DNA of 64,000 nucleotides from assembly GCA_002270565.1 (NCBI GenBank), contig NQMI01000130.1, positions 1 to 64,000 of the forward strand, read 5' to 3'. Under the pieces are notes generated by a model. That model was not told where the DNA came from, searched no databases, and worked only from the letters and a program-made list of their open reading frames with translations. Positions 1 to 64,000 of this stretch are shown here, one piece after another. This DNA comes from Stenocarpella maydis (taxonomy: Eukaryota; Ascomycota; Sordariomycetes; Diaporthales; Diaporthaceae). Made by a program: the position numbers and the translations under genes. Numbering within the stretch: the first letter of the stretch is position 1; the number at the start of each line of letters is the position of its first letter.

Positions 1-2421
1 GCCACATAACTAAGTTTCGGAAGCTCTTTGAAATTTAACGCTGCCCAGAGAAGTGAAGAAGGTGTAGTCGAGGGTGTTTGTGGAGATAGGTTGAGGCTTT
101 TCTTACAGTGGCATGTTTGCGCTGTCGGTGGGCGGCCATGATGCGTACCCGCGCCGCTGCTGCTGCTGCTGCTGTTGCCCCTGGGCTGCGCGGTTCATCT
201 GGGGCGCGTGCTGGACGGCCCTGGGGCGGCAGCATGCTGCCTGGCAGGTTGATCGGAATGCTGAGGCACGCATGTTGGGCTTCTTTGTTTTTTGTGGGGG
301 GTTTTTTTTATCTTCTTTTCACCTCTTGGACCGTGAGTTGCTCGTTGCTAGGTATCGATTGAGCTTCTAGTGTTCAACGTTGTTGTATGAGGTTGTTATG
401 CTGGATAATTTAGGGTGCTCTACTGTAGATGGTGGTTGTTGAAATGCAGCAGTCGCTTGGGGTGGTGTTTTTTTCCCGGCACTGCTGGAGGATATGCTCC
501 GTTTTGTCCAAAGCATCATTTTGCTCTAGGATGATGACCGGCCTCCTACGCAACTTAGGCGTCATTCGAGCCTGTGGAATATTGTCGATTTTAAATTGCA
601 GTTCGCCTCTTTTGGGGATGTCGCCCGGAATGCAGCATGACAGCCCGATGACGTTGAGTGAACCTAACCCGGATCCTCATACCAATGTCTCTCATTTGTT
701 GGGGGGGGGGGTCCTGCCCTCATGCAATTGTCTCTTCCGAGTACATACTTCGTGCGAGATCAAACAACGGTGAGGTTGTACGGATATTTAGTTACTTGGT
801 GCATTTATGCTACTGTAGAGCGATCAGGTCATATTGGGAACTTCGGAAAGTGCACATATGGCTGGACAGACTTGCACATGGGTTTCGCGACTTTGAATGG
901 CCTCTGTATATTTTCTGACATGAGCCCTTGTGTCTAGGATCCGGTCATCAGATCCTTCTGAGCCCTCGCCTCTCGCGGACTCGGCTAACTATGTCAAATT
1001 TTGGGGAACTGGCGCGCAATATTTCGCTTTTTAATTAGTTGAGTGTGTGCGTCTTCGGTTTGTCCTGAATCTTGGTAGTTGCAACTGAGACAATTCTTCG
1101 TGTTTTCTGAGGCAGATATCCATAAACGCACACATTGTAGTCATTAATAGGCCGAGAATGCTACTAGAACGTAGCACTTGAAGTAGTCCTCCAAGATGTT
1201 TAGCGTCTGGCCACAAGGCCTGGCCATCCTTCTGACCACGCCTCGTTGGCCATGTTCAGTAGGCTCTCAAACCGCATTTCCGATGGTATTTTTGATACTT
1301 GCGCCGCTCCCGCCAATGGTCCAAATTGAATCAGCTGCTCAAGACTGTTACTTTATTATAACTAACCACGATGTCCGTCAATAAAACTCCCGCTGGCCTG
1401 GGGCCACCCGATGGTGACAGCTTACCAGAGTATATACACAACTACCTTGTATCGCAACACAACCTGTCTGCTAGTGTTTCATTCAATGTCAACAGATGTG
1501 TATGTTACTTTCGAAGTGAGCAATTTAAAGCAACGCTAGTTATATCCTCAAGCTTGTGCAATATCACGAAGTGCATGTGCTTACCAAAAAGACGGCCTGG
1601 CGACACCAAGCTTGAGTGCTTTTTGGCTGCAATGCTTAGGTAGGGGTTGAGGGGATTGTGGGCATTTATCAGGCTCTTAGGTTAGAAATCCCCGTTATGC
1701 CCAGAGCCTTGTCGCCATGGCACGCCCCTTCAGCTTCTTTCATTCGGCAAGAGTAGCTTGCTAGCCGACTCAGGGCGATCTAAATTCTATGTGTAACTGA
1801 CAAGACCCGCTAGCCGGCCTCCAAGCCAAATGAGTCGCAGATTAAGTGGTGAGCGTGAACAGCCTGACAGCCCGGCACCAGTCCCACGGGTTCGGTCTAC
1901 CTCCAGACCAGAAACACCAAGCAATACCAAGCACGACCAAGAACCACCAAGCAAGCCCAAGCAAGCCCGAACTTCTGAAGCGATCACGACTGCGAACTCT
2001 AATTGCTCTCATTTGGTCCCTTGACATTTCAGGACCATATCTGCCGCGAAATGCTGAATACACCTTCTGCTTGTAGTTTAGCCCTATACGCAATGATACG
2101 CTCAATCGTTATTGTGTTTATATGACAGCCCTTCAGTCGTGATGACCTTCTTGATTGAGAGGCTCCGCCCGACAATGGTTACGGAGTATAGTGTCGGTGT
2201 CATAGGCGACCTTGGGAATAACAGCCTGCATAGTATACCATAGAAGTTGCCATTGGCCACGGAATTGGGGACAATCATGAGTATACCAGACTGGATATCG
2301 AATATATAATATTCCTCGTCGGCGGCATGTTTGACCCAAATCAGCGCTCTCTATCCTGAACTCATCCGCTCTCTTCCAACTGCAGCTATCTCGTGGATCT
2401 TTCTACCGCTTACTCCTCAGT
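1..2421. other. Intergenic region, no gene recognised
   Basis: No reading frame here looks like a conserved protein. There is a six-unit GCT trinucleotide run at 156-173 and an 11-base G run near 700. The last 120 bases lead into the deuterolysin gene and carry its probable TATA element. Confidence 0.6.
2298..2313 (+). promoter_or_regulatory. Probable TATA element of the deuterolysin gene
   Basis: An AT-only core (ATATATAAT) sits inside a near-palindromic stretch about 110 bases before the chosen ATG. This spacing is reasonable for a fungal TATA box plus short leader. Assignment is by position and composition only. Confidence 0.4.
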
Positions 2422-3659
2422 ATGCTTGTCCAGTCGATTCTTGGTGCCCTTGTGGCCGCCCCCTTGCTTGCCTTTGCCCTGCCACACCAGAGCAACAGGC
2501 GATCTAAAGGACTCTCAGTCGAGCTGTCCCAAGCCAGCGAGACTGAGGTCAGAGCAGTTGTGTCCAACACTGGCACTAAGGCTCTGCACTTGTTCACCAG
2601 CGGCACAATCCTGGACAGCGCCCCTGTGCAGCAGCTTGATGTGACCCAGAATGGTACTTATTTCAGAGTAAAGAAACCCCACCACTGATAACGTAACTGA
2701 CATTTTGAAAGGGAAGAATGCTGAGTACCTCGGTTTGATCATCGACTACTTGGCTGAGGATCTCGAGGAGGATTCCTTCATCACTCTTGCCCCCGGTGAG
2801 ACTGCAGAGGCTCTGGTCAACATCCCTGCTCTCTGTAAGCGCACTTTATGCATTACGATGTTTCATTGGAAATCACCAACTCATAAGTTGTAGACGCTAT
2901 CAAGGGTGGTGATTACTCCGTCTCCCTGAACGGCGAGATCGCATTCGCTGGGGTTGACAACACCCAGCTGGAGGGTGTGTACAAGTTCCAGACCAACACT
3001 CTGGACTTCAACATCGAGGAGACCGTCGCTGCCGCCGTCCCAAAGGCAATTGACATCGAGGCCCTGCCCCTGGAGAAGCGTGTCCGCATCGTCTCGTGCT
3101 CCGGCTCCCAGCTGACGTCCCTGACCAACGCCATGTCCGCCACCCAGCGCCTATCCGCGGGCGCCGCCAGCGCCGCCTCGAGCGGCTCGTCGACCAAGTT
3201 CAGCGAGTACTTCCGCACCACGTCGGCGACCACACGCAGCAACGTCGCCGCCCGCTTCAGGTCCTTCGCCTCCGAGGCGTCGTCCGCCAGCTCTGGCTCG
3301 AGCTCCTACTCGTGCGTGGACTTCCTCGGGGTCTGCACGTCCAACACCATCGCCTACGCCCAGCCCTCGACCGGCCGCATGGCATCGTGCCCCATATTCT
3401 GGCAGCTGCGCGCGGTGTCGACCGGCTGTGGCCAGCAGAGCCAGGCCTCGACCGTCCTGCACGAGTTCACGCACATCCTCGCCGGCACCACCGACCACGC
3501 CTACGGATATTCTGCGTCGACTGCCCTGTCTGCGTCCCGGGCCTACACCAACGCCGACAAGTATGTATCCCCTTGCCCCCCTGCCGTTCTTGACTTCTGT
3601 GCTCTGACAATCTATGCAGCTACGCCCTGTACGCCGACGCCATCGCGAACGGGTGCTAA
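2422..3659 (+). CDS. Deuterolysin (neutral protease 2, M35 metalloprotease), secreted
   Basis: This is a secreted zinc endopeptidase of the M35 (aspzincin) family. I read four exons: 2422-2667, 2717-2834, 2894-3560 and 3620-3659, with GT-AG introns of 49, 59 and 59 bases, giving 356 residues. Residues 1-20 form a signal peptide (MLVQSILGALVAAPLLAFA). A kexin-type Lys-Arg at about 183-184 should release a mature domain of about 172 residues, the usual deuterolysin size. Zinc ligands are seen as HEFTH at 311-315 and GTTDHAYG at about 319-326, where the Asp is the third ligand. The prosequence and Cys positions also fit the family. The intron calls rest on splice motifs and frame continuity. Extracellular protein breakdown is the expected role. 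Confidence 0.93.
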
Positions 3660-5269
3660 GCGTGATCAAAAGGACATGGGGAGCAAGAGGGCGAGGAGGC
3701 GAGGGCATATGAATCTAACGAGGCGGAGAGATTCCTATACTGAATGGGATGATCAATTAGCCAATTTCGTCGTGTATATATCGCCTTGGAACTATAGCGC
3801 AATGGAAATATTTATGTTACTCTTGTACCATTGATCGGTACAGCTTGTTCCAAATTTGGTGATTACATTGTCTCAATTGAAATCATGGTTTCCCCTATAA
3901 CATTACACCTTTGATCATTGAGTCCTAATATGTGTTTTCTCTTCTGTGGGTCCCGGTCTACGCGAATCCATCCCTAAACCTTTGCAACACTCCCACGGTC
4001 AGCTATCCATCGGGCAGCTAGTGATTATGTCACATTAGCATGTCTTTAATTCAGTCAGAGAGAGCTGCAACAGCTTTCACTCTTTGGAGGTTCGTCGTTG
4101 TATTCCGCCCCGCCACCCGTACACGGACCTCTTCTGTCATTTTATATCCCGTCACTTCCCTTGTTATCCATTTGTGTAGAGATGCCATTGCTGTTATCTC
4201 CTTCTCGGTCGTCAAAACAGCCCAAGCCTTGAGCATACGGTGACTTAGTTTCTGGCGGGACAGCCTTGACTCAGCACTCAGAACAACTTGCGGATAATGG
4301 GGAACCAGCCAGGACATCAATTGATACCATCAAGCGACCCTGCCTTGAGCGGTGCCATATGAAATTCCGCTTCAGACTTGCCCTTGTGTAAAGGAATGAC
4401 GCTCGATAGAGCCATATATTCTCAGAAAATTTGATGGCCTCGAAAGAAGACCGCTGTGCAGGGGGGGGGGTCTGCAGGGTGGTGAGCGTGCGTGCGCAAT
4501 GAGATTCATGCCTACTAAAGTACGAATGTCAGGACATCAAAAGTTTTTATATTTATCAAATGTTGGAGGCTGCAGCATGTCCGCCAAAATTATTTGGCTA
4601 GTATGGGCCTGTTGGCAAGTTAAGCCAGCCACGGTCCCATGCTGCCTTTTTAGTGACGACTCTTACCATGCATACAGTAATATCTATGTAGGTACCCATA
4701 ACCTTTGCTCTATCGCTTCCCACAATCACAAGTAAATGTACTCATCAATCGCATTAGCCGCTTAACCCGTAAATAAGTACTTAGGTAGAATAGTGTAATA
4801 CTCTTTTGTATAAAAAGGTTAGGACCAGAAATATGCACTTGGGGGGGGGAGGGTCGATGATGGATGAGGTCGCACTCATGCAGCTGCATCCGAGCATAAA
4901 TACACGTAGCCAAGGCTTTCCGCGGATGAAATATTTATTTAATTATCGTACTGTGCGGTTTACTGGACTCCCTTGTGTATTGAAAATGTGAAGGGGAAAA
5001 AAAAATATATTGACGATATTTGGGTCCGGTCCGCACCAGTGACTTAGCCTCGCAGGCCGGACTCGGTGTTAGACTGACCTTTATTGGAATTTTAGTTTTA
5101 TTGGAAGTTTTGTTTCTATTACTTATAAGAGAAATCTCCAGGCCAAAGACTGAATTTCGGGATTCCCAAACACAGTTCCATTCAATCACCTCCTGACCAA
5201 CATCCAAACCTTTTTGACAAGCACGTATCTTTGCAAATCTACGGGCACAGACTTCCACCCCTTTCAGTC
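3660..5269. other. Intergenic region, no gene recognised
   Basis: No convincing coding frame is seen on either strand. The stretch holds two G runs near 4460 and 4840 and moderately AT-rich sequence before the next gene. The open frames here are short and of random composition. Confidence 0.55.
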
Positions 5270-6751
5270 ATGGCGAGTCTAGGACATCGACAGCAGTCAC
5301 GGCGTCCTCGCTCTTGGGAGGAATATGAAAGCATGCCTGAGTCCAAATACCTGAAAGTCAACTGGCGGCGAGTAATGGACCTTGGGAAATTCGAACAAAG
5401 CTGCTCTTTCAAGACTTGCTGGGTGGAATATGTCACCAGAAGAAGACCTGTCCCATGGAGATGTGGGAACTGCAAAGCCGGCCTTACGCGTCTCAGGCTC
5501 AACAAAATGTATGAAAATTACATAGAGCAAGAAGAAGCAGCCGCTGAGGACGCAAGGGCTCGCACCGAACGCGCCGAGGAAGAAAACCCCGGTCTGTTCC
5601 GACAAGACAAGATATGGCTTCCATGGTCTCCCGGCGTCGCAGTCATCCGCGGTGACATGCTGGCTGACGTGGCGAGCTTCTTCCGCGACTGCGACCTCAT
5701 GGTGCAAGAACACAACCAGCCCGTGACCGACCGCTCACTAACGGGCAAGGGCGTCGAAATCTTTGCGCTCTCCGAAGACACGGCTCACAGACACCTCTTC
5801 CGCCATTACGCACAAGTACGAGTTCAGATCGAAAAGTTCCGTCTGCCGCCTCATACGGCCGATCTCACGAACCCTGGCGAGGCGGCCCTGTGCAACATGC
5901 GGAGCCACCATGGAAAAGCCATTTGCGGGCTGCTCATCTTCCTCGGCAGCACTGGGGACCACATGCAACCCGGAAAGATTGACAAGAATTGCTCCTACTG
6001 GTTGCACTCCACATCCGGATTCGAATTTCAAGACATTCGAGATATTGGGGATTCCCCGTTCGGCATGGTCAGAGTACGAAATAAGCCAGTCTCTGATACC
6101 TGCGATTTGATGCTGCGCTTTGGCATCGCGAAAGGGGAGGACGAAGCCGAAGACACACGCAACTTGAGCCAGAACTTGAGGCGGTGGAAGATCAACCCTA
6201 TTTCTTTCAAGGATTTCGACTGGGGAAGTTTGCAAAATGTGGAGGTCGAGCCTAGCGAGGCTGAAGAATCCGAAGTGCCCAGCCCGGCGGATTTAACAGA
6301 GATCTCTGATGCGCAAAATCCAGAAGACATTCCTAGCTCACACCCTTTGTCAGACATTGATGCCGTCAGTGATGGAGAAGACATCTCTAGTGATGGATCT
6401 GAAGACTCCGAGGACTCGCGACAGCTGCGGGGTCCTCGAACTACGTGGTTTCCCAGAGTCACTGGCAAAACCCGTGGACCTCAGCCAGAATCGAGGCCGG
6501 GCCTGCCCTTGGTGCCAACAATGAGCTCTTCTCAAAGGAGCTCGGATATCAACTTGAGCGAGGGAGGCTCGGAGAGCGACACCGCTATGAAAGGGGAAGA
6601 CACTGGGGAGCAAGACGAGCAGGCGCCAAAACCACGTCCAAGATGTGATTCAACGAGGGATGAAGACGTGGAGTCTTCAGATCTCAGCGAGCTGTCTGAT
6701 CTTTCCGACATTGAATTTTCCGACATTGAAGAAATGGAACCTGGAAGCTAG
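5270..6751 (+). CDS. Hypothetical protein with Cys pairs and acidic C-terminal tail
   Basis: I do not recognise this protein. The frame is a single exon of 493 residues if started at the ATG at 5270; the open frame runs a little further upstream without another ATG. Near residues 45-70 there are two Cys pairs (CSFKTC and, about 20 residues on, CGNC) that could bind zinc. A helical, charged stretch follows at about 85-105. The middle (about 110-330) looks globular. From about 340 on the protein is rich in Ser, Glu and Asp and ends in repeated LSDLSDIEFSDIEE-like acidic motifs, which suggests a disordered tail of a nuclear or chromatin-associated protein, but this is only inference. The reading frame may continue past the stop through a downstream intron (see findings). 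Confidence 0.7.
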   Translation: MASLGHRQQSRRPRSWEEYESMPESKYLKVNWRRVMDLGKFEQSCSFKTCWVEYVTRRRPVPWRCGNCKAGLTRLRLNKMYENYIEQEEAAAEDARARTERAEEENPGLFRQDKIWLPWSPGVAVIRGDMLADVASFFRDCDLMVQEHNQPVTDRSLTGKGVEIFALSEDTAHRHLFRHYAQVRVQIEKFRLPPHTADLTNPGEAALCNMRSHHGKAICGLLIFLGSTGDHMQPGKIDKNCSYWLHSTSGFEFQDIRDIGDSPFGMVRVRNKPVSDTCDLMLRFGIAKGEDEAEDTRNLSQNLRRWKINPISFKDFDWGSLQNVEVEPSEAEESEVPSPADLTEISDAQNPEDIPSSHPLSDIDAVSDGEDISSDGSEDSEDSRQLRGPRTTWFPRVTGKTRGPQPESRPGLPLVPTMSSSQRSSDINLSEGGSESDTAMKGEDTGEQDEQAPKPRPRCDSTRDEDVESSDLSELSDLSDIEFSDIEEMEPGS

Positions 6752-7703
6752 CTAGTTCTTCGATAAGCCGTGTCACTAGCACCAGCAAAGCCAGCCCGGC
6801 GGAGTCACAGAACGTGAGTTTTGAGCTTCCCATCTCACCAGCAACGCCAACTAACCCATCATCTCCTCAGGGCCAGGCCAAAAGAAGCTTTCAAAAATGA
6901 AAATTTCTCGTTCCAGTCCTATGTTCTCCTCTGGGCGGTCCATTGTTCCTGTGATAGGCGTCTTGGTCAGAATTCCGCGACGAAATGACCCCAAAAGCGA
7001 TGATTGGAGATCCAAGGCCATGCGATGGAGTGAGAAGAAACGACAAAAGGTTTGCGAACCGGGAGACGAGATAGAGGTTACTTAGTACCTTTGGGTCGGA
7101 ATTTAAACTGCGACTTGGCTCCAGGGAGGTCTGGAGATCCACCACTTGCTATCTTAGTAAAGACCACTGGGAGATATGAACACCCTGTATAATTTATTTG
7201 CTATCACCATGGAATGGGGATCCCGTGTGGACTAAATCTGAAATTCTTATTGTATGATTGGTAATGCAGATGCCATCGTGGGCATGACGAACAGGACGGG
7301 GTGACCAAACTGTGCAGCTGCGGCTGTGAACCGTACCTAGGTAGCGGAACAATGGCAAAGACAAGATGGAGTCGGCAGTAGCAATTTCTGACACATAAAT
7401 AGGCATCGCGGTAATAGTCAAGACGTCAACCAAATTTTACTCGTCCCACTCGAAGCTCAATAGTGACCAAACAACGACATTGACAATCGCAAAGGTCTAT
7501 GGAATCGTGGAACATCATCGCTCATTACTCTAGCTTAGCCTTCATACTCTAGAACGGAGCCTTTATCATCCAAACACCCACGGTAGATGGTCGTAACTGT
7601 AGCACCTTGCAACATATGGCTCATTTTTGCCTCGCTGAAACCGTCTCAAAATCCCCGAATCCAGAGTCACCAGCCATGTCTTCCGTCCCTGGTAGGCTCA
7701 GGT
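6752..7703. other. Intergenic region with an intron-like segment
   Basis: A canonical intron-like segment lies at 6814-6870 (GTGAGT to CTCCTCAG, with a CTAAC branch site). It is flanked by frames that stay open for about 50 and 70 codons. It may be a 3' UTR intron or a missed final exon of the gene ending at 6751. Nothing else here looks coding; 7150-7700 is the 3' flank of the next gene on the minus strand. Confidence 0.4.
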
Positions 7704-8649
7704 TCAGTACATTCCCTCCTCCCCTTCAAAGGGAAGCCCGGTGGCCATGCGCTGCGACTGAGTACGCAATGCAGCGTGGTTTGCACTAACCAACGGCCTG
7801 ACCCACATCTCCTCACCGCCTGACGTCTTGCCGCCACCCTCACCATTGACCCTGATGTTCGCAGCGCCGAGCAACATCGGCGGACAGTCCACGTAGATGG
7901 TCTCGTAGTCACCCGCGCGGGTGACAAACGTCTCGTGGAAGATGCCGATATGTGAGTTGCCCTCCTTCTTGGCGAAGCGAGTATACCAGTCCCACCCCTC
8001 GCGGTGGGCCCTGTCGTGCGCGAACCTGTTGAGGCCGTCGGCATCGCGGAAGTACGCGATGATCATGAGAGTGTTGTTCGACTGGCGCTCGGCACCGCGC
8101 CACGAGCCGATGTGCAGCATGCCAAACTCCTCCCTCCGATCGTCGAGGGTCTTGGTCATGGCCGTCAGGTAGTCGCCGATCTCCCTGGCGCCGGGGCTGA
8201 GGAGGCCGAGCGGGTGGTTGAAGCGCGCGCCTAGGTGGAAAACGACGAGCGGTTGGGCCGCGGGCCTGGAGCCGAAGGAGCCGCTCGTGGGTGAGGGAAG
8301 CTGGGCGGTCACCCGGCCAGGGACTACATCCAGGGTGAAGGGGTTGGCCTTTGGTGATCGAGCCTGGATGATGGTGCTGATGATGGAGCGGCCAAGGAGA
8401 AGAATGATAGGGAGGAGGGAATAGCGGGTCGGGAGTAGCGAGACCACTAGGGCCTGCATGAGGGCACCAATGGCCAAGAGTGTAGAGAGCTTGAATGAGT
8501 CCTTGAGAAGGTTCTGTGAGGCTGGTTAGCATCTGCGCATGACTACGAGGGGCGTACTGCTCGTGTCTTACTTGCAGGGCAGGGGGCGGTCTAGTCTTCA
8601 CGGGAGATGTGGTTGTCGTAAAGACGGGTTTGAAGTCTCCTGCTGTCAT
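7704..8649 (-). CDS. Monooxygenase af470-like (DUF4188) family membrane protein
   Basis: Two exons (8649-8572 and 8513-7704) joined by a 58-base GT-AG intron encode 295 residues. After a Pro/Thr-rich start, hydrophobic segments at about residues 36-75 look like membrane helices. The C-terminal half holds the family's typical alpha+beta barrel patterns: a run around FRDADGLNRFAHDRAHREGW, then FHETFVTRAGDYETIYVD and CPPMLLG. These fit the DUF4188 (af470-like) family, related to ABM-type monooxygenases. Members occur in fungal metabolite clusters, including fumagillin-type loci, but the reaction is not established for most. No partner gene is directly adjacent. Family assignment is from memory of the motif pattern; the specific substrate is unknown. 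Confidence 0.78.
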
Positions 8650-11271
8650 GTTGTCGCCGGATGTCGGTATTGACGATGGTCCGTCTCGGATGGTGAAAGA
8701 ACTGATAGGGGCAATGACGACTGCAGCTGGTTGTGGCTTTTATCACTTTTCAATTTCAAGTCACTTTGTTGAGTCACTCGACCGTACTTGGCCACTTATG
8801 TATCTATATATGTGATGCAGACATCGACACAAGGTCGGCTGAATGGCGAAGCTGGTGATTCACGCCATGCGCATTATGTCATGCACTATTGTATCTCTAG
8901 AATATGTTGGCTTGTCGACTTATCCTGCTTGTAAGCAGGCAGGTTATGCAGCCTCTCGGTCGGTTATGATCCGGTTCACATGTATTTAGCGAGTGCGATG
9001 GCAGAGGTGGAGAACGCAGCCCGCGCTACGTTATCCGGCTACTCAGCACATGGCCTAGCTATTTTTGCCATTCGACGACATCAAGATCGGCCAGATTTTG
9101 AAGTCATGGACCCCACGACCAGTTGACAGGACACCAAGCGTGTGGCTCCTCATTGGTAGGCATGCCGGGCGGCGAGCATGGCCACCTGAAGAAGGGTCAG
9201 CGTGTCTAAGGGCCCCGGGGGATGGAAACTGGCCGTCGGGTCGAAGTCAAGCCGTTTATACCCTTGCATGGGATGGACAAAGACAGGGGGATCAAGCTTC
9301 CCAGGGCGTTCATGGAGCTAGAGATTACGGACGGCGGGATGATTGTTTCGTGCATAATAAGCGTTCCCAATCGTGCACTAGCACGAATGCGAGTCCGACG
9401 CATGGCTGATGCTCGGAGTACATATCAATCCGTCCGTCACTCCTTTCCGGCACGCCTTTTAGAGCGAGGTACCTGGGTAGATATCACGTGTTCCAAGTCG
9501 TGAAGTCTTTGTTCCGAACTTCTGTGCGGCAGCAGCAGCACTGCCTCAGATAGAGCTGGACTGGGTCGAGCTTAGCCCCTAAGGCTCCCCCGCTTAAATT
9601 TACCAGGAGATGAATTAGACTCATTAATTTCCCCCTGGCTATCTAAACTCAAGCCACTTGATATGTTGTCCCACGACCCTTCTCATCTGAATGTACTACG
9701 AGTTCTTGACCGTATTGGTAGGTATGTTCTTCTGCTGGTAATGAATACTCCCTGGGTCATGGCATTACACCGCCAACGTCGGCCGTGCCTCAGTAAACAG
9801 CATAGCTATAACCATGCGTCGTAGGTGCAACGTTAAGTTTCGTGAAGTGGTTGCCTCTTGATTTGACCCACGGATCAAGCTCTGGATATTAGTGACCAGT
9901 GAACCTTGTTACGAGCGATACTATTGAGAAACACTGTCAGGTGTCACGATGTAAGCATGTAGGGAGTGCCACAGGTGTGGCGTCACATTTTGTGCGACAT
10001 CAGGTCAACTGGTAATTTTGAAAGCACCCGGGTCGAAGGCATCTCGGCCTGGTCTTCAAATGTTTGCTATATTTGAGTTGCGGATTACTCCTATGTACTA
10101 GCAGCCGCCTTGAATAGTGAACCGCATGTCTATAATTAGGAGTCTCCGTGGTGCCTAAACATTTGCCCTGTCCAGTCATGTACAATATGTATGCGGCGAC
10201 TATTATGGGGGGCTTCTGTGGCGTGTATGAGAAGCATACCCGCTTCTCTCGCACCTTCATTTCAACTTTTAGTTACAGAGCCATTCACTCACCTTTTGAT
10301 ATCATTCGCTCGCTACCAAGTCCTAGACGTGTGTGTCTAATAGACTCGCAAGATGAGTGAACTCGTGGCATGATTGCTGGTATTATAGGTCTCAAGTCAA
10401 ACGAAGTAAATGAGACTGGGTGATTTGGCCTCAAGGTAATCCCATGCTGGACGCTCAATACAAGACATGTAAGCATCTTGTTGGCTAAAAATGCAATCAT
10501 TCCCCGGTCTCGGAAGCACGTGGGCCCTATTTGCCGTGCGAGCTGATAAGTAGAGAAATTGACTTTGTTAGGTGCACCTGCGCTCACTCGAGTTTTGGGA
10601 TGCCATCAGGCCCTCGCTCCGTACCGGTTGGCATCTCCATGGAGCTTCAACATCGGCCTGTTGTCAGCCATCATCTCCCCAGAGGGAGCTACCCGCCTCC
10701 GCAGCTGCTCGTCCTGGCGGCGCAGGAACTCGACCGCTTTTCGACTCCTGCCCGGAAGATCCTGTCCGGCAGATCATAGCCCCTGCGTATGGCTGTCCTG
10801 TCGCGCCTGGAAGCCCTCCACATGTCCCAGAAGCCAGCAGACATGCAGCTGAGGGCAATGATGGTGACTTCCGCAATATGCAGCCGGAGGACTCACAGCT
10901 GGGTAGACAGGAAGGCCATCGAAATCCGGTGCGAGTTTGTCAGGACACAATGCCAAGGGCGTCAGGAACCGCCTGGAAAAGACGCTCGGTAATATGCAAT
11001 CCTAGGTCACGCAGAGTCTGGTCGATCCTTGGGGCAAAACAGGCGACGAGGTGTGCTGACCAGTGGCTTCATGTCAGACCACCCGGAGCCGGACCCACCC
11101 GAGCAGGAACACCTTGTAAGAGCATGTCATAAAGCCCGCCCACGCAGTCCACCGCGGCAGAACACTGGCCTGCATCTTCTATTCTACCTTGAGGAACTCA
11201 CATCAGGCAGAGAGAGGCAGCACTCCCGCCTCGGTCCAAAAACAAAAAACAAAAACAAAAAACACACACAC
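8650..11271. other. Intergenic region with a possible decayed frame
   Basis: Most of the stretch holds nothing recognisable. Between about 10560 and 11040 the minus strand has short, protein-like pieces in different frames (see findings), interrupted by stops. The bases just before 11272 are an A-rich leader (AAAACAAAAAAC-type), common in front of fungal start codons. Confidence 0.5.
8799..8815 (-). promoter_or_regulatory. TATA-like element upstream of the DUF4188 gene
   Basis: Read on the minus strand this is CATATATAGATACATAA, about 150 bases before the ATG at 8649. Position and composition suit a TATA box; there is no other support. Confidence 0.3.
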
Positions 11272-12134
11272 ATGGCGACCAAGACACACAACCCCCAGCT
11301 CGAGCACGCGGTGCTCCTCATCCACCGGTACCTGCCCGAGGCGGTGGCGGACAACTGGCGCGTCCTCGGCACCGCGGCCATCATGGCCGGCCTCGTGCTG
11401 TGCCCCCTCGCCGCCTGGGCCAGGGAGTCGTACCAGTCGTACCTGGCCGTCGGGCCGGGGGGGATGCCGTACAACGTGCTGGGGTGGATGCTGCAGGGCG
11501 CGGCCCAGCTCGTCGCGCGGCGCGACACCCGCGACCACCGGCCCTTCTCGGACCCGCGCGCCCGCGCGCCCCTGGGCGAGCACGGCGCCGAGGCCTTCCT
11601 GGCNTGGCGGGCGGGCGCGGGCGGCTGCCGGCGCGCGGGGGGGACCGCCCCGTGGTCCCCGGCTTCGTGGCGCCGCAGAGGCAGATGAGCGACCGCGGGC
11701 CGCGCAACGCCGAGATGAGACGGCGCCTCATCGCATACCAGGAGGCCGTCGCGCGGGCCAACCCGTCGCTGGTGTATGTCGACGTGTCCCGGCTCGAGGG
11801 CGTGGGCTGCCCGAGCGAGCACGCCGCGCTGTGGTTCGCCGTGGGCCGGGACCGCGTCTACCCGCCATACCTGAGGAAGACGAAGGGCGAGTTCGCCCAC
11901 GTGCACCCCGAGGCGTCGATGCACGTGACGCTGAGCCTGGCGGACGCCGAGGAGGTGGTCAGCAAGGGCTGGGGGGAGAGGCACCCGCTGAGCGGGGTGA
12001 GGGGGTTCTGGCCCATCACGTATGTCATGCTCTACGCCCCGAGGGACGAGGCCGAGCTGGGGGTCTGCAAGAAGGTCGTCGATGCCAGTGTGCGTTTTGT
12101 GTGTTGTGGTGGTCCGGAGGTGGCCAAGGTGTGA
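11272..12134 (+). pseudogene. Luciferase-domain (DUF5519-like) protein, frame disrupted
   Basis: The ATG at 11272 follows an A/C-rich leader (ACACACACATGG). The first 110 codons encode a soluble stretch, a membrane-like segment (VLGTAAIMAGLVLCPLAAWA) and a Gly/Arg-rich part. Reading must then change frame between the ambiguous base N at 11604 and a seven-G run near 11640. The second frame runs to the TGA at 12132 and holds the diagnostic part: VPGFVAPQRQ, then HVHPEASMHVTLSLADAEEV, GWGERHPL and TYVMLYAPRDEAEL. I recall this set from the luciferase-domain/DUF5519 family of fungi and bacteria, whose biochemical role is unclear. The rest of the protein is intact, so an assembly error is as likely as a true mutation. 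Confidence 0.6.
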
Positions 12135-12430
12135 GCGAGGGGCCGGCCGAGGAGCAAATGCCCATGGTCTTCGGCTGAAGGCATCATAGCCCAGCTACTA
12201 GCATGCGGCCGGTTCATGACAGTGTCTCGTAGAACTACAGGGCCCTATAACCATGAAATAAATGGAGATAATACTAAATATGCGGGGGATCCCATTCGTG
12301 TCACTGCAATGCGGGCCTGGGCGGGAGTGTGTTCTGAGAACCTAATTACCTAGTGCGCACACCTGCCTCCATTTATTTCTAAATACGACATGGTAAATAC
12401 CCAGAGGCCCTTTCGTAAGTAGGCAGACTA

Positions 12431-14289
12431 CTACCTGGGGGCCCGGCCATTATAGTCGTGGCCTGCCTCGGCGGTATAGTTGCCAAAGCAGTCGTAGTCA
12501 TAGTCAATCTCATCAATACGCCTCTGCAGGACAGACACGACATTGTCAAAGGAGCAGAGGCCGTCCGCGTCGTAATCGCAGCCGGGATAGGTGCCATTTA
12601 CGGGGACGACGGCGTCATTCCTGTGTGTGTGTGTGTGCCACGTGTCAGGGAAGTGTGCGTGTGGGCGGTGGTGGGTGGCCTGAGGGGCATATTTGGGGCA
12701 TATGTGGCCCTCGGGGGAGGGCCACATGTCTGCTAAGTACTCACACGATGAAACGCATCTGCCTCGTAGGCCGGTAGGCCGGGCACTCGAGGACCTGCAC
12801 GGTAAAGTGGGTGGCGAAGGGCACGACCTTGCTCGCGACAAAGGTGTTCTGGCCGGTGTTGCCCGCCGCCGAGAGGGGCTCGCCGCGGAACAGGGCGGTG
12901 AGGTTGAAGGCGGTCAGCGTGTCCATGACGACGACCTCGTGCGTGGCGTCGGCGTAGATGCTCTGGTTGAGCGGGAAGTAGGTCGTCGTGTTGTCGCGGC
13001 CCTCGTCGAGGGCCGACTCGGGGGCCGGGAAGCGGCCCGTGAGGCGCGCGACGAACTCCTGGAGGTAGCCCTTGCCCTGGGCGGCGGCCACGGGCGAGCC
13101 CGGGCCGTTGTTGTAGTAGAAGGAGAGGTCGTAGTAGTACTCCAAGTTGAGGTAGTCCTGCTGGGAGAAGAGGCCGCAGAAGGCCGAGTAGCCCAGGGCG
13201 ACGGTCTCGTACGAGCAGAGCTGCAGCATCGAGATGGCGTCGGCGGGCGTGAGGGTGATGCCCGTGACCTGCGAGTTGAGGCGGGCGAGGGTGGCGTTGA
13301 AGGCGCTGCTGGCAAACCTGGCCGCCACGGCGCTGCCGATCGATCCCCTGCTGGAGACGTCGGCGTTGGTGCACGTCTCGTACGGGGCGCCCGAGTTGTT
13401 GACGCCCGAGGCCTCGACCAGGATCTCGATGCTGACCTGGTCCAGGTACTCTGGCACGCCGAAGAAGCCGGCGGCGAAGTTGTTGGCCGTCTTGACCATG
13501 CGGTCCTGGGACTCGGTCCGGAAGACGGGGATGGTCCCCTGCTCGGTGAAGTTGTTGAGCAGCGACCCGTAGAGCTGGCGGTACTCGAGGCCAAGCAGGA
13601 AGTTCTGGCTGCGGCCGAACGGGGTCAGGAACTCGGCGCCCAGCTTGTAGGTCCAGTCAGCCAGGAAGCTCAGGTCTCCCGAGGCGCTGAAGCCGTTCCT
13701 GGTGGCGTTGCGGATCTTCTGCGCGAATGTCGGGGGCGCAGCGTCGCTGGTTGGATACCGGGCTCCATGCCGGTACAGCACGTGGACCTGCACAATGTCA
13801 CACCCATCAGGAATCAGGGGGCTGGTGTCTGGGAGACCGTAGTCTGCAGACGAGACCGAGTACCACGGAGACAGATTGCCCCAGTACTTCTTGAGGTCAA
13901 ACGTCGACGACTGCGACTCCCCGTGAGGCACGGGCGCGACGAGCGGAAACTGGTTGGCCGGCCCGTTGTTGTACGGATAAGACGGCGCCGTCTGCACGGC
14001 AGCGGGCTCGACTCCAGTAGCCGTCGTCCCCGCGTGCCCAACGATAGACTCTCCGGGAAACAGCGCAGTGTCCACGGAGGCTGTAGATGAAGAGGTTAGC
14101 GGTGGCTGGCTCGTTGTTCCATCGAGCCGACATATCAGACCAGGGTTGGATGGAATCAGACGAGTACGCACTGGCCGAAGGAGGGTATTTGTCCGAAGTC
14201 GTAGACCCGGCTTCGGGGGAGTTGGTGACGGGGCTCGCTTGGCTGAGCGCAGCCAGGAGCGCAACGGACAGCAGGCAGATATTGTTCAT
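12431..14289 (-). CDS. Histidine acid phosphatase / phytase-like, secreted
   Basis: Three exons (14289-14172, 14080-12745, 12620-12431) give 547 residues, somewhat longer than the common 440-500 of fungal phytases. The first intron (GTGCGT donor, CTAAC branch) was chosen because it alone joins the signal-peptide frame to the main frame. Residues 1-20 form a signal peptide. The catalytic RHGARYP is at 143-149, where His144 would carry the phosphate. The usual C-terminal HD appears as His420-Glu421 (ATHEVVV), so the acid residue differs from classical phytases. Several NxT/S glycosylation sites and paired Cys fit an extracellular enzyme. The end motif NDAVVPVNGTYPGC is typical. It would release phosphate from phosphomonoesters; whether phytate is the substrate cannot be told. 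Confidence 0.9.
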
Positions 14290-14404
14290 TTTGCAAATAT
14301 ATGCTTGACCGTCCACGTTGTATAGCCAGGGCGGATACTCGAACAAACGGCGCCGTGGAGACGAGGGTCCCGGAAAAAGCTTGTTTGTGCTTGGCGACCG
14401 AGGT

Positions 14405-14420
14405 GGTATTTAAATACACC
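14405..14420 (-). promoter_or_regulatory. TATA-like palindrome upstream of the acid phosphatase
   Basis: The segment contains GTATTTAAATAC, a perfect palindrome about 120 bases before the ATG at 14289. It is placed where a TATA box for the minus-strand gene is expected. Confidence 0.4.
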
Positions 14421-15102
14421 ACACCCCGGCCCACCTTCTTGTTCCCGAGCTGCCGGAAATGAGATGGATCGTGAGCGTGGGTGCCGCTCTTGGGCAGGCA
14501 TTGGCCTATCAACAGCGTCGTCTGCTGCATGTGCCAGGCCTAAATATGCTTGAACGCCATGGGTTCCATGGGTTACTCCACTTGACGTCGTAACTCGCAG
14601 CCAGCGTCTACATACTTGGTAGTAGTGTAGATGGGCTCCTTCACCGCTTTAACCCTAGCTCTTGCTTTTGGATTACCAGGCTTTCGGATCGCGCCCTGCC
14701 AGGAATCATGATGTCTTGCAAAAGCTGACGTTGACCCCCCCCCCCACATGCAGACTCGTGGGCACCATGGGTGTGATGACTGGCGGAACAACTAACTTCA
14801 GCCATCGACGACTTGGAACATTGATGTCATCTGGGTGAACTTGTAAATCGTGAACAGCACTATCTGGGCCGTGGGACACTTGCCTTAGCTTTCCCAACTT
14901 CAAAGGTCGTGGGAAGGCCATGGGAAACTGGCAATTCATAATTCTCTCAATGTGCCCGGTAAATTATGGATCGAGTGGGCCAGAGCTGCCTGCGAGGCAA
15001 TGAATTGCCCTCCTCAACCCTTCTGACCGATGCCCTACTCAAACCCGCCAGCCTGGTCTTGACCTCCAACGCCTAATAAGCGGTGCGGACATCGCGCCCT
15101 CG
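14421..15102. other. Intergenic region, no gene recognised
   Basis: No credible coding frame. A ten-base C run lies near 14740. The stretch separates the 5' end of the phosphatase from the 3' end of the next minus-strand gene. Confidence 0.55.
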
Positions 15103-15897
15103 TCAGCCATGCGTCTGGTATCTGCTCAGAGCACCAAAGTCCCCGCGCGAGTACGCCTGCATCACGTCGCCAAACTCCCCATCGGGTATCCGTATCTTGC
15201 GGAGCCCCAGGCCGTCGTCGTAGGCCAGGACGTTCGGGTCAACACACTGCTTCTCCGTGGAGGTCCGGGGAGGAACCGGGTGGAGGGACGGCACAGAAGG
15301 CGGCAGGTTCGGGTCCGGGTCCGGCTCCCCGAGGTGCCTTGAGAACAGGAACGCCACCCCCATGTCAGTGTAAGAGCAGGCCACACACAGCGAGCAATGA
15401 GGGGCTGTGATAGGGGCCGAGGGGGCGGCACTCACCACTTCGCCGAGCACCCGTCGGAGATGTCCAGGCCGGGCGGGAGGAACAGCTGGCACCGGTCGGA
15501 CTTGGTGCAGCGGTCGTAGTCCTGGGCGGCGGGGTCCTGGACGCAGCCGGACCCGTTGGCGAAGATGGTGGTGGCCGTGATGCGGTCGGTGCCCACGCAC
15601 AGGCTCTGGCAGAACGGGTTGGCCGCGTGGCAGCACTTTCCCTCCTCGATGTTCTCACACATGATGTGCTGCGTGTGCGTACTGGTTAACTATCGGAGGG
15701 GGTTTGGTTTTTAGTGGAGGGGGGGGGGGCCGGATGGGAAGACGTTTGCGTGTAGTTATGAGGCAACGCCCAGGTCGAGCACGTACAGGTAAAAAACCGT
15801 AACAGCCTCTGGGGTCGGCGAAGAAGACGAGGTCGAAGGCCGAGGCCATTCCCATGAGTACCAGGAAGGTAATTTGCAGAAATACTGGACGATTCAT
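15103..15897 (-). CDS. Small secreted Cys-rich protein, unknown function
   Basis: I do not recognise the family. Three exons (15897-15787, 15668-15436, 15337-15103) join in frame through introns of 118 and 98 bases with GTACGT and GTGAGT donors, giving 192 residues. Residues 1-20 (MNRPVFLQITFLVLMGMASA) form a clear signal peptide. The second exon is Cys-rich, with spacings such as EGKCCHAANPFCQSLC followed by three more Cys over about 40 residues, suggesting disulfides. The C-terminal part is Pro/Asp-rich, then mixed. Size, signal peptide and Cys content resemble fungal effector candidates, but that is inference and no known effector motif is seen. The acceptor choices rest on frame continuity. 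Confidence 0.68.
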
Positions 15898-16631
15898 GGT
15901 GGGCGACGCAGTTGGTGATCGACGGGTGAAAACCTTTTGCTGTTTTGGGCCTCGATTCGTCGAGGGCTGAGTTGGCAGGTCTGGGCTCCGGCCAACGAGC
16001 TTTCGAGACGGAAAAAATGAGTGAAGAGTCGAAAGAGTCTGAAGGTCTGAAAAAGCCTCGAGAGCTTGGGGTTTGAGATGACAGTCGCAGGCTCTGGTTA
16101 GCCAGTGATTGTCTCGAGACAATGCAAGCCTGGGATGTAATCTACGGTGGTTGACGGGTGAATTGCTGGCAGAGTCCCAACAAAATGTAACGGAGAACCT
16201 CAAGTCTGAAGTGCTTGTTGAAGAAGTGAGCACCTACTTCAAGTACCACCTGGTCACGCGTCTGTAAGGAGAACCAGTAGGAATATCCCAGTCACAGGCC
16301 GTCAGATAATTAAACCCTCCGAAAAACCAACGTCATGCTTGAGTATTAAGTAACTAATGGGCCATCATAGGCGGGATATGCAAGAACGATCTGTCCTACT
16401 TCCGAGCCCTCTCCTGCCACCTGCCTCTCTCTCTACGTCGAGCACCTTTATAAGACGACAGCTCACCTCCTCTCGAAGACCACTGGCACCGCCCTGGCTT
16501 CTTCAGTATTTATTGAATCATCTACACAGCTGCACGCCCAGCGGTAAGACGAGTGCCCGGCATCTCTCACCCTTGCAGTGGCTGCCACACACCTTCAAGC
16601 CGTCGACGAACAGACGGAGAGGTCGCCAACG

Positions 16632-16663
<32 letters not shown>
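16632..16663 (+). repeat. Poly(A) tract, 32 bases
   Basis: An uninterrupted run of 32 A. It could be the tail of an old retrotransposed copy or a simple homopolymer; no coding sequence or target-site duplication is obvious beside it. Confidence 0.85.
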
Positions 16664-16667
<4 letters not shown>

Positions 16668-16956
16668 CGGAGGTCACGCCATGATTGGGGCGGGACGGCT
16701 TGATATACTGCTAGGGAAGCCTGACCTGTTCGGTTGGAAATCCTGGTCTCTTGGCTGAATTGGCTGTTGGACAGCTGACCAGTGATGCTATATTGCCTAG
16801 CAGTATTTAGTATGTGTCAATGACTTCAGGATCACTTTGTACAAGTCGCCGATCGACCAAGCCGTCCGACAGTCCAGGCCCAGGCAAGGCGAGAAGTATG
16901 ATTTACTAGAATATCATATCCATTCCTATACATATGTATCGTGTACCTATTCCCTC

Positions 16957-16970
<14 letters not shown>

Positions 16971-16992
<22 letters not shown>
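16971..16992 (+). repeat. AT dinucleotide microsatellite
   Basis: Eleven AT units in a row just downstream of the 3' end of the minus-strand NRPS-like gene. Confidence 0.9.
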
Positions 16993-16994
<2 letters not shown>

Positions 16995-17006
16995 AGTCAT
17001 ACGTTC

Positions 17007-20000
17007 CTAATCCACCCGCCAATCCTCAGCACGTCCTTCGGCCCAGCGGCCGACCTGCCTCATGGTAAGCGAGACCATCTCGGCCCTCCGCGGCGAACCT
17101 CGCCCGGACCCCTCCCCCTCCCCTGCCCCCCTCGCCTGCCCCCGTACGCCGCCTTCCAGAGGTGCAGCAGCGCCCGGGCAGGGTGGTCCCGCGCCTCGAG
17201 GGCCCGCTCGAGCCGCTCGACCCACTCCGCGGCGGGCACAACGCCGATGGCCTCCGCCGCGCCGCCGCGGATCCACTCCAGCATGTCGGTCCACTCCGGC
17301 TCCTGGTGCGGGTTGACGACGTGGTAGACGGGCGTCTTGTGCATGTGCTGCGAGCGCGACTGCGAGAAGCGCTGGCCCGGCGCGCGGGGCGGCTCCGGCG
17401 GCCCGCGGCTTGTCGCGATCTCGAGCACGCGGGGGCAGGCGTCGACGGGAGCCAGCGAGCGCCTCGCCGGGGAGGTCCGGCAGGCACCCGGACGCGCGCG
17501 CCGCCGACAGCATGAGGGGGTACGCCTCGGCGGCGCCCCACGCCCCCGTCCTGGAGCTCCCGCACAGCTGGCCCACGCGCGCGATGATGATGGGCGTCCG
17601 CTCCTCGCCCGCGCCCGGCGACGCCGGCAGGCTCGACGTGCCCGACGGGATCGGCGTCGCGAAGCTGCCGCTCACCCTGGCCGACGCGAGGATGTTCTCG
17701 GCCACCCACTTGGACCGCGAGTAGCCCAGGGGCGAGGCGTCGTCCGGGTCCGAGCTCAGCGTCTCGCTGATGGGGCTGTCGCCCTTGGCGGCCGACATGA
17801 CCGCCGCCGTCGACGAGATGAAGACGAAGCGGGCCGCGGAGCTGCGCGTCGCGTTGCGGAGCTCCAGGAGGTTGGCCAGGCCGCCCAGCTGGTCCTGGAA
17901 GGACCGGAGCTTGAGGCTGAAGTTTACCGTCCACGCCGAGTGGATCATCAGGGTCGCCTCGCCTGCTAGCTTTTCCCACTCGGGGCCTGAGAGGCCGAGC
18001 CTGTCATCCTGGAGTCTGCATGGGAGGCAGGCCAGCTTGCTGGCCTTGCCAGGCGGCATTGCTAGGCTGCGTGACCTGAGTGATGCCGCAACTCTCTCGC
18101 TTGCCTGCTCTGGGCTCTCCGCTCGGACGAGACAGTAGACCCGTGTCACGTCCGGGTCGTGGAGCAGGATTTCCAGCATATGCGCCCCCAGAGCCCCCGT
18201 CGCACCTGTCAAGACAACCACACGGTCCACCCGATGGTCGAAAGAGCCCGCGGGTGCGTGTATCTCCAGTCGGTATTGCTCCACGAGGTCCAGCATGAGC
18301 TGTTCGTCTTGGCCCTCTTCATTGAGGCCGTCTGGGATCGCCGGCCCGGACACCCGACACCGCAGGATGTACTTGGATAGGCCCTCTATTGTGCCTTGGT
18401 CATAAATGACATTAGGCGGCAGTGGCACGTCCGAGTCGAGAAAGAAGCTCTTGGATATTGTCTTCCTAAGCCGTGAGCAGGTGATGGAGTCCACGCCCTG
18501 GGCGAAGAGATCCGTCTGAGGGTCGATGCGTCTCCCCACAGCATCGTCGAAAAGGTGAACCAACTCATCCATGACCTTGCTGTCGGCTATCATTTTCCTC
18601 TGTCCACTGCGATCTGGAGTATGGCCGTCGGCGCGCTCGATGTCCTCGGCGAACATTTTCTCGGCCTGTCGTCTCAGAATAGTGCCTTTGCTGCTCTTTG
18701 GGAGCTGGGGCACCTTGCCATCTCGGCTCTTCACGACGGTTATTCTACTTCTCGACAGCCGTGCATGACTTTGAGTTTCCTCGTTCATCTTCTCAACGGT
18801 GGGCCATAGGTCCTCAACGGCTTGGTCGCCTTGACTAAGATCGAGATGCGGCTTGGGAAATACTAGAGCCCCGGGCATTTCTCGGCCAGATCCGAAAATC
18901 ATGATGTCGCTCAGGATTCTCCTGCCTACTCTAGACGCCAGCAGCTCGCCTTCTACCGGAGCTGGGTCGAATTTCTTGCCGTTTAGTAGCGTGATCTGCG
19001 CATCTGCACGGCTGTGGTAGCGCCATGCATTTGTGATGGTGGGATGGCGCTCGAACAAATCAGATGTCGCAAACGAACCATCAGGGCGATTAGTCTTGGC
19101 CCGGTGCGGCCATTTGGGCTTCACAACTAACTCGAACAGCGACTGCTCGCCGTCCCCTCCTGCTTGGGGCTCAAAATCGTAGTAGTCCGGCTGGAGGGAG
19201 GAATCAGCACGGAGATAGGACCACTCGCTGTCAGTGCTATAGTCCCTGCGGGAGGAAAGCAGGAAGCCACACTCTGCACTGCCAAAGCGAGAAACGAGCT
19301 TCACATTTCTGGAAACCAGGTACTCGCCAACAGGAGCCGGCAGAGCGGCCCCGCCGACGCCCACCAGATCCATCTGCTGCAGAAGCTCGAGGCCTGAGTC
19401 GTCGCCGCCGCCAGGGCTGGCCGGGTCGCCGCCGAGCATCTGGAGGATATAAGGGACGCTGGTGAAATACCTGACCGGGCAGGCGTTCGCACGGTAATCA
19501 TTTGCGCGGCTGACGGCTCGCTGCACGTTGGCGGCGGTTATGGGCTGAGTGCTGGGGAAGAGGTGGATGGTGGCGCCGCTCGCCCAGGCGCGGAAGCAGT
19601 CAGCGATACCGCCGTGATATAAAGGAGTGGTTGAAAATGTGGCAGCACTGCCGCCGCCAGGAAGACGAGGGAGGACTCCGGCCGCGGCATGGTGCGACTG
19701 GGGGATGGGTTTCGGAAGGCCTGAAGAGGTGCCTGATGTGTGGAAAAGAAAGGCTATGCCGTCCGGCCTGACAGATACGGGGATGCTGGCCGGGCCCTGT
19801 TCGGGCTTGAGGTTGTAGAGGATGTTGCTGATATTGATGGCCAGGCTGCCGCCCTTGGGGCTCTTGGCCTTGTCATAATTCCTGGCGTCGGCGAAGACGA
19901 CCGAGACATTGCACGTTGAGCACAAGTGCTGGATGGCGGATCGCTCTAGGTGCGGTCTGGTGATGGTCACGGGTCAGGGAGCGAACTGGGACGCGGGATG

Positions 20001-20580
20001 GAGTGTGCCACATACGCCAGGATCATGACGGATATTCCCAGGCGCATCAGGCCCAGCCAGGCCAGGATGAACTCGGAGGTGCTGGAGCAGAGCAGGCCAG
20101 CCGTGGCAGAGGCCTTTCGGTCAGACACCTGGAGCCTCCGGCGCAGGCGAGCTGCGGCAGCCAAGGAGTACGCCCTGAGTTCGCGATAGGTGAAGTCTGA
20201 GGCAAGGGGGTGAGCAAGGAACCACTTGGCCGGCCTGTAGGGCCGGGCACAGAGACGGCCAGGGCAGGCTCGAGGGCATTGGAACTGGCCGTTGTAGATT
20301 TCTCTCTCCTTATATGCTACGCACCTGACTTGATCCCCCTCCCATCTTCGGCAAAACACCCGCCGGGGAAGTTGACGGCTGGCCTCTGCGTGAGATGCTC
20401 GGCCTGCTCGTCTATGAGGTGGTTGACGGTGTGGAAGGGGTGCGGGTGGTCTGCATTCCACCTCGCCGCCTCGCCCAGGGTGCAAGTGAAGTAGTTGGGA
20501 TGGTCATCAGCCTGCTCCATGGTGGCGAGTGCGGAGTCCTGAATCCCAGGGTGGACATTGGAGCTCACTGTCTTGGGCAT
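17007..20580 (-). CDS. NRPS-like A-T-R carboxylate reductase, C-terminus frame-disrupted
   Basis: Adenylate-forming reductase: it would activate a carboxylic acid as AMP ester, load it on a carrier and release it as an aldehyde with NAD(P)H. Exons 20580-20325 and 20196-20016 join the long third exon from 19956 through introns of 128 and 59 bases. The start could instead be the Met at 20520. The A domain has the A3 loop HTSGTSSGLPKPI near residue 218. The carrier domain has QGVDSI with the pantetheine Ser at about 636. The reductase domain has the Rossmann motif LTGATGALGA (about 728) and the catalytic pair in YSRSK (about 891-895). Near 17440-17460 the frame shifts (LPDLPGEAL, then VDACPRVLEIA), and it shifts back near 17090-17130 to end at 17007. 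G-rich runs surround both points. Substrate unknown; an aldo/keto reductase starts divergently upstream. Confidence 0.85.
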
Positions 20581-20581
20581 T

Positions 20582-20618
<37 letters not shown>

Positions 20619-21466
20619 ACTGTATCATGGGGGTCACGACAATATCCTAGGGGTTCTCGGTGTGCCACCACGCCGCCATCCAGGTGCGTCGTCTGTCCGT
20701 CCTGCCCCGGGTGCCAGACCCCCAAAGTCCTTTCTCACGATAGTTGGTTAAGTAGACAGCAGCCGAGGGCGAGGGGGTTGGGAGGGAGGACCCAGGTGCG
20801 CAAGGCCTGGATCCCCCCCCCCCCAGTCCAGCGTGCATTGTGAGGTCAAAGGTCGATGGGCTTCTAGACCGCTCGGTTCCTTGAGACGGTCTCGGGGCTA
20901 TCTTTGGTTACAGGCTTAACGGCCGACATGGTGGCGACCTGGACAAGGGCGACCAGATTCTGGAATCCGGGGGCCCAGCTGGCCAGTGAGAATTCAAGAA
21001 TCATGGCCAGCTTGTCCTGGCTGTCGACGGGCCGAGCCACGACTAAGAGGCAGTCGATGAGGTCATGCTGCTGCTTTCGGGGAGCACAAAACGCCTCACA
21101 TGGCACATAGCATACACACACCTCCGTTGGAGTTTTGGCGCAGATGGCCAGGATGTAATACACACAAGGTGTACTACACAATGGGCATGCATGCGCAAGG
21201 AATGTGCATGTTCCTGCCCCTCCTCCCTTGGCTCTAGCTCCTCCACATCTCCACATGGCTGGTCACTTGCTGCCTCATCCACTCAGCCCCTCCACTCCAT
21301 CAATAGTCGTGTCCTCACACACTTCATTGATTGCTATTGGCGCCTTATAATATTTATTGCTTGCAGGGCCACTACACCTCGCGCCCAAGCAACGAACCCC
21401 CCCCCCAAAAAAAAAAACAATATTAAGAGGCAACTGGATTCCACCGTAACCAAATTACAATCGAAA
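20581..21466. promoter_or_regulatory. Shared divergent promoter of the A-T-R and aldo/keto reductase genes
   Basis: The two genes start 886 bases apart, pointing away from each other. On the aldo/keto reductase side an ATTGG (inverted CCAAT) and TATAATATTTA lie at about 21336-21356, roughly 115 bases before its ATG. A GT repeat adjoins the A-T-R start. A run of 11 C is at 20814-20824. No specific regulator site is recognised. Confidence 0.5.
20583..20615. repeat. GT/CA dinucleotide microsatellite at the A-T-R gene start
   Basis: About sixteen GT units on the plus strand end two bases before the minus-strand ATG at 20580. Read in frame upstream they would encode a His-Thr repeat, so the true start is taken downstream. 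Length changes would alter the 5' UTR. Confidence 0.9.
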
Positions 21467-22453
21467 ATGGCCACAGCCAGCCGCTCCATCGCCGACGCCC
21501 TCCCCATCCCAAACTCCCCCTCGAGGCCTCCCATGCCCCAGCTCGGCCCCGGGACCTACCTCTCCCCGCCAGAGCTCACCCTCCGCTCCTGCCTCGCGGC
21601 CCTGCAGGCAGGCTACCGCCTCATCGACACGGCGCAGTACTACCGGAACGAGGGCGAGGTCGGCGAGGCCATCCGGCGCTCCGGGCTGCCGCGCGGGGAC
21701 GTCCCCGTCACCACCAAGGTCCTCGAGCCCGGGCCCGACGCCGGCGCCACCTACGCCTCGTGCCTCGCCAGCGCCGAGAGGGTCGGCGGCCCGGGGGGCT
21801 ACGTCGACTGCCTCCTGATCCACTCGCCGGGGGGTGGGCGAGGCCGCGAGGAGGGCCATGTGGGCCGCGCTCGGGAGGCTCTACCGCGAGGGGGAGGGCG
21901 AGGTCGATCGGGACGAGCAACTTCGGGAGGGCTCAGATCGAGGGCCTCAGGGGTGCAGGGGAGGTCTGGCCGCCCCACGTGAACCAGGTCGAGGTGAGCT
22001 CTCGCCCGCCCGGGCTCCCGCCCTGACGACGCTGCAACAGCACCACCGGCATCACCAGCACAGGCAGGCAAGCAGAGGAGCTAACATGGCGCCCCCGCCC
22101 CCCGCCCCGCCACCCAGCTGCACCCCTGGCACCAGCAGCGCGAGGTCGTGCAGTACTGCCGCGCCAGCGGCATCGTCGTGCAGGCCTACTGCCCCATCGC
22201 CAGGAACAAGAGGGCCGGCGACGCGACGCTCGCCAGCATCGCGGCGCGGCTCGGCGTCGCCCCCAGCCAGGTCCTCATCCGCTGGTCCCTGCAGAAGGGC
22301 TGGGTGCCGCTGTCCAAGAGCGACGACCCGGCCCGCATCCGCCTCAACTGCGACATCTTCGGCTTCGAGCTGGGCGCGGCGGACGAGGCGCTGCTGGACG
22401 GGCTGGACCAGGGCCCCGCGGGCGCGCTGGTGCAGGCGGTTGATAATGACTGA
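21467..22453 (+). CDS. Aldo/keto reductase, two apparent frameshifts
   Basis: NAD(P)H-dependent reductase of the aldo/keto reductase fold. The ATG at 21467 follows an A-rich leader. Catalytic residues are visible: Asp54 and Tyr59 or Tyr58 in LIDTAQYYRNE, Lys84 in TTKVLEP and His119 in LLIHSPGG. Later family motifs are present: AMWAALGRLYREG, SIGTSNFGRAQIEGL, HVNQVE, and after a GT-AG intron (21994-22117) LHPWHQQREVVQYC, QAYCPIA, PSQVLIRWSLQKGWVPL. To read all of them the frame must shift by one base near 21829-21834 and again near 21890-21898, both in G runs. The gene is divergent from the A-T-R reductase, so it could reduce the aldehyde that enzyme releases; this is inference. Confidence 0.82.
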
Positions 22454-23125
22454 TGGGTGGTGTGATCTGGACTTTTTTTTTTTTTTTGTTTGTGAAGGGT
22501 GCGGCCCGGGGATATTCTGAGTAAGTGACGCCTGGACTGCTGATAGATAAAAGATTAGCTGCCTCATGGTAGTCTCGTACAAGATCCAGGGCGGGTTGTG
22601 CGCGGCCCCATCATCAGAATCCCATCTACGGCCACGGGTATTACAATACACCCCGAAGAAGCAACTTAATTGCAGTAGTACTTAGGTCTCGTGCGATGGC
22701 CGTGGCGGGAATGTCAGTCAACCCCTCCACTGACAGTAGCAGCCACGCGAGAACAAAGTGACAATTCGGTAGTCAAAATTGACAATGTCGTGTTGCCACG
22801 TCTAGGTGTGGGTATAGGATGCCAAGGCCCGCAGTTGTCAGATGGGATACCGTGCTGCTCACGGGCAGTCAAGACAAGTCTTGAGTTCACCTACCGCCAG
22901 CAATACCAAGCATGCCATTCAAGTTGTGCTCTACTCTAGAATCATTGCCAACCATTCCTCTTTTTCAAGAGATCTAACCCCTCCCACTCCCAAACAACCA
23001 TTGCGCCACGGCCCGAGGAACTCCCCACATCCACCGCCTCAACAGCCCCGGATGAGAACCATCCTGACCTCCACCACCCACCAGAGGGCAACCACCCAAG
23101 GACACCCCGCAAGGCCCAACTGTCC
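22454..23125. other. Convergent intergenic region
   Basis: The 3' ends of the aldo/keto reductase and the DUF1275 gene face each other here. A T-run of about 15 bases lies near 22472. No coding frame is convincing; the longest plus-strand frame runs antisense into the DUF1275 gene. Confidence 0.55.
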
Positions 23126-24125
23126 TCAGTCCTCCTCGACCTCCTCGCCAGGCCACAGCATCCAGACAATAATAATAAGCACCTTCATCGCGCTAGCCGT
23201 CCACATCGCGCCCGCGATCCCAAACCGCGAGTGCGCAAACAGGCCCCCCAGCACAGCCCCAAACAGACACATGGACGGCGCCCCCACGCGCCGGTTCCTC
23301 TCGGCGTTAGCCGCCAGGAAGAGGTCCGCATCACTAAACAGGTCACAGTAGATGCTCGTCAGCACGACGCTCGTGAGCGCGTTGTACTTGATGGCGCGGC
23401 TCGTGACGGCCTGGCCGCACGCCTGGAACGCCACGAGGGCGATGGGGACCAGCACGTCCCAGGTGATGGGGTCGTTGTTGCCGCCGGAGCTGCTGCGGCT
23501 GACCGCGCCCGGGCCGAAGGTGACGATGGAGGCGGCGCCGATGCAGAGGGCCGCCTGGATGGAGAAGGAGGCGATGAGGGTTGCGCGGCGTTTTGGGCCG
23601 AGGGCGCGGTGGAAGCGGCTGAAGAAGAAGGAGCCGATGCAGAAGAAGCCGAGGGAGGTGCCGGACTTGATCCAGCGGGTACCTTCGGTCGGGGCGGCTA
23701 GGCCGAGGCCGATATAGACGGTGTTTCCTGGCGTGGGGGGTGTTTGTTATTGATGATGCCCTCCTCATGCCCGTGGATGCGTGGTGGGACAGATGGGGGC
23801 GGGCAACGGGGTTTGTTCTTGTTAGTGATGACCCACCTGTCTGCATCGAGACAAAAGAGCCCCATTTCGAGATGGCCGAGCTATCCAGCAGGCCCGTGAT
23901 GATGTAGCAGAAGATGAGCACGAGGTCGGCCCAGTCGCGCCTGACCTCGGCGGTGGCCGCCTTGCGCAGCCGTGAGGTGAGAGTCTTTGGGTGCCTCGTC
24001 CTGGCGGCGCCGATCCCGTTGAGCAGAGGTTGCTCCTCGTCCGAGGCATCGTGACTGGTGGCCCCATGGCGGGCGGCACTGTGGTTACCGGGCCCGGCAG
24101 TGCCGTAACCATTGCCGGAGCTCAT
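23126..24125 (-). CDS. DUF1275 (YoaK-like) multi-pass membrane protein
   Basis: Two exons (24125-23837 and 23727-23126) joined by a 109-base GT-AG intron encode 296 residues. The first 60 residues are hydrophilic. Membrane segments follow: DLVLIFCYIITGLLDSSA, then after the intron NTVYIGLGLAA, SLGFFCIGSFFF, RRATLIASFSIQAALCIGAA, and pairs near the end (MCLFGAVLGGLFA; MWTASAMKVLIIIVWML). The early TGLLDSSAI...GSFVSMQTGNTVYIGLG pattern and the later VPIALVAFQACGQAVTSRA are typical of DUF1275 proteins. Their transport role is not established. Its position beside the A-T-R reductase and aldo/keto reductase would suit an exporter or unrelated housekeeping; the sequence does not decide. Confidence 0.85.
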
Positions 24126-26086
24126 CTTGCGGGCCGTGTCAGGAGGATTATCCTGTGTTGTAGTAGATTGTTGAGAGAGAAGACCCGGGCGGATGAGCAG
24201 CTGGCTTGGGATGGACGCTCGGCACCTTCCAGATGGACACGGGCCGTCGTCTGCGTGAGCCCCGGACGGTCAGACGGTATTATTAGTATGAAGGGGTCGC
24301 TGACTCGCCGTGGTTTGTGTGATGAAGTTGGGAGTGAGCGCCGAGGGGTGATGGACTGGCGTCACTGTGGGGCCCTGCGCCAGCTTTCCCGGGGAAAACA
24401 GACAGGCATGGATGGGAGCACGAGCGCCAGGGACAAAGCCGCCTAGCAATAGGTACCAACCGGTGTGGGGAGGACTCGGTACTAAGCAGCACGACGGGCG
24501 ATTAGGCCGGGGCATGGGTTGAGCCCTTTTTCCTGCCCTCAAAACATCATGGATTCACCGGTTCTAGTATAGCGCGGCCCAGATTTGTCAGGTGCAGATC
24601 TGGACCGAGATATTCGCTGCGATTCGGCGGCGGGCTGCAGGACCCAAGCACTTGCCTCACCAATGCTGCTGCGGGTTGCAGTGGTGCTGCTGAAGCTGCA
24701 ACCAAGTTTCTCGATGCCCGAATGGACGACTGAGACGCCGCTTCATCCCATCGATTTGGGCTATTATTTGTTGTGCTTACGCCCGGCCCCCAGCTGCATC
24801 GGGCAGACGACACCCGGCACTCGTCCGGGTCTGCGATTTGGGGTCCGTGGTGGCTGAGCCTGAGGGGCGAACAAAATGCCCCGTCCAGTCCAGGCCAGTC
24901 TTCCCAGTTCGCTGGTTCATGGACGAAAGTCGTGTCTTGGCTGACCATCACTTCTTGGCCATGCGAGCGCGTGCAGGTGTGGATGCTCAGGTGTGTGGCG
25001 CGTTGTGGGAAGCCTCTCCCACAACATCAGTCGTCCGGTTGATGCATTGGACCCGATGAGACGGTGTAGTTATATATCTCTCACGCCGGTTGCAATGTCG
25101 CAACAAGGGCTCCTCGTCTACCGCCATCCATCCCGTCCCCGTCCCGTCCCCACCCCCGCACAGCGACACCTGGACCTGCACACCGAGCATCCTCTTCTGT
25201 CCTGGCGCGTCGTTGGCCCTGGTGCCCTGGGGCTCTGGAAAGGTAGGGCTAGGTCTCCCTCCAACCGGACGTCCCCGCTGGGAGCTCGGTCTTGTCTCGG
25301 CAACTCGAGGTTGCACGCCACTGCTCGATGTGGCCGTCGTCCGTCATGTAGTGCTGCTGCTCGACATGAACCATTGTTGGATCGGTCGGGACTCTGCCAG
25401 AGAGGGCGCCCAGGGGGGGGAGGCGGGGAGCTCGGTCAGAGGGAACGACGTTGCAGAGGGACCAAAAGGCAATGGCTGGGTGGGTGGTCGGACCTATTGT
25501 GCATTGTCATGGTTGATAGACTGCGGGCGAGTCTGCCGGGTCAACGTCTTGTCTCGTAGAAGAGGCGTGGCTAGTAGAGACAAGCGAGAGCTTGGCTGTC
25601 AAGAAGCACGGCACTGGATTGCATGGAATGAGTGGCCCGACAAGGCATGGCATGGCATGATGAAGTACTCCGTATGTAATCGATCGAAAACGGGACGAGG
25701 GATGAGTGCTCGGAGCTTGAGCTGTTTGTAGTGGCTGTTCAGTGTTCCCCTGCCTCCCGCAGCTCGAGTGGCTCCACCCTGGAGCTCCCCCTGCAAGGTA
25801 CCTTAGTACATGCTCTGACAACGGAATCGTGACGCTATTAGTCTTTTGGTAGATACATGTACTCGTGTACAGCCTGTCCCCTCAACCTCTTTTCGACTAC
25901 ATACATACCTCTTACCCGTCTCTTGCCATCCTCACCTGCTCTTCTACCCTTTGCTCTGTCCCACCGTCCATCATCTGCTTCCATACCTCCTCGACCAGGT
26001 GGAATCCTCTCCCTCTCTACCCCACACTTTCTTTCCCATTGAGTCGCAGGCGATCAAGACCAACAACCCCCTCCACCGCCTTCAAG
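24126..26086. other. Intergenic region; pyrimidine-rich leader of the oxalate decarboxylase
   Basis: No gene is recognised between 24126 and 25850. From about 25870 to 26080 the plus strand is strongly C/T-rich, as in leaders of well-expressed fungal genes, and it leads into the ATG at 26087. Confidence 0.55.
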
Positions 26087-27643
26087 ATGCAACTCCCACA
26101 GCTTCTTGTCGCGGCCTCTCTCGCCGCCCTGTCGCATGCTGCCCCTCATCGCGACTCCCCCCAGCAGCGTCTCCAGGCCGGCCTCGAGCTGCCCGAGAAG
26201 TACCTGACCAGCAAGAAGACCTCCAAGCAGAACCCATATACCCCAGACTTCCGGGACCCATATGACAGCAAGGTCGACCCCATCAAGGACGACCTCGACC
26301 CGCTGCCCTGGCGCAATGGCCTGGGTGCCTCCGTCCTCGGGCCCTGGAACCCCGAGCGCTCCCGCCAGAATCCGGACCTGGTCCGCCCGCCAAGCACCGA
26401 CCACGGCAACATGGCCAACATGCGCTGGAGCTTTGCAGACTCCCACGTCAGGATCGAGGTATGTCTGACCCGTCTTGACTGCAATTCTCCCTGCCTTTGC
26501 CCACTCCTGTAAGCGGACCAACCAGCTGACACAGCCGACAACCCAGGAAGGAGGATGGACCCGCCAGACTACCGTCCGCGAGCTGCCCTCATCCAGCGAG
26601 CTGGCCTCGGTTAACATGCGCCTAGGCGAGGGCGTCATCCGCGAACTGCACTGGCACAAGGAGGCCGAGTGGGCCTACGTCCTCGACGGCTCCGTGCGTG
26701 TCACCGCGCTCGATTACGAGGGCGGCAACTTTATCGAGGATCTCGAGAAGGGCGACCTGTGGTATTTCCCCAGCGGTGTGCCCCACAGCTTGCAGGGTCT
26801 CAGCGCCAACGGCACAGAGTTCCTGCTCATTTTTGACGATGGTCGCTTCTCCGAGGAGAGCACTTTTATCCTGACTGACTGGCTTGGTGAGTGTTGATTG
26901 TCCCTCTGCACCCTTTAACGACAGCCCACTAAACCTGAACCTCTCCAGCCCACACGCCTAAGTCCGTAATCGCCGAGAACTTTCACCTAGCCCCCGAGGT
27001 CTTTGCCCACCTGCCCAAAGGCGAGAAGTACATCTTCCAGGGCTCCAACCCGGGTTCCATCGACGAGGAGCGGCCCACCGGCAAGAACATCAAGAAGTCC
27101 AAGTACAACTTCGCCCACAAGATGCTGGCCCAGGAGCCCATCATCACATCGGGCGGTGAGGTGCGCATCACCGACTCCAAGAACTTCCCCATCTCCAAAA
27201 CCGTGGCCGCCGCCCACGCCATTATCCAGCCGGGGGCCCTCCGCGAGATGCACTGGCACCCCAACGCCGACGAGTGGAACTTCTTCATCCGCGGCCGGGC
27301 CCGCATCACCATCTTCGCCGCCGAGGGCACCGCCCGCACATTTGACTATGTCCCCGGCGATGTGGGCATCGTCCCGCGCAACATGGGCCACTTTGTCGAG
27401 AACATTGGTGACGAGCCCGTCGAGATGCTCGAGGTCTTCCGCGCAGACGAGTTCCGCGACTTCTCCCTCTTCCAGTGGCTCGGCGAGACGCCACAGCGCA
27501 TGGTCGCCGACCACTTGTTCAAGGGTGACCCGGAGAATGCGGAGAAGTTCCTTGCCAAGATCAAGAGCGCCGCCAAGGACCCCGTCACGAAGTACTCGGA
27601 CGACGAAACGGCCGGGGCTGCTGATGAGGAGAAGGAGCTGTAG
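26087..27643 (+). CDS. Oxalate decarboxylase, bicupin, secreted
   Basis: Mn-dependent enzyme that converts oxalate to formate and CO2. Exons 26087-26458, 26547-26886 and 26949-27643 join in frame (introns 88 and 62 bases), giving 468 residues. Residues 1-18 are a signal peptide. The first cupin has [11 protein letters not shown] with His159, His161 and Glu165, and His204 in VPHSLQGL. The second has [10 protein letters not shown] with His339, His341 and Glu346, and His385 in GHFVENIG. The active-site lid appears as FSEESTF (about 225-231); a Glu in this loop is a mark of decarboxylases rather than oxalate oxidases. Length and layout are normal for the fungal family. Tolerance or removal of oxalate, or pH control around the hypha, are the likely roles. 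Confidence 0.94.
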
Positions 27644-28340
27644 GTCTGCGCTGGGTTCGGGCGTGGAGGCTTCGGGGATGGGACTTTTTCCATATGTCAC
27701 CGGTCACACGAACTTGGATGTAGTTTTAACTAGGCATATATCCGGAGTGATCATAACATTTTGTATAAGTTTGGACACTCCAAGAATATAAAGAGAGCGA
27801 TTTCATCCGTCTCAAGCGGTGCTGTTGCGCGGCATGTGGGGTGCGACCGAGGAATGTGATTGAGGTCAGATTGGATATCCGCACATAACAAGGCCACTTG
27901 TTCAATAATTGTTGCCCGACGTAAAGGCCGAGTCTGCGATTCGGACGTCCAAGGCAGAACGGAATTACTGCGGACGTCTCTGTTCTATTGCGTGATACAA
28001 GTAGTGTTGGTGGTTCGTTCCACGGGTTTTTAATGGCAGTGGCACGGCGTAACGAGAACAGCCAATTTTGGGGATTTTGAGATACAACTGACTTACTTTC
28101 CAAGGGGGTGTACCGTAGTACCCGGAGAGGTTTGGGAGAATCGGTGCGATTTGCACGAGGCACATCGATTGATGTAGGACTGCCCACATGAGTCTGTCTT
28201 GGTCGACCACCACGACAATACACTTCACGTACGTACTGCTGGCAACATACACCAGTCGGCCAAAAATCATGATGAACAATCTACGTATTGGTTATTCCCA
28301 GCAGTATATAGGGCCGTCCCGTCACACCTAGCCCACATAT

Positions 28341-28361
28341 CCCCCCCCCACTGGGGGGGGG
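28341..28361. repeat. Perfect inverted repeat C9-ACT-G9
   Basis: Nine C, a three-base loop, then nine G form a perfect GC hairpin. No gene flanks it closely enough to call it a terminator. Confidence 0.8.
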
Positions 28362-28559
28362 CGTAGTTGAGGACGATTAGGAGGGTCGCGGCAAGACGAA
28401 GACAAAGATAGGCGGGGGTGTGTGCTAGTTTGTATAGTATTTACCGCAGGTTCACAGTGCTCAAGTGAATGGTCTACAGAAGCCTGCAGCTCCTAAAAGT
28501 AATCTATACGTCAAACCCGGATAATAGAGCATCGACTACCAGGCTATCGGCGCTTAGTC

Positions 28560-28830
28560 TCGTCTACTTTCTGGGTTACCCTCTTTTAACGTTATAAGTC
28601 AGGAATTAGCCTTATTTCTTAAAGATGTGTTAGAACTATTAATATTTCATAGCTGCTAAAACTTAGATACTTCTCCACGGAATAATATAATTTATCAAAG
28701 ATTTCATAAATATTTTATATTATACAAAAGATTTATTGTTTATAAATGATCTTTATTTCTTTATACTTAATTTAGGTTTAAGTGTAGTAGCGGTTAAAGT
28801 ATAGGCTCTTATACGTGTATCTGTACTAAA
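28560..28830. repeat. AT-rich island, possibly RIP-decayed repeat
   Basis: The stretch is dominated by TA and AT steps (for example TATTTTATATTATACAAAAG) and differs sharply from the GC-rich neighbours. In ascomycetes this is typical of repeats mutated by RIP. No transposon protein can be read. Confidence 0.4.
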
Positions 28831-29930
28831 TTCAAGGGGGCCAGTTCGGGGGGGTCCATATGTGGGCCGGGTACGTTATGTTGGAGTTCGGAGACTGGAG
28901 TGCGTTTATGATTCTTCCTCTGTTGATCGCACGGTTACTTGTGTTTTAGGGCATCTCAAGTTCTTGTATCTGTGAAAGTGTTCCCAGGCCAGGTCTGTCG
29001 ATTCGCCATTTGAACAAGTGCGGTGTCATCTCAGTAGCCAAAGACCTCGGGAGTCGATTCCTGTGCTCAAGCCAGCAGATCAGCTTAAGCAAAGTAAAAG
29101 ACAGCCCCGCCTCCGTAAGTGGAGCTTGTGAGTTTACTCGGCTCCAAACGCCAGCTATCCGAGGTCACCTAATAAATACTGCAAATAAAAATCCCTAAGC
29201 CCCTACAAAAGGCGACGCCGAAAGGAGGGACGCGCTCTAGCACATTATAGGGGGGGCAAGGCGCCAGGACAAGCTTTCGTTTTGCAGGTAGTCGGCGCTG
29301 TGTTCAGGTCGTGGCTCTTGTGATTGACTACAGTCATCTCGGTGAAGACCGGCTTTGGTTTTGATCTTTTCATAGAGATGAGACGGGGCATCAGTGAGCC
29401 TCAGTGGCATCCTTGCATCTCAAATTCCCATTTTGCATGCTCGCAGAAGCCAGCCCCAATGGCTACTTTTTCGACAGAGTGGCTATCTCTAACTAAAGCT
29501 CCCTGGTCCTTTCCAAGGGCTCAATTGATAATTCAAACGGACTTGAGACTTTCCCCCAGTCACGGTCCGAGAGCGATGGCCAGAGCTCAAACACGCCGGG
29601 TATCCACGGGCGTTAATCAGTGACTGTCGCATTTGCACGACTTGCTGGAGTCTTTGACTTTATATTAGTCCTGTTCTAAAGACAATACACGGTTGTGTAT
29701 AAATTCCCCACAGTATTTCTCAGTAACATTGCCATTCTCGCTTCCATAGGCTCTAATTACCATCGGTTTCAACATACAAAATAACAATCCTCCCTTGGTA
29801 CCCAACGGGCATCAAGACCACACACACCCCTGTTTTGAGCTCACCACTGGGGTTTTGAAAAACAAGAGCAAGCGGTCATCCTGGTTCTGCCTGGTATCCT
29901 CAAGTCCCACCCTGGCAAAGCCAATTGATA

Positions 29931-30662
29931 ATGTCGTACCCAGACGACCAGGACCAGCCGCTCAACTTCGGTTCCGATCTCAGCCTCAGGGCGTGCGTCA
30001 GGAACTGCATCGAGGGCGAGTGCTGCGACTGTGACCACCAGGACGACCGGCAGGGGGGACAGCAGCACCAGCAGCCGCCGCCACAGGCCCCGTACCAGCA
30101 GCCCCCCACCGACCGCGACTCACTCCTGTCCGCCGCATCCTCCGGGCGGGGCCCCAGCCAGCCGCGGCCCATCACCGCCCAGCCGTACCAGCCGCAGCAC
30201 CCCATGCAGTACGGGGCCGCCGTCTCGTACTCGGGGTGGAGCAACGTCCCGCAGGGCGGCGGCGGCCACGACGACGACGGCCGGCCCGCGAGCTACGGCG
30301 GGTACGGGCACGCGGGGCACATGGGCGCGGACCACCGCCGCCCCGGCCTCTTCATAGCGCCGGAGCGCCGGTACCCCCCCGGGTTCACCACGCAGGCCTC
30401 GTCGTTGTACCTGGAGGGCATGGAGGTCACGCGCACGCAGGAGTCCCTGGGCTGGTTCCGGGACGGCGCGGGGCGCCTCTGCAACGGCAGGGGCGAGCTC
30501 ATCAACGAGCGGGGCGAGGTTACCGGGCAGCCCGGGCCATCCGGCGCGGAGCCGCAGCCCTCTCCGCCGGCGTCGCACCGGTCGGGCTCCAGTGGCGGCA
30601 GCGGCTCGCAGTCCGGCTCCAGCCACGGCCGTGATGGGGGCAGGAAGCTTAAAAACCACTGA
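29931..30662 (+). CDS. Hypothetical disordered Gln/Pro/Gly-rich protein
   Basis: I do not recognise a family. One exon of 243 residues starts at the ATG at 29931 (MSYPDDQDQPLNFGSDLSL). A short Cys cluster (ACVRNCIEGECCDCDH) lies at about residues 22-37. A Gln/Pro-rich part follows, then Gly/His/Asp-rich sequence. A more ordered stretch at about 135-205 contains LGWFRDGAGRLCNGRGELIN. The end is a Ser/Gly low-complexity tail closing in GGRKLKNH. The frame is open throughout a GC-rich segment and codon usage resembles the neighbours. No membrane segment or signal peptide is seen. It may be an abundant or stress-related hydrophilic protein, but that is a guess. Confidence 0.6.
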   Translation: MSYPDDQDQPLNFGSDLSLRACVRNCIEGECCDCDHQDDRQGGQQHQQPPPQAPYQQPPTDRDSLLSAASSGRGPSQPRPITAQPYQPQHPMQYGAAVSYSGWSNVPQGGGGHDDDGRPASYGGYGHAGHMGADHRRPGLFIAPERRYPPGFTTQASSLYLEGMEVTRTQESLGWFRDGAGRLCNGRGELINERGEVTGQPGPSGAEPQPSPPASHRSGSSGGSGSQSGSSHGRDGGRKLKNH

Positions 30663-31958
30663 TATGGCGGTGGGCGTGGGTTTTGTTTCTGGGAGAAGGC
30701 ATGTGTGAGAATTGGTTGGTCTTTTCAATGCTGTACATCATGCGATGAGTTTTGGAGTTTGATCTTGGGCTCTTGTATCTGAACGATGGCTTTTTGGGGT
30801 TTAGCTCTGCATACAGCTGTACTAGAGTTGCATCTCTGTAGCGATGTATCCGAAGCAAATTTTTCTTGACACGAACGTACCTTTTGCCAGCCGAGGTGGT
30901 TGATCGACGTCACCTGTCATTCATGTTGCGATATTCTTCCCCGGACTCAACGCCTTGACGGAGTTTACCAAAGATAAAATACCAATGCAGATAAAAGGGT
31001 ACAATTAAATCCTGTTATATTGGATATGGTCCTTGAATACAAGTCGAGGATTGAGTCTCGAGTGTTGAACTAATACAGAGAAGTTGCTCCATCCGCCTCG
31101 AGGATCCCATACACATCTGAATATTCTGATATGTAGACTACAGCATTTAGATCAAGTATCATTGAAAAGAATTAATTAATATATCCCTTCAGAAAATTAA
31201 AGTCTTCTCTTATATTATATACTTATATTTTCTGTATTAGTTTAATAAATACTTTTATTACTCTTTATACAAAAATAACTAGCTTTATTCTAATATGTCC
31301 TGCTCTAATTCAAAAGATGTATTACGTAATATATAAAACTACTAAATTTCAAGAATATTTAAGATCGAGGTCCTGTACCTAGGTATGTTAGATGTGGGTG
31401 GTTGGTGAGACTTTTTCTTGACATGTCAGAATAACCTGGAGTGAAGCATAAGTGCTAATAGCCAAATGGTTAAAACTTTTCCAAATTTGAGACTTCAAAT
31501 TCTATTTGCTACCGCTGTGGCGCTTATATAATTTCGCTAATGGTATATGAATGATGATCAAACCCGGAAGTGACGGAGAGTCATGTCATACTTTGATCAG
31601 AGCCAACTTCACGATGCGTTGGCAGGCGGCCGGCTACTAACTGGCCATCATGGTCAAGAGAAAATATCTCATATTAAATTTTAACGGGCGTCATCACTCA
31701 CATCGGCGAAAAGGTGTGCGGAGGTTCACTTCTATCGAGTGACACTACCCTCAGCCACTAAGCCATCTGACAGTGGTTGGTCGCTGGCTACGGTCACCAC
31801 GACCATAACCGGTGCTTTATCACATCACAGTAGGCCGTGCCTCCAGCTGCCCATCATCGAAAACCAATGACCAACTCCAACCCTTTGTCCACACCTGACA
31901 TGCGTGGCCAAGATAAGACTGACAGGTATCCATCATTGGAACTCGGCCTCGCCGTTAA
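30663..31958. other. Intergenic region with AT-rich island
   Basis: No gene is recognised. The stretch at about 31150-31370 is strongly AT-rich and is listed separately. Confidence 0.55.
31150..31370. repeat. AT-rich island, possibly RIP-decayed repeat
   Basis: TA-rich sequence such as TTATATTATATACTTATATT dominates, unlike both flanks. It resembles the island at 28560-28830 in composition. It may be the remains of a repeat. Confidence 0.4.
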
Positions 31959-31967
31959 CTATAAATA
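31959..31967 (+). promoter_or_regulatory. TATA box, copy 1 of the duplicated small-protein locus
   Basis: CTATAAATA preceded by GCCGTTAA; the same element with the same flank recurs at 33977. It lies 206 bases before the ACG that matches the start codon of copy 2. Confidence 0.65.
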
Positions 31968-32164
31968 CCGGCCTCTGGAAGTCTTCTTTGCCGCACTCAA
32001 CTTCCACACCAAGTCAAGCAAGCAAGAGAAAACCACCGATCCACGACAACTATACGACATCATACACAAACCACAATCCCAGCCGCGCGTATTTATCAAT
32101 AGCAAGCCCTAATACACACACACATCTGCGCCCAGCCTTCCCGCTCCTCACCAACTCACGCAAA

Positions 32165-32383
32165 ACGTCAGACCAGCCGAACGGCACCAGCGGAGGCGGA
32201 GGCGGCGGCGGCCAAGAGCCTCTCCAAGGCATGCTGTCCGACTTTGAACATCAGAGGAGGCGGGATGAGCCCGGTTACCGGCAATCCGGTAGTTCTCATC
32301 TCCGAGGCCCGAGCGGCGGCGACAGTGGCAGCGGCCACGACCCGAACGGGACCGGCCCGAACGGTAGCACCAATGGCCATTGA
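32165..32383 (+). pseudogene. Small Gly-rich protein, copy 1, start codon ACG instead of ATG
   Basis: This is a diverged copy of the gene at 34177. The leader, TATA box and spacing are shared, and the region around the start aligns (ACGTCAGACCAGCCGAACGG here against ATGTCAGGCCAGCAGAACGG). The ATG has become ACG, or was never ATG. From ACG the frame stays open for 72 codons: SDQPNGTSGGGGGGGQEP, then charged residues around FEHQRRRDEPGY, then Gly/Ser/Asn-rich sequence to the TGA. The same frame is open upstream to an ATG at 31904, before the TATA box. Possible readings are a non-AUG start, an internal start at Met in GMLSDFEHQ, or a decayed copy. Confidence 0.5.
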
Positions 32384-33976
32384 TAGGATAGGCTGTCTTC
32401 AAACACTGACGGCAAGACGTGGAGAGGAGACGGCCGGGATTTGACCGCAGTGTCGAGAGCAGCCCATCTTTCACCCTTGCTTCATTTTGGACCATGCACG
32501 TGCTTGGAAGGGGCCAGGATCGTGGCGCAATTTCGGAATGAACGCCCTCGGGAACACAGATATACTTAGCTTGGGCGGCTTATAGAGTCTCTTTGATTTG
32601 CATCTCAATACAGTCAGTGCCCTCAATCTCATGCGTAATGCAATTCCAGTATATTGTACGTAACTAGACTGTCTTCTCTTGCTACACAACATGTTCCTTT
32701 CGTAAGGTTGTCATTGCCAAATATCAATCCTAAAGTACACAAGGATCTTGGTAGGACCTCATAAGGGCCAGCTGTTAGTGGCTGATTTACAGTAAATGTT
32801 ACATATACATCAATGAGAAAAACGCGGTCATTGCCACGATTATGAAGTAAAGTTGTTTCTTCGGATCCTCAACCTCAACCCTCCCATTTCCCAAATCAGG
32901 CCTCTGTATCCTGGCGGCCTGGTGGCAAGCTAGAGGCCCGTACTCAAGGAACGCACTTAAATCCGGGAAGACTTGGGAAATAAGTTCTATTAGCCGTCAT
33001 TTTATCAGGGATATTATATGACCGATTATGCAGTCTATCAACGATCATGAGCATTTCAAGATCAAATCACATGTGCCTGTGAGAGCCTGGCCTCTGCCTG
33101 CCCACAACGTTTGGAACCATAATCTCAGGAGATAATCGTGACGAATGACAGCAGAAGAACACAATTAGTCACAGGACTGTAAACACGTTCCCAGTCACAA
33201 TAACATCCATAGTGCTACTTCAAGTGCTAAACCACAGTATCTCCGTTTCGGGGTGTGTTTCCAGCCCTGATTGAAGCCGACCATGCTTGGCCGCCGCCTC
33301 CAGCTCTGCTGATGCCATTCGGTTAGTCATAATAGCCGTTGTGACCGCCGTGATCTCTGTTCTGCTGGCTTGACATTTCTTCTATTATTTAAGAAATTTT
33401 CCGTAGATTAAATGCGTGTAGTGGATGTTAGGAGTGATCTAGGCTTGTTGTGATAGCGTCTCGAACACGATGCTATATTGTACTTGCGAGTAGATGTCTT
33501 TCTTGCTTGCTACTAGTTTCTGGAAATTCATACAAGCCAGGAATTGTTGCCCTGGATTCAGATGTTTATGGTCGATGCAGGCTTCATCTCAGGGTTGAGT
33601 ATTAAAATCACTCGCATGCTCCGCTGACGAGGACAGACGTAGTTGAGAGCTCAGGACTCGCTAGATACCGAGCTAGCCAATCACCGTACGATAATGAAGA
33701 CAATCAGTGATCAATGCATCGCGACCTGGTGGATAATTGCTGCCCAACTTTCATGAATGTAATATATCAGTCAACTTGAGAGCCAGTGATATAGTCCAAT
33801 CTTGTATTCATACCTGGAGGTTTGCGCCAGACTAGTGACTTCACCTAAACTTAATCACTCAAACGCATGGGCCAAACTTGAAGGCCAGCGATACATTCGA
33901 AGCCTTTGCTCATAACTCTTTGCGTGCGCCAGACAAGTGACAAGTGTTGGTTAAGAATGCAGCACATCGCCGTCAA
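32384..33976. other. Intergenic region between the two small-protein copies
   Basis: No gene is recognised. It is of mixed composition without obvious repeats, and separates two loci whose promoter and 5' parts are similar. Confidence 0.55.
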
Positions 33977-33985
33977 CTATAAATA
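33977..33985 (+). promoter_or_regulatory. TATA box, copy 2 of the duplicated small-protein locus
   Basis: CTATAAATA preceded by GCCGTCAA, 200 bases before the ATG at 34177. The leader between shares blocks such as CAAGCAAGAGAA with copy 1. Confidence 0.65.
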
Positions 33986-34176
33986 TTTACATCTCGGGCA
34001 AGTGTTCCATGCCGATATCAAATACCAGTTCGAGAAACACAAGCAAGAGAAGCGCGCAGGCCTACCAGAACGATACAGTATGATACTCAAAATTCCACAA
34101 CGACCACAGCGTATCATCAACAAGAGACTCTCCACGCCTAACCCCCCAAAGAACGAGTCCTCGCACAAGACGCAGA

Positions 34177-34461
34177 ATGTCAGGCCAGCAGAACGGTAAC
34201 CACACCAACGGAAATACCGGTGGAGAGACGCCCGGGACCAGGCGCCAGAGAGAAGATGAAGAGTACTACGATCGACTGCAGGCCGACGATCTCCATGAAG
34301 CGTTCTTCCAGACGCAGCAGACCCAGAGCAGCGGTGGAGCAGATGGAACTCGCGCCAACGGCGCCAATGGCGGGCATGGAGCCGGTCGTTTCAAGGATTT
34401 CGATGGTTCCAATGGTTCCAATGGTTCCAACGGCTCCAATGGTGCCAAGGGTGCCCATTAA
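34177..34461 (+). CDS. Small disordered Asn/Gly-rich protein, copy 2
   Basis: I do not recognise a family. One exon of 94 residues starts at the ATG at 34177 (MSGQQNGNHTNGNTGGETPG), has a charged centre (RRQREDEEYYDRLQADDLHE), and ends in four NGS repeats (GSNGSNGSNGSNG). It has no signal peptide or membrane segment and is probably disordered. A TATA box at conserved distance and a leader shared with copy 1 support it as a real gene. Small hydrophilic proteins of this make-up occur among stress or spore proteins, but this is inference. Confidence 0.65.
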   Translation: MSGQQNGNHTNGNTGGETPGTRRQREDEEYYDRLQADDLHEAFFQTQQTQSSGGADGTRANGANGGHGAGRFKDFDGSNGSNGSNGSNGAKGAH

Positions 34462-37083
34462 GGCCGCCTATATGTCCCGGGGAAAGAGGAAGGGGTAGAG
34501 ATAGTGGAGAGCTAGGGGGTAAGAAAGAAACCCTCTTTCCCGTGTCCTTTCGAGAACATGAGGATAGGTGGCACACCTGGTGTCCCTGTCTTTATCCTGG
34601 GCTGTTCTGAGGCGAGGAGCTGGGCGCAATATTCCAACACCCTGAAGTCCGGAACGAAGATAGCACGGTTTGGGTAGCCTGTAGGCTTTTTAATCGACAC
34701 CTGACTAAAGCTACCCCTTGAGATCTATGCATTATACGATACTTTTGTGCCAACGTTCTGCCCTCTGCGCACGCGTTCCATCGGCGAGTTTGTGATTGCA
34801 ATCTGCGTATGGTGTGTGCAACTTGTACTTGGCTCGTGATCCCGATAACCGCGGCCCCAGAATTCCAGAATCTATACACATGTGTGTGAATCATGACGGA
34901 AATCCCGTGGTATTTGTTGCAATGCCGTACGCCGATGGAGCGCAGCTTTGACCGATTCCCATCGCAATATGTCGCTCTTACCAGCTGGCCTCCGGCTGAC
35001 CCCGAAGTGCAACACATATTTCGTGTGAACCTGAAGCATTTGAAAGTTCACGTCTGTTTTAAGACGTCTTTCAACAGAGTGAAGCCTACTGGTCACTACT
35101 TCCAGCAACATTTTCGACTATAATGCTCCAGTCTCATCCTACTTACCCCTAGGGAGTGATTTGTCCACGTAATATTAGTCATAGAACTAAATTACCTTTG
35201 TGTTCTTCTGCATCGCTTGATCTACAGGTTGAATACACGGCACTGTCCGGAAAGATTCAGTGTATGATCTCATTTTCCCCTGGGCCCTGAGGTTGTAGGT
35301 GGACAGCCTGGTCTCTCCGTGCGACCACCGCCTACGACCGATCTTCCTCCGCGACCCTCCTTTCTTCCCGTATGGGAAGTGCATTCTTTGTGTTCCGTGC
35401 TCACACATATTCACAGTTTGCTCCGGGCCATACCTACCTACTTGGGGTACCTTCAGTGACTGTACAACACCAGTCACCAAATGTGCCTCTTCCCCGAGCG
35501 TATACGCGTGCGCCAAGAAGCACCAGAGCCCAATTTCCCCCGCTGTCGACGCTTCAAATGCTGCTCCTGGAATTTACTTTCAATAACTTGTGTTCACAGA
35601 ATGCGCTCTGGGTCTTCTCCACAGCGGGAAACCAAAGCAACCAACCGTGACCAAACCAAGAAGGAAACCCATACCCTCCCCCCCCCCTTGAACAAATCTT
35701 CATAGCACCCGAGACCTCGCCCCAGACACCCACGCCGTCATCAACGGGCCCTGTTCCCACACATGTGATATCCCCCCGACGCTGGCGCGACGACCCCAAT
35801 CGAATAGACGAACAAAAGATGCCAAGCCAGCAAGAAGGAACCAGCGGCCATGCGAAACGGTGGCCATGAGCCAGCCCTCCGCGGCCTGGACCCGGCCGTT
35901 CTGCAGGAGCGGTGGCAGTTTGTCTCGTGCCTTGCGTCGAATAAGACCTCATGCCGCTGTTCGAAGTTTTCTGTAACCCTGCCAGGGGTTGGTTTAGTGA
36001 GCAACACAAGTTGAGCACGTGCGCCGACGTTTGCTACCTAGGTAACCGTAGGTTCAGAAAAGTTCGGGAGACATTGGAACATGCCCTGCTGATGCGCAGG
36101 ATCTTGGCCTGACGCTCTCGACGGGTGAGCGAGAGATTATGGACATTTGTGATAATCATACAAGGTCGTTGTTCTTGTTCCATCCAAGTCTTTCGATCGG
36201 GCATATATATCTCGTCACACGACCCGCAACAGGGCTGACGCCGAACCTTACCCGCCACGAGGGTCCCCGTCTGTACGAATAAGGTGGCCGCCGGGCAGAC
36301 CTGTATGAAGCACGGCGGACACATTCTCGGGAGACTCACACATGAGCCGCCGTCTAAGTCTCTGTGCTTACCCGGGGAGCCAGGGACAGGCATGCTGAAT
36401 GAGCCACTCGGGCAGGAGAAACAATGAAGACCTATCCCAACCCAGAAGCAACACCACCCCATCAGACAATGACAAGCCCGATCCATCGACCCACCTGCGG
36501 AAGGGACCACCCATGTGCGGTAACAGGGACGGCAGCCAACCGAGAGATAGATGGCCCAGGCGGCCCGCGCACGGGCAAAAGCCGCAAGCGAGAGAGAAGA
36601 GGCCCCTCGGACTCGGCTGGGAGACCGTGCGGGCCAGGCAAGCTAGGCCCAACCAATGAAACGTGGTGCATACACGCAGCATATAGGGCGTGGGAGATAC
36701 AGAGAAAGGAGCGTAGCTGGGCTGCATATGGCAGGGATGGGCGGGAGGAGCGAGGAGCGAATGAGTGAGTAGGAGTATGAGTAGCAAGGGGGGAGGCAGG
36801 GAGCTATATGATGCTATCACTGAGCGCATATGCTCTACACAGGACACAGGCACAGAACACACAGCCGACAAGCGCCAGGGAGCGCGGCAGAGGGAGGGAG
36901 GTCAGGTAGCGCGCACACACGGCGGACGCACAACACAAGAGATGACAACACACACACAAACGCGGGAATAAGCATGCAAGCGCAAAGTGTGAGTGACCAG
37001 AGTCTTTTGCCCAGACGGAGTCCCCATCGCCGGAGGCGGGTATTGGTTCCTCGTGTGACGATTCGCCGCAGACCCAGCAGGAG

Positions 37084-37113
37084 CAGGAGGAGGAGGAGGA
37101 GGAGAAGGAGGAA
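37084..37113 (+). repeat. GGA-type purine microsatellite
   Basis: Repeated AGG/GAG units (GGAGGAGGAGGAGGAGG then GAAGGAGG). Confidence 0.85.
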
Positions 37114-37616
37114 GCGAGTTGAATTATCGAGGGCATCGGATCCTCTGCGGCATGCAGTGCACACCCTTCCTCCCCACGTGTCAAATATGCACGTCAAGCC
37201 TGTATTTCCTCTTTGCTAAGGGCAAGGAAGGATTCTGACGGAATGGGCCTTATTGTTAGTTATCTGTCTGCCTGGAACCACTGGGGTAACTAGGTGGTGG
37301 AGGAGGGGGGGTTATGGTGGAGGTGTGGTTGACCTGTCCTGTACCTGCCGTCTACGGTAGGTTGTCATATACGGTCCTCCCAGAGGGTGCCGCTTGCTAC
37401 GTTGCTATGCCTGTGCAAGGGGTGGGGGAGTGACCAAGGATCGGGACGGAGGGGTGTGGGTTTGGCATTTGCCGGCGATATCTCGGCAGCGGCCGCAGCT
37501 CACACTCAGCCTGCTCGCAACGGCGGTGCGAGCACGAAAGGCAGGAGGAGGGACCTTTCGACCGTGGCTTGCAGAAAACAGCTGCAGCAGAGGATGTACC
37601 AGGCAGAAGAGACACG

Positions 37617-37670
37617 GACACGCACGCGCACGCGCACGCACGCACACGCACGCACGCACACACTTTGTGT
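37617..37670 (+). repeat. CACG/CGCA microsatellite
   Basis: Interleaved CACG, CGCA and CACA units run for about 54 bases. Confidence 0.85.
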
Positions 37671-38235
37671 GGGAAGGGCAAAAAAGATAGTGGCAGATGG
37701 GGGTTGTTTGCCGATGCGACGTTCGTCACGGACCGGTCACATCCGAGAAGGGAGCTGAGGTTGGGGGCCAAATCGGGATAGGGCCGGCCGTTCTGGACGC
37801 AGGATGAGATTGCGATAGCCTACCAGAGTTTGGGCTGGCCCTCTCTTAGGTTTTTTCTTTTGGGTTTTTTTTGGGGTTTTTTTTTTGGGTTTTTTCCCCA
37901 AGTGTCTCGCCGGCAGGGCCTGGCGGGTGGGTGCAGCATCAAACCTTGGTGCCCGGTAAGCTGCAATCAAAGCTTAGAGAGAATTAAAACGAAGAAGGGA
38001 GCCGTAATAAAGCAAGTAGTCGGCGGTGAGGCTGGACATGTGACCGAGGTGAGTTAGTTGTTCGCGCGCGCAATCATTCTGGAAGGGGGAACATCATTCG
38101 GGAAGGGCAACAAGGGGGGGCGTACGAGTAGACCCGGATTTGACAACCCTTTTGGGACCATCTGGGCAAAGCAAACTGGTCAACCACGACAGGGTCGAGC
38201 GGCTGGCTGCAGCCATCCAGGGAATCAATTATCGC

Positions 38236-38290
38236 CAGCCCAGCCCAGCCCAGCCCAGCCCAGCCCAGCCAGCCAGCCAGCCAGCCAGCC
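38236..38290 (+). repeat. CAGCC pentamer array passing into CAGC tetramers
   Basis: About six CCCAG-type pentamers are followed without a break by about six CCAG tetramers. Confidence 0.85.
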
Positions 38291-41200
38291 CTTGCCCTTG
38301 CCCCCAAAAGATTTTGGGCTGACGAGCGGTTTGCAGATCGATGGGAGCAAGGAGAAATGGTTACCGAATGCCGCTGCTAGTGCAAGTCCCTGTCCCGTGC
38401 AACAAGGCGCAACAAGGCGGGAAGGTTGCTGCCATTTCGATTTCGCCTGGGCAAAGTCACCTGTAGCCCGCAGGCAAAAAGGTGATGATGACGCGCCTCG
38501 TTGCGTTGCACTAAAGAGTTTGGACGGTATGATTGGGCGTCACAGGCGTTGCGCTGCACTTGGTCGAGAGCATCGGAGGGCAGATCCGAACGGGCGGGCC
38601 GGCAACTCCACGTCCGTCTGCATCACCCCGCGGGGACACTTTTGTTCTTTTGAGAGGAGCATGTTGTGTTGTTATTGAAAAGCTGTGACCAGGTGCGGGC
38701 CCTCGTGCAGACGGGAGGCCGTGCCTAAGCCTTGAAGAGCCAAATCCGAGCGCCAGTGTGTGGAGATGCGGACCTGCAAGCTCGGCGGGATCCCGGAATG
38801 GTTCGTCGTGGCTGCGCAGGCGGACAAAAGTCCCTTACCCGCCAGTCCAGCCAGTCCGTGTGTCATGCACGTGGAAGGAAGACATGAAGGAGACGCAGTG
38901 GGTGGCATTGTGGGAAGCCAGGGGAAAAAAGGCCGCATTGTCTCGCGTAGTTGATTAATGGGACATCGAGGCAGCCGTGACGACTGCTTTGATTTGTCCG
39001 GAGCTCGTGAGAAACAAGATTGACGGGCTCACAAGTCCTAGTGGCATCGACATTGCGAATCCTTCAAAAGCATCCGAATCCTGCGGCACAGGTACGAGGC
39101 TCAAAATGCGTGGCTCCCTCCGCCTTAGCAGCCGACCTGGCCCCACCCGTGGGGAATATCAGTGGCGCTGATGCAAGGGGAGATAGAGGCCGAGAAGGTG
39201 ATGATGCTGAATCGCTGTGTTTGATCTGGTATTAGCACGAACAAGGTGGTGCAGACGGCAACGTGAATCCAGGACCAGACCGGCTGGCCGGACGGGCTGG
39301 TTGGATGGAGGTTGTAAGCAAGCAACAATAGCCGACTCGTGGAGGTGCCCAACGAGCACAGCCGTGAAGATGCTCTCTACACAGCAGCTTGCGTGGGCCT
39401 CAGCTCCTGGCCGGTGTGAGCTTGACGACGCTGCAGGGGGGAGATGGGCAGGATGACCTTGGCACTCGAGGGAGGACAAGATGAAGAATGCCCTGCCCGG
39501 CGATTGTGCCTTGGGGCGACTGTTGCTGGGGCCTGGAGGGGAGTTTCACATTTTAATATATCTCTCTCGCGTGACGATCCTGAGGCCAGAGTGGATGCCG
39601 ATGCTGGTGATGTTGCCACTGCCGCCGCTGCGGCCGATGGGTGTTGGTGATGGATCCTTGGTGGACGGCCTCGGCAGGTGAGACCTGACATGAGACCCCC
39701 AACAAAGATGGCCCGCGATGATCATATCCCCCGTTCCCGATGCGACTCATGCGCCGTACGGCCGGCACGACGCGCAGGTCGATGCATTCTGCTGTCATCA
39801 CCTTGATTTTTGCCCAGAAAGGATGGGTTGGCTCTTGAGGTGCTGAGGCGTGATGAAGCATTTGTCTCGTGCAGCTGGCAGGATGATGGATGCATCGATG
39901 ATTCCCCATAGACATGACGACGGGGGGGGCACGCACAACACGACGCACGCAAGGCATACTTCGCAACAGCATCTCAGATGTGTGATACGGCCAGCTGCGT
40001 CTGCATCACGCGGCGGCGCACACCTGCACTGGGGCCGACGAAGGGCTGCAGGGCGCGCGAGTCGGAGGAATAGACATGCCCTACTGTGTAGCCAGAGACG
40101 TCCAGAGGGAGAGGGCCATTCGACCGGTAGAGCTGTCACCGCGCGCAGTTGTGCCTCCGGGGCTCGTCATCGTCGTGCCCTCTACCGGCGGGCGGCGATT
40201 GGGCCGGGAAGATGCTGTCATTGCACAGGAGGGGCAGGGGGATGCGGAATCCTTCGCGCAGTTTTGGGTTCCCAGCAAACCAGGGATGGAATGCAAAGCA
40301 GAGCGAGCGCGCGCAGGTCACGGTGGTGGTTCTCCTCTCTGGTGGATGCCGGGCTGCGTGTGATTTCGTATGGTTCCAAGGGGGGAGCCAATGCACGTGT
40401 TGGTTCGTCGCGGCCTCCGTTTCTGTCGCATTGTTGCATCGGTCAAGTCAGGGGAGTGATGTAGTTTTGGTTTTGTTCTTTTTCTTGCTTTAGTGGAAAG
40501 TGTTGTTGGTGTTTGGTGTTGGTGCTCAAAATGGACCGTGGACATGGGCGTGGTGGGGAGGCAACTGGGGGATTGATCATCGGTGTTGGGCAGACACCAC
40601 AGCAGACAATCAACACAAAGCATTGTAGGGCGGGCAGGCAGGTCAAGGGTCAAGGGTCAAACAGGTAGGCACATAGTGTCAATCGATGTACGGAGTACCC
40701 TGCAGGGAGGTACGGTGCCAACAGTGCACACAAGTAGTACAGCTAGGGCAAGTGGGGTAGTTCAAGCCACTAAGGGAGCAGCCGAGAGGGGCGGCTTTCT
40801 GATTGGCCGAACAGCCCTGCTTAACCGCGCGAGGGACGTACCTTGCACCAGGCCGGCCCTGGATTGGGCCGACACAGCCGACCTTCCTTCACTACTGCAG
40901 GAGTTGTGTACTATAGTAGTGTAGGCCGCTGCATGTATACATCGTACCATGGCATGGTAGTGTAGCTACCGATTTATTCATCTGCCTGGGAAGTACTGTC
41001 GGGCTGGTTCTGGGTGGTCCCCCGGGCATCTGGGCCTTCCTGGGGTACATAGTGTAGTACCTGGCGGGCTAAATCCAGCAGGGCAGGGAAGGGGCTCGCA
41101 GCCAGCCCCTCGACCCTCGTCGCCTCCACTGTCGAGATCTTTGGACTGTGTTACCCCGGCCCGTGTCACGGGTCGCTGCTGCTGTTTCTGGCCGGTTTTG

Positions 41201-42302
41201 CTGTTTCGGTTCTGATCCCGCTCCTCCTCCTACTGCTGCCTGCACAAGCCTCACCCACTGGGGCAACAAGAGCACACCTGCCCTCATGGCTGTAGCTTCA
41301 ATCCCAGATTGCACGCATGTCCCATGTTCAACGGCCACCGCCACCACCAACAAGATGATGCATTCAACGCTCAAATTTCCTGCCGATCGTGTCCCTCCCT
41401 GGTCGGCAAGAGTCGACAGCCAGGACAGCCTTGTCTGATCGATATCTGCCACCGTGGCTCCATCAATCCATCAATCGGTAGACTATCGATGCCATGCCAC
41501 GGTTGTATCGCGCGGCCTGACAAGACCAAACGGCCCCATCAAGACTCTTGAACAGACTCTGTGGTGATGATGATGTGGTCCGTCACCTTGGAGGCTCAAA
41601 CAAACGCCTCTCTCCCCTGGCCCCAGATGCGGCCCCAGGGCTGACTGGCATGAAATAAATGTTTGATGATGGGCAGGCCGTCGATTCGGCCGCCACCAGT
41701 CCACATTCTCGCCCCCAACCCGATGACCACGTCCTCCGACACACCTGCACGCTTGTCTGCATCTGCCAGCCGGAGGAGCCAAGACGATTGATTTTGCGCA
41801 CCAAGACAGCTAGCGAGAGCACACACGTCGAGACACACTCTGTCTCTCTTACACCGAGAGAACGGTCCCCGGTGCGCACAGCCATTGTCGTCTGTGGCAC
41901 GTCGTTGCACCGTCGAGGCTGAGGTGAGCCACGGCCTCTGTCCCGCTCTGACCAACTTCTTCACGAACTCCCACATGGTCAGAGTATGTCGTCAGTGGTC
42001 ACGGCATCTCAGCCACGTCCTGTGTGCACCAACAGTCTCACGCCCTGGCATCCGGGCCTGGTCTTGAGGTCTTGATGATGATGTACTTGGGGTTGGATTG
42101 AATATCCAGGCCGGGGCCAGGGCAAGGTGTTCGACCGTGGCGCCACGAAGCCGCCATAGGCCCAAAACCAAAGTCTTCGCGAAGCTGGTGGAATTCCGGT
42201 CTGACATGCATGGCCACGTCCACGTCCATTTTCAGCGCCGAGCCTCCGCCTCAGGGCCTGTCCCAATGCCCCGGCCGCACCAGCAGCAATAGCAGCAGCA
42301 GA

Positions 42303-42321
42303 AGAAGCACCACCACCAACC

Positions 42322-42355
<34 letters not shown>

Positions 42356-42364
42356 TCACCATCA
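42303..42364 (+). repeat. CAC/CAT trinucleotide microsatellite
   Basis: A run of CAC/ACC units is followed by a run of CAT/TCA units. Confidence 0.88.
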
Positions 42365-43955
42365 TGAGTAGCAGCAGCATCGGCGTCAGCAATAAACCTA
42401 TCCCACATCACAAGTACCCAGGTAGTGCAAGCCATCATCAGCAGCCCACCCACGCCAACATGTCGCTATGATCGATCAAATATCCGTGCCCACTGGTACT
42501 CCGTACCAGATATGACCCACCGGCTCTCCTACCCTGGTGCCTGCTAATTACAGTACCCATATCAGCCAGACGCGACCGTATGCCCGGGTATCCCTGCGGA
42601 AGCCCACGCCACCGCTGCCGCCATCAGCGGCCCGCTGTGATTGACCTCGATGAGGACAGCATGTATCCGTAGCAGAGGCTTGTCTTCGTCTGCCAGCACG
42701 ACCACCGCGTAGCCGCCCGTCAGCAGATGCTATACGGAGTAATATTGTTGGGTGCAGGGCGGTGCACCAACTGCTCGGCAGACACAAAAACCCTTGTCTC
42801 GCTCCCCACATGAACCGCCTTGCGCAGCAGCAGGGTGGAGAATGCAGAATGCAGCTGCTGGAGACTGCACTTGGTACCTCCAGTACTCGCGCACTCACTG
42901 CGCTACGCTGCTTCGCACTCTCCCCCGCGCTGTAGGCAGGTCAGCACATACGGGAAGTTTGTACAGCTCGCACCGTCATGTCCCGTCATCTTGAGAACTT
43001 GAGAGAGACACCTCGTGAGGCAGGGCAGCCACCCCGCCCGGTTCGGGATACACGCACACTCACACACCCACCCACAAGCCAACCGCTCACTGTACACTTG
43101 ACCTGTGCCTACGTATATACGGTACATACATAGTCTACACACATACCGGCCCGGATTACATGGTGCCTGGTCTGTATCACCTCCTGCCACCCACTCGAGT
43201 GACATTGACACCTCGGGATCCACTTCCCTCGCCCACCCACATCGACACACCAAGACGGATCCTTTCTCACCTCTGTATTCCTGCGCAGCCTGTTGCCTCG
43301 CCTTCTCCAAAGCGGTCCCTGGAATCCTCTTCCTCTACCCTTGCCCTTCTGGCCGAACCTCTCTCATCAGCTGTCAGTCCCTTGTCAGCCGTCTTGTCAC
43401 TTTTTTTCCTCACCAACCTTCCACCAAACCCAATCTCGCTGACATCCTGCATTAGACTTTTCCTTCCCTCCCTCTCCTTCTTCCATTCCTCTGCCAGCTA
43501 CTCTACTCTCTTTGTCCCTTATTACCCGCCTGACGTGCCATTACTGACGCCTTATCCTATCTCATCCATGCTGGCATATCAAACTGGTAGCTAGCCGCCT
43601 CTTTTCCCTTCCTTCCTCATCTGGGCCTAGGCCACTGTACACTATACCAGAGATACCCACCTTGCTCGGTTTTTTTGTTTTTGTTTTTTGTTTTGTTTTT
43701 GTTCTATTTGCCCTTTCTGCGCCGCTGTGTCTTGCAATGAGATGCCAGTCGATCCAAGGTCAACAGTCCGCGCGTTGCTCACCCTAAACTCGCCGCACCT
43801 CTGCCTGCGCTGACACGTTCACTCGCTTCCTCGCTGTTGGCATCGCACTTACCCCTCGCTGCACATCCTTGTAACCTATACCCCGGTGCGCGACGTTCCT
43901 CCTCCGCCCTCAACCCCATACTTGTTCGCCTTCGACGCCGCGATTCATACTCGTC

Positions 43956-46900
43956 ATGGCAGACGACCGGTCAAGAGCCAAGCGGAGCTCTCTGCCCCGG
44001 ATCGACACCACTTCCTTATCTGCCAGGCAGCCCGAGCAGCAGGCCGGCACGACGGATGACAGCAGCCAGTCCCAACAGTCCCGTCCGCGCACCCTCGAGG
44101 ACCGCATCCTCAACTCCGTTGCTAGCTCCCTATCATTATCCCCGGACAAGCTGCGCGAGTCCCTTCTGTCCGGCCGTGGTGGAGACCAAGAATCGGCTGC
44201 GACGAACGGTGGTACGCCCTTCGTCAAGGCCTTCGCGGAGGAAGATATTACCATCCAGACCAAAGTGATAGCTGGTTCCAAGACACTTGCTGATGTGGAA
44301 ACTCGCGTGATACCGTACTCTGCACATTCCCTGCATGGGTCACTTGTCCAGCCCGACGATGAAAACGACCATGGCAACGAACCCGACTCATCTTCGTCAG
44401 AGGAGGAAAGCGCAGGGGCCGAGGTCGACATGCGCTCGGCATCCGTCATGATTGCCCCGGAGAGGATACATCGAGCCAGCCGCATGGACTCGAATCGACT
44501 CCGGCCCAGGAGGCAGGAGCCCCAGGGGCACTCGCGCAACCCGAGCGCCACATCCGCAACTCCAGTAACACGTCTCGACACGCCGAGCGAGGTTGAATTA
44601 TTCCTCGGCTCAGAAAGTGCAGTGTCAAAAGTAGTCGTCCTGAAGCCACGCGCCGGCCTCTTTGATGAGAAACTGGTCGCTTGCCTCACACTAAGCAGCA
44701 TCCCACCCCGGGAACCGGACTCCCCCAAGGTTGAGCTTGTGTCACCCTCGCAAATGTTCTTTGCTGGCTCCCAGATAGCAACAATCAAGCATAACCTCCG
44801 ATCGTTACCTACCGTCGAGCCAAAAGTCATCCCAGAAGTGTGGGTGCCTCTGGACGACCTACCCTCCTCCGACTCAGGCGAGATCGACCGCAGGAAACTT
44901 CGCACATGGGTGCAGAACGCCAACCAAGACGTCTACGAAAAGGTCATGAGCCTTTGCACTGACCAGCCCTTGCAGGCGCCGGCCACCGGGATGGAGAAGA
45001 GTGTGCAGAAGCTCGTCGCCAGGGTACTACAGGTACCGCCAGATCAGGTGGGGATGAACTTCACCTTTGCGCAGTTTGGGGGTGACGAGGTAACCGCCAT
45101 GGCGCTCGTCACAAACGCAAGAGTCGAGTCGATATTCCTGGAAAGCCATGAGATCCTGCAGTCGAACAACACACTGGCCCACCTTGCGACCCTGGCTACT
45201 CAGAGGGGCGGGCTGGCACACAAATGGGCCGCCGAGGAGGAGGAGAAAATTGCTGTCGACGGCGAGGACAGCTCGCCGTACCACTATTTCGATCTCTCGC
45301 CCATGCAGAAGCTATACTTCAACACCGCGATGGGCGGCGACTCGGTCCGCCGCGACGCCGCTGATGGCAGCTACCGGTTCAACCAGTCCCTTCTCCTGCG
45401 TGTGGCAAAGTGCTTCTCGGTACAAGACATTTCAGCCGCTACCGATGCGGTTGTCGGTCATCACTCAATGCTGAGAGCGAGGTTTTCCCGTGTCAGCAAC
45501 GAGTGGATCCAGCGCATATTACCCGAGGTCGACAGCTCATACTCGTTTACCCACTACATCGTCAGCAACAATGAGCAGCTCGAGTCTGCGATTCACCAGG
45601 TACAAACATCGCTCGACATTGAAAATGGCCCTGTCTTTGCTGTGGCTCATTTCTCTACGGCAGATGGACACCAGATGGTATATCTCGCTGCACACCACCT
45701 GGTTGTCGATCTGGTGTCGTGGCAGCTGATCATTCGGGACCTGGATGAGCTCCTCCAGAGTGGCAGCCTATTGTCTCAGAGGTCGATGCCATTCCAGAAG
45801 TGGACCGAGCTGCAAAAGCTCGACGCACAAGTGCCTTCTGGTGGACTGCCTTTTGAGGTATCCCCAGGGGACTTGAGCTATTGGGGCTTGTCTGATTCCC
45901 CAAATACCTATGGGGATGCCAACGAGGTCAGCTTCTCGCTGACCGCCGAGCTGACATATATCCTGGAGACAACGTGCTGCCAGGTCCTACAAACAGACGC
46001 CGTGGATATCTACGTTGCTGCATTGATGCTCTCCTTTGCGCAGACGTTCCCTGACAGGAACGTGCCGGACATCTGGAACCAAGAGCATGGCCGCGATCTG
46101 TGGAGTAATGAAATTGACATCACCGAGACAGTCGGATGGTTCACAACGCTGTGTCCCCTAAATCAGCGAATCACCCCCGCCAGCGACTTTATTGACATCC
46201 TGCGCCGCATGAAGGACACTAGAAGAGCGGTTCCGCACAGGGGCGCACATTACTTCGCCAGCAAGTTCTTCCCTGGCCATCACGGGTTCTCGGCCAGCCT
46301 CGACGACACCAGGCCCTCGTCTCCGAACTTTCTCCAGATCGCAACGCGTGATTGGCCCATTGAGATCCTCTTCAGTTACGCAGGGAGCCTGCAGGACCTC
46401 GGAAAGGACCCGCTCAACGGCGATGGCGTTCTCGAGCAGATGATACTTCCTGGGCGTACCCTTCATTCGCGCACTTCCGACATTGGTCCTGCCGTAGGAC
46501 GTATCGCTGTCTTCGAAGTCAATACCACCGTTGATCAGGGCTCCGCAAAGATCAAGTTTCTGTACAACCGGAACTCGCTTCATGCTGATAAGATCACTGC
46601 TTGGATCAACAATTATGAGCATCTTCTTCTTGAAGCAATTGGCCGTCTTCGCTTTCACGAGCCGGAGCTCACACTGGCCGACATTCCGCAGCTGTGGGCC
46701 ACGGGTGTCACGTACGAAGGCTTGGACAGGTTGAACCGAGTGATAGTTGCAGATCTGGGCTTGACCAGCGTCAAGGATGTCGAGGCTGTATTTCCACTGA
46801 CACCGGTGCAGCAGAGCGTACTCGTGTCCCAGGATCGTCAGATGCGCCTCCACGCCGGAGGCGCCGGTGGGCACGATAACTACAGCTATGTGCCCAACCC

Positions 46901-49900
46901 GAGCAACAACGGAAACGCGAATGCCTGCCATATCCACACAATGTACGAGTTTGCGAGCTCAGATGGCGCACCTGTCGATCTCGAGCGGATCGTCGCTGCA
47001 TGGAGCCAAGTTGTCGCCAGATACCCTGCACTCAGAACCGTCTTCATCGACAGTGTCGCCGAAAAAGGACTCTACAATGCTGTCATACTGAGACGATCGA
47101 GCCCTAACATGCTATTCCTCGACGCGACGCCCAGCGAAGACCCTGTCGATACACTAAACAACCTTCCTCCCCTGACGGCCTTCCCAGCACTCAAGAGCGT
47201 ACCACGACACCGACTCACAGTGTGCCACTCGCCCATGAAGACCGTCATCAAACTAGACGTTTCTGCGGCGCTGTGTGACATGATGAGCGTCAACACTCTC
47301 ATCGCCGACCTGAGAAGGGGCTACGCTACAGGACGAGCATTGCCAGTCACAAGTGGTGATGCCTCAGTATTCTCCTATCCGGGCTACCTCGACATCCTGC
47401 GGGGTCTGGACCGTGACAGGAGCATCGGTTGGTGGCGAGACACGTTGGGCAGTGTTACACAGCCGTGTCTTTTCCCGAGATTGGACTTCTACTATGGCGG
47501 GGAGAGCAAAGATCCAAAGGCTGCTCGCCGATACGACAACGCCCACGCAGAGATATACGACGTCCTCTTGTACAAGGTTGCCGAGTTCGGGAAAGCAAAT
47601 AAAACGACCACAGGCGCGATACTGAGACTAGCATGGGGCCTAGTACTGCGGACTGTCACCGGAAACAGTTCTGTCTGCTTTGGATACAGAGCCCCCGGGA
47701 GATCGGCCACACTGGAAGGTATGAGGGCTGCTGTGGGATGCTTCGCGAACACCATTGCTATAGCTTTCGACCTGTCGCCTTTCAAACCCCTCGCCATCGT
47801 ACTGAAGCAGATCGAAGACGCGTACAACGCCGCCCTGCCACACCAACATATCACGATGGCCGAGGTCCGACACGCTCTGGCAAGTGGAAAGAAGGGAGTG
47901 GCTGCTGATGTTCAGCTCTTCAACTCCGTCTTATCTTTCACGGAGGAGCCGTCAGACCTGATCAGTCGTCTCGGGTCTCGGACGAACTTCGAGCTGCGAA
48001 ATGTGCTGAACCATGAGACCAGCGATTACGACCTGACCATCAACACTCGGTTCAGCATCGCCACTGGCAGACTGGTCGTCGATGTTGGACACTCCATCCT
48101 TTCTGAGACGCAGGCCCAAAACATTGCCAACACATTCGGCAGAGCTGTCAGCGCAATCATCAAGTGCACAATACCATCCACGAATATCGGATCCCTTGAC
48201 CTCTTTTCCGACCGAGACTACGCCCAGATAGTTAATTGGACTACCCCGGCCGATAAAGACTCTCAGAACCAGCAGCGAACCCTACTACATGAATTGGTAT
48301 TTGCGCAGAGTATCACCCGCCCCGACTCGAAGGCAATCTGTGCGCATGACGGCGACCTCACTTTTCTTCAAGTAGAAGTCCTCTCACACCGACTGGCACA
48401 CGTGCTCCTTGAAGCTGGCGTCGTACCGAAGGGGAACACCAAAGCAGCCATTCCAGTGATTCTCGATAAGTCAAAGTGGGCACCGATAGCTCTCCTCGCT
48501 GTGCTCAAGGTCGGTGCTGCTTTTGTGCCTGTGGATGCAGACGAGATGGGCCTTGTTGCCAAGATCGCTGAGCAACTAGGCTCAAGCTGTCGGATTGCTG
48601 TTGCGTGCACATCCGCTGCCGATGCCCTGGACAATTTCACGGAACCCACGCCCCTGTTCGACCGTGTTGTTCGCCTCGACGATGCTCTGATGAAGCGACT
48701 GGAGCGCGAGGCGCCCGTACCTGGGCAACTCCTCCCCCCCAGTAATCCCGAGGATATGGCTTGTGTCTACTTCACAGCGACTTCGTCCAGATCGGTCCGA
48801 GGCATCAGCTTCACGCATGCATCACTGTCGACAGCCTTCATCGGCCAAGGCCCAGCGGCGGGAATCAACAACACGACGCGCGTGCTCCAGCTGTCAAGCT
48901 TCAATGTCGATGTTGCACTGGCCGAGATTTTCACGACGCTTGTTAGCGGTGGCACTATATGCATACCAACCTCTAGAGACAGGTTCAACGACTACACCGG
49001 CTGTGTGTCTAGATTCAGCGCGACCTGGAGTTACATGACGCCTCTGCTCGCCCGGAAACTCAACGTCGACCTCTTGCCCTCCTTAAAGACGGTATGTTTC
49101 CGCACGCGTGGTCTTGACGAGGATACATATGCCCCATGGCGCGGTAGGAAGAGAGTCGTTATGGCGTACGGTGCACCGGATGTCTGCCCTCTGGGAATAT
49201 CATTCCTGGAGATTCATGGCCCGCATCATTTGAAAGCCATCGGAAGACCAATTGCAGGCTCGGCATGGATTGTTTCCGGGGAAGATCACAGAAACCTCAT
49301 GCCTGTCGGTGCGGTTGGAGAGATGGTCATTGAGGGACCAACACTGGGCAGGACTTTCCGACGGTCGTATTTGAACGGTGACCACGAGGACTCACGGGAC
49401 GTCGCAGAGACCCCGGTTTCTCCCGAGAGTCGGAGTCCCTTCTCAGCTGCAAACGCGCAAGGGCATGGCCGCCATCGAAGCCTTGATGACACTGTGGCGT
49501 CAGACGAGCAGAAGGAGAGCAAGAAGCGCTACTATAAGACTGGCCACAGCGTGCGCTACATTGAAGGCGGGCTGATGGAGTACGTCTCATCCAAGCGTGA
49601 CGACCTTGAGATCAATGGGCGTGTTGTCGATCTCGCCGAGCTTGAACAGCAGATCCGTCGCGCACTGGGTCCGGGTATTGATGTAATGGTCGAGGCGCTT
49701 GCTTTCAAGGGCGAGAGAATCAGATCCCCAACATTGGCAGCCTTCCTTGAACTGGGAAGCGATGCCAACACATCCCTTGGCCAACACAGCTTCGACCTGT
49801 CTAACCTCACACCAGAGATCAAGCATCGCGTTTTTGTGTCGCGAAACCTCGTTGAAAAGGCACTGTCTGGTGTCGTACCCGACTTCATGATCCCCAGGAT

Positions 49901-52900
49901 CTTCATCCCCGTCCGACACCTGCCGACGACATATTCGCTCAAGGTCAATCGCCGCAAGCTGCAGAAGGTAATCAAAGGCCTCTCTCGGGACCAGCTACTC
50001 GAGCTCGGAAAGGAGGAGATCCCAAAGCAAGTGGAGAGCGTGAACGCTCTCAAGACATTACCACTGAATGAGCTTGCAGAAAGGGTCAGGGCCGTCTGGG
50101 CTAGGGTCCTCAACGTGGAGCAAGGTGCAATCGATACTGCCAACGGGTTCATCAAGTCAGGCGGTGATGAGATCTCGGCCGCCGAGGTCGTGGTCCAATG
50201 CAGGAGGGAAGGAGCCCATGTTTTCATCTCTGATCTCCTGACTGATGTCCCCCTGGCTGAGATCTGCAGGGACGGCAACCGCTATGAGCTTCCTGCCGGA
50301 GATGTCAGTTTTTCAATGGGGGATAACTCATCCATCGAGCAGCCAGCAGATGCGTCCGTCGGGGAGGATTACGAGGAGACAAGCAGCCCTAGCGCCGCGA
50401 CCGCCCCAGCCCCTCAAGTTATTGAAAAGAGCTTCATTGAGAACATCCTGGCCCCAAAGCTCGGGATCGAGCCCACTCTGATCAGAGACGTCGCCGAGGC
50501 AACTTCAACACAGATCCGCCACATTGAGACTGCCATGCTAACTCAGGGCTCTCAGCGGTCCTCTTTGATCTCACACGGCCAGGGCCCGGCAAGCATCAAC
50601 TATTTCGTCTTCCATTTCACAGCCGCTAGCTCAACCACATCCGTGTCCGCGCGCCGAATCGAAGAAGTCTGCCAGATTCTTGCATCTGTGCATCCTATTC
50701 TACGCACCGCGTTTGTCCCGCACGTCGAAGGCCAGACGAGAAAAGTGTACCAGACCGTCTTGAAGAACCACAGCGTTGATTTCAAGAGCATCCCGCGGGT
50801 ACAGAGCTGGCGCCTCAATGCGGCGGTCGAGAAGGAAATCAGGCGCGATCGCGAGAAATTGCAGAGTAGGAACCAGCTGGATCTGTTTGCGAGGCCGATC
50901 ACGAAGTTCATGTTCCTGGACGCCGGAAAGACTAGCACCCTGGTGCTGCGGCTGTCGCGCGCGCAGTATGACGATGTGTCGATTGGGCTGCTTGTCAAGG
51001 ACCTCAAGAAGCTGTACGACGGCGGGCAGAACCCACCTCGCCGGCCCGGCTTCGCAGATTTTGTCCGCGAGGCCGCACTTGCGAACGTCGGTGGCGAGGC
51101 GGAAAGGTACTGGCGCGGGTTGTTGGAAGGCGCACAGCCGACCTGCGTGGTACGACATCCCAAACCACCAAGATTGAGCAGTGGAGTCCGCACACTGCGA
51201 GAAACGGTGCCTGTCAGCTCCACTGCCATGGGCGGTCTTGGCATTGGCTTCGACACGATACTCAAAGCCGCGTGGGGGATGGTCCTCGCCAGCATCTCCG
51301 GCACCCCTGACGTTGTTTTTGGTGAGGTTGTGGAGGGTTGTCACTCACGCCTTCAGCACCATCTCGGCCCTTCAAGCGTCAATCGCGGCGGCGTTCTCGG
51401 ACCCACGTCGACAATCCTGCCAGTGCGCGTGCGGTTCGCTGACTCACCGACGAGCCCGCTGAACTTGCTCAAGTGTATTGCCGAGCAACGATCTTCCGGT
51501 GTGCCATATGAGAACCTCGGCATGTTGGACATAATCGAAAAGTGCACCCCGTGGCCTTACTGGACTCGGATCAGCACGGTTGTGCAGCACCGTTCCGATC
51601 CGGAGACGGTCTTTGTGGACGACGGTCGGACGAAGAGTTTCCGCCTTGGTGCGGCCGTCTGCAGAGTCAGTGTGACGGAGAGCGAGGTTATTGATGTGGC
51701 GGACTTTGTCGTGAAGAGCGTGGTCCAGAAGAAGAAGGTTGGTGCAGGAGGAGGCGCCAACACTACGGGTGGCAAGCTGCAAGGGCCGACGAGCTGGATG
51801 GAGGAAGAGGAGGAGCTCGAGGTGGCGGTATCTTTCCCGGAGCAGTCTGTCCCCGCGACGCTTGCACAGGAGGTGTTGAGTAAGGTTTGTGGCTATGTTG
51901 GCATGTTGACAGGATTCAGCATCATGCAGTCGGTCGTGCCAACGGCGGCCCAATACTCGACCTTGACGAAGCAGATCCCGCTCCAGCTGCCCGTGTTTGC
52001 AAACAGTCCTACCTCCGCTACCTTTGGCCAGGGAGCGCAGGTCTCTAACCCCTTTGGAAGCGGAGGGTCCACTGGAATCAACTTTGCGCAGCTCGAGGGC
52101 AAGATGTCACCTGGCCAGACAACGACGATCCAATCCACCATCGAAGATGCTTGGCGCAGCACACTCGATCCTCACACCCTCGGTGTCCCTGAGGAGCATG
52201 TCACCTCCGCCGCGTTCTACGATCTGTGGGGGTCACTGATACCTGCCGCGCAGCTCGCCGACTTCTTGACCGAGACGATCCCCGAGCGTCTGGTTGGCGA
52301 TCTGACCACAAACGTGTTTGGAGGCAGCCTAGACGGTTTCCGCGTAACCATGCAGGAGATTGTTAACCATCCCACCATGTTGGCCCAGTTTGAGTTGGTC
52401 GTCCGCAAAGTCTTTGGTGGCGAGGCACGCGACAGATCTAGCAGCTTCAAGAGCACCTCGAGGACCAACAGCCTGCCGCACTCGGTCAGGAAGAGCAACA
52501 GTCTGACCAACATCACCAACGCAACTGGCGCGGTGCGGAAGAGCAGCAGCAACAGCAATCTCGTACCTGGAAATCTCAATCGCGCAGGAACAGTCAGCAC
52601 TTACGAGCCATCAAAACTGGGCCACAGCAGGACCCGGAGTGACTCCACGACAAATACAGCAGTCACAGGCTCGTCCACTGGATCGCCTGCAAAAGCATCC
52701 GACTCAATCTTCCCGAGCCATCCAGCTGTACATCCGCCTATCAATCAACGCAGTGCCCCGCCTGTGCAGCGCCAACATAAAAGGAGCGATAGTAATACTA
52801 GTAACACTACTCGCACGACCGCCCTGACAGACGCAGTCAGCACAGCCCCGGGAAGCAGCAGTGGCAGTGTAGTCACAGCGCCGACCAGCGTCAGCAACAC

Positions 52901-54425
52901 CCCCCCTTTGACCATTACGAGCCCCGGGTCGTCGGCTCCCAGCGAACTACCGGGATCGGCCGTGCATGCCTTGCGCCTGAAGCGTTCGAACAAGAGCCTC
53001 AAGTCCAGCCAACCTGAGTCTCCGATCCTCGGGAGCACCATGATGACGAGCCCGCCACTGGTTCAGGCGGGCTTTTCAGCGACTCGGAAGAAGACCAACC
53101 TTGGTCTGGGAGCCAGTCTGCGACGAGTGGCAAGCACTCTGAGGCCGGGGAGTGCGGGCGGACATAACAGGGAGAACAGCAAAGAGAATATCCTCTCCCG
53201 CTCCAACAGCAACATGCGATCACAACCGCCGCCGCCATCAATCCCTCGTCCGAGCCTTAAATCGAACGGCAGATCCACCTCATCTGGAAGTGACGTGAGC
53301 AGGGACGCGCCCCTGCCGCCGGTCTCGCCGTGGCCCAGGGTGCAGAGCATGGCACCTCAGTTACCACCTTTCCCTCCTTTCACGCCTGTCACGGAGGACA
53401 CCTTCTCGGTAAACGGTAGTGCTGGTGTCAGCCCGGATTTGAGCCTAGGACAGACAAGCACAGGGACCTCACCGGACCTGAGTGCTGAAGCAGCCGAGCC
53501 GCAGAGCGACGAGAGCGGGGAGACGATTGTGGAAAGCAAAGCGGCGAGGAACAGCCAAGGTGGGCAACAAGACGGGCACCTCTCACGGGCGGGGTCGTGC
53601 GGGTCGATGACGGAGGGCTCGAGCGCGGAGGACGTGGATGAGCACATTGATGACCACCAAAGGGCCGAGAACGACGAGGAGAGCACACTCCGGCCGCACC
53701 AGGCGCAGAAGCTCAAGTACCTGTACAGCACAGGCCTGCAGCAACCGCCGCCACCCCGGGTCCAGCTCGAGCAGGCACCGCCGTCTCCGGATATCCAACG
53801 CCAGTCCCTGCAGTCCAATGCCAGCCCATACCGGGAAACCTTCTACATGGAGGAAGACGAGGGGACCGACGACGAGGTGGAGCAAGAAGAGGTGAAGCAA
53901 CATGTGGAGGCCCCGAACGACGCCATGTATGACTCTTACGAGGAGTTTGACGACGCGCCCGAGACGCCGCGCCAGCCGTCGTCGCGGCCCATCACCATGA
54001 TCCACTCGCCTCTGCAGCCGAGCAACACCCGGAGGGACGAGCCGCCCATGCCGCCGGGGCCCATCACGCGCAACAGCCAGCAGCAGCAGCAGCACACGCA
54101 GGACTCCCCGACCATCGTCGAGCTAAAAAGGTCGGCGGCGGCGGCGACAAAGGCTGCACCGGACGGCACGGACGTCATGGACTTTGCGGCGATCGAGGCG
54201 GCCGAGATGGACGACATGGTGTCGCCCCTTACACCGGTGGAGCGGGCGATGCTGTATAAGCAGCAGGGGCTGGGGGGTCACAGAGGGTTGAATCACCGCG
54301 GGGGCCGGGCCGGCCACAATAACGGCAACAACATCAGCCCGCTGACGCCTGGGTATGGTGGGGTCCAGCATGCCCAGGCCCAGGCCGCGCAGCAGGGTAT
54401 GATGGGTGGGTTTCATGCGCTGTGA
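43956..54425 (+). CDS. Pseudo-NRPS: NRPS architecture with catalytic motifs lost, Ser-rich tail
   Basis: A single uninterrupted exon encodes 3489 residues. Domains in order: a carrier-like domain (about 45-105) with GGDQ at 75-78; the C-terminal part of an adenylation domain ending in SGEIDRRKL, where the catalytic Lys is Glu309; a carrier with FGGDE (Glu378); an epimerization-type domain from about 440 with intact HHLVVDLVSW (580-589); a condensation domain from about 946 with SAALCDM in place of HHxxxDG (Ser1103-Ala1104); an adenylation domain with eroded A3 (YFTATSSRSVRG, 1605-1616), YGAPD for YGPTE and YKTGH for YRTGD (His1864); a carrier with GGDE (Glu2072); a condensation domain with SRAQYDD (2334-2340); a carrier-like segment FYDLWGSL (Ser2760); and a disordered tail from about 2830. 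Carrier loading looks impossible in three domains. The family resemblance is certain; the function is unknown, perhaps scaffold or regulator. Confidence 0.9.
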   Translation: MADDRSRAKRSSLPRIDTTSLSARQPEQQAGTTDDSSQSQQSRPRTLEDRILNSVASSLSLSPDKLRESLLSGRGGDQESAATNGGTPFVKAFAEEDITIQTKVIAGSKTLADVETRVIPYSAHSLHGSLVQPDDENDHGNEPDSSSSEEESAGAEVDMRSASVMIAPERIHRASRMDSNRLRPRRQEPQGHSRNPSATSATPVTRLDTPSEVELFLGSESAVSKVVVLKPRAGLFDEKLVACLTLSSIPPREPDSPKVELVSPSQMFFAGSQIATIKHNLRSLPTVEPKVIPEVWVPLDDLPSSDSGEIDRRKLRTWVQNANQDVYEKVMSLCTDQPLQAPATGMEKSVQKLVARVLQVPPDQVGMNFTFAQFGGDEVTAMALVTNARVESIFLESHEILQSNNTLAHLATLATQRGGLAHKWAAEEEEKIAVDGEDSSPYHYFDLSPMQKLYFNTAMGGDSVRRDAADGSYRFNQSLLLRVAKCFSVQDISAATDAVVGHHSMLRARFSRVSNEWIQRILPEVDSSYSFTHYIVSNNEQLESAIHQVQTSLDIENGPVFAVAHFSTADGHQMVYLAAHHLVVDLVSWQLIIRDLDELLQSGSLLSQRSMPFQKWTELQKLDAQVPSGGLPFEVSPGDLSYWGLSDSPNTYGDANEVSFSLTAELTYILETTCCQVLQTDAVDIYVAALMLSFAQTFPDRNVPDIWNQEHGRDLWSNEIDITETVGWFTTLCPLNQRITPASDFIDILRRMKDTRRAVPHRGAHYFASKFFPGHHGFSASLDDTRPSSPNFLQIATRDWPIEILFSYAGSLQDLGKDPLNGDGVLEQMILPGRTLHSRTSDIGPAVGRIAVFEVNTTVDQGSAKIKFLYNRNSLHADKITAWINNYEHLLLEAIGRLRFHEPELTLADIPQLWATGVTYEGLDRLNRVIVADLGLTSVKDVEAVFPLTPVQQSVLVSQDRQMRLHAGGAGGHDNYSYVPNPSNNGNANACHIHTMYEFASSDGAPVDLERIVAAWSQVVARYPALRTVFIDSVAEKGLYNAVILRRSSPNMLFLDATPSEDPVDTLNNLPPLTAFPALKSVPRHRLTVCHSPMKTVIKLDVSAALCDMMSVNTLIADLRRGYATGRALPVTSGDASVFSYPGYLDILRGLDRDRSIGWWRDTLGSVTQPCLFPRLDFYYGGESKDPKAARRYDNAHAEIYDVLLYKVAEFGKANKTTTGAILRLAWGLVLRTVTGNSSVCFGYRAPGRSATLEGMRAAVGCFANTIAIAFDLSPFKPLAIVLKQIEDAYNAALPHQHITMAEVRHALASGKKGVAADVQLFNSVLSFTEEPSDLISRLGSRTNFELRNVLNHETSDYDLTINTRFSIATGRLVVDVGHSILSETQAQNIANTFGRAVSAIIKCTIPSTNIGSLDLFSDRDYAQIVNWTTPADKDSQNQQRTLLHELVFAQSITRPDSKAICAHDGDLTFLQVEVLSHRLAHVLLEAGVVPKGNTKAAIPVILDKSKWAPIALLAVLKVGAAFVPVDADEMGLVAKIAEQLGSSCRIAVACTSAADALDNFTEPTPLFDRVVRLDDALMKRLEREAPVPGQLLPPSNPEDMACVYFTATSSRSVRGISFTHASLSTAFIGQGPAAGINNTTRVLQLSSFNVDVALAEIFTTLVSGGTICIPTSRDRFNDYTGCVSRFSATWSYMTPLLARKLNVDLLPSLKTVCFRTRGLDEDTYAPWRGRKRVVMAYGAPDVCPLGISFLEIHGPHHLKAIGRPIAGSAWIVSGEDHRNLMPVGAVGEMVIEGPTLGRTFRRSYLNGDHEDSRDVAETPVSPESRSPFSAANAQGHGRHRSLDDTVASDEQKESKKRYYKTGHSVRYIEGGLMEYVSSKRDDLEINGRVVDLAELEQQIRRALGPGIDVMVEALAFKGERIRSPTLAAFLELGSDANTSLGQHSFDLSNLTPEIKHRVFVSRNLVEKALSGVVPDFMIPRIFIPVRHLPTTYSLKVNRRKLQKVIKGLSRDQLLELGKEEIPKQVESVNALKTLPLNELAERVRAVWARVLNVEQGAIDTANGFIKSGGDEISAAEVVVQCRREGAHVFISDLLTDVPLAEICRDGNRYELPAGDVSFSMGDNSSIEQPADASVGEDYEETSSPSAATAPAPQVIEKSFIENILAPKLGIEPTLIRDVAEATSTQIRHIETAMLTQGSQRSSLISHGQGPASINYFVFHFTAASSTTSVSARRIEEVCQILASVHPILRTAFVPHVEGQTRKVYQTVLKNHSVDFKSIPRVQSWRLNAAVEKEIRRDREKLQSRNQLDLFARPITKFMFLDAGKTSTLVLRLSRAQYDDVSIGLLVKDLKKLYDGGQNPPRRPGFADFVREAALANVGGEAERYWRGLLEGAQPTCVVRHPKPPRLSSGVRTLRETVPVSSTAMGGLGIGFDTILKAAWGMVLASISGTPDVVFGEVVEGCHSRLQHHLGPSSVNRGGVLGPTSTILPVRVRFADSPTSPLNLLKCIAEQRSSGVPYENLGMLDIIEKCTPWPYWTRISTVVQHRSDPETVFVDDGRTKSFRLGAAVCRVSVTESEVIDVADFVVKSVVQKKKVGAGGGANTTGGKLQGPTSWMEEEEELEVAVSFPEQSVPATLAQEVLSKVCGYVGMLTGFSIMQSVVPTAAQYSTLTKQIPLQLPVFANSPTSATFGQGAQVSNPFGSGGSTGINFAQLEGKMSPGQTTTIQSTIEDAWRSTLDPHTLGVPEEHVTSAAFYDLWGSLIPAAQLADFLTETIPERLVGDLTTNVFGGSLDGFRVTMQEIVNHPTMLAQFELVVRKVFGGEARDRSSSFKSTSRTNSLPHSVRKSNSLTNITNATGAVRKSSSNSNLVPGNLNRAGTVSTYEPSKLGHSRTRSDSTTNTAVTGSSTGSPAKASDSIFPSHPAVHPPINQRSAPPVQRQHKRSDSNTSNTTRTTALTDAVSTAPGSSSGSVVTAPTSVSNTPPLTITSPGSSAPSELPGSAVHALRLKRSNKSLKSSQPESPILGSTMMTSPPLVQAGFSATRKKTNLGLGASLRRVASTLRPGSAGGHNRENSKENILSRSNSNMRSQPPPPSIPRPSLKSNGRSTSSGSDVSRDAPLPPVSPWPRVQSMAPQLPPFPPFTPVTEDTFSVNGSAGVSPDLSLGQTSTGTSPDLSAEAAEPQSDESGETIVESKAARNSQGGQQDGHLSRAGSCGSMTEGSSAEDVDEHIDDHQRAENDEESTLRPHQAQKLKYLYSTGLQQPPPPRVQLEQAPPSPDIQRQSLQSNASPYRETFYMEEDEGTDDEVEQEEVKQHVEAPNDAMYDSYEEFDDAPETPRQPSSRPITMIHSPLQPSNTRRDEPPMPPGPITRNSQQQQQHTQDSPTIVELKRSAAAATKAAPDGTDVMDFAAIEAAEMDDMVSPLTPVERAMLYKQQGLGGHRGLNHRGGRAGHNNGNNISPLTPGYGGVQHAQAQAAQQGMMGGFHAL

Positions 54426-54929
54426 TGAGGGTTGTCGGATAGTGGGGAGATTGAGCTGAGGAGGGTAAATAGTGGTGTGGTGGACAGCCGGTGGTGGTGT
54501 TTGTGTTCCTGGCATACCTGCGTGTTACGCCCTTTCTATTCACAGCTCTGATTTTGGTTTGTTTGTCATTTTTTTAATTCTTCGGTGTAAGGCTAGAGCC
54601 TTGGTTTCTTTAGATGTGTCCTGCAATATCCATGGGAGTTCTTGGGGGTGGGCCCTGGCAGGGCCCTGGCGATGTCTATGTAATTAATGCATGGGACGAT
54701 ATCAAGTCAAAATCATATTTTCTCTTACTTTTTTGTCTATCTTTCTTGGTCCTTGGCACAACTTTTCCTGCCCTACTCGTCTGCGTGCTTTTGTCTCTCT
54801 TGTCAGGTCTGGCTTGTGGTGGGTGGGCTTTTGGGGTGTTCTTGATATACGTAGTCATGGTCAGCCTTCTTGCTAACTTCACAGGAAAGGGAGTGTGCAC
54901 GATTCTTTCCCGCCACAAAGCATTCTGGC

Positions 54930-54968
<39 letters not shown>

Positions 54969-55358
54969 CTATACCAACAGGCCGTCATATGCGTCTCGAG
55001 AGCATTTGTTGGATATTTATCAATCGTGTCTCGTCGTTTTTGATTCCCACCACGGTGGTTCCTTGAAATTTAGAATGCTTGACCACTTGGAGCTGCCCCA
55101 AACTTCCTTGCCGGGGAATCCGGCGTTTGACTGCAAAGACTCTTTCCTAATCAGGCCATTGGGCTGAGAACCTTCTGTGGGCCTTCTTTGGGATCACGTC
55201 CAGTTGGATGCATGTTCTATGGGATGCGTTCTTTACCTTCAGAGAGCTATGAAATGACAGGTTGTGATGGAGAGTGTGGTGCTTATAACAGATAACTAGA
55301 AACACACAATGATAAAAACAAACCGGCAGTTCATACGGGGGTTCCCTTCCAGTGAGTC
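54426..55358. other. Convergent intergenic region
   Basis: 3' flank of the pseudo-NRPS. It includes a T35 tract listed separately. No gene is recognised. Confidence 0.55.
54934..54968 (+). repeat. Poly(T) tract, 35 bases
   Basis: An uninterrupted run of 35 T. On the minus strand it is an A tail, so it might end an old retrocopy; no flanking coding sequence supports that. Confidence 0.85.
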
Positions 55359-55677
55359 CTAAACCCAAACATTCCCTCTCTCCAGGACGCCGTTGGAGAA
55401 GAAGCCCGCCCCTGAGACCGTGCCGTGGACGAGCTCGTGCAGCAGCTCGTGCCACCAGCCGTGCCTGTCGCTGTGGCACTCGAGAATCACCTGGGCAGTG
55501 GTGCTCGGGCCCGTGGTGGTGGTGTAGGGCGCAGTACCCTTCGCCTTCGCACAAGTGGAACGAGCTGCTATAGTGCTGGCGCTGGAATCCTGGATTCAGC
55601 CCATTTTCCCAGCGCGTCCTGGACGTCTGTGTTGCGCGTGGAGGTTCATGTCTGATGATGTCTGCGGCGGCGGCGCG
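55359..55677 (-). pseudogene. Frame-broken gene end with an HExxH motif
   Basis: The minus strand has a strong splice acceptor (TACTAAC branch at 55698-55704, CCAAACAG at 55678-55685). After it come protein-like pieces in different frames: NTDVQDALGKWAES, then CAKAKGTAPYTTTTGP, AQVILECHSDRHGWW, HELLHELVHGTVSGAGFF and a TAG at 55359. A one-base slip near 55600 is needed to join them. HELLH fits an HExxH metal site but could be chance. The upstream exons are not resolved; protein-like fragments continue toward 56140. It may be a decayed gene or a gene with assembly errors. Confidence 0.35.
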
Positions 55678-57030
55678 CTGTTTGGAAATGTCTGATGGTT
55701 AGTACCCTATAGACCAGGAATATTAATATTTGGGCTGATGGTTGAAAGCCGCTCAGAGATTGACATCGCGCTTAGAGACCCTGGAGTTTGGGATGTCCCG
55801 AGGGTCCAGCCTGTAGGATAGATCCGTCCCGAGCTCGTTATCTGTTGGCAGAGTGTCAGCAGGTCGTTGAGTTGGTACCGCAGCCTTTCGGTGGCTGGAG
55901 GTTTGTCTGCCCAGGTCTGTGATGGCCTCAACTTGTACTTCCTTTTTCTTCCTGTTTTTTTTTTTTTTTTCCCCCAGATCGGCCCGGCTTGAGTACGAAA
56001 CCGACTCCGATGTGCCGTGATTCGACCGTAGCTTGATAGCCAGATGCAAATGCCTGAAAAGAAGGGCGGGACGTAAGTAAAAGAGCGAGGTGTCTCGAAA
56101 GTCGGCAGAATCCCCATCTCTCCCGTCTTGGTGGTACATTTCATCAAATATGACTTGGTCCGCTGTAAGATGATGTCTTATAGGGTAGCCTCAACGGGAT
56201 GTCCCTACGCTGAATGGTGTCCATAATTAAGTACATGAGATATAAGTACATACTTATCGAATAGACAAAATAGATTGTGGGGGAGATGTCGAACCTGTAG
56301 GCAGTTGGTTTCTCTTCCTATGACGGTCCAACTCTAGCTTTCACATGACTGCCTGTAGGCCAGCATGCCCGGCACGGAGGGGAGCAGGGCCAGGGGTTGG
56401 TGGGTGGGTCGATGCCACTGCAGTTTGATTCCCCGCATCTTGACTAGCAAGCATGGCATGGCTGGGCGGGTTTCGATGACATTGACAGGGCTTGGTTGGA
56501 GGGTTTAGAGTCCCAGCCTCAAAGGGACGTCACGCCACGCCACGCCACGCCGTAGTGTATAGGAAGCTCCTGTGTCTGGCGGATACCAAGCTCGACTCGT
56601 CTCATCATGGCGTTGGTCTGGGTGCGTCACGTATACTCGGTATAAAACAGCCGTGCATGGGCGAACAACCTCGGCCTCGGAGGAGTGCAGACAGAGCTGA
56701 CGGTGGGACAGACACGGCAGACACGACGGACAGGGGGTTTGTTCCTCCTGAAGATAAGCCTCGTCTCTCCCGGACCAACCATACTTTTTGAAAGAATCTT
56801 GATGCCTCATCCAGTCTAGCATCCGGCGAGAATGTCACTCGCATCGGGCCATCAGTAATCACTGCCCACGCCCCCCACAAAACAAAAGGGCCTCCTCTCC
56901 CACATACCCAACATTTTGCTCCAGGATATAGCCAGCCGACTCTCATGCGTGCTGGATCGCCATGGTGCATGAGTTCCGGGTCATGTGAGACACCACACCA
57001 GGCACAACGGCCTGAACTGGCCCCGGCAAG
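55678..57030. other. Intergenic region or unresolved upstream exons
   Basis: Frames at 55753-56140 on the minus strand contain protein-like pieces and a T14 run (poly-Lys on the minus strand) but no consistent gene model. A TATAAAA at 56641-56647 is the only clear promoter-like element for the gene at 57031, though 390 bases from its ATG. Confidence 0.4.
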
Positions 57031-58345
57031 ATGCGCACCCCAGCACGGCGCTCCGCTGTCATGGCCGTCGTCACGGCTATCATGGCGGTGCCTCTTGCAA
57101 GTGGCCTCACGGTTCCCTCCCCCGCCGTCGAGATTGCTCCAGGCCCGGACGCCAACACGGTCCGGATCCTCGTCTGTGGAGACTCCATATCGCAGGGGAG
57201 AGAAGGGGACTTTACCTGGAGATACAGGCTGTGGGAATGGTTTCAAGGTGCTTCCAAGGCACACCCGTCGACCACCACGACGCCAACAGCACCGGGTGGC
57301 CTGCCACAGCCTTCCGACTCGCCTGCCCCGTCCCCAAAGCTGCCCTCGTGGTCCTCATCCCCCGGTGCCAGCGCTGCCGACGATACCAAATACACCTACC
57401 CAACCATCCAATACGTAGGCCCCTTCAACGGCACCCTCCCCGCCGAGGTGGCACCTATCGACGTCGACCCGGCCAGGCCGCAGACCTGGGGCACATACCA
57501 CCCCACCGTCGACCCTCTCTTCTCCCCCGGCGGCGGCTCCAGCCACCTCGCCGTCTACGGCCGCCCGGCCTGGCAGGACATCGACGTCCTGCACGCCCAG
57601 GTCACCGCCCACCGCCCGGACGTGCTCGTCCTGCACCTGGGCATCAACGACATCGTCTGGTGGGGCAGCAACGCCACCGACCTGCTCTGGAGCGTCCAGC
57701 GCCTCGTCTTCGACGTGCGCCTCGCGCGCCCGGACATCAAGGTCCTCATCGCCGACGTCGCGCACCGCCTTGCCGTTGCGGGCAGGGAGGACATCGAGGC
57801 CACCGCCGACGAGTACAATGCCCTGCTGGATGCCAGCGCCGCAGAGTGGTGGACCGCCGGCAGCCCCGTCGAGGTCGTGAGGGTCAGCAAGGTGTATGAC
57901 TGTGGGTTTGCCCTCCCTTCTTTCTCTTCTTCTTTTATTCCCTCCCGGCACTCCGACCTGCTAATCCTGCCCAACTCCCGCAGGCAACGTATCAGCCTGC
58001 CCCGCCGGCATAGACGGCCTGCACCCCAACGCCCTGGGCGACTTCCAGATCGCCCGCGCGTACTCGCAGGTCCTGCACGACAGGTTCCGCTACGGCGACG
58101 CGCCGCTCGAGGTCCCGCGCCCCGAGTCCATCCCGGGCCTCGCCGCCTCGCCCCCGTCCGCCTACGGGGCCGCCAGCGGCAGCCTCGCGCCATCCCCCCG
58201 CGCCAGCTTCCTGGCCGCCTGCGCGGGCCTGCTGTCCCTTGTCCTCGTTGCTGCCCTGAGGCCTGAGTGGGTGCGCCTGAGGAGGCGGTGGTTCGGGCTG
58301 GGGGAGGTTGTCAAGGGGCGCTATCATCTCCTGCCGTCGAGGTGA
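57031..58345 (+). CDS. SGNH/GDSL hydrolase with C-terminal membrane anchor
   Basis: Esterase-fold enzyme. Two exons (57031-57901, 57984-58345) with an 82-base GT-AG intron give 410 residues. A signal-anchor or signal peptide occupies about residues 8-26 (MAVVTAIMAVPLASG). SGNH blocks are clear: GDSIS with the nucleophile Ser52, GIND with Asn206 (204-207), and DGLHPN with Asp301 and His304. A Ser/Pro/Thr insert lies at about 80-115, between the first two blocks. A C-terminal hydrophobic segment (FLAACAGLLSLVLVAAL) is followed by basic residues (VRLRRRW), so the enzyme is probably membrane-tethered with its catalytic part outside the cytosol. The substrate is unknown; carbohydrate O-acetyl esters and lipids are the usual candidates. 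Phase continuity at VYD-C-NVSACPAG supports the intron. Confidence 0.87.
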
Positions 58346-59858
58346 CGGAGGCTTGTTGGATCAAGGATACACATACGTGTTACGGGCGTCTCTATGCTCT
58401 TGTTTTCTTGATACCAGACCCGAGCGCGCGGTGGCTGTGGAATCCAGATCACCAGAGGGCCGGCATGTTGCACGTCGATTGATAGGCAGGTAGACGCCGA
58501 GCGGCGTCCCGGGCACCAGGCGTGGGGCTCGAGAAGCCGGGAGCTATCCGCCATGTTTTTTTGTTCTGCTCGGACAGCAGAGCCCAGGCCGCTGCGCCAT
58601 GGGCATTCAGAAAGCTGGAGATGAGACCTTTTACGATTAGAAGCATATGCTTTAGCGTGGCGTCCTGACAAGGGAGGTATCAAATTCATAACAGCACAGC
58701 ACTATGAGCCATGGTAGACTGCATGTGATCGGTATATAAGGCACGTGGACATAAAAGCACCTTAGTCCCTCGTAGTCACCTCAAAGTGGTCTGAACGATG
58801 GGGTGGAAGGCAACGCCCGGAATCCCAGTGGGCCGCAGCCCCCTGCCACGAGACCTGGGTTTCACGGTGCAGTGCGTTGTCATGCTTGAGGAGAAGAGAT
58901 TAGCCCTCTGTAAAGGCCATGCAAAGGCCATGAGCATGACAAGGGAAGAATGAAGGGGGCAAGACCCGCGCTGAAGTACAACTGCCTTAAAAGACATCAC
59001 CGGCTTAATCAACTTATTTAGCATAGAAACCCACGTATGACAAGTACCTAGATACCCTTGAATGATGCCTAGGAATCTGACCCCCAAGGCCACCCACCTA
59101 GGTAGGTAACTATATTGTTAAGATTGAGGCCTCATTGTATATGAGCAGGTAGACCAGCCATCTTTCTTTGGGCCACAAATATTCACGTGGTGTCTTGAGG
59201 CCAGTTGTTTGCCATAATATTTGCCCTTATATTTTTTGCGCTGCTGTCTTCATAGTCCAGTTCATGTCAGGTACCGAGTTCTCACGATGGTGACGATGTT
59301 GGACTATGATCGGGGGACGATGGACAATTGCAGTCTTGGGGCCTAACTTAGGAAGTGCTCTCCCTGGATCTGTCGAAGCCCAAAACTCATGCCAACACTG
59401 ATGACTAGCTTCCTGGGCAACTTGCTGAATACTTCTAAATCACACATGCTGGTACTTCACTCCGCTAGAGTGAAGCATACAGGGTAGGCAATAATGCTAG
59501 ATCCATCCTAGATATCAGTAGAATCTTTTACACTGTAATTTGTGGCTGACCTAACAAAAGTTTTATAAGCAGGATTCATGCCAAACAGCTATCTAACTAG
59601 GCGGCCCTGTCTCGCGCCCGAAGCGAAGGTGAGGCGGCGTTGTCGGGAACGGTCTACCTAAAATTCACCTGCTCTTCGTCTGAGAGCACCGAGACATTCG
59701 AGTGGGTGAATCGAATCCATCCAAAGGTCTTCAGTTGCTTCTGGTCAAACCCTGCAATTGGCCTCCGATAAATACTGCATCTTTCCAAACCACCTGGGCA
59801 ACCTTCACACTCTCCTCACCGGCTCTCTCAGCAGGATCCTTTCTTGTGAGACAACACC
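58346..59858. other. Intergenic region, no gene recognised
   Basis: No conserved frame is seen. A CGATAAATACTGC element at about 59767 lies about 90 bases before the next ATG and may be its TATA box. Confidence 0.55.
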
Positions 59859-60779
59859 ATGGAGAAGCAAAACAACCAAGAGATAGATGGCAACAAGGCC
59901 ATCAGGGCCGCCCTGGTGATGCTCAGCCCAGAGATGGCCGATGAGACGATGGCATTTATTGTCAACACTTCTGTATGTACCAATCCGGCTCGCCTGCCTC
60001 GCCGCCAAACAACATTCCCCGCTGCCCTTCTGAAGGTCAACAACACACCGCAGCCCTCGTCGCAGGACAGCAGCCCTCGTCGCAGGACAGCAGCCCTCCC
60101 ATTCTTGACCAATCTCCCATCTACACCTCTCTCCCACCCCACTGACGGCCGATCCACACAGCTCCAGCTCTGCCCACAGCCCGCGCGAGACAGCCCGGAC
60201 GCCGTGGCTGCTGATGAGAACTCGCGCCCGCACCGCTTCGGCGTCCTCATGGGACAGGTGGCCACCGCCTACGCCAACGGCCAGGGCCTGGACTTCGCAA
60301 ACGGCCGCGCCGCCGTCCACGACCTCCTCCTCGAGGACCCCGCGCACGAGGAGCTCGCCGTGCGCTTCTGCAGAGTCATGGGCCGGTGGATGCAGGCGGC
60401 ATGGGAGGGGTACAGCAGGCGCGAGGGGGAGGAGCTCGACATGATGGTGACGGAGCTGCTGGAGGAGGAGGAGGAGGCAGAGATGAGGGAGCTGGTGGGC
60501 CTGGACAGCGAGGACGATGAGGAGAGCGGTGGTGAGCAGGACGAGGCCGTGGGCGACGGCGAGGGTGACGCTTCGTCATCTGCTCCTGCTGATCCCGAGG
60601 ACAGCAGTGGCTCAGAGGATGGCAGCGACGAGGACGAGGAGGAGGATGAGGAGGATGAGGAGGACGGCTCACCATCGCCCGCCCGCCCCAGGAGCATTTT
60701 CGACCCTCTTGGTCTGGCCGAGACCGAAGACGAGGACTCGTCTGGCGATGGCAAGGGCCCCTCAGGTGGCGAGAAGTAG
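59859..60779 (+). CDS. Hypothetical acidic protein, optional in-frame intron
   Basis: I do not recognise a family. The open frame has 306 codons from the ATG at 59859. A likely intron runs from GTATGT at 59973 to CACAG at 60161: it is 189 bases, a multiple of three, with no in-frame stop, so both spliced (243 residues) and unspliced forms would be readable. Splicing joins an N-terminal helix (AIRAALVMLSPEMADETMAF) to an ordered part around HRFGVLMGQVATAYANGQGL and AVRFCRVMGRWMQAAWEGY. The last 100 residues are almost all Glu, Asp, Ser and Gly (DEDEEEDEEDEED). It may be a nuclear or ribosome-assembly type acidic protein, but this is a guess. Confidence 0.6.
   Translation: MEKQNNQEIDGNKAIRAALVMLSPEMADETMAFIVNTSVCTNPARLPRRQTTFPAALLKVNNTPQPSSQDSSPRRRTAALPFLTNLPSTPLSHPTDGRSTQLQLCPQPARDSPDAVAADENSRPHRFGVLMGQVATAYANGQGLDFANGRAAVHDLLLEDPAHEELAVRFCRVMGRWMQAAWEGYSRREGEELDMMVTELLEEEEEAEMRELVGLDSEDDEESGGEQDEAVGDGEGDASSSAPADPEDSSGSEDGSDEDEEEDEEDEEDGSPSPARPRSIFDPLGLAETEDEDSSGDGKGPSGGEK
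60051..60098 (+). repeat. 20-bp tandem repeat, 2.4 copies
   Basis: CAGCCCTCGTCGCAGGACAG occurs twice in a row and is followed by eight bases of a third copy. It lies within the probable intron of the acidic protein gene. Confidence 0.9.
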
Positions 60780-61693
60780 ATGGCTCACGCCTGGGAGGAG
60801 CCGCGCTACAACGCAGCGCCCGGCCACCTCGAGCTCATGTACCAGCAGGGAACGGCATTCGGTGAAGAATGTACGGAGGTCCATGGAGGGCCAAGCCAGA
60901 ACAGGTGGCACGTACACAACGAGGGCTGGCTTTTGCGGGACTTGTTGCCCTGCTGTCTCGACACTGCTGCAAATTACCGACGGCATAAATCTCAAGCCAG
61001 ATACAGGTGCATGCATGCAGATTTCTCGGGCTGGGAGAAGACAGGCTGCGAGTGACGGGACTTTTCCGAAGTTCTCCTCGCAGATGCACGTGCTGAGAAC
61101 GTCGCTTCAGTAAGGATGCTGGCTTCCCATGATTCGTCCATTATCGCCGGCCGCTGGCGTTTGTACCCGCATCAAGCCCTCCAAGAATCGGGCCGGGTGT
61201 GGGCCGGGTGTGCTCTTGGCGAGAAAATGGGCATCTCTTGACCAGGCTTGAAGCAAAATGTGGGGACCTGAAGACATTGCCTTCATCATCCTTCGGACTG
61301 CAAATCCGGGGAAAATGCTCTGTGGTATGTTGGCTGTGCGATGAGGCAGGTTCTTCAGCGTCTTCAAGGGCCAGAACTGTGAGGATACGACAAGTTTGAC
61401 GCTCTGCTACCTATGCCTCACCGGGCCATCCACGCGTCTCCATCACTTCACGATTGTTCCAAGTGCCGTTCAACGGCCTTGGCTGCCTCGCCGGAAGAGT
61501 GGATACTCATCCAGGGGCAAGCCGGGATCTGCACAAATATCTTGGAGACACCCCACAGAGCACATCGCCCAGACCCCAGAAACAGCTTCCCCAGTGACGG
61601 CATAGCGGACCCGCGGGCGGTATATTCATACCCGAGGCTCACGATTCTTCCCGGTATAAGAAGCAGGGCGACTCGCGGGACACAGACGTCAAG
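60780..61693. other. Intergenic region
   Basis: No gene is recognised. A TATATTCA element at 61621-61628 lies about 70 bases before the ATG of the GH28 gene. Confidence 0.55.
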
Positions 61694-63232
61694 ATGTTGG
61701 CGTTCAGCAGCAGCAGCGCGGCCCTCTTCATCATGTCTCTCACAACACGCAAGGCCCTTGCCGCGGCGGCCCTCCAGCTGCCCCTCGCCCTCTCGCAGGC
61801 CACGCCCAACGTCGCCGGCAGCACGTGTGTCGTCCAGCCTGGGCCCAACGGCACCGACTCGGCGCCGGCCATCATCGAGGCGTTCGAGCACTGCGGGCAC
61901 AACGATGCCGCCAGCAGGGGCAGGGTCGTGTTCCTGAACCAGACCTACACGGTCAGGACGGTGATGAACACGACGGGGCTCAGCAACGTCGATGTCGACC
62001 AGCAGGGCACCCTCCTGTGGGACCAGAACATCGAGTACTGGCTCGGAAACTCCCTCCCTGTGGGCTACCAGAACCAGAGCAGCGCGTGGCTGTTCGGCGG
62101 GGAGGGCATCAGGTGGGATGGCCATGGGGTTGGGACTCTTGATGGCAACGGCCAGGTGTGGTATGACTACATCAACGGCACCAACAACTACCCTGGACGC
62201 CCACACTCCATCACCTTTACCGGCGTGAGAGACACCGTGATTGAGAGGCTCAGGTTCGTCCAGAGCCAAATGTGGTAGGTGCTGCTCGGCACCCCCGGCC
62301 TGGACATGCTGTGGTTTTAATTCTGAATCACCACGTGCTCACCTCCTAACCCAGGACCATGACTATTATCCACGCCGAGAATGTGCTCTTGGAGAACATC
62401 TACGTCAATAGCACAGACCTGGAGCATCCGGTTGGCTTCGACTTCTCGTCCCTGAACGTAGGAACCCCAACGTCCAGCACGTGTTCGGAATGACCAGATG
62501 CTGACCGCAACCGCAGACGGACGGAGCCGATACTATCTATGCCAATAACATTACCTTCCGCGACTGGGTGGTAGACAATGGCGATGACAGCATCGCCATG
62601 AAGGCCAACAGCACCAACATCCTCATCGAGAACTGTGACTTTTACACGGGGCTGGGCATCGCCATCGGCAGCATCGGGCAGTATGGCAAGTGGAAACTTC
62701 GTCCAGCTCGGGAGGTGAAGAACCAACGGCTAACAGACCCACCCCAGAGGGCGAGTTCGAGACCATCGAGAACGTGACGGTCCGCAACGTCACCATCAAC
62801 AGGAACATGCGCTACGGCGCCTACGTCAAGACGTGGACCGGGACCCACACCGGCTACCCGCCCAACGGCGGCGGCGGCGGCCTGGGCTACGCGGCCAACA
62901 TCACCCTCGAGGACTTCCGCCTCCGGGACGCGGCCGGCATCTTCGCCGTCACGCAGTGCACCAGCTACAACGGCGCGTCGGGCGGCTGCGACACGAGCGA
63001 GTTCAACATCCGCGACCTGCGCCTGCTCGGCTGGGCCGGCACCGCCGCCAGCGACGTCGTGGGGGACATCCAGTGCAGCGCCGCCAGCCCCTGCACCGGC
63101 ATCGTCATCGACCGGGTCGACATCGTCGACCCGGTCAACGGCACGCGCCCTGCCAGCTACCTGTGCGACAATGTTGTTGATCCTGCCGGGTTCAACTGCA
63201 CTGGTCTGCCGTGGGAGGAGAACCCTAGGTGA
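61694..63232 (+). CDS. GH28 pectinase, rhamnogalacturonase-like, secreted
   Basis: Right-handed beta-helix glycoside hydrolase acting on pectin. Exons 61694-62274, 62355-62457, 62517-62685 and 62748-63232 give 445 residues. The last intron starts with GC (GCAAGT), the only choice that keeps the frame at GQY-E-GEFETIENV. A signal peptide precedes ATPNVAG; the start may instead be the Met at 61733. Family motifs: NTDGADT with Asp230 and Asp233, GDDSIA with Asp251 and Asp252, and YVKTW with Lys312. The usual GHG is GLGIAIGS, with Leu274 where endo-polygalacturonases have the catalytic-site His. Many N-glycosylation sites occur. The altered GHG and GSIGQY pattern suggests an exo-acting rhamnogalacturonan or related subgroup, but substrate is not proven. 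Confidence 0.9.
62686..62747 (+). other. GC-AG intron of the GH28 gene
   Basis: The donor reads G|GCAAGT and the acceptor CCCCAG|AGG, with CTAAC as branch site, for a 62-base intron. Using the nearby GT (GTGGAA) would shift the downstream frame out of the conserved GEFETIENV. Confidence 0.75.
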
Positions 63233-63850
63233 TGGGGGTTCTGTAGATTTCATGACTGGTCATGTAGATGGATGAATACAAACCATTGGGAGCCCCCAAA
63301 AATATCCACATGGCCAGAATTCCGGATCGCCTGGGCTAGGAATGCCTGTCTGCCTTGATCAATCAGATGATGCTGTGACAACTCGAAGCATCCGCACCCC
63401 CCATCTCCATATAGTGACAACTACTTGCCGTTCTACGTAGTTTAACTAAATCAAAGACCAAATACCAAACGTAATGACCTTCGACGGGGTCAACTTTTGT
63501 TGGCGGAGTTGGCAGCAGACAACAAAGCAATTCCGCTTCCGAGAACAAGTGATGCGTTCGCACTAGACGAGGACGATTGTCTGAGCAGTTTGTTCACCCC
63601 AACAAAGAAGGACCGTGTGATTATCACGAATGAATGGAACCAGATGGGGGATTGTTTCTTTACCCGGTAAAACGATTCCTGCAGCACTGGCATCCACGAT
63701 ATGAAACCCCGTTGCCGCTCTCTGCTTCGGCCTGCATCTGTCCACTCTTCCCCCACACTCACCTTTACTTGGCGGGGACCTGAACACTACTTACTATATT
63801 CACCAACATACCCGAGCCAACCCACAAAATTGCCCCCCTGCTCGAACAAC
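63233..63850. other. Intergenic region, no gene recognised
   Basis: 3' flank of the GH28 gene and leader of the next gene. No coding frame is convincing. Confidence 0.5.
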
Positions 63851-64000
63851 ATGGCCTCGGACACTTCATTCCTGGCCGGCGGCAGGCGGCCAAGCGACTC
63901 GCCGCGGCAGCCGGGCTACGCCCCCAAGCACAAGCGCGGCAGGCCCGCCGGCCGCCGCGAGCACTTTGGGATTCACCTCCGCGCCGCCGGGTACGCCATG
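63851..64000 (+). CDS. Partial gene, N-terminus only, AT-hook-like start
   Basis: The ATG at 63851 opens a frame that runs off the window after 50 codons. It starts MASDTSFLAGGRRPSDSP and contains the basic stretch HKRGRPAGRREH, which resembles an AT-hook (RGRP core). Frame and GC-rich codon use fit a real gene, but too little is present for a family. Confidence 0.5.
   Translation, partial: MASDTSFLAGGRRPSDSPRQPGYAPKHKRGRPAGRREHFGIHLRAAGYAM

What the first reader, a model, noticed from the sequence alone, without database searches (positions are those of the whole stretch)
43956..54425. A maintained pseudo-NRPS: three carrier domains with Gln or Glu in place of the pantetheine Ser
Seen directly: GGDQ (residue 78), GGDE (378) and GGDE (2072) stand where GGDS/GGHS is required for phosphopantetheine loading. 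The adenylation end motif has Glu309 for Lys, the internal adenylation domain lacks a normal A3 loop and has YKTGH for YRTGD, and two condensation domains lost HHxxxDG. Established: these residues are essential for NRPS chemistry. Inference: a 10.47-kb frame without a stop, in GC-rich DNA where nearby genes show frameshifts, implies selection on a new, non-synthetic role such as a scaffold, a sensor of NRPS intermediates or a partner of a real NRPS.
Basis: partly seen in the sequence, partly recalled or inferred. Interest (0 to 1): 0.92.

Follow-up and report, generated by a model that had tools for sequence, protein, structure and literature searches.

The report
Dead peptide synthetase kept by fungi
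A giant fungal protein with the build of a peptide-making machine lacks key working residues in nearly every one of its parts, yet recognisable versions occur in many branches of one class of fungi, so it likely does another job, possibly binding a small molecule or partner proteins instead of making anything.

Summary
The 3,489-aa open frame (43956-54425 +) has an NRPS layout, T1-A(C-terminal piece)-T2-E-C-A-T3-CT-T4-tail, with catalytic residues replaced in domain after domain. It is not a local wreck. I assigned 161 proteins, from many Sordariomycetes orders, to the family; the 87 rows placed in a tree form one clade (support 1.0), sister to the end modules of an intact Botryosphaeriaceae NRPS that keeps GGDS, SHALIDG and TSGSTG. 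The E-domain Glu is present in 0 of 161, the CT His in 0 of 159, the A7 Asp in 2 of 161, the T3 Ser in 1 of 160. Exceptions: T2 Ser in 19 of 67 Xylariomycetidae; the E domain keeps HHxxxD. A and E folds are predicted intact. The former amino-acid pocket is unusually conserved while most ATP contacts are replaced. Most likely a pseudoenzyme that works by binding. dN/dS, expression and phenotype could not be tested. Literature searches listed no description.

The parts
43956..54425 (+). whole pseudo-NRPS gene, one open frame, 3,489 aa
43992..44009 (+). N-terminal short motif LPRIDT (residues 13-18)
   Evidence: motif class found in 98 of 161 members (first 45 residues) against 2.2 expected from shuffles; one of the hits (APFVMA) looks spurious
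44076..44300 (+). T1, carrier-domain relic with GGDQ (Gln78)
   Evidence: alignment to other members; Pfam PP-binding in four other members' pieces, none in the window's piece
44574..44960 (+). C-terminal subdomain of a second adenylation domain whose core is absent; A10 Lys replaced (Glu309)
44973..45209 (+). T2 carrier domain with Glu378 for Ser (GGDE)
   Evidence: Pfam PP-binding; acidic in 81 of 81 members outside Xylariomycetidae that have the residue
45273..46670 (+). epimerisation-type domain; keeps HHLVVD (580-585); Glu of EGHGRE is Gln709; Trp707 newly invariant
   Evidence: model m5c92bcf34407 matches PCP-E of TycA
46773..48230 (+). condensation domain without the catalytic His (VSAALCD, Ala1104)
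   Evidence: Pfam Condensation
48273..49985 (+). adenylation domain without P-loop, A7 Asp and A8 Arg; pocket residues D1652, Y1693, C1714, R1716, P1745, L1746 conserved
50043..50270 (+). T3 carrier domain with Glu2072 for Ser (GGDE), fast evolving
50463..51875 (+). terminal condensation (CT) domain, SRAQYDD for SHxxxDG
   Evidence: PDB sequence matches to TqaA CT domain
52113..52400 (+). T4, Ser-less carrier-like domain (WGSL)
   Evidence: aligned with the C-terminal domain of Macrophomina P0053, which Pfam calls PP-binding; no Pfam match in the window itself
52413..54422 (+). tail of about 670 residues, poorly conserved and presumably disordered, with recurring short motifs PQLPPFPPFTP (53355-53387), SMTEGS (53604-53621), VSPLT (54219-54233)

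Best explanation
This gene encodes one member of a protein family spread through the fungal class Sordariomycetes, whose sister in the tree is the end of an intact peptide synthetase and in which the chemistry-bearing residues of almost every domain are replaced, and it likely works as a non-catalytic binding protein (a pseudoenzyme) rather than as a peptide maker. Shown: shared residue losses, one clade, most domains conserved far above linkers. Predicted: intact A and E folds. Inferred: descent from a working synthetase; that the former amino-acid pocket of the A domain would still hold one particular ligand, without ATP and without activating it; and that the T2-E-C-A-CT-T4 body would pass that state on to partner proteins docking on short conserved motifs in the ends. 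The ligand, the partners and the pathway are unknown. The 0.6 below is for the binding reading as a whole and overlaps with the scaffold rival; the sensor version alone is given as the novel case.
Against: No activity, binding, expression or knockout data. The E domain keeps HHxxxD (His581 in 154 of 160), so residual chemistry is not excluded. T2 Ser is present in 19 of 67 Xylariomycetidae, and five Colletotrichum proteins keep the C-domain His. The A5 acid is kept (Asp/Glu in 152 of 161), as is the A10 Lys outside Xylariomycetidae (87 of 89; 13 of 71 inside). ATP columns are not unusually variable outside Xylariomycetidae (p 0.71): other residues are fixed there. T3 (54.3% to Cytospora) is less conserved than the tail. 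The conserved pocket could be a plugged, merely structural core (Arg1716 sits where Gly/Ala is usual). VSPL and PQLP motifs are absent in 65 of 65 Xylariomycetidae tails, and LPRIDT-like and SMTxGS-like motifs were found in only about half to three fifths of the members.
Confidence: 0.6

Rival explanations
1. Pure scaffold: the retained fold is a large docking platform; the pocket is conserved only because it was plugged and became structural core. Partners would bind the surface and the tails.
For: Predicted intact A and E folds; recurring short motifs in the ends; large side chain Arg1716 in the pocket, Arg in 159 of 161.
Against: 11 of the 21 newly fixed positions lie in the A domain, in runs at the pocket, and no conserved surface patch was identified (no coordinates were available to look for one); pocket conservation resembles what ligand selection would give.
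Confidence: 0.3
2. Residual or changed enzyme: the epimerisation-type domain, the only one that keeps HHxxxD, acts on a substrate delivered in trans (for instance on another synthetase's carrier or a CoA thioester).
For: His580 160 of 160, His581 154 of 160, Asp585 160 of 160; E is the best conserved domain against Sordariales (62.1%).
Against: The Glu of EGHGRE, which I recall as needed for epimerisation, is Gln or another residue in 161 of 161; the adjacent carrier T2 has no Ser in 129 of 148 members that have the column; His581 is Arg or Asn in 6 of 160.
Confidence: 0.12
3. A dead synthetase in slow decay, tolerated but without function.
For: T1 and T3 drift; six Hypocreales members have no alignable T2.
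Against: Long predicted proteins in all lineages found (1,542 to 3,624 aa, nearly all over 2,280; gene models could hide stops, which I could not check); newly fixed residues; most domains evolve much slower than linkers; grouping by lineage.
Confidence: 0.05
4. Dominant-negative regulator of a working NRPS or of the phosphopantetheinyl transferase, binding them through carrier or condensation surfaces.
For: Carrier and condensation families are still recognised; the genome holds other NRPSs, e.g. a 7,753-aa frame 32-33% identical.
Against: No test of co-occurrence with one particular NRPS was possible; among the 20 frames of the window scanned with Pfam no biosynthetic gene lies next to it.
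Confidence: 0.13

Closest known systems
Intact NRPS of Macrophomina phaseolina, P0053 (5,616 aa), and unnamed near-twins P0121/P0122
   Same: query 212-2811 aligns with 3172-5536 at 31%, same order A(C-sub)-T-E-C-A-T-CT-T4, with a Ser-less T4 (WGNL) at the end
   Different: keeps GGDS, HHLVIDL with EGHGRE, SHALIDG, TSGSTGVPK, YKTGD, SHAQYDG, has further N-terminal modules and no long tail; that it makes a peptide is not shown
Fumiquinazoline-type synthetases with T-E-C-A-T-CT (hits: Aspergillus udagawae 'nonribosomal peptide synthetase 12', P0277; TqaA CT structure 5dlk)
   Same: same order T-E-C-A-T-CT in the aligned row; TqaA CT matches residues 2227-2547, E 1.6e-17
   Different: 27% identity to the Xylaria member; catalytic motifs present in the aligned row. 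That these are fumiquinazoline synthetases, and that A. fumigatus P0275 is FmqA, is recalled, not tested
ChNPS6 extracellular siderophore synthetases
   Same: a conserved fungal NRPS with a degenerate A domain (dA-T-C) (PMC2823734, passages)
   Different: there one A-T-C module is complete; here no complete module is left
Dead adenylating enzymes reused as sensors, such as the HisRS-like domain of GCN2 (recalled)
   Same: works like: an adenylating enzyme's fold kept for binding after loss of chemistry
   Different: unrelated fold family; function there is established, here inferred

Membership tests
functional nonribosomal peptide synthetase | carrier domains with the phosphopantetheine Ser | tested here: not met
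   Gln78, Glu378, Glu2072 and Leu2761 in the window; T3 Ser in 1 of 160 members
functional nonribosomal peptide synthetase | adenylation domain with P-loop, A7 Asp and A8 Arg | tested here: not met
functional nonribosomal peptide synthetase | condensation and terminal condensation domains with catalytic His | tested here: not met
   not in the window; C His in 5 of 157, CT His in 0 of 159 members
functional nonribosomal peptide synthetase | makes a peptide | not testable with these tools
   needs deletion and metabolomics
epimerisation domain (active) | HHxxxD | tested here: met
   580-585 HHLVVD; His581 in 154 of 160
epimerisation domain (active) | Glu of EGHGRE (role recalled) | tested here: not met
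   Gln709; Glu in 0 of 161 members
pseudoenzyme (maintained, non-catalytic homologue) | belongs to an enzyme family by descent and keeps its fold | tested here: met
   folds predicted for A-T3 and A-sub-T2-E only
pseudoenzyme (maintained, non-catalytic homologue) | catalytic residues lost in orthologues too | tested here: met
   exceptions at T2 of 19 Xylariomycetidae and at the C domain of five Colletotrichum
pseudoenzyme (maintained, non-catalytic homologue) | under purifying selection | tested here: inconclusive
   protein-level proxies only; no orthologue DNA for dN/dS
pseudoenzyme (maintained, non-catalytic homologue) | no activity in assays | not testable with these tools
   needs purified protein
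pseudogene | frame broken in this genome or in relatives | tested here: not met
   open 3,489-aa frame here; in relatives only predicted proteins were seen, long ones in every lineage found

The most novel reading that the evidence does not exclude
A dead peptide synthetase was turned, in the ancestor of the Sordariomycetes, into a giant ATP-independent sensor: its fixed pocket (D235, Y278, C299, R301, P330, L331 in GrsA numbering) binds one amino-acid-like ligand, and the synthetase body relays this through short motifs in disordered ends, a fungal signalling protein hidden under the label 'NRPS'.
Probability: 0.25. Interest if true: 0.92.

Novelty: new variant of a known kind. Interest (0 to 1): 0.72.

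Why it matters
Databases label such genes as NRPSs (source names include 'Nonribosomal peptide synthetase 12' and 'non-ribosomal peptide synthetase component F'), so genome mining would expect products from them. If the reading is right, one conserved 'NRPS' of a fungal class rich in plant pathogens and industrial strains makes no peptide, and a whole megasynthase has been kept for binding. It offers a directly testable case of how an assembly-line enzyme becomes a regulator.

Tried and rejected
Kinase-site idea: HxRxx[ST] (NDR-kinase type, recalled consensus) occurs 5 times in the window protein against 1.0 expected, but 0-2 times in most members outside Diaporthales (72 proteins examined); dropped as a family trait.

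dN/dS: by their descriptions the tools hold no fungal orthologue DNA (genome contigs is bacterial and archaeal, metagenome scans are capped at 0, and says the window's genome has no relatives held), so it was not attempted.

Synteny with other fungi was not available. In the window 20 chosen frames were scanned with Pfam; other frames were only listed.

The tally was wrong for T3 and A10 because short secondary rows from T1 were counted; one search replaces it. still used all domain rows (132 family, 624 relative rows), so its 21 new and 23 lost positions are a screen; the positions relied on were recounted, save T1717, D1721, Y1693 neighbours and I1748 as 'new', which rest (Y1693 itself is).

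Pocket numbering: the GrsA residue list is from PMC11253843 (passages) and was mapped by the FD, GGE and YGPTE anchors; HMMER's own alignment to LgrA agrees at D235 but puts gaps near 299/301 and 330/331, so those carry an uncertainty of about one residue or more. Pocket columns are not independent of each other, so the p-values are guides.

Literature (open-access library only): looked for such a protein; 10 listed 20 of 2,386 papers, 14 listed 15 of 16, 18 listed 8, 71 listed 4, 72 listed 1, and 15 and 68 found none; no listed title or abstract describes a conserved inactive NRPS of this kind. Searches were on side questions. Passages only were read in PMC2823734, PMC10967133, PMC9239088, PMC6563098 and PMC11253843.

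Full report
What is there. The window is fungal: contig C35 of a 53.5-Mb assembly, and the closest named proteins to this gene are from Diaporthe (88-91%; lineage). The frame 43956-54425 (+) is open for 3,489 codons. Pfam finds Condensation in four stretches, one AMP-binding and two PP-binding. By alignment with other members and an intact relative the order is T1, C-terminal subdomain of an A domain, T2, E, C, A, T3, CT, T4 and a tail of about 670 residues. I found one copy: the next best match in the genome is 33% identical, in a 7,753-aa NRPS frame (only the best candidates are scored there).

Observation. Additions: the first condensation-type domain is E-like and keeps HHLVVD but has Gln709 for the Glu of EGHGRE; a fourth carrier-like domain T4 has WGSL; T1's GGDQ is not conserved even among relatives 88-91% identical.

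Family. Three protein searches (the best 120 rows of 124, 333 and 310 matches were listed, so numbers are lower bounds, and clusters are at 90% identity) gave 161 members by my assignment: the window protein, 88 others outside Xylariomycetidae, and 72 Xylariomycetidae (some in each group unnamed and placed by similarity). Named genera include Diaporthe, Cytospora, Cryphonectria, Pyricularia, Thermothelomyces, Chaetomium, Podospora, Coniochaeta, Thyridium, Colletotrichum, Verticillium, Neonectria, Fusarium, Sarocladium, Xylaria, Hypoxylon, Daldinia, Apiospora, Microdochium and Seiridium; I looked up five lineages, other order names are recalled, and absences were not examined. In a FastTree of 195 domain rows (coverage 60% or more; close Diaporthales and Xylariomycetidae duplicates left out by hand), 87 of 87 family rows form one clade (support 1.0), split first into 30 Xylariomycetidae and 57 others (both 1.0); the sister group is the end modules of Macrophomina P0053 and three unnamed proteins. 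An earlier tree with one Xylariomycetidae row (55 of 55 family rows one clade) grouped rows by order.

Catalytic residues, as k of n members that have the column, first outside then inside Xylariomycetidae (relatives' domain rows in brackets). T2 Ser: 0 of 81, where it is Glu in 74 and Asp in 7 (8 of 89 lack the column), and 19 of 67 (5 of 72 lack it) [133 of 133]. T3 Ser: 1 of 89 and 0 of 71 [367 of 367]. E Glu: 0 of 89 and 0 of 72 [135 of 142]. C His: 5 of 87 (all Colletotrichum) and 0 of 70 [279 of 285]. CT His: 0 of 88 and 0 of 71 [175 of 177]. A3 Gly1612: 1 of 87 and 9 of 71 [453 of 468]. A7 Asp: 1 of 89 and 1 of 72 [471 of 477]. A8 Arg: 0 of 89 and 2 of 71 [471 of 473]. Kept: E His581 85 of 88 and 69 of 72; A5 acid 88 of 89 (Asp 71, Glu 17) and 64 of 72 (Glu); A10 Lys 87 of 89 but only 13 of 71. 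Parsimony on the tree places the losses before the family ancestor, with T2 Ser regained in some Xylariomycetidae rather than kept (87 rows, so this last point is weak).

Is it maintained? The DNA needed for dN/dS was not available. Protein proxies: against four Cytospora proteins the window protein is 82.5% identical in A, 78.4% in E, 78.0% in C, 78.1% in CT, 81.3% in T2 and 81.0% in T4, but 54.3% in T3, 55.5% in linker 1, 37.4% in linker 2 and 62.4% in the tail; against ten Sordariales 50-62% in E, A, C, CT, T2 and T4, 38.6% in the A C-terminal piece, 44.2% in T3 and 27.8% in T1, but 20-33% in linkers and tail, with up to 65% gaps. So T1 and T3 drift, the other domains do not. A screen found 21 positions at least 95% fixed in the family and under 10% in relatives, 11 of them in the A domain, with runs at 1714-1717 and 1745-1748.

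Pocket. Mapped to GrsA numbering (residues and roles in PMC11253843, passages), Asp235 is Asp in 161 of 161; positions 278, 299, 301, 330 and 331 are Tyr, Cys, Arg, Pro and Leu in 159, 159, 159, 155 and 159 of 161; 236, 239 and 322 vary. The eight variable specificity positions average 0.59 bits of entropy against 1.63 for 502 A-domain columns (97 sequences thinned at 85%; p 0.0007; p between 0.0003 and 0.021 in subgroups and at other thinning levels). In relatives the same eight average 3.07 bits (all columns 2.51) and the ATP contacts 0.26. In the family the 11 ATP contacts average 2.14 bits; they are unusually variable in Xylariomycetidae (p 0.001 at 85% thinning) but not in the rest (p 0.71). 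I read this as a pocket kept for one ligand without activation; a plugged pocket fits too.

Ends. Short motifs recur in otherwise poorly alignable ends: LPRIDT-like in 98 of 161 N-termini (2.2 expected from shuffles; one hit looks spurious), SMTxGS-like in 75 of 153 tails (2.2 expected), VSPL[ST]-like in 37 of 37 Diaporthales and 31 of 51 others but 0 of 65 Xylariomycetidae, PQLP-like in 37 of 37, 18 of 51 and 0 of 65; 8 of 161 tails were too short or unmapped. The patterns were chosen after looking at the sequences.

Setting. Of 20 frames of the window scanned with Pfam, none next to the gene looks biosynthetic; the nearest with a match are a GDSL esterase (57.0 kb) and a GH28 enzyme (62.6 kb), and an NRPS-like reductase lies about 24 kb away. 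Between 30.7 and 43.9 kb I saw only one GC3-biased frame, which has no Pfam match; most frames there were not scanned.

Conclusion. A maintained pseudo-NRPS is the best reading; the statement that it works by binding is inference, and the ligand-sensor version is a bolder inference still.

Noticed in passing
window 17010-19973 (-) with 21047-21979, 26469-27640 (+), 7707-8525 (-): NRPS-like reductase (AMP-binding, PP-binding, NAD_binding_4) in the company of an aldo/keto reductase, cupins and an af470-like monooxygenase: a possible small secondary-metabolite cluster.
   Followed up: no
window 30700-43900: About 13 kb upstream of the gene with a single GC3-biased frame (40131-40490, no Pfam match): a long upstream region, perhaps non-coding; most frames there were not scanned.
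   Followed up: partly
Macrophomina P0053, residues about 5470-5545: The intact relative also ends in a Ser-less carrier-like domain (WGNL) after its CT domain: an unexplained terminal domain in a seemingly complete NRPS.
   Followed up: partly
P0069, P0070, P0072, P0074, P0262, P0268: These members (Neonectria, Emericellopsis, Mariannaea, Fusarium, Sarocladium) have no alignable T2, yet keep the rest.
   Followed up: no
G000:C298, about 73-95.5 kb: A single open NRPS frame of 7,753 aa in the same genome.
   Followed up: no
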